The translations under genes were made by a program, and so were the position numbers. A stretch of 64,000 nucleotides of DNA from Methylorubrum extorquens (lineage in GTDB: Bacteria; Pseudomonadota; Alphaproteobacteria; Rhizobiales; Beijerinckiaceae): positions 3,850,001 to 3,914,000 of the forward strand of contig NZ_JALJXF010000001.1 of the NCBI RefSeq assembly GCF_024169925.1, read 5' to 3'. Positions 1 to 64,000 of the stretch are shown here, in pieces (the first letter of the stretch is position 1; each line of letters starts with the position of its first letter). Below the pieces are notes generated by a model that saw only the letters and a list, made by a program, of their open reading frames with translations, did not search any database and was not told where the DNA came from.

Positions 1-870
1 CATCGGCAGGGTCTGCGTGACGTAGGTCGGCATGTAGGAGGTCAGCATGTAGTTCGGCACGTTCCAGGCGAGCGCCAACCCCATGCAGACGAGGACGTAG
101 GGCCAGAGGGCCAGGATATCCTTCGCGGTCTGTCCCGCGCGCAGGCGCTTCTCGCGATCCTCCGTCTCCTGCTCGAGCGCGGCGAAAGCGGGCGTCTCGG
201 CGAGTTGCGAACGCAGGTAGACGCCGACGAGGCCGAGCGGCAGGGCCAGGAAGAAGGGTAGACGCCAGCCCCAGTCGAGCAATTGCTGCTCGGTCAGGGC
301 GAGACCCGCCACGGTCACGACGATCGCGCCGAGCAGGTATCCGGTGAAGGTGCCGAACTCCAGCCAACTGCCGAGATAGCCGCGCCGCCGGTCGGGGGCG
401 TACTCGGCGATGAAGGTCATGGCGCTGCCATACTCACCACCGGTGGAGAAGCCCTGGACCAGGCGGGCGACCAGCAGGAGAAGGGGTGCGGCAATGCCGA
501 TGCTGTCCTGACTGGGAATACAGCCGATCGCGAAGGTGCCGACGGCCATCAGGATCATCGTGGCCGCGAGAACCTTGTTGCGGCCGATCCGGTCGGCCAG
601 AGGGCCGAAGAACATGCCGCCGAGCGGCCGGATCAGGAAGGCGACGGCAAACAGCCCGAAGGTCGCGATCTCCCCCATCGTGTGGGAGAGATTCGAGAAG
701 AACACCTTCTGAATCGTCGGCTCGAAGAACGCATAGACGCCGAAATCATACCATTCGGCGACGTTCCCGATCGAAGCCGCGGAGATCGCACGCCGGATCG
801 TCGAAGGCTCGGTGACGGTACAGTCCGAGGCCTTCCAGTCCGTCTCGGCATCAACATGCATCGACAGCAT
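1..870 (-). CDS. MHS-family MFS transporter (3' part beyond window)
   Basis: An open frame reads from ATG at 870 leftwards off the window edge, giving 290 codons of an expected 430 or so; the C-terminal part is missing. A GGAG Shine-Dalgarno sits about 10 nt before this ATG. The N-terminus contains GNVAEWYDFGVYAF and later ARLVQGFSTGGEYG, the signatures of the metabolite:H+ symporter (MHS, ProP/KgtP/ShiA-like) branch of the major facilitator superfamily. Such proteins are inner-membrane symporters for organic acids, osmolytes or aromatic acids. The substrate cannot be read from the sequence. The gene is transcribed away from the alpha-E/ATP-grasp pair, with more than 500 nt of leader sequence upstream. 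Confidence 0.85.
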   Translation of the reverse strand, partial: MLSMHVDAETDWKASDCTVTEPSTIRRAISAASIGNVAEWYDFGVYAFFEPTIQKVFFSNLSHTMGEIATFGLFAVAFLIRPLGGMFFGPLADRIGRNKVLAATMILMAVGTFAIGCIPSQDSIGIAAPLLLLVARLVQGFSTGGEYGSAMTFIAEYAPDRRRGYLGSWLEFGTFTGYLLGAIVVTVAGLALTEQQLLDWGWRLPFFLALPLGLVGVYLRSQLAETPAFAALEQETEDREKRLRAGQTAKDILALWPYVLVCMGLALAWNVPNYMLTSYMPTYVTQTLPM

Positions 871-1392
871 CGTGAACGGATCTCCAAAGGGCCGGCCGAG
901 CAGGACGAGATGGGGACAGAAGATTTGCTGCGCGTATGCGCCGCCCGCTCACCACGCGCCGCAGCGGTCGAACGGGATCGGTTTCAGCCGGAGGACGGCT
1001 GGCGATCATCTCCCCAAAATGCGCGATCGATTATTTTCATTCTTCGGGGCCGTGCCGAGCACCCGCTCAGGCTACGACCTGCGACAATTTTGATGGAGTA
1101 TCGGCGCCGGACTTGCGATGAACCGACACATTTTTTCCAAATCGATGCGTCGAGAGGTGTTTTACTCGACAAACCCGATGTGCAGCGCAGCAATGTCGGC
1201 CGGCATATTCAGCCCTGCATGCATGGAAACGGGTGTCACGCATCATCGCGCGATTACGGGGCGTGGATAGCCGAATCGCCCGTGCATCGGCGGCAGCCTC
1301 GAACCCCGTTCGCCGGGATGATTTTGTGAGGCTTGCCGTTCCTCATGCCGAGGCGCCACGCGATGGCCTTAGGCCAGCTTTCGAGTGCTCTC
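871..1392. other. Intergenic stretch upstream of the MHS transporter
   Basis: No frame here looks like a protein: the open frames are low-complexity and Arg-rich with no recognisable motif. It should contain the transporter promoter (reading leftwards), but I could not pick convincing -35/-10 boxes. A two-hairpin repeat follows at 1393. Confidence 0.5.
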
Positions 1393-1496
1393 CCAAATCC
1401 GTTCGATGCCTTCGGGAGGGCGGATTTGGACCTCGCGCGAGCACTGCGCATTTGCTGATACGGCGCCCGCTTGATCGAAGCGGACGCCGTATCAGC
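1393..1496 (+). repeat. Two-hairpin dispersed repeat, copy 1
   Basis: About 104 nt. Hairpin 1 pairs CCAAATCCG (1393-1401) with CGGATTTGG (1421-1429) around a TTCGGGA-containing loop. A conserved CCTCGCGCGAGC linker follows at 1431. Hairpin 2 pairs 1455-1472 with 1478-1495 (outer arms CTGATACGGCG and CGCCGTATCAG) around GATC, with one C-A mismatch. A second copy with the same architecture lies at 57064-57168. This copy starts 10 nt beyond the alpha-E stop codon. It contains no coding potential. Confidence 0.85.
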
Positions 1497-1505
1497 CGGT
1501 TTCCC

Positions 1506-2450
1506 TCACACCAGATATTGATCGCTGATGGCCGCGCCGAGACTGTTGTTCTCGACGATGAAGCCCTGGATGAACTCGTGCAGGCCGGAGGCGAAGATGC
1601 GCTCGATGTCGGCGCTGCGGAGCTTGGCCCGCAGGTTGCTCGCCAGACGCTGGCTCTCGCCGCGGCGACCGTAGGCGTCGGCGATCAGATCGAGGTGCTC
1701 CACCAGCATCCGGTAGCAGCTCGCGAGCGAACGCGGCATCTCGGGGTTGAGGATCAGCAGGTCGGCGACGAGCACCGGCTTGATGCTCTCGCGGTAGACC
1801 CAGTGATAGGCGTTGAAGGCCGAGACCTCGCGCAGGATCGTCGTCCACTGGAAGTAGTCGAGCGAGCCGCCGACCCGCTCCGAGGCCGGCAGCAGGATCT
1901 GGTACTTCACGTCGAGGATACGCGCGGTGTTGTCCGCCCGCTCGATCGCCGTGCCGGTACGGGTGAACCAGTAGGCGTCGTTGCGCAGCATCGTCCGGTA
2001 GGCCGAGCCGTCGAAGGTCAGCGAGACCCGCTTCACCCAGTCGAGGAATTGCGTGAACTCGTCGCGCGAGAGGTCGCGCCCCTCGTAGGAACGCAGTTCG
2101 AGATAGGCGCCGTTGATCGTGTCCCACATCTCGGTGGTGAGCGCCGTGCGGATCGAGCGGGCGTTCTCCCGCGCCGTGGCGATGCAGGAGCGGATCGAGG
2201 ACGGGTTGTGGGGCGAGAAGGCGAGGAAGTTGCAGACCGTGTGTTCGTTGACCGAATCGTAGAGGGTCTTGAACAGCTCGGGATCGCCCGCCGAGGACAG
2301 GGCGGAGGCCCACTCGTTCGAGGTGCGCCCGCCGTAGCTCGACGGCAGGGCGGCGAGCCGCAGGGCCGCGTCGAGGATGCGGGCCAGAAAATCCGCTCGC
2401 TCGGCGTAGCGCGAGAGCCAGTAGAGGTTGTCGGCAGTCCGGGACAGCAT
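1506..2450 (-). CDS. Alpha-E domain-containing protein (DUF403)
   Basis: The 314-residue protein starts MLSRTADNLYWLSRYAERAD, the hallmark N-terminus of the alpha-E (DUF403) family, and runs at full family length. It is predicted all-helical and soluble. Alpha-E proteins are almost always encoded next to circularly permuted ATP-grasp enzymes, and comparative genomics has proposed that the pair belongs to a peptide-ligase or peptide-modification system. Here the ATP-grasp gene lies 107 nt upstream on the same strand, so the two are probably co-transcribed. No transglutaminase-like or proteasome-like partner, often found with this pair, is visible nearby. The biochemical role is unproven. Confidence 0.9.
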   Translation of the reverse strand: MLSRTADNLYWLSRYAERADFLARILDAALRLAALPSSYGGRTSNEWASALSSAGDPELFKTLYDSVNEHTVCNFLAFSPHNPSSIRSCIATARENARSIRTALTTEMWDTINGAYLELRSYEGRDLSRDEFTQFLDWVKRVSLTFDGSAYRTMLRNDAYWFTRTGTAIERADNTARILDVKYQILLPASERVGGSLDYFQWTTILREVSAFNAYHWVYRESIKPVLVADLLILNPEMPRSLASCYRMLVEHLDLIADAYGRRGESQRLASNLRAKLRSADIERIFASGLHEFIQGFIVENNSLGAAISDQYLV

Positions 2451-2557
2451 GGCGTCAGCTCGCGGGCGCGTTGGCGACCGGGACGGCAGATGCGCGGTGT
2501 TTCATCACCGACGCTGCCCGGCCCGCCTGAAGATTGTTTAAGAATCGGGCGAAGCGC

Positions 2558-3997
2558 TCAGGCATCGAGCACCCAGGTATCCTTGGTGCCGCCACCCTGG
2601 CTCGAATTGACAACGAGCGAGCCCTCTTTCAGCGCAACCCGCGTCAGGCCACCGGGCACGATGCGGATCTCGTCGGCGCCGGCCAGCACGAAGGGGCGCA
2701 GATCGACGTGGCGCGGGGCGACGCCGGAGGCGACGAAGGTCGGGCAAGTGGAGAGCGAGAGCGTTGGCTGAGCGATGAAGTTGTCGGGCGCGTGCCGCAG
2801 CTTCTTGGCGAACTCGTCGATCTCGCGCCGCGTCGCGTGCGGGCCCACCAGCATGCCGTAGCCGCCCGAGCCGTTGACCTCCTTCACCACGAGGTCCTTC
2901 AAGTTGTCCATGACGTAGGAGAAGGCGTCCTTCTCCCGGCAGCGATGGGTCGGCACGTTGTGCAGGATCGGGTCTTCGCCGGTGAAGAATTTCACGATTT
3001 CCGGCATGTAGCTGTAGACGGCCTTGTCGTCCGAGATGCCGGTGCCGACCGCGTTCGACAGCGTGACATTGCCCCGCTCGTACGCGTTCATCAGCCCCGG
3101 CACGCCGAGCACCGAATCCGGCCGGAACACCAGCGGATCGAGGAAATCGTCGTCGAGGCGGCGGTAGATCACGTCGACGCGCCGTGGCCCCTCGGTCGTG
3201 CGCATGTAGACGACCTCGTCCTTCGTGAAGAGGTCGCCCGCCTCCACCAGCTCGACGCCGAGTTTGTCGGCCAGGAACGAGTGCTCGTAGAAAGCCGAGT
3301 TGTAGCGGCCGGGTGTCAGCAGCACGACCGTCGGGTCGCGCGTCGCGGAAGCCGGAGCCAAGCTGCGCAGGGTCGCGAGCAGGGCGTCGGGATAGTTCTC
3401 GACCGGGGCGACGCGGTGACGCGAGAACAGCTCGGGGAAGAGCCGCATCATCACCTCGCGGTTCTCCAGCATGTAGGAGACGCCGGACGGCGTGCGGGCG
3501 TTGTCTTCCAGCACGAAGAAGTCGTTCTCGCCGGTCCGCACGATGTCGATGCCGGCGATGTGGACGTAGAGGTCGTGCGGCACGTCGAAGGCACGCATCT
3601 CCATGCGGTAATGCGGGTTGCGGTAGACGAGGTCGGGCGGGATGATCCCGGCCTTGATGCATTCCTCGGCGCCGTAAATGTCGTTGATGAAGGCGTTCAG
3701 CGCCGTCACCCGCTGCTTGAGGCCGCGCTCCAGGAAGTCCCACTCGGGCTTCGTCAGCACCCGCGGGATGATGTCGAACGGGATCAGCCGCTCGGTCGAT
3801 TCGTTGGCGCCGTAGACCGCGAAGGTGATGCCGATGCGTCGGAACAGCATCTCGGCCTGGCTGCGGCGGGTGTTGAAATGCTCCGGCGGCGTCTTGTCGA
3901 GCCAGGCCTTGAGGATGTCGTAGGCCTCGCGCACGGCCGCCGGCTCCAGCTGGCCTGCCCCGCCCCCGTTCATCTCATCGAACGCCGTGTGCGCCAT
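2558..3997 (-). CDS. Circularly permuted ATP-grasp protein
   Basis: The chosen start is ATG at 3997 (MAHTAFDEMNGGG), preceded by AAGGGGAA at good spacing. The frame stays open to 4261, but the extra N-terminus is Arg/Cys-rich and unlike the family. The result is 479 residues, normal for circularly permuted type 2 ATP-grasp proteins (DUF404/DUF407). Visible family stretches are RRIGITFAVYG, DIVRTGENDFFVLEDNARTPSG, LTPGRYNSAFYEH, KEVNGSGGYGMLVGP and NSSQGGGTKDTWVL. These enzymes are predicted to use ATP to activate a carboxylate for ligation to an amine. The alpha-E gene follows on the same strand. Substrate unknown. Confidence 0.9.
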   Translation of the reverse strand: MAHTAFDEMNGGGAGQLEPAAVREAYDILKAWLDKTPPEHFNTRRSQAEMLFRRIGITFAVYGANESTERLIPFDIIPRVLTKPEWDFLERGLKQRVTALNAFINDIYGAEECIKAGIIPPDLVYRNPHYRMEMRAFDVPHDLYVHIAGIDIVRTGENDFFVLEDNARTPSGVSYMLENREVMMRLFPELFSRHRVAPVENYPDALLATLRSLAPASATRDPTVVLLTPGRYNSAFYEHSFLADKLGVELVEAGDLFTKDEVVYMRTTEGPRRVDVIYRRLDDDFLDPLVFRPDSVLGVPGLMNAYERGNVTLSNAVGTGISDDKAVYSYMPEIVKFFTGEDPILHNVPTHRCREKDAFSYVMDNLKDLVVKEVNGSGGYGMLVGPHATRREIDEFAKKLRHAPDNFIAQPTLSLSTCPTFVASGVAPRHVDLRPFVLAGADEIRIVPGGLTRVALKEGSLVVNSSQGGGTKDTWVLDA

Positions 3998-4280
3998 CCG
4001 CGCGATTCCCCTTGATGTCTCGTCCTGCCGGAGCAAGAGGCAGGCCACGCGGCGGGTCGCCTGCCAGCCCTGAAACTGTCTCTTCCCCGGCTGCCGCGGC
4101 ACGAGGCGCCGCGGGCAGGAGATCGCCTTGCGCCCTCGTCGATGCGAGCGACACGGGGCGACCCTCTGATCGATGTAGCGGACGACCCGCGCAAGCCTAT
4201 CCCTGGAAGCGACGCTCCGCTGAAGGTTTGTGCAACCCGTCAGGGAAATTTCTACGGGCACACCCGAGCCCTCGGACGCC

Positions 4281-5027
4281 TCAGATCAGCTTGAGCGCTT
4301 TGAGGCTCGCATGACCGTCACGGCCAAGGATGACGTGGTCGTGCACCACGATACCGAGGGGACCGAGTGCCGAGACGATCTCCCGCGTCATGCGGATGTC
4401 GGCCTTCGAGGGCGTCGGATCGCCGGACGGATGGTTGTGGGCGAGGATGATCGCGGTGGAGGCGAGTTCGAGCGCCCGGCGCGCCACCTCGCGGGGGTAG
4501 ACCGGCGTATGATCCACGGTGCCGCGGCCCTGCACCTCGTCGGCGAGGAGGTGGTTGCGCCGGTCGAGGAACAGCACCCGGAACTCTTCGCGGCCTGAAA
4601 AGGCCATGGTGGAGCGAAGATACTCGATGAGGGCGCTCCACGAAGAGAGCAGCGGGCGGGCGGCGATGGCGCCACGGGCCAGCCGCCGGCCGGCGGCCTC
4701 GATGAGTTTCAGGTCGGCGGCGACGCCGGCGCTGACACCCTCCACCTCCAAGAGCCGGGCAGGCTCGGCGCTGACGACCTCGGCGAACGAGCCGAACCGG
4801 TGGATCAGAGCCTTGGCGAGCGGCTTCACGTCCCGCCGCGGAATCGAGCGGAACAAGGTGAGTTCGAGCAGTTCGTAATCGGCCAACGCCTCGGCACCGA
4901 CTTGCGCGAAGCGGGCGCGCAGGCGCTCGCGGTGGCCGTGATAGTGCGGCGCCTCCTCGGCGGGCGCGGGAGCGGCCGCCTCGGCAAAGCCCGGTAGAGC
5001 AGGCGGTTCGGCCGTCCGGCGGGCCAT
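4281..5027 (-). CDS. radC: RadC-family JAB/MPN domain protein
   Basis: 248 residues. The N-terminal half carries a helix-hairpin-helix-like region ([13 protein letters not shown], then [18 protein letters not shown]). The C-terminal half is the JAMM/MPN domain with [15 protein letters not shown], giving the two His, the Ser and the Asp of a zinc-dependent JAMM site; an upstream Glu of the type needed is in [11 protein letters not shown]. The name RadC dates from a DNA-repair assignment in E. coli that was later withdrawn, so the function is unresolved; nuclease or peptidase activity is possible. It starts 14 nt after the map stop codon on the same strand, an arrangement common in alphaproteobacteria that implies co-transcription with map. 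Confidence 0.92.
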
Positions 5028-5041
5028 CTCCCGGCGGGCCG

Positions 5042-5896
5042 TCAGTCGGCCTGCGCGCCGTGCGGATCGAGACCGTGCGGCTTGGGCTGGTCGAGGCCCT
5101 TGGGCGAGAGGGTAAAGATCTCGTAGCCGTCTTCCGTCACCGCCACCGTATGCTCGAACTGCGCCGAGAGGGAGCGGTCGCGGGTCACGGCGGTCCAGCC
5201 GTCGGAGAGCACCTTCACCGCCGGGCGCCCGAGATTGATCATCGGCTCGATGGTGAAGAATTGCCCGGCCTTGAGCGGCACGTCGTAGCTCGCCTCGACG
5301 TAGTGCAGGATGGTCGGCGCGTCGTGATAGACGCGGCCCAGACCGTGACCGCAGAAATCACGCACCACCGCGCAGCGCTCGGCCTCGGCGTAGGTCTGGA
5401 TTGCGCGGCCGATGTCGTTGGTGGAGCCGCCCGGCTTCACCGCGCGGATGCCGCGCATCAGCGCCTCGTAGGTGATCTCGCACAGGCGCTGCGCCTTGCG
5501 CGGCACCTCGCCGATATAGGCCATGCGGCTCGAATCCCCGTGCCAGCCGTCGAGGATCAGGCAGCAATCGAGGTTGACGATGTCGCCCTCGCGCAGGGGC
5601 TTGTCGTTGGGGATGCCGTGGCAGACGACGTGGTTGATCGAGGTGCAGATCGACTTGCGGTAGCCGCGGTAGAACAGCGAGGCCGGATAGGCGCCGTGAT
5701 CCATGCCGAACTCGAAGGCGAGCCGGTCGAGATGCTCCGTGGTCACGCCGGGCTGGGCGGCCTCGACCAGGAGATCGAGCGCCTCCGCGGTCAGGCGGCC
5801 GGCGCGGCGCATCCCCTCGAACCCCTCCGGCCCGTGGATCGGCGGCTCCGGGGCGCGGCGCCCGCCTTCGGCGACGGCTTGCTCTTCACGGCTCAT
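5042..5896 (-). CDS. map: Type I methionine aminopeptidase
   Basis: Removes the initiator methionine from nascent proteins in the cytoplasm. The start at 5896 ([12 protein letters not shown]) gives 284 residues; a longer frame to 6025 exists but adds a basic non-family leader. Dimetal ligands are visible: two Asp in [19 protein letters not shown], His in [10 protein letters not shown], Glu in TIEPMINLG and Glu in [11 protein letters not shown]. The substrate-site His is in the [18 protein letters not shown] segment. The short N-terminus without a zinc-finger extension is typical of bacterial MetAP I. The RadC gene follows 14 nt downstream. The Shine-Dalgarno for this start is weak, so the start could be a few codons off. 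Confidence 0.93.
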
Positions 5897-6074
5897 GGGG
5901 ATCGGGCGCTTAGCGAGGGACGTTCGAGGCGGATGCCCTCGTCTTACGCCGCCCCAGGGCCGGCGCCAACCCGAGCGCGCCCGAGCATGAATGCCTTTGG
6001 CGCTGTTTGATTGGCCCGACCGCACCTTGGTTCGTTCCGGACCGAGCTAGCGGGGCGGCCAATCGGGAGTCACA

Positions 6075-6542
6075 TCAAATCAGCGTACCTTGTCGAACGA
6101 TGCGTTTCGTCATCGGCACAAAGCCCTCGGCTTGTCCGAGGAGGACCGGCGCATCCCTCGTCAGTCGTATCCATCCCGTCGACGAATAGAACCCTTCGGC
6201 ATCCGACGCCGCGCTGACGAACAGCCTGCCGAGGCCAAGCGCTCTCGCGTAATCCTCCACCATCGCGTCGAGCACGCAGCCATGCCCGTTCCTGCGAAGG
6301 GGGGCCGTGATGGCCACGAGCCTGACGATCCCTGTCCCGTTCCCGAGGTCGTCGAGGCGCGTGGTGCCGATGCCCGCCTCATCCCGCATCAAGAGCAGAG
6401 CGTGGTGATTCGGAAAAAGCTCCTCAGGCCGGGCATCGTCATAACCAACCCGTCCCCTTTCCTCCCACAACGAGGAGCGGCGAATGGCATGGTAGACCTG
6501 CCGATCGGACGCTTCGGCAACGCGAACAAGAGAATACCGCAT
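6075..6542 (-). CDS. GNAT-family N-acetyltransferase
   Basis: 155 residues. The fold is suggested by GIVRLVAITAPLRRNGHGCVLDAMVEDYARALG, with the beta-4 strand and the R-x-x-G-x-G/A-type acetyl-CoA loop (LRRNGHG), followed by the LFVSAASDAEGFYSSTGW motif usual for a GNAT C-terminal half. It should transfer an acetyl group from acetyl-CoA to an amine, but the substrate is not predictable. The gene is transcribed on its own, divergent from the CHCC zinc-finger gene with about 130 nt between the starts. The glycine loop is slightly atypical but usable. Confidence 0.75.
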   Translation of the reverse strand: MRYSLVRVAEASDRQVYHAIRRSSLWEERGRVGYDDARPEELFPNHHALLLMRDEAGIGTTRLDDLGNGTGIVRLVAITAPLRRNGHGCVLDAMVEDYARALGLGRLFVSAASDAEGFYSSTGWIRLTRDAPVLLGQAEGFVPMTKRIVRQGTLI

Positions 6543-6675
6543 CGGGCCCGCGCCTCCCGCGAATGGCCGCCGCCTCGCAGGCGCGGGTCGTTCAGACCGT
6601 CGGCAGGTCGAAGCGGGACCCTAGGCGTGCGGCCCCGAACGCGCTAGACCACGGCCTCCGTTTCAGGGACGTGCA

Positions 6676-6942
6676 ATGGCTGACAAGGCGGTTCCCCACT
6701 TCCACAATCAGGCCGGCGTGACCGTGATCGCGGTGGGCTCGAAGGAATTTATGTGCATCGGGGCGCTGCCGCCCTTCGATCATCCGCACGTCTTCCTCGA
6801 CATGGGCAGCGAGACCGAGATCATCTGCCAGTACTGCTCGACCCTGTTCCGCTACGACCCGAAGCTGAAGCCGGGAACGGCGGAGCCGGCCGGGTGCGTG
6901 TGGCACGACGAGACGCCGGAAAAGACGTCCAAGGCGGCCTGA
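6676..6942 (+). CDS. CHCC zinc-finger domain protein (NDUFS6-like)
   Basis: 88 residues. Cys27, His36 and the pair Cys51-x-x-Cys54 (CQYC) form the CHCC zinc site of the family that includes the mitochondrial complex I subunit NDUFS6. Alphaproteobacterial homologues are accessory subunits or assembly partners of NADH:ubiquinone oxidoreductase. The core text FMCIGALPPFDHPHVFLDMG is strongly conserved in this family. An FAD monooxygenase gene begins 16 nt downstream on the same strand, suggesting a two-gene operon. A direct role in complex I in this organism is inference from homology, since no nuo genes are nearby. Confidence 0.88.
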   Translation: MADKAVPHFHNQAGVTVIAVGSKEFMCIGALPPFDHPHVFLDMGSETEIICQYCSTLFRYDPKLKPGTAEPAGCVWHDETPEKTSKAA

Positions 6943-6958
6943 CCGGACCGGGCCGTCC

Positions 6959-8146
6959 GTGGCGGCGCTCTCCATCGTCATCGTCGGCGCCGGGATCGGC
7001 GGGCTCACCGCCGCGCTGTCGCTCGCCGCGGCCGGCCATGCCGTCACGCTGATCGAGCGTCGCACCGGGTTCTCCGAGGTCGGCGCCGGCCTCCAGCTCT
7101 CGCCGAACGCCAGCGCGGTGCTGATCGGTCTCGGGCTCGGCGCGGCCCTGCGCCGGGCGAGTGACGAGCCGCCGGGCGTCACCGTGCGCGCGCTGACCAC
7201 CGGCCGCGTCGTCGGCGGCATCCGCCTCGGCGCGAGTATCCGCGAGCGTCACGGCGCACCCTACTACGTCCTGCATCGCGCCGACCTGCAGACGATCTTG
7301 CTCGATGCCGTGCGTGGGCGCCCCGGCATCCGCCTCTGCGTCGGGCGCGAGATCTCGGGCCTGGGCGAGACCGGGGACGGCGTCAGCCTGACGGTGCGCA
7401 GCATCGACGGCGACCGCACCGAGACCCTGAACGCCGACCTCGTCATCGGCGCCGACGGGGTGCGCTCCAGCCTGCGGCAGCATTTCGACACACGCCCGCT
7501 GCGGCTCCACCGCCAAGCGGCGTGGCGGGCGGTGATCCCGCGTGAAGCCGCGCCGGAGGCACTTCAGGGCGCCGAGACGGGGCTCTGGCTCGGGCACCGG
7601 CGCCATGTCGTCCATTATCCGATCAACGGCGGCAAGCGGCTCAACGTCGTGGCGATCGTCCCCGAGCGCGAGGGTGACGAGGATTGGGGCCGGATCGGCG
7701 ACCCGGCCGTCCTGCGCGACCATTTTCCCGACGCGGCGCCGCCGCTGACGGAGCTGCTGACCCTGCCCGATAGCTGGGTGGTGTGGTCGCTGGTGGACCG
7801 ACCGGCGGTGCGGCCGATGGCACGGGGCCGGATTGCGCTTCTGGGCGATGCCGCCCACCCGGTGCTGCCATTCCTGGCCCAGGGCGCGGCGCTCGCCATC
7901 GAGGATGCCGCGGTTCTAGCGGCGAGCCTGTCCGGCCCGGCGAGCGTGCCCGAAGCGTTGGCAGCCTACGCTGCGGCACGCCAGTCCCGCGTTCGCGCGG
8001 TGCAGCGGGCCGCTCGCCGCAACGGGCGCTTCTACCATGCCGGCCGGCTGATCGGCTTTGCCCGGGACACGGTGATGCGCCGCACCGGCCCCGAGGGCAT
8101 GAGCGCGCGTTACGCCTGGGTCTACGGCTGGCACCCACCCGCTTGA
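6959..8146 (+). CDS. FAD-dependent monooxygenase (salicylate/3-hydroxybenzoate hydroxylase-like)
   Basis: 395 residues, reading from GTG at 6959. The Rossmann motif GAGIGGLTAALSLAAAG occupies residues 8-24, the DG motif is in VIGADGVRSSLR, and the GD motif GDAAHPVLPFLAQGAALAIEDA lies around residue 295; together these define group A flavoprotein hydroxylases. It should use NAD(P)H and O2 to hydroxylate an aromatic or similar ring. UbiH-type functions in quinone synthesis are possible, but the length and the IERRTGFSEVGAGLQLSPNA segment favour the salicylate-hydroxylase-like branch. It lies 16 nt behind the CHCC gene. The substrate is not established. Confidence 0.85.
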   Translation: MAALSIVIVGAGIGGLTAALSLAAAGHAVTLIERRTGFSEVGAGLQLSPNASAVLIGLGLGAALRRASDEPPGVTVRALTTGRVVGGIRLGASIRERHGAPYYVLHRADLQTILLDAVRGRPGIRLCVGREISGLGETGDGVSLTVRSIDGDRTETLNADLVIGADGVRSSLRQHFDTRPLRLHRQAAWRAVIPREAAPEALQGAETGLWLGHRRHVVHYPINGGKRLNVVAIVPEREGDEDWGRIGDPAVLRDHFPDAAPPLTELLTLPDSWVVWSLVDRPAVRPMARGRIALLGDAAHPVLPFLAQGAALAIEDAAVLAASLSGPASVPEALAAYAAARQSRVRAVQRAARRNGRFYHAGRLIGFARDTVMRRTGPEGMSARYAWVYGWHPPA

Positions 8147-8180
8147 TCTGGCCTCACCGGACCGCTACCGCTGCACCGAT

Positions 8181-8267
8181 GCGGACGTGGCGAAACCGGT
8201 AGACGCACGAGACTTAAAATCTTGCGGCCGCAAGGCTGTGCGGGTTCGAGTCCCGCCGTCCGCACCA
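8181..8267 (+). tRNA. tRNA-Leu (UAA anticodon)
   Basis: The acceptor arms GCGGACG (8181-8187) and CGTCCGC (8257-8263) pair perfectly and are followed by A and an encoded CCA (8265-8267). The anticodon stem CGAGA/TCTTG (8208-8212/8220-8224) encloses the loop CTTAAAA with anticodon TAA at 8215-8217. The T-arm has GGTTCGAGTCC, and there is a long variable arm (CGGCCGCAAGGCTG region), as expected for a class II tRNA. It reads UUA and UUG codons. It stands alone between the monooxygenase and a small exported-protein gene. A 7-bp hairpin (GTGTCAG/CTGACAC) lies about 20 nt downstream. Confidence 0.97.
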
Positions 8268-8383
8268 AGAATTTGGAATTGCAAATCGTGTCAGAAGGAG
8301 ACTGACACACAGGTGGTCTCGGCGCCCTGAAGGCATCCGAGAAGGGTCGGGAGCGGCATCGCCCCCGACACGCTCAACCTCAA

Positions 8384-8653
8384 TTACCGGGCCGGACGCT
8401 CACGGACGGTCCGCTCTTCGCGCCGCTCGATACGCTCCTCGCGGCGTGGATCGGGATCGACCCCGAGCACACCGCCGACGGTGCCGGTCGCGGCCCCGAC
8501 AGCACCGCCCACGACACCGCCGACCGGGCCGGCGGCACGGTTGCCGTCTTCGACGCCGCGTTCGGCGCCGCGAATGGTCCCTTGAGCCTGGGCTGTCGCG
8601 GACAGAGCGAGCGGGGACAGAACGAGGGCAGAGGCGAGCAATAGCCGCTTCAT
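8384..8653 (-). CDS. Small exported Gly/Arg-rich protein, unknown function
   Basis: 89 residues. The N-terminus is a clear signal peptide (MKRLLLASALVLSPLALS, cleavage probably after AQA). It is followed by a glycine-zipper-like stretch GGVVGGAVGAATGTVGGVLG and a charged C-terminal tail of Arg/Glu repeats (REERIERREERTVRERPAR). An AGGAG lies 9 nt before the ATG. Proteins with this layout are common in Methylobacterium-like genomes and are probably periplasmic or outer-membrane associated. No enzymatic motif is visible. It is similar in style to the protein at 57277. Confidence 0.75.
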   Translation of the reverse strand: MKRLLLASALVLSPLALSATAQAQGTIRGAERGVEDGNRAAGPVGGVVGGAVGAATGTVGGVLGVDPDPRREERIERREERTVRERPAR

Positions 8654-8779
8654 GGAGTTGGCTCCTGGAATCGGTGCGCCGACGGTAAGCCGCGCTTCAC
8701 AGGGATAACGGCCGAGAGCGGCGATTGGTGCCGAACACCGGGATCGACCGTCCCCCTACGGCCTCCGCAACGAGGCGCC

Positions 8780-9292
8780 CTACGGCTTCCGCTTGATGAC
8801 GTTCTTGGCTCCGGATGCCGTCACTTCGGGGTTCGGGGCGCCCTCGCTGCGCGTCCACTCCACGACATGGTCCGCGCCGTTCACCTGTAGCTGCGTGGGT
8901 CCGGCGAGGACGAGCGAGACGCGATTGTTGGCACCCGACGTATCCAGTTTACCGGGGGGGCTGCCGCCGCCCAGCGTCGCCGTGACGATGTTCTGCGTCA
9001 CACTGACGGTCACATCCTGGGCCCGGCCGCCCTGCACCGTGTTGTCCATACCGGAGACGAAGAGCGCCCGTCCCTCTTCGAAACTCACCTTGTGCTTCGA
9101 CCCGTGCACGGAGATGAGCCCGCATCGTCCGGTCAGCGCGATCTCATTCTCCGCGCCATAGACCCCTACGTCCTTCCCGTGACAGTCGACATCGCGACTG
9201 ATCCCGACGCCTTCGATGGTCAGTTCATCGGCTTGTGCGATGCCCAAGGGAGCCATCGCCGCAGCGAGGATCAGGGGTAGAAGACGCGGCAT
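8780..9292 (-). CDS. Exported DUF3060-type protein
   Basis: 170 residues with a signal peptide (MPRLLPLILAAAMAPLGIAQA). The mature part is a repetitive beta-rich protein with short G-x-x-N/H-x-V units (GAENEIALTG, GSKHKVSF, GMDNTVQGG, GANNRVSLVL, GADHVVEW, GAKNVIKR), matching the DUF3060 family of exported beta-solenoid-like proteins. The repeats suggest a stacked right-handed fold with an exposed face. No catalytic residues are visible, so a cell-envelope or adhesive role is only a guess. It lies downstream of no obvious partner and is probably monocistronic. Confidence 0.8.
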   Translation of the reverse strand: MPRLLPLILAAAMAPLGIAQADELTIEGVGISRDVDCHGKDVGVYGAENEIALTGRCGLISVHGSKHKVSFEEGRALFVSGMDNTVQGGRAQDVTVSVTQNIVTATLGGGSPPGKLDTSGANNRVSLVLAGPTQLQVNGADHVVEWTRSEGAPNPEVTASGAKNVIKRKP

Positions 9293-9491
9293 CGAACCAT
9301 CCTAGGCATTGTTCGGGATGCCGTAGAGAGCAAACCGGTCAAGCCACGTCAAACGGTCGCGTTGAGGATGCGTCCGGGCTGTCAGGCTCCATGTCCTTCA
9401 TTCGGGCGGCGAGGTGGATTGAGCTTTCACGGGATCCGCCCCGGCACGATGGGCCGCATCCTGAAGGGCTGCGCGGGCCGAATGATCCGCT

Positions 9492-9725
9492 TCAACGGGC
9501 GGCAGGAGCGGGGTTCGGCTGCGGATTGCCGGAATTCTGGGCCTCGGGAGACGGCGTCGGCTGCTGTTGTGGCGGGCTTCCCGGCTGTCCCTCGTTGAGG
9601 GTTTGGTTGGCCTCGGTCTGAAGCTTGTCGGCGGTCTGTTGGCTGATGAGCCCGTAGGAGACGGCCGCGGCGAGCGCCACGGCGATGACGGCGCCGAGCA
9701 GGGTTCTCTTAAGCTTGTCCGGCAT
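9492..9725 (-). CDS. Small membrane-anchored Gln/Pro-rich protein, unknown function
   Basis: 77 residues from ATG at 9725 (MPDKLKRTLLGAV), chosen because GGGAGGG lies 9 nt upstream; a longer frame to 9827 exists but its extra residues look non-coding. One N-terminal transmembrane segment (LLGAVIAVALAAAVSYGLI) is followed by a short helix (QQTADKLQTEANQTL) and a low-complexity tail rich in Pro, Gln, Asn and Ala. It is likely anchored in the inner membrane with the tail in the periplasm. No family was recognised. Confidence 0.6.
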   Translation of the reverse strand: MPDKLKRTLLGAVIAVALAAAVSYGLISQQTADKLQTEANQTLNEGQPGSPPQQQPTPSPEAQNSGNPQPNPAPAAR

Positions 9726-10056
9726 CGGCGGCGGCCCTCCCATCGGCGCGGCGGTGAGCGCGCCCTCTCGGCGAGAGAACAGGAGGCGGGACGATGCGTT
9801 CCGGTTGTCGCGATGGCGGATCGGCACCGGACCTCAGAGGGCTGGATCGAACACCCGCAAGACACGGCCAGAGGCCGGAATTCGAAGCTATTTCGCCGTA
9901 AAACTCAGGACTTCGGCAAATTTTTTCGGCGGCTCACACAGGACTATCTTTATGTGCCTCAAAAGCGCAGGATGATCTCACCATCGGAAGAGCAATCCTC
10001 AGGCTCCGATGGCTGAGGACATATGTGTCCCCGCCTGGATCACACAGGCGGAGATC

Positions 10057-10305
10057 ATGACCAATCTTATTCAAATGAGCGAACACGGCGGCGCGTCGTC
10101 GTCCTATCGTCTCTATGATGTCGGAAGCACCGGTGCCGAAGGGCCCGGACGCTTTATTCGCGCCAGGACCGACCCCGAAGCGAAGGCGCATGCCTTGGCG
10201 CTCCTCAACGATCATCCCATCGAACTTTGGGACAGGACGCGCTTCATCGCTCGCTACTGGCCGGGAAATCTTCCGATGGCGGTCTCGGTGAAGGCTTCTC
10301 ACTAG
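10057..10305 (+). CDS. Small conserved-looking protein, unknown function
   Basis: 82 residues from ATG at 10057 (MTNLIQMSEHGG), with GGAG close upstream; the frame is open from 10009. Composition is normal for a soluble protein, with the segment RARTDPEAKAHALALLNDHPIELWDRTRFIARY resembling small uncharacterised proteins common in Methylobacterium and relatives. It has no signal peptide, no membrane segment and no catalytic motif. A small basic protein gene follows 47 nt downstream on the same strand. Function unknown; it could be regulatory. Confidence 0.6.
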   Translation: MTNLIQMSEHGGASSSYRLYDVGSTGAEGPGRFIRARTDPEAKAHALALLNDHPIELWDRTRFIARYWPGNLPMAVSVKASH

Positions 10306-10352
10306 CCGCGGCACGCCTTTCTACCGCACGTGAACCCGAAGGAGCCATCGAC

Positions 10353-10481
10353 ATGGCCACCGAGAAGAAACGCGGCAACCGCGAAACGAAGAAGCCGAAG
10401 AAGTCGGCCACGAAGGTGATCGCGGCTGCGCCCTCCACCAAGAACCTCGTCTCCGCGGCTGTGAAATCCGCCGGCCGCTGA
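10353..10481 (+). CDS. Small Lys-rich basic protein
   Basis: A 42-residue protein (MATEKKRGNRETKKPKKSA...) with a strong GAAGGAG ribosome site 9 nt before the ATG. Lys/Arg dominate the first half and the C-terminal half is Ala/Ser/Val-rich. The high charge suggests nucleic-acid binding or a stress-related disordered protein. Similar short KK/PKK proteins are common in this bacterial group. It may share a transcript with the gene at 10057. Start and reality are supported mainly by the ribosome binding site and the amino-acid pattern. Confidence 0.6.
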   Translation: MATEKKRGNRETKKPKKSATKVIAAAPSTKNLVSAAVKSAGR

Positions 10482-10490
10482 TCTTTCGAT

Positions 10491-10616
10491 CCACACGCTA
10501 TGGTACGTCCCCAGAGGACGAAGGCGTGTGGTCTGTCTGCTCGATATTGGACTCCGGCGATCCAACACGTTGGTGTCGCGAGACCATCGTCCTGGATATC
10601 GGATCCAGGACGATGG
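10491..10616. repeat. Tandem hairpins in intergenic DNA
   Basis: The first inverted repeat has outer arms CCACACGC (10491) and GCGTGTGG (ending 10531), with a nested GTCC/GGAC pairing. A second is a perfect 14-bp inverted repeat, CCATCGTCCTGGAT (10584-10597) and ATCCAGGACGATGG (10603-10616), with a 5-nt loop. There is no T-tract, so neither looks like a simple terminator. This lies in the 364-nt gap between the Lys-rich gene and the QLDLF protein gene. Confidence 0.7.
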
Positions 10617-10737
10617 CCTATCCCCTTGTTTGTGCATCGTCTTTTTCCGAAAGCCGGCGACCACCTTTCGGGACGAAGCTTTAGAGCCGTATTCGACCTG
10701 ATTGCATCAGGCCGGCGTCTCTCGATTCTTGTTTTGA

Positions 10738-10783
10738 AGCGCATTCTTTCGACGAACCGGTTTCCACTTCGCCGGAATGCGCT
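10738..10783. repeat. Rhizobiales-type dispersed palindrome
   Basis: The arms AGCGCATTC (10738-10746) and GAATGCGCT (10775-10783) enclose a core containing AACCGGTTTCCACTTCGCCG. The core AACCGGTTTCCACTT flanked by GC-rich palindromic arms is the recognisable form of an abundant intergenic repeat in Rhizobiales genomes. Only one copy was seen in this window. Confidence 0.7.
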
Positions 10784-10845
10784 CTCCACAGCGCTCGGCC
10801 CATCCGGGCTCGACGCGGCCGGTCAAGCTATGCAAGCCTTGGCCG

Positions 10846-11286
10846 GTGTCGATCACCAAGCCCGAACTTTCCGCGTTGCTTGCCAGCGCGCATCGCGTGC
10901 CGGAGCGTGAGCGCATCGCGGGGTTCCTGCGCGACCCAGCGACTGAGATCATCGATAACCCGTTCTCGGCCACCCGGGCCGCTGCGGCGCGCAACATCTG
11001 GGCCGGCCGGAGTTTCGACTTCCGCGTCATGGGCGTCGAGGCCGCCGGCCTGTCGGATCTGCTGAGCGCGCTGGCCGAACTTCCGGCCTCGGAACCGCTC
11101 GTCGAGGAAGTCGCCCGCTCCGGTCCGCACACCGCGTCGATCGTGCTGAGTGGAGACCGCAGCCGCATCGTCGGCGTGGCCCTCTACGGCAGGCCCGGCA
11201 CCGCGCTCCCACGCTTCGTCGCACGCCGCCCCCGCCGCCGCGCCGCGGCCTCGACCCAGCTCGACCTGTTCGCCGATGCGGGATGA
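10846..11286 (+). CDS. Unknown protein with C-terminal QLDLF clamp-binding-like motif
   Basis: 146 residues from GTG at 10846 (reading VSITKPELSALL); the frame opens at 10777, but the extra N-terminus overlaps a dispersed repeat. The body is soluble, with an Arg-rich stretch (FVARRPRRRAAA) leading to TQLDLFADAG at the extreme C-terminus. QLDLF (residues 138-142) matches the consensus QL[S/D]LF used to bind the DNA polymerase III beta clamp. A role in replication or repair is therefore possible but is inference from one motif. The start codon lacks a clear ribosome site. A long frame on the opposite strand here is judged a shadow. Confidence 0.6.
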   Translation: MSITKPELSALLASAHRVPERERIAGFLRDPATEIIDNPFSATRAAAARNIWAGRSFDFRVMGVEAAGLSDLLSALAELPASEPLVEEVARSGPHTASIVLSGDRSRIVGVALYGRPGTALPRFVARRPRRRAAASTQLDLFADAG

Positions 11287-11348
11287 GGCGCCTACGCTCC
11301 CGCAGCTTCGCTGAAAGCCGGTTCGCCCGCCCGATCCCGGCCGAAGCG

Positions 11349-12419
11349 TCAACCCGTCATCCGCGGACGCGGGAGCGGCCCAACTCCTCTGCCCGGCAAC
11401 GTTTTGCGCGAGAACCCCGCGCCTGCGAGCGAGAACGGTCGCCGGAACCGGTGAGCGGCCACCAGGACGACTCCCATCAGCGTCCCGGCCAGCACGTCCG
11501 GCCCGTAGTGTCCGCCCGCGCCGAGCGTGGCGACGATGATCGCGGCGTTGAGGAGAAGCGCGAGCGGTCCGATCACCGGCACCGGGGCGAGCGCCCAGGC
11601 GGTGAGGACCGCGAGGCAGGCGTGGAACGAGGGGAAGGTGACGAGGCCGCGGATCTCCGAGAGCGCGATCGTCGGCAGCGTTCCGTCGCGCAGGGCATAC
11701 AGCGCGTCGAGATGCCAGAGGGCTCCGACCGTTTCGAGATGCCCCTGCGGATAGGCGTTCGGCTCGTAATAGGCGTAGGGCCCGATCGCGGGAAACAAGG
11801 CCGAGACCGCGATGGAGGCGAGCAGCGCGAGGCTGAACAGGCGGGCATAGGCCCAGAGCCGCGCGACCCGTGACACCGCACTCAAGGCGATGACGACGAG
11901 CCCAACCTGAGGCCCGCTGGAATGGTAGGCCAGCGCCAGCCACCAGGACAGGTGCGGATGCGCGGCAAGACCGTCGACCCAGCCGCGCCAATCGAAGCCC
12001 ATGGCCGCCTCGACCCGCGCGAGGGCGGGATCGGCGAACGGCAGCGCCAGGGTGGCTCCCAGATAATGCAGCACAGCCGCCGCCGTGGTGAAGGCGGCCA
12101 GATAGGCGCTCGACAGGGCCATGGCCCGCAGCTTGGGCTCCGGCTTGACGGCACTGAACAGGAGGGCAAGCCCGAGCAGGACGGTCACCGAACCGAGCAC
12201 CGCAAACAGGCCGGTCCAAGCGACACCGATCCCGACGATCGCAAGCCAGAGGGCGTCGAGGAGAGTCAGGACGCCGACGAGGGCCCAGAACCAGGGGCCG
12301 GGCGCCGCGAGTCCCGCACTCAGCCGTCGGAGACGCGGGCCGTCCGATGCGTCGCACGGTGTGTCGGCCCGCGCGTCAGCCTTGCGTAAGCCGGCCCATC
12401 GTTCCTCGTCGAGCAGCAT
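11349..12419 (-). CDS. PAP2-family membrane phosphatase/phosphotransferase
   Basis: 356 residues from ATG at 12419 (MLLDEERWAG), chosen for the GAGAGGAA site 10 nt upstream; ATG at 12449 is an alternative. Several transmembrane helices are visible. The PAP2 motifs are FPSFHACLAVLTAWAL (S-x-H) and GGHYGPDVLAG (H...D) in the C-terminal half, with a possible first motif that is weaker. The spacing resembles the subgroup related to inositolphosphoryl-ceramide synthases and bacterial lipid phosphatases. It probably acts on a lipid phosphate at the inner membrane. It ends 62 nt from the convergent QLDLF-protein gene. Confidence 0.85.
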   Translation of the reverse strand: MLLDEERWAGLRKADARADTPCDASDGPRLRRLSAGLAAPGPWFWALVGVLTLLDALWLAIVGIGVAWTGLFAVLGSVTVLLGLALLFSAVKPEPKLRAMALSSAYLAAFTTAAAVLHYLGATLALPFADPALARVEAAMGFDWRGWVDGLAAHPHLSWWLALAYHSSGPQVGLVVIALSAVSRVARLWAYARLFSLALLASIAVSALFPAIGPYAYYEPNAYPQGHLETVGALWHLDALYALRDGTLPTIALSEIRGLVTFPSFHACLAVLTAWALAPVPVIGPLALLLNAAIIVATLGAGGHYGPDVLAGTLMGVVLVAAHRFRRPFSLAGAGFSRKTLPGRGVGPLPRPRMTG

Positions 12420-12509
12420 CCGTCGGTCGTTCCTCTCACCCGGCAACATTCGGCCGGCCCCGGACGGGAAGACGCAGCAGCGCGCGTTTTGTTCGGCTGG
12501 CCAGCGAGT

Positions 12510-13757
12510 TCAGGCGGAGGGGATGCTGGCGCGAGCCTCGGCGCCGGCCTGCCGGTTCGCGTTCGCGGCGGGCATGAAACTCTCGACCCGGTTGCGGCCC
12601 TCGTTCTTGGCCGCATAAAGCGCGAAATCGGCAGCCTTCAACAGGTCGCAGGCCTGAATGCCGAAATCGCGCGTCCGCCCCCGCGCGGCGGTGGTGCCGA
12701 CGCTCACGGTGACCGGCGTCCCTGCAGGCAGGCCGGGATGGCGGATGGCGAGATCCGTGACGGCCGCGCGGATCGCCTCACCGGCCGCCCGCGCCGCGGA
12801 CGGTTCGGCGTCCGGCAACAGGGCCACGAACTCCTCCCCGCCGTAGCGTGCGGCCAGACCGCCACGGGCCGCGATGGAGGCCTGTAGCGCCCCCGCCACC
12901 GCCACAAGGCAAAGGTCCCCCTCCGCGTGCCCGGCGGTGTCGTTCAGGAGCTTGAAATGATCGAGGTCGATGAGGATGACGCCGAGCCACGCATCCCGCT
13001 CGCCGGCGAGGGCCCATGCCGCCTCCAGGCGCTCCGAGAAGTGGCGACGGTTGGACAGGGCCGTGAGCGAGTCGGTTTCCGAGAGCGTCGTGAGGCGCGC
13101 ATTGGCGCGGGCGAGCGCCTCGCCCTGAAGCTTCACCCGTAAGCCGATGAGGAAGGTTTTCCGGGCCTCCCATTCCCGTGAGTAGCAGAGCTTCAGCGGC
13201 ACTAGGATCAGCCCGGAAACCAGCAGGGGCAGGCCGTTGCGCTCCGCGTTGCACAGTCCGAACGCCAGAACGAGGCCGCCATAGAGGGCAAACGAGGCAC
13301 CGCAGAACCACAGGCAGTGCCGGAACGGCATCGGCGCGATCAGCCCCACCACCAGCGGAACGATGGTGGCGATGATGATGTAGACGTCGGCATGCGGGGC
13401 GGGCGCGAGACGGGCGCTGTTGAGGACGACGACGATATCGACGAGCGCCGTGGCGAGGACGGCCGCGGAGATCCGCACCATCGTCGGCCGTCCCCGCAGG
13501 GAGACGATCGCCGCCAGCGCCACCGGGCAGAAGACGCCGAGCGTCATGGCCAGGGGCACGACGAACCCCTCAGGACCAAAGACTTCGCGGTCCATGACAA
13601 GGGAAAGGACGTTGAACAGGGTGAAGACAGCGAGCCAGGACTGCACGTAGCGTCCGCACTGCCGGTCGGTCTCGGCACGGTACTGCGCTTCGAGCGCGTC
13701 CGGAAACTTGAGCCGGTACCAGGGGCGGCTCAGGCCGGCTTCGATCGGCTGTAGCAT
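12510..13757 (-). CDS. Membrane-bound GGDEF diguanylate cyclase
   Basis: 415 residues. Residues about 45-210 contain a bundle of hydrophobic helices (membrane sensor). The C-terminal GGDEF domain begins at LTTLSETDSLTALSNRRHF and has the active-site variant GGEEF in RYGGEEFVALLPDAEP, plus LIDLDHFKLLND for metal binding. It should make cyclic di-GMP from two GTP. The usual RxxD allosteric I-site just before GGEEF is absent (RGGL is found instead), so product inhibition may be lost. It is upstream of the PAP2 gene on the same strand with about 90 nt between. The signal sensed is unknown. Confidence 0.9.
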   Translation of the reverse strand: MLQPIEAGLSRPWYRLKFPDALEAQYRAETDRQCGRYVQSWLAVFTLFNVLSLVMDREVFGPEGFVVPLAMTLGVFCPVALAAIVSLRGRPTMVRISAAVLATALVDIVVVLNSARLAPAPHADVYIIIATIVPLVVGLIAPMPFRHCLWFCGASFALYGGLVLAFGLCNAERNGLPLLVSGLILVPLKLCYSREWEARKTFLIGLRVKLQGEALARANARLTTLSETDSLTALSNRRHFSERLEAAWALAGERDAWLGVILIDLDHFKLLNDTAGHAEGDLCLVAVAGALQASIAARGGLAARYGGEEFVALLPDAEPSAARAAGEAIRAAVTDLAIRHPGLPAGTPVTVSVGTTAARGRTRDFGIQACDLLKAADFALYAAKNEGRNRVESFMPAANANRQAGAEARASIPSA

Positions 13758-13852
13758 CGATGCGCCAAGTCAAGCCTCTGCTGCGCAAGTGTTAGCGTAC
13801 CGGAACGCGATTTCTCAATGCTTAATGCCGGCCTGGGAGGAGACGGCCGGCT

Positions 13853-14230
13853 TCATCCGGGCGGCGATGACACTGGGTCCCCCGCAGCTCCGTAGCCGCG
13901 CTTGGCCGCTTCCCGGTTGACGATGCCGAAGCGGAGGACCGTCTCCTCCAGGTAATCGACCGCCCTGACGAGTTGGCGGCGCGCCCGGTCCCACTCCTCC
14001 GCGTCGGCATCGCCGGAGGTCTCGGCCAGGGTGACGGAGGCGATCAGCACACGGTCGCGCTCATCCTCGATCCGCCGGTCGCGCTCGACATGGCCCCGCA
14101 CGTCGGCATCAAAGGATGCGATGACCGCCCAGGGGAAGTCGTCCTTCCGTCCACGCGCCGGAAAGGCGGCCGCGAGCCGCCGGGCCTCACCGGCCGCCCC
14201 GCGCACGAGATCCGCCAAGCTCACCGCCAT
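13853..14230 (-). CDS. Small helical protein, unknown function
   Basis: 125 residues from ATG at 14230 (MAVSLADLVRGAAG), selected because GAGGAGG stands about 9 nt upstream; the frame extends to 14467 but the extension is low-quality. It is predicted almost wholly helical and charged (ADVRGHVERDRRIEDERDRVLIASV, then RRQLVRAVDYLEETVLRFGIV). There is no signal peptide or membrane helix. No family was recognised. It lies upstream of the diguanylate cyclase gene on the same strand, 95 nt away, and might be co-transcribed with it. Confidence 0.65.
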   Translation of the reverse strand: MAVSLADLVRGAAGEARRLAAAFPARGRKDDFPWAVIASFDADVRGHVERDRRIEDERDRVLIASVTLAETSGDADAEEWDRARRQLVRAVDYLEETVLRFGIVNREAAKRGYGAAGDPVSSPPG

Positions 14231-14865
14231 CGTCCGACCCTCCTCGCCCTGAGGTCGGCACGACGCCTCACCCCTGCTCGGGCAAACGTCTGCCGCGACG
14301 ATCCCGTTCGCCGGCAAGGATACGGGTCGCGTCCCGACGCACCGTCTGGATCGCGCATCCTCTCCGCGTGCCGGCATCCGATGCTTGGCGGACAGCAAGC
14401 AGCGCGGAATGGGACCGCCCTCTACGCTTGCCTCTACGCTTGCGCCCGCCGAACGGTTTGGGGGCATCGCCGCCCGGTGGGCGCAAGCGACCGGGAGGCG
14501 AGCCTACCAGCGCGGCAAGGATAGGGCCGGCGTGCCGTTCCGACAGGGGGCAGCCGGCATGCGCGTTGGCGAGTGCGTCGGAACGGCCGTTCTTGGTTAA
14601 GAAACCTGAAACGGGACCTGCGGCGACGGGCGCGGCACCGGCATGTCGCCGCGGCATGCTACCGGCCACGAAAAGGGCATAAGCCATGCTTTAGGTCGTC
14701 CGACGGACGCTCGCTCCCCTGTCGAAGCCCTTCGGGGCGGGAGGGATCGGGCATTTCGTCCATCACGTGAGCGACAGACACGTGAGCGTCTTCGGCAGAG
14801 CAATCGCCGACGCCTCCTCAGGGGATTCCTCCGCGAGCAGAGCGTCGAAAACCCATGGTATTTCG
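14231..14865. other. Long divergent intergenic region
   Basis: 635 nt between two divergent genes. Frames here are Arg/Pro-rich shadows without motifs. It should hold both promoters, but I could not define boxes with confidence. No repeat family or RNA gene was recognised. Confidence 0.5.
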
Positions 14866-15405
14866 ATGAGACGAACGGGATTTCTCGGTCTTAGCGTCAT
14901 CGTCCTCGCCGCATTCGGCGTCGGAGACATCGGCGCGGGCCATGCCAGCGAAAGCGTGAGCGGTCGGCCGCGGATCCTGAACGGCGATACGCTGGTCGTC
15001 AGCGGACGTGTCGTCGGCCTCTACGGCGTGGCGGCACCTGGACTCAAACAGTCCTGCCTCAACGCCAAGGGCCACGGCTATGCCTGCGGCGCCCACTCGG
15101 CCAACGCGCTGGCCGCCCACCTGAAGGATGCCACCGTCACCTGCCAGATCCGCGAAACGGACAGTTACGGCCGCGCGCTCTCCGTCTGCCATCGTGACAA
15201 GGAAGACCTGAGCGCCTGGATGGCGGAGAAGGGCCTCGCCATGGCCGAGCGCAACCAGCGGGCCGCTTATGTCGGTGCCGAGACGGTTGCCTGGGGCAAG
15301 CGTCTCGGCCTGTGGGCGGGCTCCTTCGAGGATCCGACCGGACGGCCGCGGACGAACTACTCGAAGGCCAACACCGTGGCCGACGCTCACCCCGAGACGC
15401 ACTGA
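14866..15405 (+). CDS. Exported SNase-fold protein, probably catalytically inactive
   Basis: 179 residues from ATG at 14866 (MRRTGFLGLS), giving a signal peptide with cleavage near GHAS. The body follows the staphylococcal nuclease (thermonuclease) pattern: ILNGDTLVVSG, VVGLYGVAAPGLKQ, ETDSYGRALSVC, LSAWMAEKGLAMA and AWGKRLGLW. Compared with the nuclease, the first catalytic Arg is Gly51, the catalytic Glu of the APE motif is Gly59, and Asp40 is Ala56. Only the Arg of YGR (Arg103) and one metal-site Asp (Asp41) remain. Several Cys (64, 74, 93, 108) could form disulfides. It is likely a binding or structural SNase-like protein in the periplasm rather than an active nuclease. Confidence 0.78.
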   Translation: MRRTGFLGLSVIVLAAFGVGDIGAGHASESVSGRPRILNGDTLVVSGRVVGLYGVAAPGLKQSCLNAKGHGYACGAHSANALAAHLKDATVTCQIRETDSYGRALSVCHRDKEDLSAWMAEKGLAMAERNQRAAYVGAETVAWGKRLGLWAGSFEDPTGRPRTNYSKANTVADAHPETH

Positions 15406-15710
15406 AAAGAGCCGCCGATTCGCCCCCGAAGCGGGACGGCTTCGGCGCGGCGCCTGGACCGGTCCGGTTGCAGGCATGGGCCGACAACGGTGTGCATCCG
15501 CACGGAAGCGGTGGCCGCCCGGTCGCTGCGCCGCTTGCGACCGGCTCGGTCCGGTGCCACCTAGGTGTCTCCGGGCGCGCGGACGGTGCGGCGGGCGCGT
15601 GGCCTCGGTGATATCCCCGAGGGACCCCCTTTCAGCCTCGTCCTCCGCGCAGAGCTGCGGCCTCGTGTCCGCACGTTCCGGCGGCCCGCGCCAGGGAGTG
15701 ATAAGAAGTC
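15406..15710. other. Intergenic stretch, nothing recognised
   Basis: 305 nt between the SNase-like gene and the next small exported-protein gene. Frames are Arg-rich and unlike proteins. No tRNA, strong hairpin with T-tract, or known repeat was found. Confidence 0.5.
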
Positions 15711-15992
15711 ATGCGTTGCCCGATCGCCGTCTCCGCCTTCCTGCTTTCCGGCTTCTTGCTCTCCGCTCCCGTCCTCGCTCAGGACGCGGGTAACCATCGG
15801 CTCACTCCGACCGGCCGTACCGTCACCGCGACCGGACAGACCAAGCCGCCGCCGCCGGCGCTGACACAGGGCGACATCTCGCCCGTCTCCCAGGAACAGA
15901 TGCTCAAGGCCCAGCGCGCCGCGCAGGCGCGCGACAAGGCTTGGGACGCCAAGATGAACAAGACCATGGGCTCGATCTGCAAGGGCTGCTGA
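15711..15992 (+). CDS. Small exported protein with C-terminal CxxC
   Basis: 93 residues. The signal peptide is MRCPIAVSAFLLSGFLLSA, with likely cleavage after VLA. The mature part is short and hydrophilic (TPTGRTVTATGQTKPPPPALTQGD), then a helical segment (SQEQMLKAQRAAQARDKAWDAKMNK) and a final GSICKGC. The terminal CKGC is a CxxC pair that could bind metal or be redox-active once exported. It lies directly upstream of the spc ribosomal operon on the same strand, but 353 nt separate it from rplN, so it is probably independent. No family was recognised. Confidence 0.7.
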   Translation: MRCPIAVSAFLLSGFLLSAPVLAQDAGNHRLTPTGRTVTATGQTKPPPPALTQGDISPVSQEQMLKAQRAAQARDKAWDAKMNKTMGSICKGC

Positions 15993-16345
15993 CCGGCCCG
16001 GCTCGATCCCTGAGGGACGGCGAAGGACGACGGTCCGGCCGCATTTCGACGACACCGGCGCTCAGCCGTAAAATCCTTCGTGCGCCCCTCCCTCCAGCGG
16101 TCGGCCGGCGCGAATTCACCCGGCTCAGGCTTGCACAGCGCACGCGTCCGTAGTATCGGGCACGCCTTCGCGACAGTCCTTGGGGTGCTCGCATCCCTTC
16201 GTACGCGGTGACCGCGCCGGCGCTCCAACGCCGATAGCGCGGTCTCTTACATGAGCCGGGGACTTCAAATCCCCATCAGGCGTCGTCCGCCGGGCAATAC
16301 CGTCCGTGTGCGGAAACCCGCCTGAAACAAGGAAAGGTCACTCCC
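15993..16345. other. Leader region upstream of rplN
   Basis: 353 nt without a gene. It contains a candidate promoter at 16131-16159 and a short hairpin GGGGA-CTTCAAA-TCCCC at 16258-16274. It occupies the position where rpsQ would normally precede rplN, so it is one side of a rearrangement junction. Confidence 0.6.
16131..16159 (+). promoter_or_regulatory. Candidate promoter of the spc operon
   Basis: TTGCAC (16131-16136) and TATCGG (16154-16159) are separated by 17 nt. Both boxes are only moderate matches to sigma-70 consensus, but spacing is ideal and the site is about 190 nt before rplN. A promoter is needed here because the S10 operon no longer reads into spc. Confidence 0.35.
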
Positions 16346-16714
16346 GTGATCCAGATGCAGACGAATCTGGACGTCGCCGACAATTCGGGTGCGCGCCGCG
16401 TGATGTGCATCAAGGTACTCGGCGGGTCGAAGCGCAAGTATGCCGGCGTCGGCGACATCATCGTCGTCTCCGTCAAGGAGGCGATCCCGCGCGGCCGCGT
16501 GAAGAAGGGCGACGTCATGAAGGCGGTCGTCGTGCGCACCGCCAAGGACGTGAAGCGCGCCGATGGTTCGGTGATCCGCTTCGACAAGAACGCCGCCGTT
16601 CTGATCAACAATCAGAAGGAGCCGGTCGGCACCCGTATCTTCGGACCGGTGCCGCGCGAGCTGCGCGCGCGCAACCACATGAAGATCATCTCGCTCGCTC
16701 CTGAGGTGCTGTGA
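16346..16714 (+). CDS. rplN: 50S ribosomal protein L14
   Basis: 122 residues, starting at GTG 16346 ([21 protein letters not shown]), with GGAAAGG upstream. The text [28 protein letters not shown] and [13 protein letters not shown] is diagnostic of uL14, which sits at the subunit interface near bL19. It is the first gene of the spc block; elsewhere it normally follows rpsQ, which here lies 14 kb away on the other strand. The stop codon overlaps the rplX ATG by one base. Confidence 0.98.
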
Positions 16715-17028
16715 TGGCCGCCAAGATCAAGAAGGGCGACACGGTCGTCGTTCTCACCGGTCGCGACGCGGGTCGCTCCGGCGAGGTCACCCAGGTCATG
16801 CCGAAAGACGGCAAGGCCTTCGTGCGCGGGATCAACCTGGTCAAGAAGCACCAGAAGCAGACCCAGAACGAAGAGGGCGGCATCATCTCCAAGGAGGCTG
16901 CGATCCAGCTCTCCAACCTCGCGTTCCAGGACGTGAACGGCAAGCCGACCCGCGTGGGTTTCCGCATCCTCGAAGACGGCCGCAAGGTCCGCTTCGCCAA
17001 GACCACGGGGGATCAGATCGATGGCTGA
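16714..17028 (+). CDS. rplX: 50S ribosomal protein L24
   Basis: 104 residues, start at ATG 16714 within the TGATG junction with rplN. A KOW motif is visible ([20 protein letters not shown]). uL24 is an early assembly protein of the large subunit near the exit tunnel. It overlaps rplE by 8 nt, which suggests translational coupling. Confidence 0.98.
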
Positions 17029-17587
17029 GGCCGACAAGAACGCCTACATCCCGCGTCTGCGTAAGCATTACGACGAGGTTGTGCGGCAGAAGCTGATCGA
17101 GCAGTTCGGGTACGCGAACCCGATGCAGGTCCCGCAGATCGAGAAGATCGTCATCAACATGGGCGTCGGCGAGTCCACCGCGGATTCGAAGAAGGCCACC
17201 GTTGCGGCGGGCGACCTCGCGCTCATCGCCGGCCAGAAGCCGGTCATCACCCGCGCCCGCAAGGCGATCGCGACCTTCAAGGTCCGCGAAGGCATGCCGA
17301 TCGGCTGCAAGGTGACCCTGCGCAAGGCCCGCATGTACGAGTTCATGGATCGTCTCGTCACGATCGCGCTGCCGCGCGTCCGCGACTTCCGCGGCCTGAA
17401 CCCGCGTTCCTTCGACGGCCGTGGCAACTACGCCATGGGCCTCAAGGAGCACCTCGTGTTCCCGGAAATCTCCTACGACAAGGCGGAGCAGACCTGGGGC
17501 ATGGACATCGTCGTCCAGACGAGCGCCACCACGGACGAAGAGGCCAAGGCTCTCCTCGCCCATTTCAAGTTCCCGTTCCGGCAGTAA
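17021..17587 (+). CDS. rplE: 50S ribosomal protein L5
   Basis: 188 residues. Typical uL5 text: [43 protein letters not shown] and [23 protein letters not shown]. It binds 5S rRNA and contacts P-site tRNA. The ATG lies inside the end of rplX. Length is normal for alphaproteobacteria. Confidence 0.98.
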
Positions 17588-17629
17588 GCGACGGCTTTCG
17601 TCGCTTAGACGCGGACACTGGAGAAAGAC

Positions 17630-17935
17630 ATGGCTAAGAAAAGCTCAGTCGAGAAGAACAACCACCGCAAGGATCTGGTGAAGCGCTTCGCCGAGAAGCG
17701 CAAAGCCCTCCTCGCCATCGCCAACGACGAGTCCCGCGAGATGGAGGAGCGCTTCGAGGCGCGCCTGAAGCTCGCGGAACTGCCCCGCAACTCGTCGGCC
17801 ACCCGCATCCGCAACCGCTGCGAGATGACCGGCCGTCCGCGGGCCTACTACCGCAAGCTCGGCATCTCACGCGTGGCTCTGCGCGAGCTCGGCAACCGGG
17901 GCCTCATCCCCGGCCTCGTGAAGTCCAGCTGGTAA
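17630..17935 (+). CDS. rpsN: 30S ribosomal protein S14
   Basis: 101 residues. [20 protein letters not shown] at the N-terminus and the C-terminal [21 protein letters not shown] identify uS14. It is the longer form without a CxxC zinc ribbon (C-minus type), as is usual in proteobacteria. It lies in the head of the 30S subunit. A GGAGAAAGAC-type ribosome site precedes the ATG. Confidence 0.98.
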
Positions 17936-17947
17936 GGGGAGGCATCC

Positions 17948-18343
17948 ATGGTGAACGATCCCGTGGGTGATATGCTCACCCGCATCCGCAACGGCCAGAG
18001 CCGTCGCCGCAACGTCGTCCAGACCCCCGGCTCGCGCTTGCGCGCCTCGGTTCTCGACGTGCTGAAGTCCGAGGGCTACATCCGCGATTACGCGGTGCAG
18101 GACCTCGGCAACGGCCGCACCGAGTTCCAGATCGAACTCAAGTACTACGACGGTCGCCCGGTCATCCGGGAGATCAAGCGGGTGTCGAAGCCCGGCCGCC
18201 GTGTCTACTCGTCGGTTGGCGAGTTGCCGCGCGTCGCCGACGGCCTCGGCGTCACCATCATCTCGACCCCGCAGGGCGTCATGGCCGATCACGTTGCGCG
18301 CGAGCGTAACGTCGGCGGTGAAGTGCTCTGCAAGGTGTTCTGA
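17948..18343 (+). CDS. rpsH: 30S ribosomal protein S8
   Basis: 131 residues. [17 protein letters not shown] and [27 protein letters not shown] are uS8 hallmarks. uS8 binds helix 21 of 16S rRNA, and in E. coli it represses the spc operon at the rplE region; a comparable site was not identified here. 12 nt after rpsN. Confidence 0.98.
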
Positions 18344-18359
18344 TCCGGAGGACAGCGAC

Positions 18360-18893
18360 ATGTCTCGCGTAGGCAAGAAGCCCGTCCCCGTCCCGTCTGG
18401 CGTCACCGCCACGGTCACGGGTCAGACGGTGAAGATGAAGGGCTCGAAGGGCGAACTCCAGTTCGTCGTCCCGTCCCAGGTGGTCGTCGAGTTCAAGGAC
18501 GGCGCCGTCTCGGTGCAGCCCAAGGACCAGTCGAAGCAGGCCCGTTCCCTATGGGGCACCTCGCGCGCCCAGGTGGCGAACCTCGTCGAGGGCGTCTCCA
18601 AGGGCTTCGAGAAAAAGCTGGAGATCACGGGCGTCGGTTACCGCGCCGCGATGGCCGGCAAGGCGCTCAAGCTCTCGCTCGGCTACAGCCACGACATCGA
18701 ATACGAGATCCCGGCCGGCATCACCATCGTGACGCCCAAGCCCACGGAAATCGTGGTGTCGGGCATCGACCGGCAGCGCGTCGGTCAGGTGGCGGCGGAG
18801 ATTCGCGAGTATCGCGGTCCCGAGCCCTATAAGGGCAAGGGCGTGAAGTACGCTGGCGAATTCATCTTCCGCAAGGAAGGCAAGAAGAAGTAA
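18360..18893 (+). CDS. rplF: 50S ribosomal protein L6
   Basis: 177 residues from ATG 18360 ([15 protein letters not shown]), with GGAGGA 8 nt upstream. [26 protein letters not shown] and the C-terminal [17 protein letters not shown] are typical of uL6, which lies by the GTPase-associated centre. Frames upstream of this ATG belong to rpsH in another phase. Confidence 0.98.
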
Positions 18894-18904
18894 GGGGGGC
18901 GATC

Positions 18905-19267
18905 ATGTCGAACAAGAACGAAGCCCTCCTGCGTCGCAAGGCGCGGGTCCGTCGGGCCCTCAAAGCTGCCGCCAACGGCCGTCCGCGGTTGTCGGTGTTC
19001 CGCTCGTCCAAGCAGATCTACGTCCAGGTCATCGACGACGCCGCGGGCCGCACGCTCGCTTCCGCGTCGAGCCTGGAGAAGGATCTCAAGGCCAGCCTCA
19101 AGACCGGTGCCGACAAGGCGGCGGCCGAGGCGGTCGGCAAGCTCGTCGCCGAGCGGGCCAAGGCTGCGGGCGTCACCAAGGTCGTCTTCGACCGCTCGGG
19201 CTACATCTTCCACGGTCGCGTCAAGGCTCTCGCCGACGCCGCCCGTGAGGGTGGCCTGGACTTCTAA
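18905..19267 (+). CDS. rplR: 50S ribosomal protein L18
   Basis: 120 residues. [29 protein letters not shown] and [21 protein letters not shown] mark uL18, a 5S rRNA-binding protein. The ATG is 11 nt after rplF, behind AGGGGGG. A GC-rich hairpin lies in the 90-nt gap after it (19279-19299). Confidence 0.98.
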
Positions 19268-19278
19268 GACGCCGCGTT

Positions 19279-19299
19279 CCCTCCCCCTCGTGGGGAGGG
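19279..19299 (+). repeat. GC-rich intra-operon hairpin between rplR and rpsE
   Basis: CCCTCCCC (19279-19286) pairs with GGGGAGGG (19292-19299) across a 5-nt loop. There is no following T-tract, so it is more likely an RNA-processing or stability element than a terminator. Confidence 0.55.
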
Positions 19300-19357
19300 G
19301 ACCCATCGAGCGAGCGGGTCTTTGCGATCCGCGTCAGTGAGATCATAGGAATCAGAT

Positions 19358-19936
19358 ATGGCACGTGAACGCGAGGGTCGTCGCCGCGACGACCGCGAGG
19401 AGCGCGACAGCGAGTTCGTGGACAAGCTCGTCCACATCAACCGCGTCGCCAAGGTGGTGAAGGGTGGCCGTCGCTTCGGCTTCGCGGCGCTCGTCGTCGT
19501 CGGCGACCAGAAGGGCCGCGTCGGCTTCGGCCACGGCAAGGCCCGTGAGGTGCCGGAGGCGATCCGCAAGGCAACCGAAGCCGCCAAGCGCGGTCTGATC
19601 CGGGTGTCGCTGCGCGAGGGCCGCACCCTGCACCACGACGTCAACGGCCGCCACGGCGCCGGTAAGGTGATTCTCCGCGCTGCTCCGCAGGGCACGGGCA
19701 TCATCGCCGGCGGCCCGATGCGCGCCGTGTTCGAGACGCTCGGCATGCAGGACGTCGTCGCCAAGTCGCTCGGCTCGTCCAACCCCTACAACCTCGTGCG
19801 CGCCACCTTCGACGCGCTCAAGAACGAGGACAGCCCGCGCTCGGTCGCGGCCCGTCGCGGTCTCAAGGTGTCGGCCCTCCAGGCCCGTCGCCGTGACGCC
19901 GACCCGGCCGACACCTCCGAAGCGGCCGTCGCGTAA
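19358..19936 (+). CDS. rpsE: 30S ribosomal protein S5
   Basis: 192 residues. [21 protein letters not shown] and the motif [19 protein letters not shown] identify uS5, at the mRNA entry side and involved in decoding accuracy. The Arg/Asp-rich start ([17 protein letters not shown]) is an alphaproteobacterial-style extension. Confidence 0.98.
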
Positions 19937-19947
19937 GGGAGGGCAGC

Positions 19948-20142
19948 ATGGCAACCAAGACTGTCCGCATCGAGCAGATCGGCTCGCCGATCCGCCGCGA
20001 AGCCTCCCAGCGTGCGACGCTGGTCGGCCTCAAGCTGAACAAGCTGCACCGCGTTTCCGAGCTGGAGGACACTCCCTCGGTGCGCGGAATGATCCGCAAG
20101 GTCGCGCACCTCGTGCGCGTCCTCGACGACGCCGCGGCGTGA
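19948..20142 (+). CDS. rpmD: 50S ribosomal protein L30
   Basis: 64 residues. [22 protein letters not shown] and [22 protein letters not shown] are uL30 text. 11 nt after rpsE with GGAGGG upstream. Confidence 0.98.
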
Positions 20143-20155
20143 GGAGGGCTTACCC

Positions 20156-20665
20156 ATGAAGCTCAACGAGATCCGCGACAACGAAGGCGCGACCAAGAAC
20201 CGGATGCGCGTCGGCCGGGGCATCGGCTCCGGCAAGGGCAAGACAGCCGGCCGCGGCGTGAAGGGTCAGAAGGCCCGGACCGGCGTGTCCATCAAAGGCT
20301 TCGAGGGCGGCCAGATGCCGTTGCATCGTCGCCTGCCCAAGCGCGGCTTCAACAACATCCACGCCCATGACCTGAACGAGGTGAACCTCGGCCGGGTGCA
20401 GCAGGCGGTGGATGCCGGCAAGCTCGACGCGAACGCTGCCGTCACGGTCGATGCGCTGGTCAAGGCCGGCATCATCGCTCGCGCCCGCGACGGCGTGAAG
20501 CTGCTCGGTGTCGGCGAGCTGACCGCCAAGCTCAGCTTCGAGGTCACCCGCGCCTCCAAGTCGGCCATCGAGGCCGTCGAGAAGGCCGGCGGTTCGGTGA
20601 CCACGACCTTCGCTGCCGGCGTCGCCCATCGCGGCGCGGCGGAAGGCGCGGTTGCGTCGGCCTGA
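20156..20665 (+). CDS. rplO: 50S ribosomal protein L15
   Basis: 169 residues. [37 protein letters not shown] and [20 protein letters not shown] are uL15 signatures. It is followed by a strong hairpin (20689-20723) before secY, so transcription into secY may be attenuated. Confidence 0.98.
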
Positions 20666-20688
20666 CGCCACGATTAAGTCGAACGCCG

Positions 20689-20730
20689 AAGCGGCGGCCC
20701 GTGCTCGCACGCGGCCGCCGCTTTCGCTTT
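20689..20730 (+). terminator. Hairpin/attenuator between rplO and secY
   Basis: AAGCGGCGGCC (20689-20699) pairs perfectly with GGCCGCCGCTT (20713-20723), and the loop itself contains CGTG/CACG pairing. TCGCTTT follows. This is intrinsic-terminator-like inside the operon, so partial readthrough must occur or secY has its own promoter. Confidence 0.6.
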
Positions 20731-20779
20731 CAGGGACCGTTCGAGACGCGTCCCGACGGCAATTCCTGGGATACGAGAC

Positions 20780-22123
20780 ATGGCCTCAGCCGCCGAACAG
20801 CTTGCCGCGAACCTGAATTTCGGCGCCATCGCCAAGGCCGACGAGCTTAAGAAGCGCATCTGGTTCACCCTGGGCGCGCTCATCGTCTTCCGGCTCGGCA
20901 CCTACATCCCGATCCCGGGCATCGATCCCGAGCAATTCGCGCGGAACTTCCAGAACCAAGCCGGCGGCGTGCTCGGCATGTTCAACATGTTCTCCGGCGG
21001 TGCCGTCGAGCGCATGGCGGTCTTCGCGCTCAACATCATGCCCTACATCTCGGCCTCGATCATCGTTCAGCTCCTCACCTCGGTCGTGCCGACACTGGAG
21101 GCGCTGAAGAAGGAGGGCGAATCGGGCCGCAAGGTCATCAACCAGTACACCCGCTACCTCACGGTGGTGCTGGCGCTGGTCCAGTCCTGGGGCATCGCCT
21201 TCGGCCTTCAGGGCTCGAATGCGGTCATTACGCCCGGCCCGTTCTTCATCCTCTCCACCGTCGTGACGCTGACCGGCGGCACGCTGTTCCTGATGTGGAT
21301 CGGCGAGCAGATCACCTCGCGCGGCATCGGTAACGGATCCTCGCTCATCATCTTCGCCGGCATCGTCGCCCACCTGCCGGCCTCGATCTTCGGCGCGCTC
21401 GAACTGACCCGCACCGGCGCGCTCTCGCCCGCCATCCTGCTCGGTGCCGGCCTCGCGGCGGTCGCGCTGATCTACTTCATCGTGTTCATGGAGCGCGCCC
21501 AGCGCCGGCTCCTGATCAACTACCCCAAGCGCCAGGTCGGCAACCGCATGTACGAGGGCCAGTCCTCGTTCCTGCCGCTCAAGCTCAACACCTCGGGCGT
21601 GATCCCCCCGATCTTCGCCTCGTCGCTGCTGCTGCTGCCGACGACGGTGGCGAGCTTCTCGGCCAACCAGGGCTCGACCGGCATCCTCGGTACGCTGACG
21701 GCCTATCTCGGCCATGGCCGGCCGCTCTACATGGTTGCCTATGCCGGCCTGATCATCTTCTTCACGTTCTTCTACACGGCGATCGTCTTCAATCCGCAGG
21801 AGACGGCCGACAACCTGAAGAAGCAGGGCGGCTTCATCCCTGGCATCCGTCCGGGCGAACGGACCGCGGCCTTCATCGACAAGGTGCTGACGCGCATCAC
21901 GGTGATCGGTGCGGCCTACCTCACCTTCGTCTGCCTCGTGCCGGAAATCGTCGCCTCCTACACCTCGGCGGCGCTCGGCTTCGGCGGAACCTCGCTGCTG
22001 ATCGTGGTCTCGGTCACCATGGACACGGTGGCGCAGATCCACGGGCACCTGATGGCGCATCAGTACGAGGGCCTCGTGAAGAAGGCGAAGCTGCGCGGCG
22101 CCTCCACGACGCGCCGCCGCTGA
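20780..22123 (+). CDS. secY: Preprotein translocase subunit SecY
   Basis: 447 residues with ten predicted membrane helices. LIVFRLGTYIPIPGIDPEQF, GGAVERMAVFALNIMPYISASIIVQL, QSWGIAFGL and the cytoplasmic loop RRLLINYPKRQVGNRMYEGQSS are diagnostic. It forms the protein-conducting channel with SecE and SecG. It follows rplO after a terminator-like hairpin, and adk lies 155 nt downstream. Confidence 0.98.
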   Translation: MASAAEQLAANLNFGAIAKADELKKRIWFTLGALIVFRLGTYIPIPGIDPEQFARNFQNQAGGVLGMFNMFSGGAVERMAVFALNIMPYISASIIVQLLTSVVPTLEALKKEGESGRKVINQYTRYLTVVLALVQSWGIAFGLQGSNAVITPGPFFILSTVVTLTGGTLFLMWIGEQITSRGIGNGSSLIIFAGIVAHLPASIFGALELTRTGALSPAILLGAGLAAVALIYFIVFMERAQRRLLINYPKRQVGNRMYEGQSSFLPLKLNTSGVIPPIFASSLLLLPTTVASFSANQGSTGILGTLTAYLGHGRPLYMVAYAGLIIFFTFFYTAIVFNPQETADNLKKQGGFIPGIRPGERTAAFIDKVLTRITVIGAAYLTFVCLVPEIVASYTSAALGFGGTSLLIVVSVTMDTVAQIHGHLMAHQYEGLVKKAKLRGASTTRRR

Positions 22124-22278
22124 GGCGCCCCGAGACGCCCTCTTCGACAAAGGTTTGGTGGACGCGCAGTCCGGAATTGCGCATCACAGCGATATAACGA
22201 CGGCGCGGCCTCAGGAAGGTGGGCGCGCCGCCCATGAAGAACGAGCCCGGCGCCGGGCCTTGAGGACGGGGAGACGCT

Positions 22279-22881
22279 ATGCGGATCATTCTGCTCGGAC
22301 CGCCGGGTGCGGGGAAGGGTACGCAGTCCGAGCGTATCGTGGAGCGCTATCGCGTTCCGCAGCTTTCGACAGGCGACATGCTGCGCGCCGCCGTCGACGC
22401 CGAGACGCCGGTGGGACTGGAAGCGAAGGCGATCATGGAGAGCGGTGGCCTCGTGTCCGATGCGATCGTGGTCGGCATCGTCGCCGACCGCATCGAAGAA
22501 GCCGACGCCAAGAACGGCTTCATCCTCGACGGCTTTCCCCGCACGGTCGAGCAGGCCAAGGCCCTGGACGCCATGCTGGCGGAGAAGGGCATCGCTCTCG
22601 ACGCGGTGGTGGAATTCGTCGTCGACGAGACCGCCCTCGTCGGCCGCATCGCCAAGCGCGCCGAGGAGACCGCCGCCCGCGGCCAGCCGGTGCGCAAGGA
22701 CGACACGCCGGAGGTCTTCAAGACCCGGCTCGACGCTTACCGGAAGCAGACCGCGCCCCTCTCCGATTACTATGCCGGCACCGGGCTGCTGCGGAAGATC
22801 GACGGCATGAAGCCGATCGATACGGTGACCGGGGATGTGACCAGCCTTCTCGATGGATTCCGCGAGACGGCCTCTTCCTGA
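22279..22881 (+). CDS. adk: Adenylate kinase
   Basis: 200 residues. The P-loop GPPGAGKGT is at residues 7-15; [24 protein letters not shown] and [21 protein letters not shown] follow. It interconverts ATP + AMP and 2 ADP. The LID segment is short and lacks zinc-binding Cys residues, the short variant found in many alphaproteobacteria. The secY-adk order is standard. A terminator follows. Confidence 0.98.
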
Positions 22882-22906
22882 GACGCCGCCGCGGCGCAGA
22901 GTTTGC

Positions 22907-22936
22907 AGCCCGCCTCCGTTCCGACGGGGCGGGCTT
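22907..22936 (+). terminator. Intrinsic terminator after adk
   Basis: AGCCCGCC (from 22907) pairs with GGCGGGCT around a TCCGTTCCGACGG inner stem-loop, followed by a T run (22934-22939). It separates the spc-secY-adk transcript from the rpsM transcript. Confidence 0.85.
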
Positions 22937-22993
22937 TTTCATGCGTCGCCGAGGGTCCGGCGAGGCGTGGAGCGCAATCCGGTTTTCAAAGCG

Positions 22994-23022
22994 TTGACAA
23001 GCCGTCCGTCCCGCGCTAGGCG
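22994..23022 (+). promoter_or_regulatory. Candidate promoter for the rpsM-rplQ (alpha) operon
   Basis: A perfect TTGACA (22994-22999) is followed after 17 nt by TAGGCG (23017-23022). It lies about 160 nt before rpsM and directly behind the adk terminator. The -10 box is a weak match. Confidence 0.5.
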
Positions 23023-23184
23023 GACCCCCTTCGTCCAAGCGGGATGTGGTTCGGGGCGCCTCATAGAGCGCGCTTTCGGGCCGATTTGTCGTTCTGGGCG
23101 GCGCGCAGGGGCCGGCCTCCACCGGACGCGCGCTTTCATCCGCCGAGGCGTGGCCGACCGGGTCCGCCACATGGAGAGAACATC

Positions 23185-23553
23185 TTGGCTCGTATCGCCG
23201 GCGTCAACATCCCGACCGCCAAGCGCGTCGTCATCGCGCTCCAGTACATCCACGGCATCGGCCCGAAGAAGGCCGAGGAGATCACCGAGAAGGTCGGCAT
23301 CCCGGCCGAGCGTCGCGTGAACCAGCTCACCGACGCCGAGGTGCTTCAGATCCGCGAAGCCATCGACCGCGACTACATCGTCGAGGGCGACCTGCGCCGC
23401 GAAGTCTCGATGAACATCAAGCGCCTGATGGATCTCGGTTGCTACCGCGGCCTGCGCCACCGCAAGCAGCTCCCGGTCCGCGGCCAGCGCACCCACACCA
23501 ACGCCCGCACCCGCAAGGGCAAGGCGAAGCCGATCGCCGGCAAGAAGAAGTAA
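23185..23553 (+). CDS. rpsM: 30S ribosomal protein S13 (TTG start)
   Basis: 122 residues. The family N-terminus [25 protein letters not shown] follows directly after a TTG at 23185, preceded by GGAGAG at 6 nt; no in-frame ATG fits the family start. [34 protein letters not shown] is the uS13 C-terminus, in the 30S head contacting tRNA. The rare TTG start may limit translation. A T6 tract follows the stop codon. Confidence 0.97.
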
Positions 23554-23723
23554 TTTTTTGGCATTCGGAGGCCGTGCCTCGCTCGGTCTCCTTCGCGTCG
23601 CGCCGGGTGTCCCGTTTCGGGGGCCGGTGTGGCGGACCGGTCGTCCAAGGCCGCGCCGCCAAATCCCAAAAGAATCCCGAGCGCCTGGAAGTACGGGCGT
23701 GATTGAAGGACGAAAGCGAAAAG

Positions 23724-24113
23724 ATGGCTAAGGAACCGACCCGCGTCCGCCGGCGCGAACGCAAGAACATCGTCTCGGGCGTGGCGCATGTCGCCGCCTC
23801 GTTCAACAACACGATGATCACCATCACCGATGCGCAGGGCAACACGATCTCGTGGTCGTCGGCCGGCGCGATGGGCTTCAAGGGCTCGCGCAAGTCGACC
23901 CCGTACGCCGCCCAGGTCGCGGCCGAGGACGCGGCCCGCAAGGCCTCCGAGCATGGCATGCGCACCCTCGAGGTCGAGGTCTCCGGCCCCGGTTCGGGCC
24001 GTGAGTCGGCTTTGCGCGCGCTTCAGGCCGCGGGCTTCACCGTGACCTCGATCCGCGACGTCACCTCGATCCCCCACAACGGCTGCCGGCCGCGCAAGCG
24101 CCGCCGCGTCTGA
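23724..24113 (+). CDS. rpsK: 30S ribosomal protein S11
   Basis: 129 residues from ATG 23724 ([16 protein letters not shown]); the longer frame from 23703 is not family-like. [42 protein letters not shown] and the end [11 protein letters not shown] identify uS11, on the 30S platform. It is separated from rpsM by 170 nt without a gene. A metallo-beta-lactamase-fold gene follows 37 nt downstream, where rpoA is expected. Confidence 0.98.
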
Positions 24114-24150
24114 TCGCACGACACCGGAGCATCCCCGAGCGGAGAAGCCC

Positions 24151-25032
24151 ATGGCGGACGGATCGAAGCCTCTACCCGGCGCGCTGCGTTGGAACCTCGG
24201 CGACCTCACGGTCACCGCGCTCAACGACGGCTGGTTTCAAGGCTCCCTCGATCTTGTCACGGGCATTCCGCAGGACGAGGCCGGCGCGCTCCAGCGCGCC
24301 GGCTTCCGCCCGGAGGCTCCGATCGTCACGCTGAACGCGTTCCTCGTCACCGGTGCCGGCCGCAAGCCGGTGCTGATCGATTCCGGGTATGGCCATTTCG
24401 GCCCCGAGACCATGGGCCGGGTTCCCGCCGCCCTCGCGCTCGCCGGCGTCGCGCCGGAGGAGATCGAGACCGTGCTCCTGACCCATCTCCATCCTGACCA
24501 TGCGGGCGGGCTGGTGAAGGAGGATGGCAGCGCGGCCTACCCGAACGCGGAACTCGTCATCCATGCAGCGGAAGCCGCGCACTGGCTTCCCGATGCGGCA
24601 CTGTCGCGGGCGCCGGACGAGGCGAAGCCGTATTTCGAGAACGCCCGCAAGGCGGTGGCACCCTACGGTGCCCGGCTGCGCAAGCACGAGGGCGGCGAGC
24701 TGGTGTCCGGCATCACCGCCGCTCCCCTACCCGGTCATACGCCCGGCCATTGCGGCATGCGGATCGTATCAGGGGACAAGTCCCTGCTGATGTGGACCGA
24801 CGTGGTGCATATGCCGGCGATCCAGTTCAAGCAGCCGGAGGCGGGCGTCGCCTTCGATGTGGATGGGGATCAGGCCCGGGCGACCCGCAAGCGTGTGCTC
24901 GACGAGGTGGCGACGGAGAGAACCCTCATCGCCGGCTCGCATCTCGAGTTTCCGGCGCTGGGATACGTGGCCCGCGATGGCGCGGGCTACAGCTTCGTTC
25001 CCGCCCTCTGGGTGGCGGGCGAGAAGCCCTGA
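24151..25032 (+). CDS. Metallo-beta-lactamase-fold hydrolase inside the alpha operon
   Basis: 293 residues. The zinc motif HLHPDH is at residues 112-117, with further ligands His196 (PLPGHTPGH), Asp217 (WTDVVH) and His263 (GSHLEF): a complete dinuclear site. [20 protein letters not shown] and the overall length resemble the lactonase/glyoxalase-like branch (AHL-lactonase or methyl parathion hydrolase relatives). No signal peptide is visible. It sits between rpsK and rpoA in the same direction with short gaps, so it is probably co-transcribed. A short GC hairpin and T6 overlap its stop codon. The substrate is unknown. Confidence 0.88.
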
Positions 25033-25039
25033 ATTTTTT
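25017..25039 (+). terminator. Weak terminator-like hairpin at the MBL gene end
   Basis: GGGC (25017-25020) and GCCC (25026-25029) flank GAGAA, followed by TGAATTTTTT. The stem is only 4 bp, so partial termination or pausing before rpoA is more likely than a full stop. Confidence 0.35.
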
Positions 25040-25130
25040 GGGACCGGTCCAGATGCTCCCAGAGCAATCCAGGGCCGGCCGTAGCGCTTTCCGGGACGCC
25101 GGCGGCGCGGGTTTGGCAAGAGGTAGGACC

Positions 25131-26150
25131 GTGGTCATTCAGAAGAACTGGCAAGAGCTCATCAAGCCGAACAAGCTGCAGGTGACGGCCGGCGACGATC
25201 CCAAGCGGGTCGCCACCGTCGTGGCCGAGCCGCTCGAGCGCGGCTTCGGCACGACGCTCGGCAACAGCCTGCGCCGCGTGCTGCTCTCCTCGCTTCAGGG
25301 CGCTGCGGTCACCTCCGTCCAGATCGACGGCGTGCTGCATGAGTTCTCGTCGATCCCCGGCGTGCGTGAGGACGTGACCGACATCGTCCTCAACATCAAG
25401 ACCATTGCCATCCGCTCGCAGACGGATCAGCCCAAGCGCATGACCCTGCGCAAGACGGGCCCCGGCCTTGTCACCGCGGGTGATATCGGCGCCGTCGGCG
25501 ACATCCAGATTCTGAACCCCGACCTCGTGATCTGCACCCTGGACGACGGGGCCGAGATCCGCATGGAGTTCACGGTCGCTACCGGCAAGGGCTACGTCCC
25601 GGCGGAGCGCAATCGCCCCGAGGATGCGCCGATCGGCCTGATCCCGGTTGATGCGCTCTACTCGCCGGTGACCAAGGTCAGCTACCGCGTCGAGACCACC
25701 CGCGAGGGGCAGGATCTCGACAAGGACAAGCTGACGATGACGCTCGAGACCAACGGTGCCGTGTCGCCGGAGGATGCGCTGGCCTACGCCGCCCGCATCA
25801 TCCAGGACCAGCTCCAGGTCTTCGTGAACTTCGAGGAGCCCCGGAAGGAAGAGGCCGCGCCGCTCGCGCCGCAGCTCCCCTTCAACCCGGCGCTGCTCAA
25901 GAAGGTCGACGAGCTCGAGCTGTCGGTCCGTTCGGCGAACTGCCTGAAGAACGACAACATCGTCTATATCGGCGACCTCATCCAGAAGTCGGAGGGCGAG
26001 ATGTTGCGCACCCCGAACTTCGGCCGCAAGTCGCTGAACGAGATCAAGGAAGTGCTGGCCGGCATGGGCCTGCACCTCGGCATGGACGTTCCCGGCTGGC
26101 CGCCGGAGAACATTGAGGATCTCGCCAAGCGCTTCGAAGAGCACTACTGA
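25131..26150 (+). CDS. rpoA: RNA polymerase subunit alpha
   Basis: 339 residues from GTG 25131 (reading [18 protein letters not shown]), the length and start typical of alphaproteobacteria; the frame is open further upstream into the MBL gene, but that is a shadow. The N-terminal dimerisation domain has [25 protein letters not shown]. The C-terminal domain has the DNA/activator-contact helix [16 protein letters not shown] and [11 protein letters not shown]. It lies 98 nt after the MBL gene and 200 nt before rplQ. Confidence 0.98.
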
Positions 26151-26350
26151 GGCGAGGCCGCCTCGGGCCGAACTGGGCGGCGCTTCACGGCGCCGCTTGT
26201 CCGGCCGCCTCGACCTCCCGCCCCAGCAAAGCCGGGGCGGACACTCCCCAAGGAATCCCGCCGCAGGGTTACGCGGATTTTCTGAAAACAGCCCTAGGGC
26301 ACTCGGCCGTACCGTGGCACGGCGGCCGTGACTGAGAAGGACCAGCCACC

Positions 26351-26767
26351 ATGCGTCACGGCTATCGCGGTCGCCGCTTCAATCGCACCACCGAGCATCG
26401 TAAGGCGATGTTCGCCAACATGTCCGCCGCGCTGATCAAGCACGAGCAGATCGTCACCACTCTGCCGAAGGCCAAGGATCTGCGTCCGGTCATCGAGAAG
26501 CTGATCTCGCTCGGCCGTACCGACAGCATCCATGCCCGCCGCCTCGCCATGGCCCAGATCCGCGACGCGGACATGGTCAAGAAGCTCTTCTCGGTGCTCG
26601 GCCCGCGCTACCAGTCGCGTCCGGGCGGCTACTGCCGCATCATGAAAGCCGGCTTCCGCTACGGCGACAACGCGCCGATGGCCGTCATCGAGTTCGTGGA
26701 TCGTGACGTCGACGCCCGCGGCAAGGATTCCGGCCCGACTTCGGTCGAGACCGCCGACGCCGCCTGA
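26351..26767 (+). CDS. rplQ: 50S ribosomal protein L17
   Basis: 138 residues. [24 protein letters not shown] and [27 protein letters not shown] are bL17 text, near the peptide exit. It is the last gene of the alpha operon; a perfect intrinsic terminator follows 49 nt downstream. Confidence 0.98.
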
Positions 26768-26815
26768 GTTCGGCTCCCGCGCTGCGGGGGAACGTGTGAC
26801 ACAATGATCGGTGCG

Positions 26816-26841
26816 AAAGGCGGCCCTACGGCCGCCTTTTT
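26816..26841 (+). terminator. Intrinsic terminator after rplQ
   Basis: GGCGGCC (26819-26825) and GGCCGCC (26830-26836) flank CTAC, then T5 (26837-26841), with AAA on the 5' side. A textbook Rho-independent terminator closing the spc-alpha block. Confidence 0.93.
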
Positions 26842-27053
26842 GCGTGTTCGACCAAGAGAGATAAGAACGAGTGTCCGAACCGGCGGTGGAGAAAGCGCCG
26901 GGAGGTCGGAACTGGGACAATTGTGCATGTGCCTTGCCGGGTTGCATCCGCTATCGTCAGGGAGCGCCGCAGGGACGAGGATCACCGGCAGGTTGGCGCC
27001 CCTTCCCCGGTGCGGCAGGCTGGAAGGCGTTGTCGAACGGCAGGATGTGAACC

Positions 27054-27518
27054 GTGAATGCTCCCAATGAGAGCGCAGAGGTACTGAGGGATCCGCTGCT
27101 GCTGGACAATCAGCTTTGCTACGCGCTCTACGCCGCGGCCCACCGGATGACGAAATCCTATCGGCCGATGCTGGAACGGATGGGGCTGACCTACCCGCAG
27201 TATCTCGTGCTCCTCGTGCTTTGGGAGAACGACGGCATCACCGTCTCCGAGATCGGCCGTCGCCTGCGCCTCGATTCCGGCACACTGACACCGGTGCTCA
27301 AGCGCCTGGAGACGAGTGGACTGCTGAACCGGAGCCGCCGTCAGTCCGACGAGCGCGAGGTCGAGATCGCCCTCACCGATCAGGGCCGGGCCCTCCGCTC
27401 GGAGGCGATCACGGTCAGACAGTCCGTGATGTGCCAGCTCAATATGTCGGAGCCGGAAATTCAGGCGATGCGGGCCGACTTGAATGCGCTCATCGAGAAC
27501 CTCTCGACGGCGAGCTGA
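27054..27518 (+). CDS. OhrR-like MarR-family peroxide regulator
   Basis: 154 residues from GTG 27054. [42 protein letters not shown] is the OhrR-type N-terminus, with the conserved peroxidatic Cys in QLCYALY. The winged helix follows ([32 protein letters not shown] and the wing [14 protein letters not shown]). OhrR represses the organic hydroperoxide reductase gene ohr until the Cys is oxidised. No ohr gene is in this window, so the target is elsewhere or different. A second Cys lies in [10 protein letters not shown]. Confidence 0.85.
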
Positions 27519-27764
27519 TCCGCCCTCGCGCGGGTCGGTCTCACTTCCTTTTGCCGGATAAATTTCGATTGAGTCGCGCCCCACGATTCCGCTAGTGACC
27601 CCCTGTCGCTCATCACCTGGATGCGACGGCAGCTTCGATCGCAGCGACGTGCCTTCCCGTCATCAATCCTTCAAGCAAGTTTGCCCTTGTCTGCTCCCGC
27701 TCGGGACAGGCCTGGCGGCAGACGCTGCGCGCGAACCGTGCGGGCCGCAGGGCGTTTCAGCAGA

Positions 27765-28223
27765 ATGACGGCCGGCCCGATCGAGAGCAGCCGCGAAGCG
27801 CGGCCCCAGGTCGGCGTGCTGCCGATGCGCCGGACACCGGAAGGTGGCACGGAGATTCTGCTCGTCACCTCGCGCGAGACCCGCCGCTGGATCATCCCGA
27901 AGGGCTGGCCGATGAAGGGGCGCAAGCCCTTCGAGGCGGCGGCGCAGGAGGCCTATGAGGAGGCCGGTATCGTCGGACGCGTCGGCAAGCGGCCGATCGG
28001 CTTCTATCTCTACGAGAAGCGCCTCAAGAACCGTGACGCGGTTCTCTGCCAAGTGAAGGTGTTTCCTCTGGAAGTGCGCAAGCAGCTTAAGAAGTTTCCC
28101 GAACGCGGCCAGCGTGAAGCCCGCTGGTTCACGCCCTCCGAGGCCGCCGACATGGTGATCGAGGCCGGCCTCGCCGGTCTCATCCGCGCCGCCGGAAACC
28201 GCGATCCGAAGCGGAAGGGCTGA
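27765..28223 (+). CDS. Nudix hydrolase (DIPP-like)
   Basis: 152 residues from ATG 27765 (MTAGPIESSREARPQVG); the frame opens at 27621. The Nudix box runs WIIPKGWPMKGRKPFEAAAQEAYEEAGIVG, with the metal-binding EAYEEAG core intact, although the Arg of the REuxEExGu core is Gln and the upstream box Glu is Arg. The WIIPKGWP lead-in is typical of the diphosphoinositol-polyphosphate/diadenosine-polyphosphate-like subfamily. It should hydrolyse a nucleoside diphosphate linked to another moiety; the substrate is undetermined. It is convergent with the AAA ATPase gene across two hairpins. Confidence 0.88.
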   Translation: MTAGPIESSREARPQVGVLPMRRTPEGGTEILLVTSRETRRWIIPKGWPMKGRKPFEAAAQEAYEEAGIVGRVGKRPIGFYLYEKRLKNRDAVLCQVKVFPLEVRKQLKKFPERGQREARWFTPSEAADMVIEAGLAGLIRAAGNRDPKRKG

Positions 28224-28394
28224 TCGCAGACCGACGGAGGGGAGTGGCTTGAGTTCTATGCGAACGACAGCCTTTCACGCCGCGTCCAGGCGTTGGCGGA
28301 ACGGCGCCATCGATGCCGACCGCACCATTCCCGTCTTCTGTTCGTCGACTCACGTCAGCGGCCGACAGGCGAGCGCCGAGCTGTCGTTGCTTCA

Positions 28395-28438
28395 GCCGGT
28401 ATCTGACGGAGCCATACCGGCTCTCGTTAGCCGAGAGC
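28395..28438. terminator. Overlapping hairpins between convergent genes
   Basis: GCCGGTAT (28395-28402) pairs with ATACCGGC (28414-28421), and GCTCTCG (28420-28426) with CGAGAGC (28432-28438). They share two bases, so only one can fully form at a time. They lie just beyond the AAA-gene stop and downstream of the Nudix gene; T-tracts are absent, so this is a possible bidirectional end signal. Confidence 0.45.
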
Positions 28439-28442
28439 GACT

Positions 28443-29834
28443 CTAGAGATCATCACCACAGCCGTCGAAGGGGGGCGCCTGCTTTCCTGCACGCTCGGAT
28501 ACGCTGGACGCCAGGCCGACGATTCGGCGACCGATGCGGGTGCGGCTGCTGACGGCCTCGCCGAGGACGGATTCGACGGTCGCCACCGTAACTCGGTTGC
28601 CCGATCCGGCGGTGATCGCGGCTTGCGCGAGGCGGCGGACCATCTCCTTCATGAAAGCGGCGCTCGCTCCTTCCGAGCGGGTGACGATGGCATTGATCGC
28701 CCCATCCTCGAAATTGAGAGCCTTTCCGTAGAGGCTGACAAGCCGCGTGCGGCAGGCCGCGTCCGGGTTCCCGATCTCGATCGCCTCGTCCACGCGACCC
28801 GGGCGTGAGGCCAGAGCCTCCTCGATCTCCTCGGGCCGATTGGTGGTGAGGATGAACAGCACATCGGCGTCGTCGCGAAGGCCATCCATTTCGTTGAGAA
28901 GACGGTTAAGGAGCACCTCTGTGTTGGGGCTGTTCATGCTCTCGCGGGAGCGGCCGACCAAATCGACATCCTCGAGCACGACAATGCTGGGCTGGAGCGT
29001 CCGGGCGAGCAACATGTAGCGGCCGAGCATCTTGATCTGCTCGGCGGTAATCAAGATCGCCGTTCGTGCCGGCAGGTTCGAAGCGATGTAGCGGATGATG
29101 TGGGTTTTGCCGGTACCCGGCGGACCGTAGAGGAGGATGCCCTTCCGGGTGGATTGGCCCAGCCGTTTTAGATCCTCCCTGTGCCGGTCAAACTCGAAGA
29201 CGTGCCGGTCGAGGCGTTTCATCGCATCCGCGTCCAGGATGACCGCCTCACGCGGGATGCGGGGCAATCTGTGAACCTGCATCGCTGCGCGCATGCCGGA
29301 ACTGTCGGTGGCGGCTTCGAACGAGAGAACCTTACCGCGGTAAAGCGTTGACCGTGCTCCCGCCGCTTGGATCTCTGCGAGGAAACCGGCTGCGAATTGT
29401 AGCGATACCGGATCCGGCATCGTGGCGATCTCGACCTGTGAAAATTTCGATCTCACAGAGTAATCGATGTAACTGGAGAGGAGGATCGCGACGGGGCGGC
29501 CTTCTACCTGGAAAAGCCAAAGGCCATTATTCAGAGCCGCGAACGGATCCTCTTCCCCCACATCCACGTCTTGATACTGGAGCGGCGTAATCGAGATCCG
29601 ATACTCGCCGCTCCGAACGAGAAGGCCGGAAATCGTGAGAGCGATGTGCTCGTGAAATTGGTGGACCCCGAACAGCCTCGGCTTATGGGGGGTAAGTTGC
29701 GCCGTGATCGCGATTTGGACATCCGGCAAAAGATGGTCGCCGAACTGCCGGCGTGAACTCGTAATGCCGTTGATCTGCTCGGCGCCGAAATGTGCGACGA
29801 GGGCTTCCCAGGCTTGGTCGAAGTTGCCTGACAT
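28443..29834 (-). CDS. Orphan AAA ATPase with uncharacterised N-terminal domain
   Basis: 463 residues. The C-terminal half is a single AAA module: Walker A GPPGTGKT (residues 237-244), Walker B IVVLEDVD (284-291), sensor 1 TTN (330-332) and arginine-finger-like SRPGR (about 343-347), with a helical lid after. This resembles the Cdc48/FtsH-like class. Residues 1-200 match no family I know; they look like a mixed alpha/beta substrate-recognition domain. No protease domain or membrane helix is present, so it may be a stand-alone remodeller or unfoldase. It stands alone, preceded by an AT-rich leader, between the two convergent ribosomal blocks. Confidence 0.82.
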   Translation of the reverse strand: MSGNFDQAWEALVAHFGAEQINGITSSRRQFGDHLLPDVQIAITAQLTPHKPRLFGVHQFHEHIALTISGLLVRSGEYRISITPLQYQDVDVGEEDPFAALNNGLWLFQVEGRPVAILLSSYIDYSVRSKFSQVEIATMPDPVSLQFAAGFLAEIQAAGARSTLYRGKVLSFEAATDSSGMRAAMQVHRLPRIPREAVILDADAMKRLDRHVFEFDRHREDLKRLGQSTRKGILLYGPPGTGKTHIIRYIASNLPARTAILITAEQIKMLGRYMLLARTLQPSIVVLEDVDLVGRSRESMNSPNTEVLLNRLLNEMDGLRDDADVLFILTTNRPEEIEEALASRPGRVDEAIEIGNPDAACRTRLVSLYGKALNFEDGAINAIVTRSEGASAAFMKEMVRRLAQAAITAGSGNRVTVATVESVLGEAVSSRTRIGRRIVGLASSVSERAGKQAPPFDGCGDDL

Positions 29835-30438
29835 TCCTGCGCTCCTTCAGGAGCCGCTGCATCCTCGCAGGACCCCTCGGAGAGATTGTCGATCGAACGA
29901 CGATAAACAACACGAAATTATCTTATAAATTCGATCATTCTCAACGTAGATTATCAACACACTGAACCACTCAAAATACAAATTTAAATAGGGCTCCCGT
30001 ACATTATTTCAAGATCTTGGGCTGTATTTCGATACGCCGAAATGTATTGCTCTATCGTTCGGATGAGGGCCGACACATGTTTCAAGGCCTTCGCGCCACC
30101 TCCCCGAAGTGAAGCAGCTCCTTGGGTGCTCGAGACCTCGGCCGTCTGCGCGAATGGCGCCTCACCGCTTCGCGCTCGGCCGAGCTCTGGCCCAAGACGA
30201 TCAGCGACGTTCGGCGGGTCACACCGCAAAAAACTGTGCCGGCGTTGAGAGCACGGCGCCCCATCGGAGCGGTTCCGCCCAAGCCACAAGCATACGGCTA
30301 CCGTTGCGGTATGGCCTCCGGATCAGGGTTTCAGCCTCAACAAGAATGAGAAGCCGACCAGCGCGGGCCCTGACCATCGTCGCCGGGGAAGCCGCCGCGG
30401 ACATTCAAAACCGGTTTCCTATTTCAAGCGGATCAACG
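29835..30438. other. AT-rich intergenic region
   Basis: About 600 nt without a convincing gene. The part from 29880 to about 30010 is strikingly A+T-rich for this chromosome (for example AAATTATCTTATAAATTC) and should contain the AAA-gene promoter. The rest has a few frames of odd composition that match nothing I know. It forms the other side of the ribosomal rearrangement junction. Confidence 0.6.
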
Positions 30439-30470
30439 AAAACGGGCGCGGAGCTCTCGCTCCACGCCCG
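30439..30470 (-). terminator. Intrinsic terminator closing the S10 operon after rpsQ
   Basis: On the minus strand, CGGGCGTGGAGC pairs with GCTCCGCGCCCG (12 bp with one T-G) around a GAGA loop, followed by TTTTCG. The stem is at 30443-30470 and the T4 at 30439-30442. It lies 27 nt beyond the rpsQ stop and shows that the S10 transcript is designed to end here instead of reading into rplN. Confidence 0.92.
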
Positions 30471-30496
30471 CACCGTCACTCTTATGGGGAAGGCTT

Positions 30497-30763
30497 TTAA
30501 GCCGCCGTGCCGGCCGCTTCGGCCGCCGCAGCCTGGTCCTCGACCAGCTTCCAAGTCTTGGTCTTGGAATAGGGACGGGACTCCTCGATGAACACCGTCT
30601 GGCCGATCTTGGCCGCATTGGCCTCGTCGTGCGCATGGTAGTTCTTCGAGCGGCGAACCGTCTTCTTCATCACCGGGTGGGTGAAGCGACGCTCCACCTT
30701 CACGACGATGGTCTTATCGGTCTTGTCGCTGACGACGACGCCTTGAAGGACGCGCTTGGGCAT
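30497..30763 (-). CDS. rpsQ: 30S ribosomal protein S17
   Basis: 88 residues. [47 protein letters not shown] is uS17. The C-terminal EAAGTAA-like Ala/Glu tail is a lineage extension. It is the last gene of the S10 operon here. In most bacteria rplN follows directly; here a terminator does. Confidence 0.98.
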
Positions 30764-30774
30764 GTGGAATCTCC

Positions 30775-30990
30775 TCAGGCCTTGGCCGCGTCCAGCGTCT
30801 TCTGACGCTGCAGCGTGCGGACACGGGCGATGTCGCGGCGGACCTCACGGACCCGGGCGACGTTCTCAAGTTGGCCCGTCGCGCCCTGGAAGCGCAGATT
30901 GAACTGCTCCTTCTTCAGGCTGATGAGCTCGTCGGAAAGCTGATCCGCCGACAGAGCGCGCAGATCAGACAGTCTCTGGTCGGACTTCAT
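30775..30990 (-). CDS. rpmC: 50S ribosomal protein L29
   Basis: 71 residues, a two-helix protein: [42 protein letters not shown] is uL29, at the tunnel exit and part of the docking site for trigger factor and SRP. 11 nt before rpsQ. Confidence 0.98.
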
Positions 30991-31002
30991 GATCTCTTCC
31001 TA

Positions 31003-31416
31003 TCAATCAGCGATGCGCTGGATGACGCGGGTGCGCACCGGCAGCTTCGCGGCTCCAAGGCGCAGGGCCTCGCGGGCGATGTCCTCGGCAACGCCATCCA
31101 CCTCGAACATGATGCGGCCGGGATGGACCCGGGCCGCCCAGTATTCGGGGGCACCCTTACCGGAGCCCATGCGGACCTCGGTGGGCTTGGCGGTGACGGG
31201 CAGATCCGGGAACACCCGGATCCACACCCGGCCCTGACGCTTCATCTCGCGGGTGATCGCGCGGCGGGCCGCCTCGATCTGCCGCGCGGTGATGCGCTCG
31301 GGCTCCAGGCACTTGAGGCCGAACTGGCCGAAGTTCAGCTCGAAGCCGCCCTTGGCCGCGCCACTGATGCGACCCTTGAACTGCTTACGAAATTTGGTCT
31401 TCTTGGGTTGCAGCAT
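31003..31416 (-). CDS. rplP: 50S ribosomal protein L16
   Basis: 137 residues. [37 protein letters not shown] and [20 protein letters not shown] are uL16, near the peptidyl-transferase centre and the A-site tRNA elbow. The conserved Arg of RMGSGKG, the known hydroxylation site region in E. coli, is kept. Confidence 0.98.
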
Positions 31417-31449
31417 GGCAGCCTCTCAAGATTTCTGCTTGATCGAGCG

Positions 31450-32196
31450 TCAGGCGTGCGACGGCTCGCGGCGGCCGCGGCCACCCCGGTCGTCACCGTC
31501 ACGCTCGCGGCGCCCGCCGGAACGGCCACCCTCTTCCTGGGCCTTCTTGTCCTGCGCCATCGGGTCGTGCTCGAGGATCTCGCCCTTGAACACCCACACC
31601 TTGATGCCGCACGTCCCGTAGGTCGTGAAGGCAGTGGCGGTGCCGTAATCGACGTCCGCACGAAGCGTATGCAGGGGCACGCGGCCCTCGCGGTACCACT
31701 CGGTGCGGGCGATCTCCGCGCCGCCGAGACGGCCGGCGCAGTTGATGCGGATGCCTTCGGCGCCCAGACGCATGGCCGACTGCACGGCGCGCTTCATGGC
31801 ACGACGGAAGGCGACACGGCGCTCGAGCTGCTGCGCGATCGACTCGGCGACAAGCGTCGCGTCGATCTCGGGCTTGCGCACCTCGACGATGTTGATGGTC
31901 ACGTCGGCCTTGGTCATCGTGCCGACGAGCTTGCGCAGCTTCTCGATGTCCGCGCCCTTCTTACCGATCACCACGCCCGGACGGCCCGAGTGGATGGTGA
32001 CGCGGCACTTCCGGTGCGGGCGCTCGATAACGATCTTCGAGACGGCGGCCTGCTTGAGCTGCTTCATGAGGGCGGCGCGGATGGCCACGTCCTCATGCAT
32101 CAGCTTGGCATACTCGCCCTTCTCGGCGAACCAGCGGGAATCCCAGGTCCGGTTGATGCCGAGACGCAGGCCGATCGGATTGATCTTCTGACCCAT
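31450..32196 (-). CDS. rpsC: 30S ribosomal protein S3
   Basis: 248 residues, slightly longer than E. coli because of an Arg/Gly/Asp-rich C-terminal tail ([19 protein letters not shown]). [24 protein letters not shown] and the KH domain with [18 protein letters not shown] identify uS3, at the mRNA entry pore. Confidence 0.98.
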
Positions 32197-32207
32197 CGGT
32201 AAACTCC

Positions 32208-32591
32208 TCAGGCCGCTTCAGCGCGCACTTCGCGAACCACGATCGTGAGGTTCGCAAAGGGCTTCAGGATGCGCGCGCCGCGACCGCGGGCACGGGCGTG
32301 GAAGCGCTTGAGCACCAGCGCCTTGCCGACGAAGGCCTGGGAGACGACGAGATCGTCCACGTCGAGATCGTGGTTGTTCTCGGCGTTGGCGATCGCGCTC
32401 TCCAGGCACTTCTTCACATCGCGGGCGATGCGCTTGCGGGAGAATTCGAGATCGGCAAGGGCCGTGTCGACCTTCTTGCCGCGGATCAGCGCCGCCACGA
32501 GGTTGAGCTTCTGGGGCGACACGCGGAGCATCCGCGCGACGGCCTTCGCCTCGTTCTCGGGGAGCGCGCGGGGGGTGGCAGGCTTGCCCAT
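32208..32591 (-). CDS. rplV: 50S ribosomal protein L22
   Basis: 127 residues from ATG 32591 ([19 protein letters not shown]); the open frame to 32723 overlaps rpsS and is a shadow. [20 protein letters not shown] and the tunnel loop around [21 protein letters not shown] identify uL22. It is separated from the rpsS stop by a single base. Confidence 0.97.
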
Positions 32592-32592
32592 C

Positions 32593-32871
32593 TCAGCGCC
32601 TCTTTGCCTTCTTGTCGGCCGCGTGACCGGGGAAGGTGCGGGTCGGCGAGAACTCGCCGAACTTGTGACCGACCATCTCCTCGGTGACGTAGACCGGGAT
32701 ATGCTTGTGTCCGTTGTGCACACCGAAGGTGATGCCCACGAACTGCGGAAGGATCGTGGAGCGACGGCTCCAGATCTTGACGACCTCGTTGCGGCTGCCG
32801 CCGCGGGCGGCGTCGGCCTTCTTGAGGAGGTAGCCGTCGACGAACGGCCCTTTCCAGAGGGAACGTGCCAT
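32593..32871 (-). CDS. rpsS: 30S ribosomal protein S19
   Basis: 92 residues. [41 protein letters not shown] and [21 protein letters not shown] are uS19, in the 30S head next to uS13. It begins 5 nt after rplB on the same strand. Confidence 0.98.
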
Positions 32872-32876
32872 GGCTG

Positions 32877-33713
32877 TTACTTCTTGCGGTTATGGCGGCT
32901 GGACAGGATGAAGGTATCGGTCCGCTTGTTGGACCGGGTCTTCTTCCCCTTGGTGGGCACGCCCCAGGGCGTGACCGGGTTCCGGCCGCCCGAGGTACGA
33001 CCCTCGCCGCCGCCGTGCGGGTGATCCACCGGGTTCATGGCGACACCGCGAACGTGCGGGCGCTTGCCGAGCCAGCGGTTACGGCCGGCCTTGCCCAGCG
33101 AGATGTTCATGTGGTCCGGGTTCGACACCGCACCCACAGTCGCGAAGCACTGACCGTGCACGAGGCGCTGCTCGCCCGAGTTCAGGCGCAGCGTCACGTA
33201 GCCCTGGTCGCGTCCGACGATCTGAGCGTAGTTGCCGGCGGAGCGGGCGATCGCGCCGCCCTTGCCGATCTTCAGCTCGACGTTGTGGACGATGGTGCCC
33301 ACCGGCATGGAGCCGATCGGCGCCGCATTGCCCGGCTTCACGTCGACGCTCTCACCGGCGATCACCTTGTCACCCGGCGACAGGCGCTGGGGGGCGAGGA
33401 TGTAGCTCTGCTTCCCATCGGGGAAGGTGATGAGCGCGATGAACGCCGTCCGGTTCGGATCGTACTCGATCCGCTCCACCGTCGCGGGAACGTTGAGGTT
33501 CTCGCGACGCTTGAAGTCGACGTTGCGCAGGACCCGCTTGTGACCACCGCCGCGGAAGCGGACGGTGATGCGGCCCAGGTTGTTGCGGCCGCCCGAGGAG
33601 CTCTTGCCCTCGGTCAGCGCCTTCACCGGCTTGCCCTTGTAGAGCTCACGGCGATCGACGAGCACGAGCTGGCGCAGGCTCGGCGTGACCGGTTTGAATG
33701 TCTTCAAGGCCAT
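32877..33713 (-). CDS. rplB: 50S ribosomal protein L2
   Basis: 278 residues. [31 protein letters not shown] [13 protein letters not shown] and the [14 protein letters not shown] loop identify uL2. The loop His in HPHGGG, needed near the peptidyl-transferase centre, is present. Confidence 0.98.
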
Positions 33714-33738
33714 CGGCTTGATCCTAACGCTTCAAGTC

Positions 33739-34035
33739 TCAGAGGCCGGTCGTGACGTCGATCGTATCACCCTCGGCGAGGGTCACGATCGCCTTCTTCA
33801 CGTCCGAACGCTGCCCGCGCTGCCCGCGGAAGAACTTCTTCTTGCCCTTGGTCGTGAGCGTGTTCACGCCCGTGACCTTGACGTCGAACAGACGCTCGAC
33901 CGCTTCCTTGATCTGCGGCTTGGTGGCCTTCGGGGCAACCCGGAAGACGACCTTGTTCTGCTCAGTGAGGTTCGTCGCCTTCTCCGTGATCACGGGGGAG
34001 ACGATGATGTCGTAGTGGCGCGGATCGGCACTCAT
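33739..34035 (-). CDS. rplW: 50S ribosomal protein L23
   Basis: 98 residues. [25 protein letters not shown] and [25 protein letters not shown] are uL23, the tunnel-exit docking site for trigger factor. Its ATG overlaps the rplD stop codon by 4 nt. Confidence 0.98.
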
Positions 34036-34652
34036 TTGAAACGCTCCTCCAGCGCATCGACGGCGGCGCGCGTCAGCACGAGCGTGTCGCGGCGCAGGAT
34101 GTCGTAGACGTTGATGCCCTGGACGGGCAGCACATCGATCTTCGGAATGGCGCGGGCGGCGCGGCCGAAGTTCTCGTCCACTTCAGCGCCGCCGATGATC
34201 AGCGCGCTCGACAGACCGAGCTTCTCGAAGCGCTCGATCATGGCCTTGGTCTTGTGGTTGTCGACCTTGATGTCGTCGACGACGATCAGGGTCGAGGCCT
34301 TGGCCTTGGCCGAGAGGGCGTGCTTGAGCGCCAGCGCCCGGACCTTCTTGGGAAGGTCATGGCTGTGGTCGCGCACCACCGGACCGAAGGCCCGGCCGCC
34401 GCCGCGGAACTGCGGGGCGGAGGCAGCGCCGTGACGGGCGTTGCCGGTGCCCTTCTGCTTGTACAGCTTCTTGGTCGTGCGATCGACGTCCGAGCGGTTC
34501 TTGACGGCGTGGGTACCGGCGCGCCGCTTGGCGAGCTGGTAGCGCACCATCCGCTGCAGGATGTCGGCGCGCGGCTCGAGGCCGAAGATCGCCTCGTTGA
34601 GCTCGACCGAGCCGGCGGAGCCGCCGTCGAGCGTGGTGATATCGAGTTTCAT
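34032..34652 (-). CDS. rplD: 50S ribosomal protein L4
   Basis: 206 residues from ATG 34652 ([14 protein letters not shown]), in a TGATG overlap with rplC; a GTG one codon earlier is possible. [32 protein letters not shown] is the uL4 tunnel loop. In E. coli L4 represses the S10 operon; a comparable leader was not identified here. Confidence 0.98.
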
Positions 34653-35392
34653 CACGCGTTCTCCTCGGACGCCGGAGCCTCGGGGGCCGCCTCGACCTGG
34701 GACGCGCCGGCAGAACCGTTCTCACGGAACTTGCCCGGCAGCGGCACATCGGCCGGCAGCTTGCGCTTGACCGAGTCGCGAACCTGGATCCAGCCGCCGG
34801 CGACACCGGGGACGGCGCCTTCGACGAGGATCAGGCCGCGCTCCGGATCGGTGCGGACGACCTTGAGGTTCTGCGTGGTCACGCGCTCGACGCCCAGGTG
34901 ACCCGGCATCTTCTTGTTCTTGAAGGTCTTGCCCGGATCCTGACGGCCACCGGTCGAACCGATCGAACGGTGGGAGATCGACACGCCGTGGGTGGCGCGC
35001 AGACCGCCGAAGTTCCAGCGCTTCATGCCGCCGGCGAAACCCTTACCCGTGCTGGTGCCCGTCACGTCGACGAACTGACCCGGGATGAAGTGATCGGCGG
35101 TGATCTCGGCACCGACCGGGATCAGCGCGTCCTCGGACACGCGGAACTCGGCGAGCCTCTTCTTGGGCTCGACCTTGGCGACCGCGAAGCGGCCACGCTC
35201 GGCCTGCGACACGTTCTTTACCTTGGCCTTGCCGACGCCGACCTGGAGGGCGACGTAGCCATCCTTCTCGGTCGTGCGGTGTGCCACGACTTGGCACTGA
35301 TCAATCTGGAGCACAGTGACGGGCACATGCTCGCCAGCGTCCGTAAAGACGCGGGTCATGCCGACCTTCCGTGCGATGACGCCTGAGCGCAT
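34652..35392 (-). CDS. rplC: 50S ribosomal protein L3
   Basis: 246 residues, longer than E. coli's 209 because of a C-terminal Ala/Glu-rich tail ([20 protein letters not shown]). [34 protein letters not shown] and [23 protein letters not shown] are uL3. The MKRWNFGG Gln/His-type methylation loop region is present. Confidence 0.98.
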
Positions 35393-35442
35393 AGGTCTCT
35401 CCCTCGCGCGATGAAACGGTAAGCTCTAAATCCGACGCGGAC

Positions 35443-35751
35443 TTAGAGCTTGATCTCCACGTCCACGCCAGCGGCGAGGTCGAGCTTCATCAGCGCGTCC
35501 ACGGTCTGCGGCGTCGGGTCGACGATATCGAGCACCCGCTTGTGCGTGCGCATCTCGAACTGCTCGCGCGACTTCTTATCGATGTGCGGCGAACGGTTCA
35601 CCGTGAACTTCTCGATATGGGTCGGCAGCGGGATCGGGCCTCGGATCTGCGCGCCGGTGCGGCGCGCGGTCGAGACGATTTCCTTGGTGGACGCATCGAG
35701 GATGCGGTGATCGAACGCCTTAAGGCGAATGCGGATGTTCTGACCGTTCAT
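35443..35751 (-). CDS. rpsJ: 30S ribosomal protein S10
   Basis: 102 residues. [43 protein letters not shown] is uS10, which also partners NusB in antitermination. First S10-operon gene, 79 nt after tuf and apparently continuous with the str block. Confidence 0.98.
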
Positions 35752-35830
35752 GACCTGACCTCGGCGGAAACGTTGAGGAGCGGGCGCGAGGGCCCGCCCC
35801 TCTTACGTCCCCTGTCGATGATGCTTGCGG

Positions 35831-37021
<1,191 letters not shown>

Positions 37022-37074
37022 CAGGGCCTCCTAATCGTCAGTGTCGTTGATCGAGGAAGTTTGACGCGTTCGCG

Positions 37075-39150
37075 TCAGGCGTACTTGGCAATGACCTTAT
37101 CGGCCTCGCCGCGCGGCACTTCCTCGTAATGGTCGAACTGCATCGTGAAGTTGGCGCGTCCCTGGGAGAAGGAGCGCAACTGGTTCACGTAGCCGAACAT
37201 GTTGGCCAGCGGTACCATCGCGTTGATGACGTTGGCGTTGCCGCGCATGTCCTGGCCCTGGATCTGGCCGCGGCGGGAGTTGAGATCGCCGATGACCGAG
37301 CCGGTATACTCTTCCGGCGAGACAACCTCGACCTTCATGACCGGCTCGAGCAGAACCGATCCGCCCTTTTGCAGCGCCTCGCGGAAGGCGGCGCGGGAGG
37401 CAATTTCGAAGGCCAGCGCCGAGGAGTCGACGTCGTGGTAGGCGCCGTCGATCAGCTCGACCTTGACGTCGACCACCGGGAAGCCGGCGAGCACGCCTGC
37501 GCCGAGGACCGAGTTGAGGCCCTTCTCGACACCGGGGATGTACTCCTTCGGCACCGCGCCGCCGACGATCTTCGACTCGAAGGCGAAGCCGGCACCCGGC
37601 TCGTTCGGCTCGACCACGAACTTCACCCGGGCGAACTGACCGGTGCCGCCGGTCTGCTTCTTGTGGGTGTAGTCGATCTCCTGACGGCGGGTCAGCTTCT
37701 CGCGGTACGCCACCTGCGGCTGACCGATATTCGCGTCGACCTTATAGGTACGGCGCAGGATATCGACCTTGATGTCGAGGTGCAGCTCGCCCATCCCGCG
37801 AAGGATGGTCTGACCGGATTCCTGGTCAGTCGAGACGCGGAAGGACGGATCCTCGGCGGCGAGCTTGGAGAGCGCGATGCCGAGCTTCTCCTGATCGGCC
37901 TTCGACTTCGGCTCGACGGCGATCTCGATGACGGGCTCGGGGAACTCCATCTTCTCGAGGATCACCGCGTCCTTCGGATCGCACAGCGTATCGCCGGTGC
38001 GGGTGTCCTTGAGACCGGCCAGGGCGACGATGTCGCCGGCGAAGGCCTCCTTGACGTCCTCACGGTTGTTGGCGTGCATCAGGAGCATGCGGCCGACGCG
38101 CTCTTTCTTGTCGCGCGACGAATTGATGACGTTGGCGCCCGACTCGACCTTGCCGGAATAGACGCGGCAGAAGGTGATCGTCCCGACGTGGGGATCGTCC
38201 ATGATCTTGAAGGCGAGCATGGAGAAGGGGTCGGTGTCGGACGGGTGGCGAACCACCTCTTCCTCGGTCTTGAAGTCGAGACCCTTGATCTCGCCGCGGT
38301 CGGCGGGAGACGGGAGGTAATCGACGACGGCGTCGAGGAGCGGCTGCACGCCCTTGTTCTTGAAGGCCGAGCCGCACAGCACCGGGTGGAAGGCGCGAAG
38401 CTGCACCGCCTTGCGCACGAGCCGGCGCAGGGTCTCCTCGTCCGGCTCGACGCCGTCGAGGTAGGCGGTCATCGCGTCGTCGTCGAGCTCGACGCAGGCT
38501 TCGATCATCTTGGTGCGGTACTCGACCGCCTGATCGGCGAGATCGGCCGGGATCTCCTCCTCGGAGAAGTTGGCGCCGAGCGCCTCACCCGACCAAACGA
38601 TCGCCTTCATCTTGATGAGGTCGATCACGCCCTTGAAGCTCGACTCGGCACCGATCGGCAGCTGCAAGCAAACCGGCTTGCCGGCCACGCGGCCGATGAT
38701 GTCGGCAACGCACTTGAAGAAGTCGGCGCCGATCTTGTCCATCTTGTTGACGAACACGACACGCGGCACGTCGTACTTGTCGGCCTGACGCCACACGGTC
38801 TCGGTCTGGGGCTCGACGCCCTGGTTGCCGTCGAGCACGCATACGGCGCCGTCGAGCACGCGGAGCGAGCGCTCCACTTCGATGGTGAAGTCGACGTGGC
38901 CGGGGGTGTCGATGATGTTCAGGCGCTTCTCGCGCCAAAAGCAGGTGGTTGCAGCCGAGGTGATCGTGATGCCACGCTCCTGCTCCTGCTCCATCCAGTC
39001 CATCGTGGCGGCGCCCTCATGGACCTCGCCGATCTTATGGGACTTTCCGGTGTAGTAGAGGATCCGCTCGGTCGTCGTGGTCTTGCCGGCATCGATGTGG
39101 GCCATGATGCCGAAGTTGCGGTAGTCCTCGATCGCATGCGTGCGGGGCAT
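37075..39150 (-). CDS. fusA: Elongation factor G
   Basis: 691 residues. [31 protein letters not shown] contains the P-loop; [17 protein letters not shown] and [11 protein letters not shown] follow. Domain IV has [18 protein letters not shown]. Catalyses GTP-driven translocation, and with RRF helps recycling. Full length; str-operon position between rpsG and tuf. Confidence 0.98.
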
Positions 39151-39224
39151 CGGGGTCTCTCCGGGAGAAAGCGGGCACGAAGCGCGGCCCCTTGGCCGCG
39201 CTCGAAGGTCTCAGGACCGGCGAA

Positions 39225-39695
39225 TTACCAGCGGTAGTGCGAGAAGGCGCGGTTGGCCTCGGCCATCCGGTGGGTGTCTTCGCGCTTCTTGACGGCGTTA
39301 CCGCGGTTGTTGGCGGCGTCGAGCAGCTCGGCGGAGAGACGCTCGATCATGGTCCGGTCGTTGCGGCCGCGGGCGGCCTGGATCAGCCAGCGGATCGCGA
39401 GAGCCTGACGGCGCTCGGTGCGGACTTCGACGGGGACCTGGTAGGTCGCGCCGCCGACGCGGCGGGACCGGACCTCGATCGCCGGGGCGACGTTGTCGAG
39501 CGCGGCGCGGAACACCTCGATCGGATTGGCGCGGGCGCGGTTCTCGACGATGTCGAACGCGCCGTAGACGATCCGCTCGGCGGTCGACTTCTTGCCCTCG
39601 TACATGATGGAATTCATGAACTTGGTCAGAACGACATCGCCGTACTTGGCGTCCGGGATGATCTCGCGCTTCTCGGCAGAGTGACGACGGGACAT
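39225..39695 (-). CDS. rpsG: 30S ribosomal protein S7
   Basis: 156 residues. [48 protein letters not shown] is uS7, the assembly initiator of the 30S head and repressor of the str operon in E. coli. 106 nt after rpsL. Confidence 0.98.
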
Positions 39696-39801
39696 CTGTT
39701 TACTCTCAGATCAATCGACTTAAGCACCTCGCGCAGGCCGCCTTGAGCGTGAACGCCGGCGACATCCTTGCGAGGCCGTGAAAATGGCCGCCCGGAGATT
39801 C

Positions 39802-40173
39802 TTACTTCGGACGCTTTGCACCGTACTTCGAACGGCGCTGCTTGCGGTTCTTGACGCCCTGCGTGTCGAGCACGCCGCGCAGGATGTGGTAGCGCACACC
39901 CGGAAGGTCCTTCACGCGGCCGCCGCGGATCATGACCACGGAGTGCTCCTGAAGGTTGTGGCCCTCGCCGGGGATGTAACCGATCACCTCGAAGCCGTTG
40001 GTCAGGCGCACCTTGGCGACCTTACGAAGCGCCGAGTTCGGCTTCTTCGGGGTCGTGGTGTAGACGCGCGTGCAAACGCCGCGCTTCTGCGGGCAGGCGT
40101 TGAGCGCCGGCACCTTGTTGCGCGCCTTCTGCGCCTTGCGCGGCTGGGCGATCAGCTGGTTGATCGTCGGCAT
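39802..40173 (-). CDS. rpsL: 30S ribosomal protein S12
   Basis: 123 residues. [46 protein letters not shown] and [18 protein letters not shown] are uS12. The lysines in TPKKPNSA and GGRVKD, whose changes give streptomycin resistance, are both wild type, so a sensitive ribosome is predicted at this locus. First gene of the str operon. Confidence 0.98.
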
Positions 40174-40561
40174 CCTGTGCCCTCTTCATCCGGCCGCACA
40201 GGGCGGCCACCGTCTGAAACCTGTCGAAGCCCCTTGCGGAGCGGTCGGTCCGCGAGCAAGCCCGCGGCAAAACGAATAGCGCCAGAGGCCGATCAAGGCC
40301 TTTGACGATGGTGAGGCAGAGGATCACGCCGTGAACGACGCGTTCTTACCCGCTGATCTGACGAAAACGTCAGGGTGTGATGCCGGTATCGGTCTGACGA
40401 CGGTCGCCGAAGCCCCTGGCCTCGACCCGAAAGCGACTCTCGATCCACCGGAGTGGCGCGCTTCTACGCGGGGTGGCCGGGGTCGTCAATGCCCGGAGAG
40501 GATAAAGTTCGATGAACGGGCGCCCGATCTGCGATCCGTTCGCTGACCGGCCGCCTCATCG
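40174..40561. other. Str-operon leader region
   Basis: 388 nt between the JetC-like gene stop and rpsL, both on the minus strand. It must hold the rpsL promoter, but no convincing box pair was found. A short palindrome CTGACG-AAAA-CGTCAG lies at 40358-40373. There is no JetD-like gene or other plausible protein here. Confidence 0.6.
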
Positions 40562-43500
40562 TTATTCCGCGGCGTTCGAGAGACGGAAAGCGTCGATTCC
40601 GCGGCGATCCGGATTGATTTCGGCGAGCGCCCGCTTGGCGGTTTCCAGCGGATGTTCGGCCTCGATTCGGACCGAGCCGAGATCCGGGCTCTTGTAGACG
40701 GTGACGACGGTGTCCATCACCTCGGTCAGCGTCGTGCGCTTGTCCTCCGGCGCGGCGATGAGGAGTTGCAGCCCCCAGGCGCGGAAGAGGTCGACCAGCG
40801 ACTGGCTGTTGCGCACGTCGAGCTTCGAGAAGGCCTCGTCCAGAAGGCAAAGACCTAAGCCCGGCGTCTCGTCGCCGGGACGGTCGCCGGGATAGTAGGC
40901 CGAGGCCATCGAGGCGGCGATCGCCACGTAGAACGGCGCCTGCGCCTCGCCGCCCGAACCGCGCAGCGCCCGGCTCGACAGCGTGGTGCGGTTGCCCGCC
41001 CGGTCGCGCATGCCGATCTCGTAGACGAAGTAGTTTCGGTAATCTGCCAGCCGTGCGGCGTTCTCCTCGCCCTCGATCAGCGCCGTGATCTCGGCGAGTG
41101 CGGCTGCGAGCGGGCTCTTGTCGGGGCCCTCCTCCGGGCCCGGTAGCACCGCCTGCGCCGCGTCGGGTGAGCGGGCGACTTCAGTGGCGAGCGCGTGGAC
41201 GGCGGCGTAGCGGCGGTCCACCTCCGCCTCGAAGGCGTAGGTCTGGCCGGTGAAGGTCTGCGAGGCGAGGCGCTCGTTGAGGGCATCGAGCCGGGCGCGC
41301 ATGCGCTCGAACTTGTCGGCGAGCCGCGTCAGCAGATCCTCGGTCATCAGGCGGCGCATCTCGGCCTCTGCCCGGAGCGACTGGTCGCGGTAACGGCGCA
41401 ACTCGTGCCCCGCCACCTCGTCGCGCTCGCGGGTCGCCCAGGCATAGCCGAACGAAGCCGGCTGCTCGCCCGAACCGAGGGGATTCTCGACGCGCCACGC
41501 GGCGCAATACTCGGCAAGGTCGCGCTCGGCGGCGCGGCCCTGGTTGCGCACGCTGTCGGCGGCCTCGCGAGCGGAGGCACGGGCCTGCGAAGCGAGCGAG
41601 GCCAGCGCCCTGGTGTCGAGCGCAGCGCGGTCGGCCCGCGCCGCGGCGATCCCGGTCACCGTGTCCGGCACGTCGGCGGGGACGGTACCGGTGAGGCGTA
41701 TGCGAACGGTGTCGCCGGTGGTCCAGCGCCGGAGCGCCGTGCGGTAGGCCAGGAATGCGGCGCGCGCCGCCTCCTTCCCTTGCGCGACACGCGCCTTCAG
41801 CCCGGCTTCTTCCGCGAGCGCGGCGTCGCGCTTGGGCTCCAGCACCTGCACGAGTTCGGTGAGATAGGCGGAGCGCTCCTTCTGAAGCTCCTTCAGCTCC
41901 GCCTCGATCACGCCGGCATCGGCGCGGGCGACCGTCTCCTGCTCGGTGGAGAGGCTGCGGCGGCGGCCCTCGATGGCGTCGGCCTCGGCGCGCAGGGCCT
42001 CGATATCGACCGGCGCTTCCGCCAGCCGGCTCCGCAGCAGCGCGGCGATGCGGGCGGCCTCGCGCATCACGGTTGCCTCGGCCCGCAGGGTCCGCGCCTC
42101 CTCGCGTGCCTCGTCGAGGCGGCGGCGGGTCTCGGCGGTGGGCCCGCGCTGGCCGCGGGTCATCATCAGCGGCACAGGGCGCACCACCGAATAGGCCATG
42201 CCCGAGGTCGAGCGCCCACTCGGCGCCACCGCACGGCTCATGTTGCGGAGCGCGGCATCGTCCGGGGCAAGGTCGTAGCCGCCGAGCCGTGCCGCGAGGA
42301 AAGCCTCGGCGTGGTCGCTGTCGGTCTCGATCAGGCCCATCGGCCCGTCATCGAAGCGCCGCGCGGAACGCCGCGCGGTATCGGTGGTCTTCACCAGGAG
42401 ACAGCGGAAGAATTGATTCTTCCGCGATTCGAGCAGGGCGAAGGCGCGGTCGAGCCGGTCGGGCTCGACCACAAGCGCCTCGCGGGCGCGGCCGAGCAAG
42501 CCTTCGAGTGCCGGGCCCCATTTCGGATCGACGATTTCGGCAAGTTCGCAGATCGGCGCCGCCTCGATGCCGAGCCGGCCCAACTCATCGCGGAAGGCCT
42601 CCGTGTCGGAGGACAGGCGCGCGGCCGAGGACCGGCCGGCCCCGACCTGCACGTCGAGGCCGCGCACCTCGTTCTCGCGCTCACGGGCCTTGAGGGCGAG
42701 ATCCTCCGCTTGTTCTTCCAGAGCGTCGGCCACGTCGGGCATCTGCGCAAGGCCGTCGAGCAGCCCCTTCAACGGCCCGTCGACCCGGAGAATGTCCTCC
42801 GGGGGGGCCTCGCGGCGCAGCCCCGAGCGAGCGCAGGCCTCGACGATGCGGGCGGCCCCCGGATCGATCCGGCGCAGGGGGCCGGCAATGGCGCTGAGGC
42901 GGCCGGCATCCTGCACGAGGCCAACGATCCCGGCGAGGCGGTTGGTGAGGTCGCGCCGGTCGCGGGCGACCATGGCGAGACCGGCATGGGAGGCCGCGAG
43001 CCGTGCCTCCGCGACGCTGCCGACGATCAGTGCCTTGCGGGCAGCGATCTCGGCATCGATCTCGCGCACGAAGCCCTGGCTCGTCGCCACGCTCTCGCGG
43101 GCGATGCGCAGGCGCTCCGACGTCTCGGCGAGCAGGCGGCGGGCCTCGGCGTGGTCAAGGATGCGGCGGCGGAGATCCGCGCTCGCCGCACGCATCTCGT
43201 CCAGCGCGGCGGTGAGGCTCGCCCGGGCCCAGCCCTCGTAGCGCGCGCAGATGCGCGAGAGGTGGGCGAGGCGCTTCTCCAGTTCCTCGATGGTCTCCAG
43301 CAGACGCCGCCACGTCTCGATCGACTGGCGGATGCGGGCGACATCGAGCGGCTCGGCCTCCAGTACGAAGCTGCGCACGAAGGCGCTGGTGTCGAAGATC
43401 GGCTTGAAGGCCACCGCGTTGGAGAAGGTGCGCAGGAACTGGCGCGGATCGGGCACGGCCGCCCCCTCGCGCAGGGTCGCCAGCACGGCGGCGGTGAAGC

Positions 43501-44029
43501 GCTCGCCGGAGGTGCGGAACTCCTCGAACGTGTCGGACCGGCGGCGGAGATCCGCGGCGATCTCCGCCCAGGGTGCGACGAAGCTGCCCTCGCTCGTCTC
43601 GCGCACGTAATCGGCGATCTCGAAACGGTGACCGACGGCGATGAAGCGCGAAAGCGTCTCCTCCTTCGGCTCCTCCGAGCGGGCGGCGAGCGCAAGCCCG
43701 ACCGTGACGATGCGGCCGCTCGCGGGATTCTCGAACACGAGGCTGATGAGGGTCTCGCAGGCCTCCCGCGTCGGGCGCCCGCCCTCGGCCGGGTCGCTGA
43801 TCCAGCCGAGGCAGTAGTCGCGCACCGTGCGGGCGCTGCGGCCCGAGGCGGAAGCGTTGAGGGCGAGCCGGCTCGCATTGTTGCCGGCCAGCACCGTGCC
43901 GACCGCATCGAAGATCGTGGACTTGCCCGCGCCCGTGGGACCGACGAGCGCCGCCGCCCCCCGAATCCGAATCTGCTCGCGCCGGATGAGGTACCAGTTC
44001 GAGATCGCAATGTCGGTGAGGCGGTACAC
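40562..44029 (-). CDS. jetC: JetC/MksB-like SMC-family ATPase
   Basis: 1155 residues. The N-terminus LTDIAISNWYLIRREQIRIRG leads to Walker A GPTGAGKST (residues 30-38). Long Ala/Arg/Glu-rich coiled-coil arms fill about residues 230-480 and 620-950. The C-terminal ATPase half has the ABC-type signature GSGGEAQ (about 1024-1030), Walker B LCLLDEAF (about 1061-1067) and D-loop SKLD. This SbcC/MukB-like layout is that of JetC in Wadjet and MksB in MksBEF complexes, which extrude DNA loops. The partner-like jetB and jetA genes lie 5 kb upstream on the same strand, and no JetD gene follows. RecN/SbcC-type repair ATPases are less likely given the partners. Confidence 0.8.
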   Translation of the reverse strand: MYRLTDIAISNWYLIRREQIRIRGAAALVGPTGAGKSTIFDAVGTVLAGNNASRLALNASASGRSARTVRDYCLGWISDPAEGGRPTREACETLISLVFENPASGRIVTVGLALAARSEEPKEETLSRFIAVGHRFEIADYVRETSEGSFVAPWAEIAADLRRRSDTFEEFRTSGERFTAAVLATLREGAAVPDPRQFLRTFSNAVAFKPIFDTSAFVRSFVLEAEPLDVARIRQSIETWRRLLETIEELEKRLAHLSRICARYEGWARASLTAALDEMRAASADLRRRILDHAEARRLLAETSERLRIARESVATSQGFVREIDAEIAARKALIVGSVAEARLAASHAGLAMVARDRRDLTNRLAGIVGLVQDAGRLSAIAGPLRRIDPGAARIVEACARSGLRREAPPEDILRVDGPLKGLLDGLAQMPDVADALEEQAEDLALKARERENEVRGLDVQVGAGRSSAARLSSDTEAFRDELGRLGIEAAPICELAEIVDPKWGPALEGLLGRAREALVVEPDRLDRAFALLESRKNQFFRCLLVKTTDTARRSARRFDDGPMGLIETDSDHAEAFLAARLGGYDLAPDDAALRNMSRAVAPSGRSTSGMAYSVVRPVPLMMTRGQRGPTAETRRRLDEAREEARTLRAEATVMREAARIAALLRSRLAEAPVDIEALRAEADAIEGRRRSLSTEQETVARADAGVIEAELKELQKERSAYLTELVQVLEPKRDAALAEEAGLKARVAQGKEAARAAFLAYRTALRRWTTGDTVRIRLTGTVPADVPDTVTGIAAARADRAALDTRALASLASQARASAREAADSVRNQGRAAERDLAEYCAAWRVENPLGSGEQPASFGYAWATRERDEVAGHELRRYRDQSLRAEAEMRRLMTEDLLTRLADKFERMRARLDALNERLASQTFTGQTYAFEAEVDRRYAAVHALATEVARSPDAAQAVLPGPEEGPDKSPLAAALAEITALIEGEENAARLADYRNYFVYEIGMRDRAGNRTTLSSRALRGSGGEAQAPFYVAIAASMASAYYPGDRPGDETPGLGLCLLDEAFSKLDVRNSQSLVDLFRAWGLQLLIAAPEDKRTTLTEVMDTVVTVYKSPDLGSVRIEAEHPLETAKRALAEINPDRRGIDAFRLSNAAE

Positions 44030-44462
44030 CGGCCTGGCCGCTTATCCCGAGGTTGAGCGAGAGACAGCGCAATGGACGCTCCGCCTCACGCACGCAAGGG
44101 CGGGAGCGCGGCAGGCCGCAGGCGTCGCTCGATCACCACAATCTGAGGATGCCATTATCCAGAGTCACAACTTTTCCAAGCGGCCGATGGCATGGATACA
44201 GCAATCACCGACCCGTGATTTGACGGAGCCGCGTCGATCCGAGACCAGAACCACAGGAGTGCCGGCTGCGGCTCGACGCACGGAACAACTGCGACAGACT
44301 TCTTACAACGGCAGGTTTACGAAATTCGTTCGATTACTGCCTTTCCACACATCATGCGTACTTTGACACATGCGAGAACCACCTATTTTGACACAAACCC
44401 AATACGATTCGTGCCATACGGCGAAATGCGCTCCCCGACTGTCACGAACGCCGATCGTTGAA
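44030..44462. other. Intergenic region upstream of the JetC-like gene
   Basis: About 430 nt. It is less GC-rich than its surroundings. Two TTTTGACACA/CTTTGACACA direct repeats begin at about 44361 and 44386, 25 nt apart, each containing TTGACA, but neither has a good -10 box at the right distance. No gene seen. Confidence 0.5.
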
Positions 44463-44570
44463 ATGCCCGCCCGCCGTCCGCGCCTGATTTACGGGGTTCT
44501 GTTTATTGTCGCCTCGATTGTACTGTGGGGCACAGCATCGTGGATAGCAGGTCGTATCATCTGGATCTGA
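44463..44570 (+). CDS. Putative 35-residue single-span membrane peptide
   Basis: Reads MPARRPRLIYGVLFIVASIV and then one hydrophobic helix ending WIAGRIIWI. The positive-inside N-terminus with a single transmembrane span is plausible for a small membrane protein. The frame extends upstream to 44370 but the additional residues are not protein-like. The ribosome site is weak, so this is a tentative call. Confidence 0.35.
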   Translation: MPARRPRLIYGVLFIVASIVLWGTASWIAGRIIWI

Positions 44571-44577
44571 TCCTGAC

Positions 44578-44805
44578 TCAGACATCTTTCCTGCAGGCGA
44601 TATAGCCTCCCAAAACATAACCGCCCTGCAGCGCGCAGAGAGAGGCGGCAATCATCAACAGATCGGCTAGCACCAACTGGCCGCTGTGGAAGTGATAGAT
44701 GACCCGCGCGACGATGATAAAAAAGCTCGCAACGGCAAGCATCCCCCAGTGGTAAAACAAGCCGATCAACAGTCCGGCAATAACGAGAAGCGGGATCGCT
44801 AGCAC
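44578..44805 (-). CDS. Small membrane protein, unknown function
   Basis: 75 residues from GTG 44805. Two to three hydrophobic helices (LAIPLLVIAGLLIGLFYHWGMLAVASFFIIVARVIY, then LVLADLLMIAASLCALQGGYVLGGYIA) with a charged end RKDV. No family was recognised. It is divergent from the MarR-GNAT gene across about 370 nt containing two palindromes. Confidence 0.6.
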   Translation of the reverse strand: MLAIPLLVIAGLLIGLFYHWGMLAVASFFIIVARVIYHFHSGQLVLADLLMIAASLCALQGGYVLGGYIACRKDV

Positions 44806-44901
44806 TGGTTCATGACCCTATCCTGCCGGATCGGCACCTGAGAGCCTTTTTGAGGAAATCTTTCCTTATGTTACCGCTGCGGACGACTGCGCGCAAAGGG
44901 T

Positions 44902-44922
44902 CACTTGGCTTAAAGCTAAGTG
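44902..44922. promoter_or_regulatory. 21-bp palindrome, possible operator
   Basis: CACTTGGCTTAAAGCTAAGTG is symmetric around 44912 with ten pairs, one of them G-T. It lies in the divergent space between the small membrane-protein gene and the MarR-GNAT gene, and resembles a regulator-binding dyad. Confidence 0.4.
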
Positions 44923-45136
44923 GATTTTGCAGGTTCCCGTTTTTCCCAGGGCATCGTTAACGAACCGCTCACCCTAAGGAGGGACGTCCGGACAGGAGGC
45001 GCCACCTTGGCGCAGCTGCGTATCGAGCCGCGCATCAGCGTATTCGACCTTCATCGCAATGACACGCGTCGTGCCCCGGCACCGCCCGTTCGTCCGCGAT
45101 TTTGCCAAGGCCGCGCCTCAGGCTGCCTGCCAGTTA

Positions 45137-45163
45137 GTTGACTCTGTCAACCTTCTCGTTGAC
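45137..45163 (+). promoter_or_regulatory. GTTGAC palindrome, candidate MarR-GNAT operator
   Basis: GTTGAC (45137-45142), TCT, GTCAAC (45146-45151) is a perfect dyad. A third GTTGAC half-site lies at 45158-45163, 21 nt (two helical turns) from the first. The site ends 10 nt before the ATG at 45173, so a bound protein would block translation-region transcription. Autoregulation is inferred. Confidence 0.6.
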
Positions 45164-45172
45164 GTTGAGGCC

Positions 45173-46138
45173 ATGAAGGAAGTCAGCGCCGACGACGTCA
45201 TCGACACGGTCCGCCGCTTCAACCGGTTCTACACCGGGCTCGTCGGTGCGCTCGACGAGCAGTTTCTCGGCTGCGACGTCACGCTTCCGGATGCACGTCT
45301 GCTGTTCGAAATCGCGACGCACGACCCGGCCCAATTTCCGCTCACCGCTTCAGCGGTGCAGGCGACGCTCGGCATGGATGCGGGCTATGTCAGCCGGATC
45401 CTGGCCCGCTTCGAGCAGCGGGGCTGGATCACCCGTGCCCGCGGCGCAGATGCGCGCGCCCGGCCGATCCAACTGACCGAAGCCGGGCGCAGGGCGTTCG
45501 AAGAGGTGGACGGACGGCAGCGCGCCGCTGTGGCCCGCCTCGTCGGCGGCCTCGATACCGTCCAGAGGGCGGATCTGGCAGAGGCGATGGCGCGCGTGCG
45601 CCTGCTGCTGCAACCCAAATCCGTTCCGGGCTTCGCGATCCGCCCGTTCCGCACGGGGGATATGGGCCTGATTGCGGCCCGGCAATCGATGCTCTACGCC
45701 CAGAGCCACGGTTGGGGCCGCGGCCTGGAGATCATCGAGGGTGAGGCCACCACCAACTTCCTGCGGAATTTCAAGCCGGGGCGCGAGCAGTGCTGGATCG
45801 CGGAGATCGACGGCGTGCTGGCGGGGTCCGTCTTCCTCACCGACGAAGGTGACGGCACCGCGCGGCTGCGCCTCCTCTATGTCGAGCCTTTCGCCCGCCG
45901 CCGCGGTATCGGCGATACGCTGGTCGAGACCTGCATCGGCTTTGCCCTTGAGACGGGCTATGCCCGCCTCACGCTGTGGACCCATACGGTTCTGGAAGGC
46001 GCCCGGCGCCTCTATGCCCACCATGGCTTCGTCTGCGTCGAGACCGCGCCCCATAACAGCTTCGGCATACCGGTTGACGGGGAAACCTGGATGCTGCCCC
46101 TGAGCGAGACGGGGGAGGCACCGGGGCAGGCCGCGTGA
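45173..46138 (+). CDS. MarR-GNAT fusion protein (regulator/acetyltransferase)
   Basis: 321 residues from ATG 45173 (MKEVSADDVIDTVRRFNRFY); the frame from 45059 is not used because the operator would lie inside it. Residues about 1-150 are a MarR-type winged helix (TASAVQATLGMDAGYVSRILARFEQRGWITR, wing RGADARARPIQLTEAG). Residues about 153-310 are a GNAT domain with FARRRGIGDTLVETCI as acetyl-CoA loop and LTLWTHTVLEGARRLYAHHGF as the C-terminal part. It may sense or acetylate a ligand and repress its own operon. The fusion is known in bacteria, and the target is unknown. A GC-rich hairpin (GGGGGC/GCCCCC) lies just after the stop. Confidence 0.87.
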   Translation: MKEVSADDVIDTVRRFNRFYTGLVGALDEQFLGCDVTLPDARLLFEIATHDPAQFPLTASAVQATLGMDAGYVSRILARFEQRGWITRARGADARARPIQLTEAGRRAFEEVDGRQRAAVARLVGGLDTVQRADLAEAMARVRLLLQPKSVPGFAIRPFRTGDMGLIAARQSMLYAQSHGWGRGLEIIEGEATTNFLRNFKPGREQCWIAEIDGVLAGSVFLTDEGDGTARLRLLYVEPFARRRGIGDTLVETCIGFALETGYARLTLWTHTVLEGARRLYAHHGFVCVETAPHNSFGIPVDGETWMLPLSETGEAPGQAA

Positions 46139-46200
46139 CGGGGGCGATGCCCCCGCCACACTGAGTGTGTCAGGCAAAGTCGCCGACCCCCGCGGTAAGC

Positions 46201-46830
46201 TTAGCCGCCGAAATTCTTGGCGAGCCACGCCCCGGATGCGGCAAGATCGGCCTGCGATAGGCCGTGACCGGCCGGGTTGACCGTGTGCATCACCGCCGCG
46301 CCGGTTTGCTGGAGACGCGCGGCGAGCCGTTCGGCATTCTCGGCGGGCACGATCGGATCGAGAGCACCCGAGAGCAGCAGCACCGGGCGGCCGGCGAGGT
46401 CGGCCGGCGGGCTCTCGGCGAGCGGCACCATCGCCCGCAGCAGAACCGCCCCGGCCAACACCTCCGGGTGCAGGAGCAGGATCGCTGCGGCGATGTTGGC
46501 CCCGTTCGAGAAACCGACCGCCACCGGCGCGGCGAGCTCGTAAGCCGCCCGCGCCTGGGCGACGAAGGCGGCGAGGTCGCCGGCCCGGCGGCGGACGTCC
46601 GCCTCGTCGAACACACCCTCCGCGAGACGGCGGAAGAAGCGCGGCATCCCGTTCTCCAGAACCGGCCCGCGGGGCGAGAGCAGCGCGGAGCCGGGCGAGA
46701 GCGTGCGGCCGAGGGATAGCAAGTCGTTCTCGTCCCCGCCCGTGCCGTGCAGCAGCAGAAGTGGCGGCGCGCGCTCATCTGTGCCGGGCTCGAAGCGGTG
46801 GACGAAGTCGAAGGTGACGCCGTTCGTCAT
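46201..46830 (-). CDS. Alpha/beta hydrolase, MhqD-type esterase
   Basis: 209 residues. LLLLHGTGGDENDLLSLGRTL gives the oxyanion region, GFSNGANIAAAILL carries the nucleophilic Ser (G-x-S-x-G), LLSGALDPIVP the acid and NPAGHGLS the His, so the triad is complete. It belongs to the phospholipase/carboxylesterase family. The gene order with the ring-cleaving dioxygenase upstream (76 nt, same strand) mirrors the Bacillus mhq quinone-detoxification operons. It probably acts on a cleavage product. Confidence 0.87.
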   Translation of the reverse strand: MTNGVTFDFVHRFEPGTDERAPPLLLLHGTGGDENDLLSLGRTLSPGSALLSPRGPVLENGMPRFFRRLAEGVFDEADVRRRAGDLAAFVAQARAAYELAAPVAVGFSNGANIAAAILLLHPEVLAGAVLLRAMVPLAESPPADLAGRPVLLLSGALDPIVPAENAERLAARLQQTGAAVMHTVNPAGHGLSQADLAASGAWLAKNFGG

Positions 46831-46906
46831 GGCTGTCTCCGTTCAGTCTGGGGAGGGTGCGACCGCCCGGACAGGATCCGGGCGGCCGCGACGGTGGGCG
46901 GTCGGT

Positions 46907-47836
46907 TCAGGCGACCTTCGGCAGCACCGCCTCGATCCGCCCGCGATGCGGCTCGAGGAAGGGCGGCAGCTTCAGTGCGGTCCCGAGCTCCGCCGCCGGC
47001 TCGTCGATGGCAAAGCCCGGCGCGTCGGTGGCGATCTCGAACAGCACGCCGCCGGGCTCGCGGAAGTAGACCGAGCGGAAGTACTGCCGGTCGCGCTGCT
47101 CTGTCACGGACAGGCCGTGCCGCTCGCTCAGCCGTTCCGTCATCGCCGCCTGCGCCGCGTCGTCGGCGGCACGGAAGGCGATGTGGTGGACCGAGCCCGC
47201 CCCCTGCCGGCCGGGCAGGAAGTCGCCGACAGCCCTAAGCGTCACGAGCCCGCCGAGGCCCGCCCCGCTCGTCAGCCGGATCTGGCTACCCTCGCGGGCG
47301 ACCTCCGCGAAGCCGAGCCCATCGGTGAGGATCGCAGCGGTCGACTCCGCCTCGCGCAGGAGCAGGGTGGCGCCGTGGAAGCCGCGGATCGCGTTCTCCG
47401 GCGCAATGCCCTCGGACGTCCAGGCCGGCTCGGTCTCCGCCCCCTCGACGCCGACGAGGGCCAGCGGCATCCCGTCGGGATCGCGGAAGCGCAGCACGGT
47501 CTCGCCGAAGACCGTGACCGGTGCCTCATGCGCGACGTTCAGCGAAACGAAGCGGTGCGTCCATTCACCGATGGAAGCGCGCGGCACACGGAAAGCGGTC
47601 TCCGACACCTGCCCGATGCCGACCCGGCCGGGGGCCGCCTGTGCGATCGGGAAGAAGGTGAGGATCGTGCCGGGCGCGCCCGCCTCGTCGCCGAAATAGA
47701 GGTGGTAGGTGCCCGGATCGTCGAAGTTGACGGTCTTCTTCACCAGCCGCAGGCCGAGCACGCGGGTGTAGAAGTCGATGGTGCGGGCCGTGTCGCTGGC
47801 GAAGGCCGTGACATGGTGGATGCCGTGCGCGCTCAT
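46907..47836 (-). CDS. Ring-cleaving dioxygenase (glyoxalase superfamily, MhqO/MhqA-like)
   Basis: 309 residues from ATG 47836 (MSAHGIHHVTAFASDTARTI). Two vicinal-oxygen-chelate modules are present: HHVTAFASDTARTIDFYTRVLGLRLVKKTVNFDDPGTYHLYFGD and later GSVHHIAFRAADDAAQAAM with YFREPGGVLFEIATD. His and Glu metal ligands are visible in both parts (HHV, HHI, FEI). These proteins open hydroquinone or catechol rings with Fe(II) and O2. It is divergent from a LysR gene with a perfect dyad in between, so it is probably LysR-controlled. Quinone or dye stress is the likely setting (inference). Confidence 0.87.
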   Translation of the reverse strand: MSAHGIHHVTAFASDTARTIDFYTRVLGLRLVKKTVNFDDPGTYHLYFGDEAGAPGTILTFFPIAQAAPGRVGIGQVSETAFRVPRASIGEWTHRFVSLNVAHEAPVTVFGETVLRFRDPDGMPLALVGVEGAETEPAWTSEGIAPENAIRGFHGATLLLREAESTAAILTDGLGFAEVAREGSQIRLTSGAGLGGLVTLRAVGDFLPGRQGAGSVHHIAFRAADDAAQAAMTERLSERHGLSVTEQRDRQYFRSVYFREPGGVLFEIATDAPGFAIDEPAAELGTALKLPPFLEPHRGRIEAVLPKVA

Positions 47837-47935
47837 GATGCGGGTCTCCTGTCCGAGAAGATCGCCGCGGGGATCGGTGTCCGGGCTGCGATCGGTGTGA
47901 GCCCAATCTGGCCCTTGCCTGCCCGCCTGAAAATG

Positions 47936-47959
47936 GAAACGATTGAAACGCATCGTTTC
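47936..47959. promoter_or_regulatory. Perfect dyad, probable LysR operator
   Basis: GAAACGAT (47936-47943) and ATCGTTTC (47952-47959) are inverted across 8 nt in the 135-nt divergent region. The spacing is that of LysR-type operators. It is centred about 25 nt before the LysR GTG and about 110 nt before the dioxygenase ATG. Confidence 0.65.
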
Positions 47960-47971
47960 TGGATTTGATCA

Positions 47972-48934
47972 GTGGCGAAACTCCCCGATTTCGAGGCCTG
48001 GGCCGTGTTCGCGGTGGTGGCCGACGCCCTCTCCTTCGCCCGCGCGGCCGACGAACTCGGGCTGTCGAAGGCGACCGTCTCGAAGGCGGTGGCGCGGCTG
48101 GAGGGCCGACTCGGCGCACGGCTGTTCCACCGCACCTCCCGCCGTCTCGCGCTTACGGAAGCCGGCCGCTTGGCGCGGGAGGACGCAGCGGGGCTGCTCG
48201 CGGCGGGCGAGGCGGCCGAGGCCCGCGCGCTCGACGCCAACGGCGTGCCACGCGGGCGGGTGCGGCTTGCCGCCCCCATGTCCTTCGGGATCGCCCACCT
48301 CGCGCCGGTGCTGCCGGAGTTCCTGGCCACATACCGCGAGGTTTCGGTCGATCTGCACCTGTCCGACGCGGTGGTCGATCTCGTCGGCGGCGGGTTCGAT
48401 CTCGGCCTGCGCATCGCGGCTTTGCCCGATTCATCGCTCCGTGTGCGGCGTCTCTGCGGCGTGCGCCGCTCACTCGTGGCGACGCCGGCCTATCTCGAAC
48501 GCTACGGACCACCGCAGCACCCGGAGGATCTGAAGGCCCGCGCCTGCCTCGGCTACGCCTACCTGCCGACGCCGGACCGTTGGCCCTTCACCAACGCCGC
48601 CGGTGAAACCGTGACGGTCGTGCCCGAAGGCCCGCTGCGGGCCAACAACGCCGACGCGCTGGCGCCAGCGCTGCGGGCCGGGCTCGGCCTAGCGGTGCAG
48701 CCAGATTTCACGATCTGGGAGGATCTGACATCGGGCCGCCTGGAGCGGGTGATGCCGGACTGGCAGCCGCCGCCGATCGCCCTTAACCTCGTGATGCCGC
48801 CAGGCCTGCCGCGGCCGGCGCGGGTCTCGGCGCTGATTGCCTTCTTGGAGCGGGCTTTCTCCACCGCCCCCTGGGCGCAGGAGGAGAGTCAGATGCCCCT
48901 CCCCTCCCCGGCGGAGGCCCAGGCGCGGACCTGA
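47972..48934 (+). CDS. LysR-family regulator, divergent from the dioxygenase
   Basis: 320 residues from GTG 47972. The winged helix is WAVFAVVADALSFARAADELGLSKATVSKAVARLEGRLGARLFHRTSRRLALTEAG, and the substrate-binding fold follows (ARGRVRLAAPMSFG, then GFDLGLRIAAL and the RACLGYAY region). This branch is close to those controlling quinone/dioxygenase genes, and its target is most likely the divergent dioxygenase-esterase pair. Its last 46 nt overlap the end of the convergent jetB-like gene, which is unusual but plausible. Confidence 0.9.
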   Translation: MAKLPDFEAWAVFAVVADALSFARAADELGLSKATVSKAVARLEGRLGARLFHRTSRRLALTEAGRLAREDAAGLLAAGEAAEARALDANGVPRGRVRLAAPMSFGIAHLAPVLPEFLATYREVSVDLHLSDAVVDLVGGGFDLGLRIAALPDSSLRVRRLCGVRRSLVATPAYLERYGPPQHPEDLKARACLGYAYLPTPDRWPFTNAAGETVTVVPEGPLRANNADALAPALRAGLGLAVQPDFTIWEDLTSGRLERVMPDWQPPPIALNLVMPPGLPRPARVSALIAFLERAFSTAPWAQEESQMPLPSPAEAQART

Positions 48935-49524
48935 TCCATCCAGGCATCCGGCGAGAGCACGGTGATGCCCGGCATCACCATCAGCGGCGTCACCCGCTCG
49001 GCGCGGTCACGCTCGCCCAGCCGCAGCGCGCCCTTGCGGGCGAACAGGCGCAGAATCTCGATCAGACGCGCCTCGTCCGGCGGCTCGGTGCGGGCCGCCG
49101 AGCGGATCGCGTCGGCGATGTCGTCGGTGGTGCATTCCACGGTGCCGTCGGTGGAGACGCGGTGGTCGCGCAGGCCCTCCTCGTAGGCGAGCCGGAGCGC
49201 CAGCAGCACCAGGGTCTCGTCCTTGCGCAGGCGCTCGCCCTGCGCATCGTGGCGCACGCCGTCGGGCGGCAGGGCCAAAAACACCATCTGGTCGCGGTGG
49301 GCGACCTCGAAGCGGTATCCGAGGCAGGCGAAGTAGTCGCGGAAGAACGGCGCGTAGTGCCGCGCGAGTTCGTAGGAGCGGCCGATGCCGGTGGTCGCGG
49401 CGTAGATGCACTGGCTCTTCAGCATGACTTGGAGCGCGCGGATCAACTCCTCCTCGCTCGGCGCGGAACTGCCGGGCGGCGGCATCTCCTCGCCGTCGAG
49501 GATGGCGCGGAAGGATTCGAGCAT
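48889..49524 (-). CDS. jetB: JetB/MksE-like (KITE) protein, DUF4194-type
   Basis: 211 residues from ATG 49524 (MLESFRAILDGEEM), 14 nt after the jetA stop; GTG at 49560 overlapping jetA would add 12 residues. The core ELIRALQVMLKSQCIYA, GRSYELARHYAPFFRDYFACLGYRFEV, KDETLVLLALRLAYEEGL and DIADAIRSAARTEPPDEARLIEILRLFARKGALRL matches the winged-helix KITE subunit of Wadjet and MksBEF. KITE proteins bind the kleisin-like JetA/MksF. It is co-directional with jetA, and jetC is 5 kb downstream. Confidence 0.78.
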   Translation of the reverse strand: MLESFRAILDGEEMPPPGSSAPSEEELIRALQVMLKSQCIYAATTGIGRSYELARHYAPFFRDYFACLGYRFEVAHRDQMVFLALPPDGVRHDAQGERLRKDETLVLLALRLAYEEGLRDHRVSTDGTVECTTDDIADAIRSAARTEPPDEARLIEILRLFARKGALRLGERDRAERVTPLMVMPGITVLSPDAWMDQVRAWASAGEGRGI

Positions 49525-49537
49525 CGCTTCTGTCCGT

Positions 49538-50950
49538 TCAGCCTGCTTTGCCGGCTCCACGCCGGGCGGCGGGGGGCGGTATGCGCTCGATCATGAAGTC
49601 CGGACAGTCGAGCCAGCCGTTGGAGACGCGGCCCTCGATCCGGGCGACGCGGTAGCGCTCACGCAGCACGCCGTCGAACAGCACGTCGATCTCGCGCAGG
49701 CGCTGAAAGACGACGAAGGCATCGACGTCGTGGACCGCGATGTCCGAGCCGCGCAGGGCCTTCCCCCCCGCGAGCCGCGCGTCGAGATAGGCGACCATGC
49801 GCTCCGGCGTCACCGTGATGCGGCGGCGGAACGCGTCCTTGGCGGCGATGAAGGCCTCGATCGCCGGATCGATGTCGATCTCCGGCAGCGGCTCGTACTC
49901 GATGATCCGGCGCGGCATGCGCGGATTGGTGAGTTGCGGCGGGCCGATGGGGGGACGCAGCAGCGAGACCTGCGGCAGGGGCAGGCCGGTGAGGTCATCC
50001 TCGCTCGCGCCGACCGCGCGCAACGCCGCCGCCGCCCGCTCGATCCGGGCGGAATCGCGCGGGTCGCGGTAGCGGAGCGCGGCCGAGATGCGCCGCTCCA
50101 ACCGCGTCACCACCTCGGCCACCGCGTCGAGATGCGGGTCGAGCCCCTCGAAGATCGAGAGGATCTCGACGAGGTCGGTGCGCACCATCCGCTCGGCGGC
50201 GGTGATGTCGGCGGCGCGGCCCTCGCGCAGGTTGCCGTCGGCCAGCGCCCTGAGCGTCAGCGGATCGCGCAAGGCGCGACCGGCTTCCCGCACGATGCCG
50301 GAGCGGAAGCGGAACGGATTGAAGCGGGTGTGCAGCGTCCGGTAGTCGGAGACGAGGTGGCGCTCGACGAATTCCTCGAAGTAGAGCCGGAAGGCGGCGC
50401 TGAGGTCGGGCTCGCGCAGGATTCGCTCTTCGAGCTTGCGCATTGCCCCGGCGAGGCCCCGCAGGTGTCCGAGGAAGGTGCGCGAGGCTTTCGCCGCATT
50501 GCGCAGGGCCTCCGAGCGGTCGGCGGGACTGGCGATGGCGCTTTCCAGGGCGCTCAGGACTTCGAGCACCGCGCCGCCGTAGGAGCGGGTCTCGCCGCGC
50601 TCGATCCGGGCCAGTTCCTCGATCAGCAGACGCGCATCGGGATCGAAATCGACCACCGGCACGTAGCGCTCGCGCCGTTCCACCAGCCAGCCGGCCTCGA
50701 TCAGCCGCCGGAACACCGCCGAGCGCCGCTCGATGGGATCAACGGGCGTCGCCTCGTCGTCGGCGATCTCGGCCTGGCTCCACCCGGCGGAGAAGTCGCC
50801 GATCGCGGCCAGAAGCTCGCTCTTGCGCAGGGGCTCGGCGGCATCGCCGAACACGCGGGCGTGCAGGTGCAGCAGCAGGGCCGCGTTGAAGGCGCGGCTC
50901 GGCGAGGCGAGCGGGCGGAAGAGGTCGTCGGCGAGATGGGTGAACAGCAT
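49538..50950 (-). CDS. jetA: JetA/MksF-like kleisin-type subunit
   Basis: 470 residues. MLFTHLADDLFRPLASPSRAFNAALLLHLHARVF and RRSAVFRRLIEAGWLVERRERYVPVVDFDPDARLLIEELARIERGETRSYGGAVLEVLSALESA are typical of Wadjet JetA proteins: an N-terminal winged helix, then a long helical middle, then a C-terminal domain. It is expected to bridge the JetC heads and bind JetB. The gene overlaps or abuts jetB. Length is normal. The assignment rests on order (jetA-jetB) and text; the exact type (I, II or III) is not assigned. Confidence 0.78.
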   Translation of the reverse strand: MLFTHLADDLFRPLASPSRAFNAALLLHLHARVFGDAAEPLRKSELLAAIGDFSAGWSQAEIADDEATPVDPIERRSAVFRRLIEAGWLVERRERYVPVVDFDPDARLLIEELARIERGETRSYGGAVLEVLSALESAIASPADRSEALRNAAKASRTFLGHLRGLAGAMRKLEERILREPDLSAAFRLYFEEFVERHLVSDYRTLHTRFNPFRFRSGIVREAGRALRDPLTLRALADGNLREGRAADITAAERMVRTDLVEILSIFEGLDPHLDAVAEVVTRLERRISAALRYRDPRDSARIERAAAALRAVGASEDDLTGLPLPQVSLLRPPIGPPQLTNPRMPRRIIEYEPLPEIDIDPAIEAFIAAKDAFRRRITVTPERMVAYLDARLAGGKALRGSDIAVHDVDAFVVFQRLREIDVLFDGVLRERYRVARIEGRVSNGWLDCPDFMIERIPPPAARRGAGKAG

Positions 50951-51292
50951 GATGAGGCTAACAGATTATACGTCCGCCGCATGCGGAAGCGAGCCTCATT
51001 CAGCATGAACGAGAATCTCCGCTTCCTCGCACAGGATTGGATTGGGCCAGCAACAAGAATGCTGTCGCCGCCAACACGACGCAAAATATCGAAGATCAAT
51101 CAAAGCCACCGCTGAATGCCCCGTAGCAGGCCGCCATGCAGACCAAAATTGCCTGCGCCAAACTTGCAAAGGACCACGGCTCTCTTCGCCACCAAAACCT
51201 CTGACGGGCAATAGCCCAGCGAGACCATTGCAATCTAAAATTTTTCACGCAAATCATTTTCGTCTCGTTCCACAATGATTCGAGAGCGAACG
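50951..51292. other. AT-richer intergenic region upstream of jetA and the amidase
   Basis: 342 nt between divergent genes, lower in GC than the rest, with AAAATTTTTCACGCAAATC near 51237-51257. A minus-strand frame (about 51257 to 51096) could encode a 53-residue single-span peptide, but support is weak. No JetD-like gene fits. Confidence 0.5.
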
Positions 51293-51820
51293 ATGAGCAA
51301 GATTCCAAACGGGTGGCTTTCAGACGTCACCATGAAGCGCGTCATTTGCCATTGGACGGCAGGTTCTTACGACGCTTCAGAAAATGACCTCGATCACTAT
51401 CATATCATCATCGACGGCAATGGGACGATTCATCGCGGCGAGCATACGATTGCCGACAATCTATCGACCAGCGACGGCGACTACGCCGCTCACACACGCG
51501 GGCTCAACCGCTACTCCATCGGAGTCTCGATGTGCTGCATGGCCGGCGCCAAGGAAAGCCCTTTCGACGCCGGGAAATATCCCATGAAGAAGGTCCAGTG
51601 GGAGGCGATGATCGACATCGTTGCTCAGCTCTGCAAACACTACGCAATCCCGGTGACTTCCACGACCGTACTTGGACATGGCGAGGTCCAGAAAAACGTG
51701 GGCGTCACGCAGAGAGGAAAGTGGGATCCATTAAGGCTCCCGTTCGACTCCGGCCTCAATAAAGATGCTGTCGGCAAGAAACTTCGGGTCGAGGTTCAAG
51801 CAAAGCTTGACAGTTTCTAG
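51293..51820 (+). CDS. Stand-alone N-acetylmuramoyl-L-alanine amidase (amidase_2 type)
   Basis: 175 residues from ATG 51293 (MSKIPNGWLSDVTMKRVICH), with GAGAG upstream; ATG 51275 is less supported. His20 in ICHWTAG, the HYHIIIDGNGTIHRG strand, AAHTRGLNRYSIGVSMCC, His129 in VLGHGEV and Asp145 in KWDP form the zinc site and fold of the Amidase_2/PGRP family (T7 lysozyme, AmpD). It has no signal peptide, like phage lysozymes. Its base composition and flanks are AT-richer than neighbours. It may be a phage relic or toxin/immune gene. No holin or phage structural genes are adjacent. Confidence 0.85.
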   Translation: MSKIPNGWLSDVTMKRVICHWTAGSYDASENDLDHYHIIIDGNGTIHRGEHTIADNLSTSDGDYAAHTRGLNRYSIGVSMCCMAGAKESPFDAGKYPMKKVQWEAMIDIVAQLCKHYAIPVTSTTVLGHGEVQKNVGVTQRGKWDPLRLPFDSGLNKDAVGKKLRVEVQAKLDSF

Positions 51821-51929
51821 GATCAGTCTGCACAGATCGATCCGGGGGACGAGCAGTGCTGGCTTCGATCGGCACGGCACAGACGCAGTTCGGTACACGT
51901 TGATGGAAACGTCAGCGGAGTCCCAGAGC

Positions 51930-52604
51930 ATGCGCATCGAAACCGTCTTCCTGTTCGATCTCGACGGCACGCTGGTCGACAGCGTCTACCAGCACGTGCT
52001 CGCCTGGAAGGAGGCACTCGACGCGGAAGGCATTCCGCTCTCGGTCTGGCGCATCCACCGCAAAATCGGGATGAGCGGCGGGCTCTTCACCAACCAACTC
52101 CTGCGCGAGACCGGGCTCGACATCGACCCGGAGCGGATCGACCGGCTGCGGCGGCTGCACGCGGAAGCCTATGGCCGACTCTCGAAGGGCGTCGTGCCGC
52201 TGCCCGGCGCCAAGGAACTGCTCGCCACGCTCACCGAGAACCGCATCCCCTGGGCCATCGCCACCAGCGGGCGGATGGAGACGGCGGGCCACAACCTCGT
52301 CGCGCTCGGCGTCGATCCGGCTCAGGTGCCGGTGGTGACCCGCGACCTCGTGAAATACGCCAAGCCCGATCCCGACCTGTTCCTCGCCGCCGCCGAGCGG
52401 CTGAATGCGCCGATCGAGCACGCGGTGATCGTCGGCGATTCGATCTGGGACATGCTGGCTGCCCGCCGCTGCCGCGGGCTCGGCGTCGGCCTGCTTTCGG
52501 GCGGATACGGCACGGAGGAGCTGGAACGCTCCGGGGCCGTCCGGGTCTACGACGACCCGGCCATGCTCTTGGAACACCTCGGCGAAGTCGGCGGCCGTCG
52601 CTGA
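51930..52604 (+). CDS. HAD-superfamily phosphatase
   Basis: 224 residues from ATG 51930 (MRIETVFLFDLDGTLVDSV), with GCGGAG about 10 nt upstream; ATG 51903 is possible. Motif I is DLDGTLVDS (Asp10 and Asp12), motif II is the Thr/Ser region IATSGRMETAG, and motifs III/IV are the KPDPDLF Lys and VIVGDSIWDMLAARR. The cap domain (VYQHVLAWKEAL... GMSGG) resembles the beta-phosphoglucomutase/phosphoglycolate phosphatase class. It dephosphorylates a small metabolite; the substrate is unknown. Confidence 0.88.
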   Translation: MRIETVFLFDLDGTLVDSVYQHVLAWKEALDAEGIPLSVWRIHRKIGMSGGLFTNQLLRETGLDIDPERIDRLRRLHAEAYGRLSKGVVPLPGAKELLATLTENRIPWAIATSGRMETAGHNLVALGVDPAQVPVVTRDLVKYAKPDPDLFLAAAERLNAPIEHAVIVGDSIWDMLAARRCRGLGVGLLSGGYGTEELERSGAVRVYDDPAMLLEHLGEVGGRR

Positions 52605-52829
52605 GCGTAACGGCGCCCGTATGGCCAAGCTCAGATCGCCGAACCGCCGCGCCTAACCCGCTCTCGGAGCACGCGACGCGATCCTGACAACTGGATGAAC
52701 GGCGCCTTGCACCTTCGTTCATGCGACAGGATGCAACGTGAGCATCGGCACATTGAGAGTGAACCGAATCCAAGGCCTGTTCGTTGGGGTGCCAATGGAT
52801 CGGCGATCCAACTCGATCGGAGAGACTTG

Positions 52830-53210
52830 ATGAAGAAGCTTGCGATTCTGTCCGCCGTGGCTGTCCTCGGCGTGGGCGCCCTGTCCTCGACGGATGCCGA
52901 AGCCCGCTGGCGCGGCCGTGGTGGCGGCGGCGCGATCGCAGCCGGCGTGATCGGTGGCCTCGCGGCTGGCGCGCTCGTGGGTGCGGCCGCCTCGAACAGC
53001 TACGGCTACGGTGGTTATGGCGGCGGGTACGGCTACGATTACGGCTATGCCCGACCGGTCGCCGGTTATGGTTACGGCTACGCCCGTCCCGCCTACGGCT
53101 ACGGTTACCGCAATGTCGGCTACTACGACGGCGGCTACTACGCCCCGCGTCGCGCCTATGGCGGTTACTCCTACGGTGGCCCGGCCTACGATTACGGCTA
53201 CGGCTGGTAA
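52830..53210 (+). CDS. Exported Gly/Tyr-rich repeat protein
   Basis: 126 residues from ATG 52830 (MKKLAILSAVAVLGVGAL), with GGAGAG 6 nt upstream. A signal peptide is followed by a glycine-zipper-like block (GGGAIAAGVIGGLAAGALVGAAAS) and then short GYGYGGYG-type and YDYGYARP-type repeats ending in YDYGYGW. It is probably secreted and surface- or membrane-associated. No catalytic residues. Similar proteins are numerous in Methylobacterium. A terminator follows. Confidence 0.82.
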   Translation: MKKLAILSAVAVLGVGALSSTDAEARWRGRGGGGAIAAGVIGGLAAGALVGAAASNSYGYGGYGGGYGYDYGYARPVAGYGYGYARPAYGYGYRNVGYYDGGYYAPRRAYGGYSYGGPAYDYGYGW

Positions 53211-53244
53211 GATCCCGCGCCGTCATAGCCTCTCATGACGGCAA

Positions 53245-53273
53245 GGCCGCGCTCCTCGGAGCGCGGCCTTTTT
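53245..53273 (+). terminator. Intrinsic terminator after the Gly/Tyr-rich gene
   Basis: GGCCGCGCTC (53245-53254) and GAGCGCGGCC (53259-53268) flank CTCG, followed by T5 (53269-53273). It stands between two convergent genes. Confidence 0.93.
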
Positions 53274-53278
53274 CATGG

Positions 53279-54169
53279 TCAGCCGGCGGCGTCGCGGGCG
53301 GCGATGGTCTCTGACCACACCACGGCGCGGCGTGCCATGCCGATATGCTGGCGCTCGTACATGCGGCCCTCGACCTTGATCGTCGCGCGCTTGGCGTTCT
53401 CCGGCAGGTTGAAAGCCTCGATCACGAGGCGGGCGCGGCGCACCTCCTCATCGGTCGGGGCGAACGAGGTGTTGGCGGGCTCGATCTGGTTCGGGTGGAT
53501 CAGCGTCTTGCCGTCGAAGCCGAGGTCGCGCGCCTGCCGGCACTCCTCGCGGCACCCCTCCGGATCGGCGATGTCGTTCCACACGCCATCGAGGACGATC
53601 AGCCCCTCGGCCCGGGCGGCCGCGAGGGTCAGCATCATCCAGGGCAGCATCGGCACGCGCCCGCGCACCAGTTGCGCCCAGGTGTCCTTGGCCAGATCGT
53701 TGGTGCCGAGCACGAAACCGGTGAGCCGGTTGCGGCGGTCGCGGCGCGCCTTGGCGATCTCGTGGATGTTAAGGATCGCCGCCGGCGTCTCGATCATCGC
53801 CCAGACCGCGATGGAATCGGGGGCGTCGAGCGCTTCCAGCGCGTCGGCCACGCTCTCCAGCACAGCGGGCGAGGACACCTTCGGCATCAGGATCGCGTCG
53901 GGCTTGGCCTGGATTGCCGCCCGCAGGTCGCCGTCCCCCCAAGGGGTCTGCGGGGCGTTCACCCGGATCACCAGTTCGCGATGGCCGTAACCGCCACCCT
54001 TCACCGCGGCGCAGACCTGATCGCGCGCCAGTTCCTTCTCCTCCATGGAGACGGCGTCCTCGAGATCCAGGATCAGCGAGTCGGCGGGCAGCGTCTTCGC
54101 CTTATCGAGCGCCCGCTGGTTCGATCCCGGCATGTAGAGAACGCTGCGGCGCAACCGCAAATCGGACAT
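53279..54169 (-). CDS. CitE-like HpcH/HpaI-family CoA-ester lyase or malyl-CoA thioesterase
   Basis: 296 residues from ATG 54169 (MSDLRLRRSVLYMPGSNQRALDKA), preceded by GGAGGAG; the longer frame is not family-like. The motifs are LILDLEDAVSMEEK (metal Glu/Asp), GGGYGHRELVIRVNAP (substrate Arg), AMIETPAAILN (metal Glu) and GFDGKTLIHPNQIE. This is the citrate-lyase beta/malyl-CoA lyase superfamily. In this lineage it may be a (3S)-malyl-CoA thioesterase, malyl-CoA or beta-methylmalyl-CoA lyase for C1/C2 assimilation. The exact substrate is unproven. Confidence 0.86.
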   Translation of the reverse strand: MSDLRLRRSVLYMPGSNQRALDKAKTLPADSLILDLEDAVSMEEKELARDQVCAAVKGGGYGHRELVIRVNAPQTPWGDGDLRAAIQAKPDAILMPKVSSPAVLESVADALEALDAPDSIAVWAMIETPAAILNIHEIAKARRDRRNRLTGFVLGTNDLAKDTWAQLVRGRVPMLPWMMLTLAAARAEGLIVLDGVWNDIADPEGCREECRQARDLGFDGKTLIHPNQIEPANTSFAPTDEEVRRARLVIEAFNLPENAKRATIKVEGRMYERQHIGMARRAVVWSETIAARDAAG

Positions 54170-54427
54170 GTCTCGTCTCCTCCCAGGGGTCGGTGAGGGG
54201 CCCGGCGCCCACTCCCCACCCTCGTTTGAATGCATAATACGAACATTCCCGATCGGTTGGAAGCGGCCGGAAGCGAAGCTATTTAACCGCGAGCGCCCGG
54301 CAACCGCCAGAGGGCGCAACCTCGCCTTGCGGTGCCGCAGCCCGGATCTCGGATCCTGGCCGATGCTCCTGACCCGCCTTTCGGCCTCGTTCCCCTCTGA
54401 GAATGCGGCTTCATCCTGGAGAGTCCC

Positions 54428-54817
54428 ATGCCCTTGATGCGTTTCGACCTGATCGAGGGCCGCAGCGACGCGGAACTGAAGGCGCTTCTCGACGCCGCGC
54501 ACGAGGCGATGCTCGAAGCCTTTCAGGTGCCGCCGGGCGACCGCTACCAGATCGTGACCGAGCACAAGCCCTCGCGGATGATCGTAGAGGATACCGGCCT
54601 CGACATCCCCCGCACGCAGAACGTGGTGGTGGTGCAGATGATCACCCGGCCGCGCGGGCGCGAGAAGAAGGAGCTGTTCTACCGGCTGCTGACCGAGAAG
54701 TTGCAGGCCGCCTGCGGCATCGCCCCCGCCGACGTGATGGTCTCGACGGTGGAGAATACCGACGAGGATTGGTCGTTCGGGCACGGCCGGGCGCAGTTCC
54801 TCACCGGGGAATTGTAA
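54428..54817 (+). CDS. Tautomerase-family protein
   Basis: 129 residues, beginning MPLMRFDLIEGRSDAELKALL, with the catalytic Pro1 (after Met removal) intact. IVTEHKPSRMIVEDTGLDIPR and VVVVQMITRPRGREKKELFYRLL follow the 4-oxalocrotonate tautomerase/MSAD pattern of the longer tautomerase_2 type. It interconverts keto-enol forms of an organic acid; the substrate is unknown. Its last 17 nt overlap the end of the convergent LysR gene. Confidence 0.83.
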   Translation: MPLMRFDLIEGRSDAELKALLDAAHEAMLEAFQVPPGDRYQIVTEHKPSRMIVEDTGLDIPRTQNVVVVQMITRPRGREKKELFYRLLTEKLQAACGIAPADVMVSTVENTDEDWSFGHGRAQFLTGEL

Positions 54818-55703
54818 GCCCCGGCCGCTCGCCCTCCGCCACGAGCCAATCGACGAAGGCGGTGAGCGCGGGCGACTTGTCGGCATCGAACGGCGTCAGG
54901 GCGAAGTAGGCGGCGCGCTCGACCCGGATGTCCGGGAACGGCGCGACGAGCCGACCCGCGGCGACCATCCGATCGAGGACCGGGAACGGTCCGATGCCGA
55001 GGCCGGCCTCGTCCTCCAGGGCCTGAAGCGTCACGAAGAAGTGGTCGAACACCCGGCGGCGCACGCCGCCGGGGAGCGTCACGTCGGCGGCGGCGAGCCA
55101 ATCGCTCCAATCACCCGGCCGGGTCTCGGTGCCGAGGAGGATGTGACCGTCGAGGCCGCGCAAAGCCGCGAGCGGTTTGTCCCGCAAGAGGGCGGGGCTT
55201 GCGACCAGCGTGTCGGTCTCCGTCAGGAAGGGCACGGCGCGGTGCTGCGGCCAGGGCTCGGGGCCGCGCCGGATCGCTAGGTCGAACCCGCCGCGCAGTG
55301 CGTCCTGCAAGGTCGTCGTCGTGGTGACCCTGACCTCCGTGCCGGGCCGAACCGCGTGGAAGTCGTCCAGGCGCGGGATCAGCCAGCGCATGGCGAAGGT
55401 GGCGGGCGCGCTGACCCGCAGGACGCGCGGCGCCTGGGGCCGTCCGCACGCTTCCGCCGCCGCCGTGAGCCGGTCGAAGGAGAGGCTGATCTCCTCGGCG
55501 AAGACGCGCGCCGCCGGGGTCGCCACCATCCGCCGCCCGACCCGCACGAACAGCCGCTGGCCGAGCCACGTCTCCAGGGCGGCGACCTGCCGGCTCACCG
55601 CGCCGTGGGTGAGCCCGAGTTCGAGCCCGGCCTGCGCATAGCTGCCGGCCCTGGCCGCGACTTCGAACACCTGCAACGCGTGCAGCGGCGGCAGCCGGCG
55701 CAT
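54801..55703 (-). CDS. LysR-family regulator (GcvA-like)
   Basis: 300 residues from ATG 55703 (MRRLPPLHALQVFEVAARAGS), a family-typical start; MGKG at 55733 is an alternative. The winged helix is SYAQAGLELGLTHGAVSRQVAALETWLGQRLFVRVGRRM, with a substrate-binding domain after it. This GcvA/AmpR-like group commonly regulates a nearby metabolic gene. The divergent MFS exporter gene (55838) or the tautomerase are the likely candidates; no operator was resolved. Confidence 0.88.
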   Translation of the reverse strand: MRRLPPLHALQVFEVAARAGSYAQAGLELGLTHGAVSRQVAALETWLGQRLFVRVGRRMVATPAARVFAEEISLSFDRLTAAAEACGRPQAPRVLRVSAPATFAMRWLIPRLDDFHAVRPGTEVRVTTTTTLQDALRGGFDLAIRRGPEPWPQHRAVPFLTETDTLVASPALLRDKPLAALRGLDGHILLGTETRPGDWSDWLAAADVTLPGGVRRRVFDHFFVTLQALEDEAGLGIGPFPVLDRMVAAGRLVAPFPDIRVERAAYFALTPFDADKSPALTAFVDWLVAEGERPGLTIPR

Positions 55704-55837
55704 ATCCCCTGCCCTCTCGATTCCCTTGCCCACTCAATCCGTGAGGAAACCGCACAGAACCTGTGAGGAGGACACCTCTCATCGCGCAAAACTCACAAGT
55801 CTAGGATCGCCGCGCAATTGCAGCCGAGGATTTTCGT

Positions 55838-57040
55838 GTGAGCCAGGCCATCCGCCTCGAAGAATTCCGCCAGGGCGACACCGCGAGCCTCGACCTCAAG
55901 CGGCGCAGCCTCGGCGGGGCCTGCCTCGCCCACGCTCTGCATGACGGCTACACCGACCTGCTCTACGTGCTGCTGCCGGTCTGGCAGTCGGAGTTCGGCC
56001 TCGGCTATGCCGGGCTCGCGGTCCTGCGCAGCCTCTACTACGCAACCATGGGCGGGCTGCAGATACCCGCCGACCGGCTGGCGGCGCGATGGCCGATCCG
56101 CGTCAGCCTCGCCGTCTCGACCCTCGTCGCCGCGGCGGGCTTCGGCGTGATGGCGCTGAGCGGCAGCCTGTTCGGGCTTTGCGCCGGGCTGGTGCTCGCC
56201 GGGATCGGCGCGAGCCTCCAGCATCCCCGCGCCTCGCTCCTCGTCGCGCAGGCCTATGGCAGTGCCGCGCGCGGGCCGCTCGGGATCTACAATTTCGCCG
56301 GCGATCTCGGGAAGGCGGTGTTCCCGGTCGCCGTCGCAGGGCTGCTCGGGGTGATGGCGTGGCGTCCGATCACCGGGCTGATGGCGGGGGTCGGCCTCGC
56401 GGCAGGGCTGGCACTCGTCCTTGTCCTGCCGCGGGGATCGCTGGCCGCCGCACCCCCGCGCACCGGCCGGAGCAGTGGCGAGGGCCGGGGCTTCACCCTC
56501 CTGATGACGGTCGGTGCCTTTGACACCGCCACGCGGATGGGCACTCTGCTGTTCCTGCCCTTTCTTCTGGAAGCGAAGGGCGGCACGGCCACGACGACCG
56601 GGCTCGCCCTCGCCCTGGTCTTTTCCGGCGGGGCCTTCGGCAAGGCCGTGTGCGGCTGGCTCGGCGCGCGCATCGGCGTCGTGGCCTGCGTCGTCGCGAC
56701 CGAGACCGCCACGGCTCTGGGGGTCGCCGCGCTCCTCGTCCTGCCGCTCGGGCCGGCTCTGGCCCTGCTGCCGCTGATCGGCGTCGTCCTCAACGGCACG
56801 TCCTCGGTGCTTTACGGGACGGTGCCGGATCTCGCGCCGCGTGGCGATGTCGGCCGGGCGTTCGCGCTGTTCTACACCGCGGTCATCGGATCGGGCGGCC
56901 TCGCGCCGATCGCCTACGGGGCGCTCGGCGACACCGCCGGGCCGGCCGTCGGCCTCCTGGCCGCCGCCGCCACGGCGCTCGTAATCGTTCCGCTGGTGCT
57001 TCGATTGCGCCGGCCGCTCGCGGCCAGCGGCCAGGCTTGA
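55838..57040 (+). CDS. MFS transporter, fosmidomycin-resistance (Fsr)-like
   Basis: 400 residues from GTG 55838, with GAGGA 6 nt upstream. It has twelve predicted membrane helices. HALHDGYTDLLYVLLPVWQSEFGLGYAGLAVLRSLYYATMGGLQIPAD resembles the Fsr/FsmR clade, which exports small phosphonate- or solute-like compounds. It is divergent from the LysR gene with 134 nt in between, so it may be its target. The natural substrate is unknown. The two-hairpin repeat copy 2 starts 23 nt after the stop codon. Confidence 0.82.
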   Translation: MSQAIRLEEFRQGDTASLDLKRRSLGGACLAHALHDGYTDLLYVLLPVWQSEFGLGYAGLAVLRSLYYATMGGLQIPADRLAARWPIRVSLAVSTLVAAAGFGVMALSGSLFGLCAGLVLAGIGASLQHPRASLLVAQAYGSAARGPLGIYNFAGDLGKAVFPVAVAGLLGVMAWRPITGLMAGVGLAAGLALVLVLPRGSLAAAPPRTGRSSGEGRGFTLLMTVGAFDTATRMGTLLFLPFLLEAKGGTATTTGLALALVFSGGAFGKAVCGWLGARIGVVACVVATETATALGVAALLVLPLGPALALLPLIGVVLNGTSSVLYGTVPDLAPRGDVGRAFALFYTAVIGSGGLAPIAYGALGDTAGPAVGLLAAAATALVIVPLVLRLRRPLAASGQA

Positions 57041-57063
57041 GCAAGAACAAACGCGAATTCACA

Positions 57064-57168
57064 CCAAATCCGGTTGATCCCTTCGGGATAGCGAATTTGG
57101 GCCTCGCGCGAGCGCCGCGCCGGCTTGCTGATACGGTTGCCGCTCTGATCAAGCGGCAACCGTATCAG
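57064..57168 (+). repeat. Two-hairpin dispersed repeat, copy 2
   Basis: Hairpin 1 pairs CCAAATCCG (57064-57072) with CGAATTTGG (57092-57100), one mismatch. The linker CCTCGCGCGAGC follows at 57102. Hairpin 2 is a perfect 17-bp stem, 57128-57144 and 57152-57168, outer arms CTGATACGG and CCGTATCAG, loop CTGATCA. Compared with copy 1 (1393-1496), the stem bases GCG/CGC became TTG/CAA on both sides, keeping pairing. Confidence 0.88.
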
Positions 57169-57276
57169 GAGTTATCTTCGGCTATACGGCCAAGTCACGA
57201 AACGAAATCAGGTCAACCTTTCGTCAAGATCGAAGGCCAAGGGCGTTCTCGAATTGGTTTTCGAAGGGACGACCGG

Positions 57277-57642
57277 ATGCGTAGAACCTGCCTCGGCGCC
57301 TGTGCCGGCCTCGTGCTGCTCGCAGGATTGTCCGCACCCGCGCAGGCCGAAAACCGGACGGCGATGAGTGTCGGAGCCGGGGCCGTGGCCGGCGCCCTCG
57401 TCGCCGGGCCGGTCGGCGCCGTCGTGGGCGCGGTGGCCGGCGGCTTCATCGGTTCGAACAGCACGGCCCGTCCCCGCTCCACTCGCAAGCGCCGCGCCGC
57501 CCTGCGCCGTTCGGTCCGTCCGCCTCGCCGTGCGGCGATGGCCGAGCCGGCGGTCGCCCGCTCCGAGGCGCCACGGGCGATGACCACTAGTGGCGCGGGC
57601 GCCGCCGCGCCGGTCCGTTCCGGCTGGCAGGATCCGCATTGA
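57277..57642 (+). CDS. Small exported glycine-zipper protein
   Basis: 121 residues from ATG 57277 (MRRTCLGACAGLVLLAGLSA). It has a signal peptide with cleavage near AQAE, a glycine-zipper (SVGAGAVAGALVAGPVGAVVGAVAGGFIGS), then an Arg-rich tail. No catalytic motif. Resembles the protein at 8384-8653 in layout, and may be an outer-membrane or periplasmic structural protein. Confidence 0.7.
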   Translation: MRRTCLGACAGLVLLAGLSAPAQAENRTAMSVGAGAVAGALVAGPVGAVVGAVAGGFIGSNSTARPRSTRKRRAALRRSVRPPRRAAMAEPAVARSEAPRAMTTSGAGAAAPVRSGWQDPH

Positions 57643-57784
57643 GCGTCTCCGGGCCGGCCGTGGCAGGTGTCGCTTTCACGTCACAGCCAGGGAAATGCGC
57701 AAGCGTGGCCGGTCCGGTGCCATTTTCATGACGCGATGCGGCGCGCAGGATCACCTCATGCAATCGTCCGAGAGCGAGGAAGCG

Positions 57785-58012
57785 ATGGCTGATCCGAGCG
57801 CCGACCCGAACCGAACGGACCGACTGCAGATGGTGCCGCCTCTCGAGCGGCCCGTCGTCAGCCGGGTGACCAAAGGTGTCGCCTCCGCCATCGGCAAGCG
57901 CCTGTCCGTCGATAAGGATGGCGCCCTGCCCGATCGCCTCGCCTCCCTCGTGGATCGTCTCCAGGCCGGCCCCCTCGGCCACACCTCCCTCAAGCATCGT
58001 CGAGTTGCCTGA
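57785..58012 (+). CDS. Small soluble protein, unknown function
   Basis: 75 residues from ATG 57785 (MADPSADPNRTDRLQMVPPL), with GAGGAAG just upstream; MQSS at 57758 is possible. The body RPVVSRVTKGVASAIGKRLSVDKDGALPDRLASLVDRLQAG is helical and soluble. No family recognised. Its TGA stop is immediately followed by the ATG of the next gene, so the two are probably translated together. Confidence 0.6.
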   Translation: MADPSADPNRTDRLQMVPPLERPVVSRVTKGVASAIGKRLSVDKDGALPDRLASLVDRLQAGPLGHTSLKHRRVA

Positions 58013-58294
58013 ATGTCCAAGTTCGATCGCGCCCTCAACGACGCCGCCGTAGTCCCCTTCCCCGCCGCCGCCGCCGAGGCCGTGGCCGACGAGAACGTCG
58101 CCTCGATCATCGAGGTGCTTCAGGACCAGCTCAAGCTCGCCCGCGAGGGCAAGCTGCGCTCGGTCGCCGTGGTCTCGGTCTCGAACGACGGCAGCGCCAT
58201 CGGCACGCAGTGGTCCTGCGCGCACGGCGACGTGGCGAGCCTGATCGGCAAGCTCACCGTCCTGTCCCACGACATGATGGCCGCGCGGAACTGA
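58013..58294 (+). CDS. Small soluble protein, unknown function
   Basis: 93 residues, ATG abutting the stop of the previous gene. MSKFDRALNDAAVVPFPAAAAEAV leads into NVASIIEVLQDQLKLAREGKLRSVAVVSVSNDGSAIGTQWSC, a pattern seen in small uncharacterised rhizobial proteins. No catalytic motif; soluble. The coupling with the previous gene suggests a shared task. A terminator follows 25 nt after the stop. Confidence 0.7.
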   Translation: MSKFDRALNDAAVVPFPAAAAEAVADENVASIIEVLQDQLKLAREGKLRSVAVVSVSNDGSAIGTQWSCAHGDVASLIGKLTVLSHDMMAARN

Positions 58295-58319
58295 GTTTTT
58301 CGCACTCGGCGAGAACGAA

Positions 58320-58352
58320 GAAAGGGCCGGCGGTTCATCCGCCGGCCCTTTC
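58320..58352 (+). terminator. Strong bidirectional terminator
   Basis: GAAAGGGCCGGCGG (58320-58333) and CCGCCGGCCCTTTC (58339-58352) form a perfect 14-bp stem with TTCAT loop; T-runs on one strand and A-runs on the other let it serve both convergent transcripts. Confidence 0.88.
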
Positions 58353-58421
58353 CATTTGATCCTGCCCCAGGTTTCAGTCGGCGAAGCGATCCGGGCACAG
58401 TCCCCGAATCGCTCGAAGGCC

Positions 58422-59948
58422 TCAGACCAGCCCGAGCTTCTGCGCCAGCCCGATGCGCTGGAGCTTGCCGGTGGCGCCCTTGGGGATCTCGTCGAGGATC
58501 AGGATCTTGGCCGGCACCTTGAAGGGGGCCAGACGCTCCGAGGCGAAGCTGCGGATGTCCTTCTCCACCGCCTCGACGCCCTCGCGCAGGACGATCGCGG
58601 CGGCGACATCCTCGCCGAGCTTGTCATGCGGCACCGCGAAGGTGACGCATTGCGACACCGCCGGGTGGTCCATCAGGATCTCGTCGACCTCGCGCGGGCT
58701 GATCTTCTCGCCGCCGCGGTTGATGATCTCTTTGAGGCGCCCGGTGATCGAGAGGTAGCCCTCGGGGCTCAGCACGCCCTGGTCGCCGGTGCGGAACCAG
58801 CCCTGCCGCGTGAAGGCCTCGGCATTGGCCCGCTCGTTGTTCTCGTAGCCCTTCATCACGTTGTCGCCGCGGATGACGATCTCGCCGGTCTCGCCCGCGG
58901 GCAACGGCTCGCCGTCGAGATCGACCACCGCGATTTCCGGGCCCGCCGCGAGGCCAACCGAGCCCGCATGGTGGGGCTTGGGCGGCAGCGGGTTCGAGGC
59001 CATCTGATGCGCGGCCTCGGTCATGCCGTAGGCTTCGATGACGGGCGCGCCGAAGGTGTCCTCCAGTTCCTTCATCACCTGCGGCGGCAGGGACGAGGAC
59101 GAAGAGCGGATGAAGCGCAGCGGGTTCTTCGCGATGATCTCCTTGTTGCGCGCGGCCCGGCCCAGAATCGCCTGATGCATGGTCGGCACGCCGGTGTACC
59201 AAGTGGGGTTCACCTCATCCATCCAGCCGAAGAACTTCAACGCGTTGAAGCCCGGCGTGCAGGAGACCTGGCCGCCCGCGGAGAGCGGGGCGAGGATGCC
59301 GGCGATCAGGCCGTGGATGTGGAACAGCGGCATGATGTTGAGGCCGCGATCCTGCGCTCCGAAGGCGAGCGCGGTGCGGATGTTGCGCGCCGAGGCGCAG
59401 ACATTGGCCTGCGTCAGCGGCACGATCTTCGGCCGCGAGGTGGTGCCGGAGGTGTGCAGCACCAGCGCGATCTCATCCGCCTCCGCCCGGCCGCCGCGGG
59501 CGGGTTCGCTCGTGGCGTCGTCGGCGAAATGCAGCGTGAAGCTGCCGGCGCCCTCTTCCGGGGTCGGCCGCAGGCGGGCCACCGACACGCCGAGCTTCTC
59601 GGCGATGGCGACGGCCGGCGACTCGGAGCCTTCGGCGACCAGCAGGAGCTTGGCTCCGAGGTCGCTCATGTAGAACTCGAACTCGTCGGCCTTGTAGCTC
59701 GGGTTGAGTGGGGCCGAGGTGGTGCCGGCGGCCACCGCGATGAAGGCGGCGGCCATCTCCGGGCCGTTCGGCAGCACGATCGCGACGCGGTCGCCGCGGC
59801 CGATGCCGCGGGCATTGAGGTCGGCGACCGTGCGCTCGGTCAGCGCCCGCAGGGCCTGAAAGGTCAGCGGCACGCCGCCGGGGCTCGACAGGGCGGGGGC
59901 CGCATCGGCGCCGGCCTGGATCAGCTCGTGAAGAGTCGTCGCGGCCAC
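58422..59948 (-). CDS. Oxalate-CoA ligase-like acyl-CoA synthetase
   Basis: 508 residues from GTG 59948, preceded by AAGGAGG at ideal 5-nt spacing; the ATG at 60008, overlapping the panE2-like stop by 4 nt, would add 20 residues. LHTSGTTSRPKIVPLTQ is the AMP-forming P-loop; EAYGMTEAAHQMASNPLPP, GEIVIRGDNVMKGY, GWFRTGDQGVL and RLKEIINRGGEKISP complete the ANL motifs; the C-terminal Lys is in GATGKLQRIGL. The closest recognisable type is plant AAE3/yeast Pcs60 oxalyl-CoA synthetase. Together with the reductase and antiporter next to it, oxalate activation is likely (inference from context). Confidence 0.85.
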   Translation of the reverse strand: MAATTLHELIQAGADAAPALSSPGGVPLTFQALRALTERTVADLNARGIGRGDRVAIVLPNGPEMAAAFIAVAAGTTSAPLNPSYKADEFEFYMSDLGAKLLLVAEGSESPAVAIAEKLGVSVARLRPTPEEGAGSFTLHFADDATSEPARGGRAEADEIALVLHTSGTTSRPKIVPLTQANVCASARNIRTALAFGAQDRGLNIMPLFHIHGLIAGILAPLSAGGQVSCTPGFNALKFFGWMDEVNPTWYTGVPTMHQAILGRAARNKEIIAKNPLRFIRSSSSSLPPQVMKELEDTFGAPVIEAYGMTEAAHQMASNPLPPKPHHAGSVGLAAGPEIAVVDLDGEPLPAGETGEIVIRGDNVMKGYENNERANAEAFTRQGWFRTGDQGVLSPEGYLSITGRLKEIINRGGEKISPREVDEILMDHPAVSQCVTFAVPHDKLGEDVAAAIVLREGVEAVEKDIRSFASERLAPFKVPAKILILDEIPKGATGKLQRIGLAQKLGLV

Positions 59949-60004
59949 GCTGGCCTCCTTGGAGTCGGTGGGGTGAAGGGCGGAAGGTTCGGGCAGAAGC
60001 ATCG

Positions 60005-61012
60005 TCATGCTCCCTGGATCGCGAGGCGGCCGTTGGCACGCTCCAGGCTCTGGGCCAGGAGCCGCATCAGGGCGAAGACGGTGTCGATATGCGGGGTCGG
60101 CGTGCCGGTGAGGCGGCCCAGTTCGATCACCGAGCCGACGAGGGCTTCCAGCTCGATCGGCCGGCCGGCCTCGACGTCCTGAAGCATCGAGGTCTTGTGG
60201 GGCCCGACCTTCTCGGCGCCCGCAATGCGCTTGTCGATGCCGAGGCGGAAGGTGACGCCGAGCTTGTTCGCGATGACCTCCGCCTCGCGCATCATCTCGG
60301 CGGCGATCGCCCGGGTGTCGGGGAAGCGGCAGATATCTTCCAATGTCGCGTGGGTGAGCGCGGAGATCGGGTTGAAGCTGAGATTGCCCCACAGCTTGAG
60401 CCAGATCTCGGCGCGGATATCGCTGGTGACGGGCGCGCGGAAGCCGGCCTTGGCGAGGCGCTGCGAGAGGGCGAGCACCCGCTCCGACTTCGAGCCGTCG
60501 AGTTCACCCAGACCGAAGCGGTTGCCCTCGATCACCTTCACGGTGCCGGGATCGGTGAGCACGGTCGCCGGATAGACCACCGAGCCGATGACGTGCTTGG
60601 GGTCGAGACCTTCGGCGATCAGCCCGCCCGGATCGGCGCTTTCCAGCCGTGTGCCGGCATGGTCGCCGCCATGGCCGCCCATGAAGTACCACCACGGGAT
60701 CCCGTTCTGCATCGTCACCACGACGGTGTCGGGGCCGATCAGGTGGTGCAGGTCGGCAGCGATCGGCCCGACCTGATGCGCCTTCACCGTCAGTAGCACG
60801 ACCTCGTGCACGCCCGCCTCCTGCATGGAGCGGGTCGCCTTGACGGTTTTCGAGTGGATCTCGGTGCCATCTTCCTCGATCAGGCGCATGCCGTCCGCCT
60901 GGATCGCCGCCGCGTTGGAGCGGGCGATGAAGGTCACGTCCTCGCCGGCCTCCGCCAGCCTGACTCCGAGATATCCGCCGATGGCGCCGGCGCCGACGAT
61001 CGCGATGCTCAT
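60005..61012 (-). CDS. panE2: PanE2-like oxalyl-CoA reductase (ketopantoate reductase family)
   Basis: 335 residues. The N-terminal Rossmann motif is IAIVGAGAIGGYLG (residues 4-17). The catalytic Lys and binding text appear in EIWLKLWGNLSFNPISALTHATLED, with the family Asn. The length and order match the PanE2 protein of Methylobacterium extorquens AM1, which reduces oxalyl-CoA to glyoxylate. The gene lies next to an acyl-CoA synthetase and an oxalate/formate antiporter-like gene, which supports that reading; a plain ketopantoate reductase (PanE) remains an alternative. Co-transcribed with its neighbours on the minus strand. Confidence 0.83.
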   Translation of the reverse strand: MSIAIVGAGAIGGYLGVRLAEAGEDVTFIARSNAAAIQADGMRLIEEDGTEIHSKTVKATRSMQEAGVHEVVLLTVKAHQVGPIAADLHHLIGPDTVVVTMQNGIPWWYFMGGHGGDHAGTRLESADPGGLIAEGLDPKHVIGSVVYPATVLTDPGTVKVIEGNRFGLGELDGSKSERVLALSQRLAKAGFRAPVTSDIRAEIWLKLWGNLSFNPISALTHATLEDICRFPDTRAIAAEMMREAEVIANKLGVTFRLGIDKRIAGAEKVGPHKTSMLQDVEAGRPIELEALVGSVIELGRLTGTPTPHIDTVFALMRLLAQSLERANGRLAIQGA

Positions 61013-61116
61013 GTTCTCACCCGTGCTGCCGTTTCCGCTCCGCCGGCTTTGTTCTGAAACGCCGTTCGAGGCCGGTTCCGTCCGGCCGCGGAGACCACTT
61101 TTGCTTGAGCGTGACT

Positions 61117-61896
61117 TTAATCGAACCGGTTCGAGAGCGTTCCGATGCCCTCGATCACCACTTCGACCGTAGCGCCCTTGGGGATCGGCCCCGACCCCAC
61201 CGAGGTCCCGCAGGCGATCACGTCCCCCGGCTCCAGCGTCATGCCCTGCGAGAGCTGGGCTACGAGCCGGGGCACTGGGATCAGCATGTCGCCGACCGGA
61301 AAGTTCTGACGTTCACGCCCGTTCACCAAGGTCCGCACGGTCAGCGCCGCGGGATCGAGCCCGGTGGCGATGACGGGCCCGAACGGGCCGAAGCCGTCGA
61401 GGCCCTTGGCGCGGGTCCATTGCGTGAAGCTCGCATCCGCCTTGAGGATCGCCGAGGCGGTGACGTCGTTCACGCAGGTGAAGCCGAAGACGTGGTCGGC
61501 GGCCTCTTCCTCGGTGAGATCCCGGGCCCGCTTGCCGATCACGATACCGAGTTCGCCCTCGTATAGCGCCCGGCCCGCCGCCTCCGGCACCGCCACGGTT
61601 GCGCCGGTGGGCCGGAAGGTGTTGGCGGGCTTGATCAGGAACAGCGGCGCCTCGGGCCGCGACAGGCCCTGCTTCTCCATGAGCGCCCCGAAGTTGTTCC
61701 ACAGGGCGATCATCTTCGAGGGGCGGCAGGGCAGGCCGAGGCTCACCTCCGCGAGAGCCAGCACCTCACCCGTCGGCCGGTTCTCACCGAACAGGTCGCC
61801 TTCGCAGACCGCGATCCGCTCGGCCTCGAGCCGGCCGAAGCCGGGCTCGCCAGCGTGGACGAAGCCGATCCAGCGCGTCACGCTCGCCTCCGTCAC
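61117..61896 (-). CDS. Fumarylacetoacetate hydrolase family protein
   Basis: 259 residues. Metal-ligand text YEGELGIVIGKRARDLTEEEA, GFTCVNDVTASAILK and the end DVIACGTSVGSGPIPKGATVEVVIEGIGTL are classic for the FAH/5-carboxymethyl-2-hydroxymuconate isomerase and acylpyruvase family. ATG overlaps the stop codon of the antiporter gene by 4 nt, so they are coupled. Hydrolase, decarboxylase (oxaloacetate-like) or isomerase activity is possible; in this operon it may act on an oxalyl- or oxaloacetate-type acid. Confidence 0.85.
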   Translation of the reverse strand: MTEASVTRWIGFVHAGEPGFGRLEAERIAVCEGDLFGENRPTGEVLALAEVSLGLPCRPSKMIALWNNFGALMEKQGLSRPEAPLFLIKPANTFRPTGATVAVPEAAGRALYEGELGIVIGKRARDLTEEEAADHVFGFTCVNDVTASAILKADASFTQWTRAKGLDGFGPFGPVIATGLDPAALTVRTLVNGRERQNFPVGDMLIPVPRLVAQLSQGMTLEPGDVIACGTSVGSGPIPKGATVEVVIEGIGTLSNRFD

Positions 61897-63203
61897 TGGT
61901 TGCGGGCCACGAAGCGGGCGCGCATCGGCTTCAGGACGAAGAGCGCGAGGAAGCCGGCGATGAAGGCCATGCCGGAGGCGAGATAGAACACGTTCTGCCA
62001 GGAGCCGGTGGCGGTCTGGATCGCCAGGAAGGCCGGCAGCATCAGCGAGGCCGTGCCCTTGGCGGTGTAGAGCAGGCCGGCATTGGCGGTGGCGTTCTTG
62101 TCGCCGTAGGTGTCGGCGCAGGTCGAGGGGAACAGAGAGTAGATCTCGCCCCAGGCGAAGAACACGAGGCCGGTGAGCAGCACGAAGGCAAGCGGCGAGT
62201 GGGCGAACATGCCGAGCGCCAGGATGCCCGCGCCCTCGATCATGAAGGCGACGAACATGGTGTTCTCACGCCCGATCCGGTCGGAGATCCAGCCGAAGAC
62301 CGGCCGGGTCACGCCGTTGAGCACGCGGTCGATGGTGAGCGCGAAGGTGAGCGCCGGCAGGGTCAGGCCCATGAGGGAGACGGGGATCGAATCGACCTGG
62401 AAGTCCTTGGCGATGGGCGCGAGCGAGGCCGTCGCCATCAGGCCGCCCGCGGCCATCATCACGAACATCGCGTACATGAGCCAGAAAACTGGGGTGCGCA
62501 CCATCTCGGCCGACGAGTACTGGCGGCGGCTCGTCGCGTTGGGGGAGGTGCGGCCGGCGAGCATCCGCTCCTTGTAGGCGGCGCTCGGCGAGGAGAGCAG
62601 CAGGGCGGCGATCATCACGACGATGCCCTGGCCGAGACCGAAGGCGAGGAAGGTCTGCTCGTAGCCGCTATCGCGGATCATCGCGGCGATCGGGATGACG
62701 GTGAGGGCCGAGCCGGCACCGAAGCCCGCGGCGGTGAGGCCGGCGGCGAGCCCGCGGCGATCCGGGAACCACTTGAGGGCGTTGCCGACGCAGGTGCCGT
62801 AGACCGCGCCCGCACCGATGCCGCTGACGGCGGCGGCCAGATACAGGAACCACAGCGAGTCGGCGACCGAGTTCATCGCCCAGCCGATGGCGCAGAGCGC
62901 GCCGCCGAACAGCGTGACGACCTTCGGACCGTACTTGTCGACGAACCAGCCCTCGATCGGCACGAGCCAGGTCTCGGTGAGGACGAAGATCGTGAAGGCG
63001 ACCTGGATCGCCGGCTTGCCCCAGTGATACTTGTCGTTGATCGGATTGACGAAAAGCGTCCAGCCGTACTGCAGGTTGGCGATCATCGACATGCACAGCA
63101 CGCCGAGGATGAGCTGTCCCCAGCGCCCGCCCAGAGGCGAATCGGCGCGCGAGGCGGAATAAGCGCTAGCGCCGGGCAATGGATCGGCGGCTTGAACGGC
63201 CAT
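61893..63203 (-). CDS. OxlT-like oxalate/formate antiporter (MFS)
   Basis: 436 residues from ATG 63203 (MAVQAADPLPGASA), with GAGGGA 8 nt upstream; the open frame to 63416 is unlikely. Twelve predicted membrane helices. NLQYGWTLFVNPINDKYHWGKPAIQVAFTIF is the OxlT-type helix-1 region, with GWFVDKYGPK and SLFPSTCADTYG also typical. OxlT exchanges oxalate for formate across the inner membrane. It is the first gene of the oxalate operon. Confidence 0.86.
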   Translation of the reverse strand: MAVQAADPLPGASAYSASRADSPLGGRWGQLILGVLCMSMIANLQYGWTLFVNPINDKYHWGKPAIQVAFTIFVLTETWLVPIEGWFVDKYGPKVVTLFGGALCAIGWAMNSVADSLWFLYLAAAVSGIGAGAVYGTCVGNALKWFPDRRGLAAGLTAAGFGAGSALTVIPIAAMIRDSGYEQTFLAFGLGQGIVVMIAALLLSSPSAAYKERMLAGRTSPNATSRRQYSSAEMVRTPVFWLMYAMFVMMAAGGLMATASLAPIAKDFQVDSIPVSLMGLTLPALTFALTIDRVLNGVTRPVFGWISDRIGRENTMFVAFMIEGAGILALGMFAHSPLAFVLLTGLVFFAWGEIYSLFPSTCADTYGDKNATANAGLLYTAKGTASLMLPAFLAIQTATGSWQNVFYLASGMAFIAGFLALFVLKPMRARFVARNQ

Positions 63204-63507
63204 GGAGCGGTCCCTCGAACTCACGTCTTCTTGGCGGACCGGAACAGGTGCCCGGCTTAGCCATATTGGAATTTTGGATACCGCATACGTAACCGCTCGT
63301 GACCCATGCGCTGACAGGAAAATATTTGGCCGCCGCGCAGATATTTTTTGAACGCCGCTGCGACCGCGGCATCCATGAATGCCTTTCGTCGGCGCGTGTG
63401 CGGCGATGCACTCCACATCATAGGAGTGGAACCAAGGGCTCGGGGCTCCCGTTCAGTTTGCCGAGAGCGTCGCGACGCGGCGCAAGACCAACGAACGGAG
63501 AGACGCC
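63204..63507. other. Divergent leader between oxlT-like and csbD-like genes
   Basis: 304 nt. The oxalate-operon promoter must be here. A patch near 63260-63300 is A+T-richer than the surroundings (CCATATTGGAATTTTGGATACC); a GntR-type or other operator is possible but not established. Confidence 0.5.
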
Positions 63508-63711
63508 ATGAGCAGCACGACCGACAAGATCAAGGGCGCCGCCAACGAAGTCGCCGGCAACGTCAAGCAGGGCGTTGGCAACCTGACCGGCAACGACAAG
63601 CTGCAGGCCGAGGGCAAGGCGCAGGAAGTCGAGGGCAAGACCCAGCGCACCGTCGGCGAGGCCAAGGAGGGCGTGAAGAACGCCGCCGACGCGGTGAAGA
63701 GCAAGCTCTAA
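63508..63711 (+). CDS. CsbD-family stress protein
   Basis: 67 residues: MSSTTDKIKGAANEVAGNVKQGVGNLTGNDKLQAEGKAQEVEGKTQ matches the CsbD family of small charged helical proteins linked to general stress in Bacillus and common in alphaproteobacteria. Natively flexible and cytoplasmic; molecular function unknown. A second CsbD-like gene starts at 63845. A terminator follows. Confidence 0.92.
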   Translation: MSSTTDKIKGAANEVAGNVKQGVGNLTGNDKLQAEGKAQEVEGKTQRTVGEAKEGVKNAADAVKSKL

Positions 63712-63755
63712 GGCTCGAGGACGGTAGGACTTTCCCACCAAGACCCGACGGCCGG

Positions 63756-63783
63756 AGCCGCACCCGACCGGGTGCGGCTTCTT
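63756..63783 (+). terminator. Intrinsic terminator after the csbD-like gene
   Basis: AGCCGCACCC (63756-63765) and GGGTGCGGCT (63770-63779) flank GACC, then TCTTC. A weak T-tract but a strong stem. Confidence 0.7.
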
Positions 63784-63844
63784 CGTTTCGAAACCCGCCG
63801 TCGCGCGGGTCGGCCAAAACCAATTTGATCAGCAGGACTTCATC

Positions 63845-64000
63845 ATGAACAGGGACCAGATCGAGGGCGGCTTCCGCAACATCAAGGGTCGTGGCCGCAG
63901 CGTGCTCGGCGCCGTGTCTGGCCGGGCCCGTCCGCAGGTCGAGGGTGCCTACGAACAGGTCGCGGGCGTGGCGCAGGCGGCGTATGGCCGAACCCGCGAG
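63845..64000 (+). CDS. Second CsbD-like protein, truncated by window end
   Basis: 52 codons are visible: MNRDQIEGGFRNIKGRGRSVLG and later the start of EQVAGVAQAAYGRTRE. It has the CsbD-like D-x-x-E/K-G-x-x-N/R-x-x-K-G pattern, though more basic than its neighbour. The frame runs off the window at 64000. Confidence 0.75.
   Translation, partial: MNRDQIEGGFRNIKGRGRSVLGAVSGRARPQVEGAYEQVAGVAQAAYGRTRE

Follow-up and report, generated by a model that had tools for sequence, protein, structure and literature searches.

The jetA, jetB and jetC genes and their surroundings

The window, a stretch of 64,000 nucleotides from Methylorubrum extorquens, encodes on its minus strand the JetA, JetB and JetC subunits of a type I Wadjet, in an operon that is split and in a genome without JetD. 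The genes of the locus and its surroundings are the following.

40562..44029, minus strand: jetC, SMC-like ATPase of 1155 aa, type I Wadjet (PADLOC JetC1, Pfam, motifs)
48889..49524, minus strand: jetB, KITE subunit of 211 aa (PADLOC JetB1; start from homologue alignments)
49538..50950, minus strand: jetA, kleisin subunit of 470 aa (PADLOC JetA1, Pfam PF18982)
47972..48934, plus strand: LysR-family regulator, in the gap (Pfam LysR_substrate, 140.3 bits; gene call)
46907..47953, minus strand: glyoxalase/dioxygenase-family gene, in the gap (Pfam PF00903, 70.1 bits)
46201..46830, minus strand: alpha/beta hydrolase, in the gap (Pfam PF00561, PF02230)
45059..46138, plus strand: MarR-GNAT gene, in the gap (Pfam MarR_2, Acetyltransf_1)
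39802..40173, minus strand: rpsL-like gene, 388 bp downstream of jetC (gene call, synteny)
39225-39695: rpsG-like gene (gene call, synteny)
37075-39150: fusA-like gene (gene call, synteny)

The initial annotation had proposed a JetABC-like SMC set, and this is borne out by the type I PADLOC models, which cover the three proteins over nearly their full length. The best model for JetC is JetC1 (PDLC00506; 1959.7 bits, residues 1-1155 of 1155), while JetB matches JetB1 (PDLC00475; 389.9 bits for the longer form starting at 49560) and JetA matches JetA1 (PDLC00466; 745.6 bits). Pfam identifies JetA (PF18982, 222.8 bits), DUF4194 in JetB (67 bits) and, in JetC, the general ATPase domains SbcC_Walker_B and AAA_29. 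The Walker A motif and ABC signature that the annotation noted in the SMC-like ATPase are located and intact (GPTGAGKS at residue 30 and SGGE at residue 1025), as is the Walker B motif LLDEAFSKLD at residue 1062. JetC has no match in NCBIfam at E 1e-10, which places it outside the Smc sequence family, and no Pfam match to MukB, MukE or MukF was found among the Jet proteins of the window. A phmmer search of JetA against solved structures returned nothing at E 1. For jetB, a start at 49560 probably lies too far upstream, since the alignments of relatives from the genus mostly begin around residue 13, corresponding to the ATG at 49524, 12 codons downstream.

The distance between jetAB and jetC is 4.9 kb, close to the 5 kb noted initially, and the LysR-family gene in this gap, encoded on the opposite strand, shares 46 nt with the 3' end of jetB. 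The neighbours of jetC, which we take to be rpsL-like, rpsG-like and fusA-like genes (names recognised from translated relatives), point to a core-chromosome position. A presumed FKBP-like gene (c3) was weighed as a partner of JetABC; it is the commonest neighbour besides jetABC, yet it occurs in only 17 of the 41 sequences compared, directly upstream of jetA in 14 of them, and is not called in the window.

Loss of JetD and retention of jetABC

Type I Wadjet (JetABCD; MksBEFG/EptABCD) is normally a contiguous jetABCD operon, and outgroup systems have jetD directly after jetC. In contrast, the genes are dispersed in the window, and a search of its whole genome (5.26 Mb, 4 contigs) with PF09983 and the JetD1 model PDLC00521 found no JetD, in agreement with the initial annotation. 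JetD was likewise absent by PF09983 from 37 of 37 genomes of the genus (Methylobacterium in all counts given here), and PDLC00521 gave no full match in 111. With these JetD profile searches negative, a JetD concealed near the jet genes or elsewhere is rejected, and the suggestion that JetABC uses an unlinked nuclease finds no positive support. Neither of two weak JetD matches in the genus represents a functional JetD: the one in G015 is a relic, consisting of scraps of JetA and JetD from another Wadjet (L155), and that in G126 (20 bits) is unsupported by JetD queries on L154. A JetD beside further jetABC copies does occur in Microvirga massiliensis and in an Aureimonas MAG, each of which carries a second, different JetABCD, but not in the genome of the window.

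In the JetC tree the JetABC-only proteins form a clade with 100/100 support, with the seven JetD-bearing rows outside it, and the loss of JetD seems from these sequences to predate the genus. Contiguous jetABC without jetD is found in 9 of 91 JetABC-positive genomes of the genus, as well as in Microvirga and Aurantimonadaceae loci. For this reason, the two events that the initial annotation treated together, operon splitting and JetD loss, both occurred but are separate, JetD having probably gone first and the splits having come later.

JetA, JetB and JetC share one identical set of genomes, 91 of the 111 surveyed, even where the genes have moved far apart (in G086, jetA lies 2.5 Mb away from jetBC). 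The three genes are under purifying selection: against four near relatives their dN/dS is 0.02-0.12, similar to 0.02-0.13 for fusA. Against the more distant L074 the values are 0.13-0.26 for the jet genes versus 0.04 for fusA, which we count against a condensin role. Across the 45 loci examined the ATPase motifs are retained and show few substitutions, apart from one signature row. Interrupted genes were found in G006 (jetC, stop at residue 790), G131 (jetB and jetC) and G090 (jetA in two pieces), and are possibly sequencing errors; the stop in G006 is the sole internal one among 41 loci. In the three examined loci with a stop flagged inside the JetB match, it falls at query residues 208-209, where the protein naturally ends.

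Absence of the housekeeping condensin

The standard condensin of bacteria is Smc-ScpAB, with MukBEF as its best-known replacement. The decisive and unexpected result of this analysis, missed by the initial annotation, is that Smc-ScpAB has been lost. Smc was searched for with TIGR02168 (E 1e-10), scoring seven candidate stretches per genome, in 35 of the 91 JetABC-positive genomes of the genus, and nothing above 50 bits was obtained in any of the 35. By comparison, Smc reached 300 bits or more in 18 of the 20 JetABC-negative genomes tested in the genus, in 6/6 family members of other genera and in 4/4 members of the order with JetABCD. Similarly, ScpA was found in none of 21 JetABC-positive genomes tested, but in 4/4 JetABC-negative genomes of the genus and in 15 of 16 genomes from other families. 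No named Methylobacterium among the best 120 Smc and ScpA proteins listed is common to the JetC list. Outside the genus, the search for Smc was negative in all 12 JetABC-bearing Aurantimonadaceae tested. These counts are not independent, as they reflect few events, one in Methylobacterium and one in Aurantimonadaceae.

In the window's own chromosome both loci are closed up: nagZ and tatA lie approximately 0.27 kb apart without scpAB, where L188 and L189 have scpA-scpB, and dsbA and atpI lie approximately 0.15 kb apart without smc, which L190 and L191 have at that position.

Several observations count against a simple exchange of one complex for the other. M. extorquens AM1 has a divergent Smc of full length on its megaplasmid (589.4 bits), both JetABC and Smc are lacking in G081, and in Microvirga massiliensis Smc occurs together with solo JetABC and a JetABCD. 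Solo JetABC is also present on plasmids of Rhizobium and Salipiger; pRlX5 carries Smc-like and ScpA-like matches besides it.

JetABC as a putative chromosomal condensin

Taken together, JetABC is probably an SMC motor of the Wadjet type which, having lost the nuclease JetD, would do chromosomal condensin work instead of Smc-ScpAB. It appears that an anti-plasmid defence lost its DNA-cutting component and that its DNA-looping motor was kept as a substitute for the normal organiser. We lean, with less assurance, towards the wider reading that most Methylobacterium species have no chromosomal condensin other than this nuclease-free type I Wadjet core, that Aurantimonadaceae reached the same state independently, and that a defence machine turned organiser has displaced Smc-ScpAB. 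Among the options raised initially, an MksBEF-like chromosome organiser fits best.

The MksBEF complex of Pseudomonas aeruginosa is likewise an SMC-kleisin-KITE set without a nuclease. It works beside Smc-ScpAB, however, whereas here Smc-ScpAB is gone, and the closest model is JetC1 rather than any Muk family. An accessory role of this kind, with the loss of Smc-ScpAB a separate and unrelated event, would accommodate the solo JetABC alongside Smc in M. massiliensis, its presence on plasmids in other hosts and the lack of both in G081. We nevertheless consider it unlikely, as Smc is missing from all tested JetABC-positive Methylobacterium and Aurantimonadaceae and strong in most of the tested Methylobacterium without JetABC, and the same pairing recurs in two lineages.

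Also unlikely, in our view, is that JetABC still serves as a plasmid-defence sensor coupled to another nuclease encoded elsewhere. The subunits are type I Wadjet by profile, and the N-terminal peptide EFR.I.DG of JetB is still conserved, near the motif where a review places a JetD contact (PMC10586767); we count this conservation against a condensin role. Yet JetD is absent, the commonest neighbour besides jetABC (FKBP-like) is present in fewer than half of the sequences, jetC adjoins an rpsL-like gene in the window, and the link to the loss of Smc-ScpAB would be left unexplained. That JetABC is a Wadjet remnant which has been decaying since JetD disappeared, as the split operon and interrupted genes might suggest, can be dismissed given that every genome with one jet gene has all three (91 of 91), dN/dS is 0.02-0.26 and the ATPase motifs are kept.

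For a condensin role, JetA (kleisin), JetB (KITE) and JetC (SMC ATPase) would assemble into a Wadjet-type SMC motor and, judging by Wadjet and MukBEF, may extrude loops of chromosomal DNA with ATP. By analogy, we infer that JetABC acts on the chromosome. Without JetD, full extrusion or stalling would no longer lead to cleavage, and the uncoupled motor could fold the chromosome and aid segregation. The likely order would be JetD loss, spread of JetABC, partly via large plasmids, and finally, in two or more lineages, loss of Smc-ScpAB as redundant.

The likeness to Smc-ScpAB lies in presumed function, and that to MukBEF in the nuclease-free SMC-kleisin-KITE trio and, by presence and absence only, in the occurrence of JetABC in genomes without Smc-ScpAB. 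The MukBEF of enterobacteria apparently replaced Smc-ScpAB in an ancestor, and MukBEF and MksBEF are speculated to descend from Wadjet, according to the same review, where chromosomal loop extrusion is described as undocumented for JetABCD (PMC10586767). In the titles and abstract openings listed, a literature search showed nothing on SMC complexes of Methylobacterium. In contrast to type I Wadjet, the set described here is kept across most of a genus, and Smc-ScpAB is missing from the tested genomes that carry it. If our reading is true, this would be a natural case of a defence machine becoming a chromosome organiser, a path previously suggested for MukBEF and MksBEF. The step from Wadjet to condensin seems to have been taken while other species of the genus retain Smc-ScpAB, and the genome of the window shows the positions of both deletions. 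M. extorquens is a tractable laboratory species, in which the ability of a Wadjet motor to run a chromosome would be directly testable.

Type I Wadjet subunits in the window and the absence of JetD

The initial annotation had described a JetABC-like set, split by 5 kb and lacking JetD. The profile search bears out this identity: JetC (1155 residues as called in the window) aligns with PADLOC JetC1 from end to end (1959.7 bits), JetB matches JetB1 (389.9 bits) and JetA matches JetA1 (745.6 bits) as well as Pfam JetA (222.8 bits). All three genes are real, and the profiles used class them as type I Wadjet subunits.

40562-44029, minus strand: jetC, PADLOC JetC1
Between jetB and jetC: LysR regulator (plus strand), glyoxalase-family gene, alpha/beta hydrolase and MarR-GNAT gene

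JetC of the window contains a Walker A (GPTGAGKS), signature (SGGE) and Walker B motif (LLDEAFSKLD), which are kept with few substitutions in 45 loci (30 from the genus, 13 from Microvirga/Aurantimonadaceae and two plasmids), with one deviating signature row. The jetB start is most likely 49524 rather than 49560, judging from alignments with homologues, and the N-termini of JetB proteins from JetD-free (solo) loci share a conserved EFR.I(V/L)DG-like peptide (49480-49524 in the window). An rpsL-like gene lies 388 bp from jetC, followed by rpsG-like and fusA-like genes; we take these to be rpsL, rpsG and fusA. Because of these neighbors the jetC site reads as a core-chromosome position, with no evident defense island. 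The ribosomal-protein cluster itself is apparently in two halves on opposite strands, 17021-22123 (plus; L5, S5 and SecY by Pfam) and 31450-40173 (minus; S3, L2, L4 and L3 by Pfam), separated in the gene calls by approximately 7.6 kb with a metallo-beta-lactamase-fold gene and an AAA ATPase.

The lack of JetD holds for the whole genome, as the JetD_C profile (PF09983) found no match in the 5.26-Mb genome of the window's strain. It matched none of 37 genus genomes and one of 61 relatives overall, from another family, and the JetD1 model PDLC00521 retrieved no full-length JetD across 111 genus genomes. There were two short matches to this model, one of only 20 bits (G126) and one in G015, which we rejected as a relic of another Wadjet. 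In the stretch fetched from G015, a JetA N-terminal scrap lies near JetD scraps (L155:4555-4900), left over from that different system.

JetABC in Methylobacterium and beyond

Each of jetA, jetB and jetC is present in 91 of the 111 genus genomes, and the three genome sets are identical. With gene lengths approximated, and with 14 of the 91 genomes unmeasurable since the genes are on different contigs, only nine have every gap at 250 bp or less, and 40 have jetA adjoining jetB with jetC 1.5-15 kb away. The latter is the window's pattern. In G086 2.5 Mb separate jetA from jetBC, and in G098 all three genes are apart. The jet genes have a dN/dS of 0.02-0.12 in comparisons with four near relatives, similar to fusA (0.02-0.13). 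With L074, a more distant relative, the three genes reach 0.13-0.26 and fusA 0.04. The genes between jetB and jetC give 0.13-0.42. Interrupted copies occur (a stop at residue 790 of jetC in G006, frameshifts in jetB and jetC in G131, a jetA broken into two parts in G090), and several further copies end at contig edges. JetABC is conserved in the genus though scattered.

Among the nearest relatives beyond the genus are Microvirga massiliensis and Aurantimonadaceae (Aureimonas, Antarcticirhabdus), with a JetC identity of approximately 41-42% and jetA, jetB and jetC side by side. Seven JetD queries gave no match in the flanking sequence fetched for any of the 13 loci L102-L114 (at most 10 kb, and less for L105). 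JetD end fragments occur in two of the 13 relatives, and two carry an extra, separate JetABCD of another subfamily: an Aureimonas MAG (L150) and M. massiliensis (L151, where an open frame is taken as jetB). In a JetC tree of 37 rows, rooted by midpoint only and with several long branches, Methylobacterium, Microvirga and Aurantimonadaceae fall in one 23-row clade (support 100/100) that also takes in seven rows of unknown genomic context. All seven JetD-bearing rows fall outside it, as do seven more (among P0097-P0104) of unknown JetD status, so the loss of JetD may be older.

As a control, 297 genomes were screened. JetA exceeded the cut-off in five members of the order outside the genus, of which four have JetD (immediately after jetC in L135, L136 and L137) and the fifth, G280, has a JetA fragment alone; G037 and G335 gave a JetD match without a JetA match. 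The order jetABC then jetD is also found in a Rhodospirillaceae MAG (L115) and a Rhodovibrio MAG (L117). Solo jetABC is located on pRlX5, a 1.3-Mb Rhizobium leguminosarum plasmid, and on a 316-kb Salipiger plasmid (L194:2964-9217; JetC only 32% identical to that of the window), with no JetD match in either stretch fetched. The Salipiger locus perhaps represents another independent JetD loss.

Loss of Smc-ScpAB

Of 25 genus genomes searched for ScpA (PF02616), the 21 with JetABC gave no match and the four without JetABC all did. Genomes from other families had ScpA in 15 of 16 cases, the single miss being 84% complete. Many Roseomonas and Azospirillum plasmid records have a ScpA-like match. Smc was searched (TIGR02168, E 1e-10) in 80 hand-chosen genomes. 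Matches of at least 300 bits were absent from all 35 JetABC-positive genus genomes sampled (of 91), six of which gave 40-50 bits, and from 12 of 12 Aurantimonadaceae with solo JetABC among 15 outgroup records. All 20 genus genomes without JetABC were included, and 18 had such a match; of the other two, G064 shows a 72-bit piece at a contig edge and G081 nothing. Such matches were also present in six of six family members of other genera and in four of four order members with JetABCD. The same model finds Smc in Microvirga and in the genome of L115, and none in the MAG of L117. Unnamed and multispecies entries aside, no Methylobacterium species or strain name among the listed best 120 Smc and best 120 ScpA protein matches (e.g., nodulans, currus, tarhaniae, crusticola) is shared with the JetC list (e.g., thiocyanatum, zatmanii, suomiense, organophilum, mesophilicum, soli), and these searches agree with the genome counts.

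The strain's own chromosome shows both losses at the sites concerned. In the Smc-positive G014 and G023 (L188, L189) scpA-scpB lies between nagZ and tat genes; the own chromosome (L234, C1:2580001-2600000) has by tblastn the order of what are presumably argS, a SPOR-type gene, nagZ, tatA, tatB and tatC, with approximately 0.27 kb from nagZ to tatA and no convincing scpAB remnant there (best ScpB match E 0.008, inside nagZ). In G107 and G023 (L190, L191) the neighbors of smc, which reads as two open frames in G023, are a DsbA-like gene on one side and atpI-atpB on the other. The strain's chromosome (L243, L244) keeps the order mutY, DciA-like gene, DsbA-like gene, atpI, atpB, with approximately 0.15 kb and no smc between the DsbA-like gene and atpI. 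Beyond the window, Smc, ScpA and ScpB gave no match at E 1e-3 in the 1.2 Mb of this genome examined.

A probable replacement of the housekeeping condensin

The direct results concern gene presence, absence, arrangement and selection. Among the papers listed from the openly licensed literature, we found no report of JetABC or Smc loss in Methylobacterium. JetABC and the absence of Smc are paired in two lineages, and other tested members of the order keep Smc, which makes coincidence unlikely. Several observations speak against a replacement. A divergent, full-length Smc (589.4 bits) is encoded on the M. extorquens AM1 megaplasmid at L197:3352-6792, with no ScpA or ScpB match within the 12.8 kb fetched around it; the 60 records listed out of 81 plasmid records with a ScpA-like match do not include this plasmid. 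Its smc adjoins what we take to be a DsbA-like gene. Microvirga has both JetABC and Smc, and solo JetABC of pRlX5 is accompanied by Smc-like and ScpA-like matches. G081, a 6.3-Mb genus genome, gave neither a JetABC nor a Smc match; it lacks a known condensin, or has an assembly gap, or a match was missed. Finally, the conserved N-terminal peptide of JetB is near the reported JetD contact, and its retention makes a partner other than JetD possible.

As described in PMC10586767, JetABC is an SMC core with a close likeness to MukBEF, JetD is the nuclease of JetABCD, and chromosomal activity of JetABCD was not documented at that time. JetABC of Methylobacterium would be Wadjet-derived and putatively MukBEF-like in its working, yet a full member of neither. 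Without JetD it would be unable to cut DNA, and it probably folds the chromosome and helps its segregation; once JetABC was established, Smc-ScpAB would have been free to be lost.
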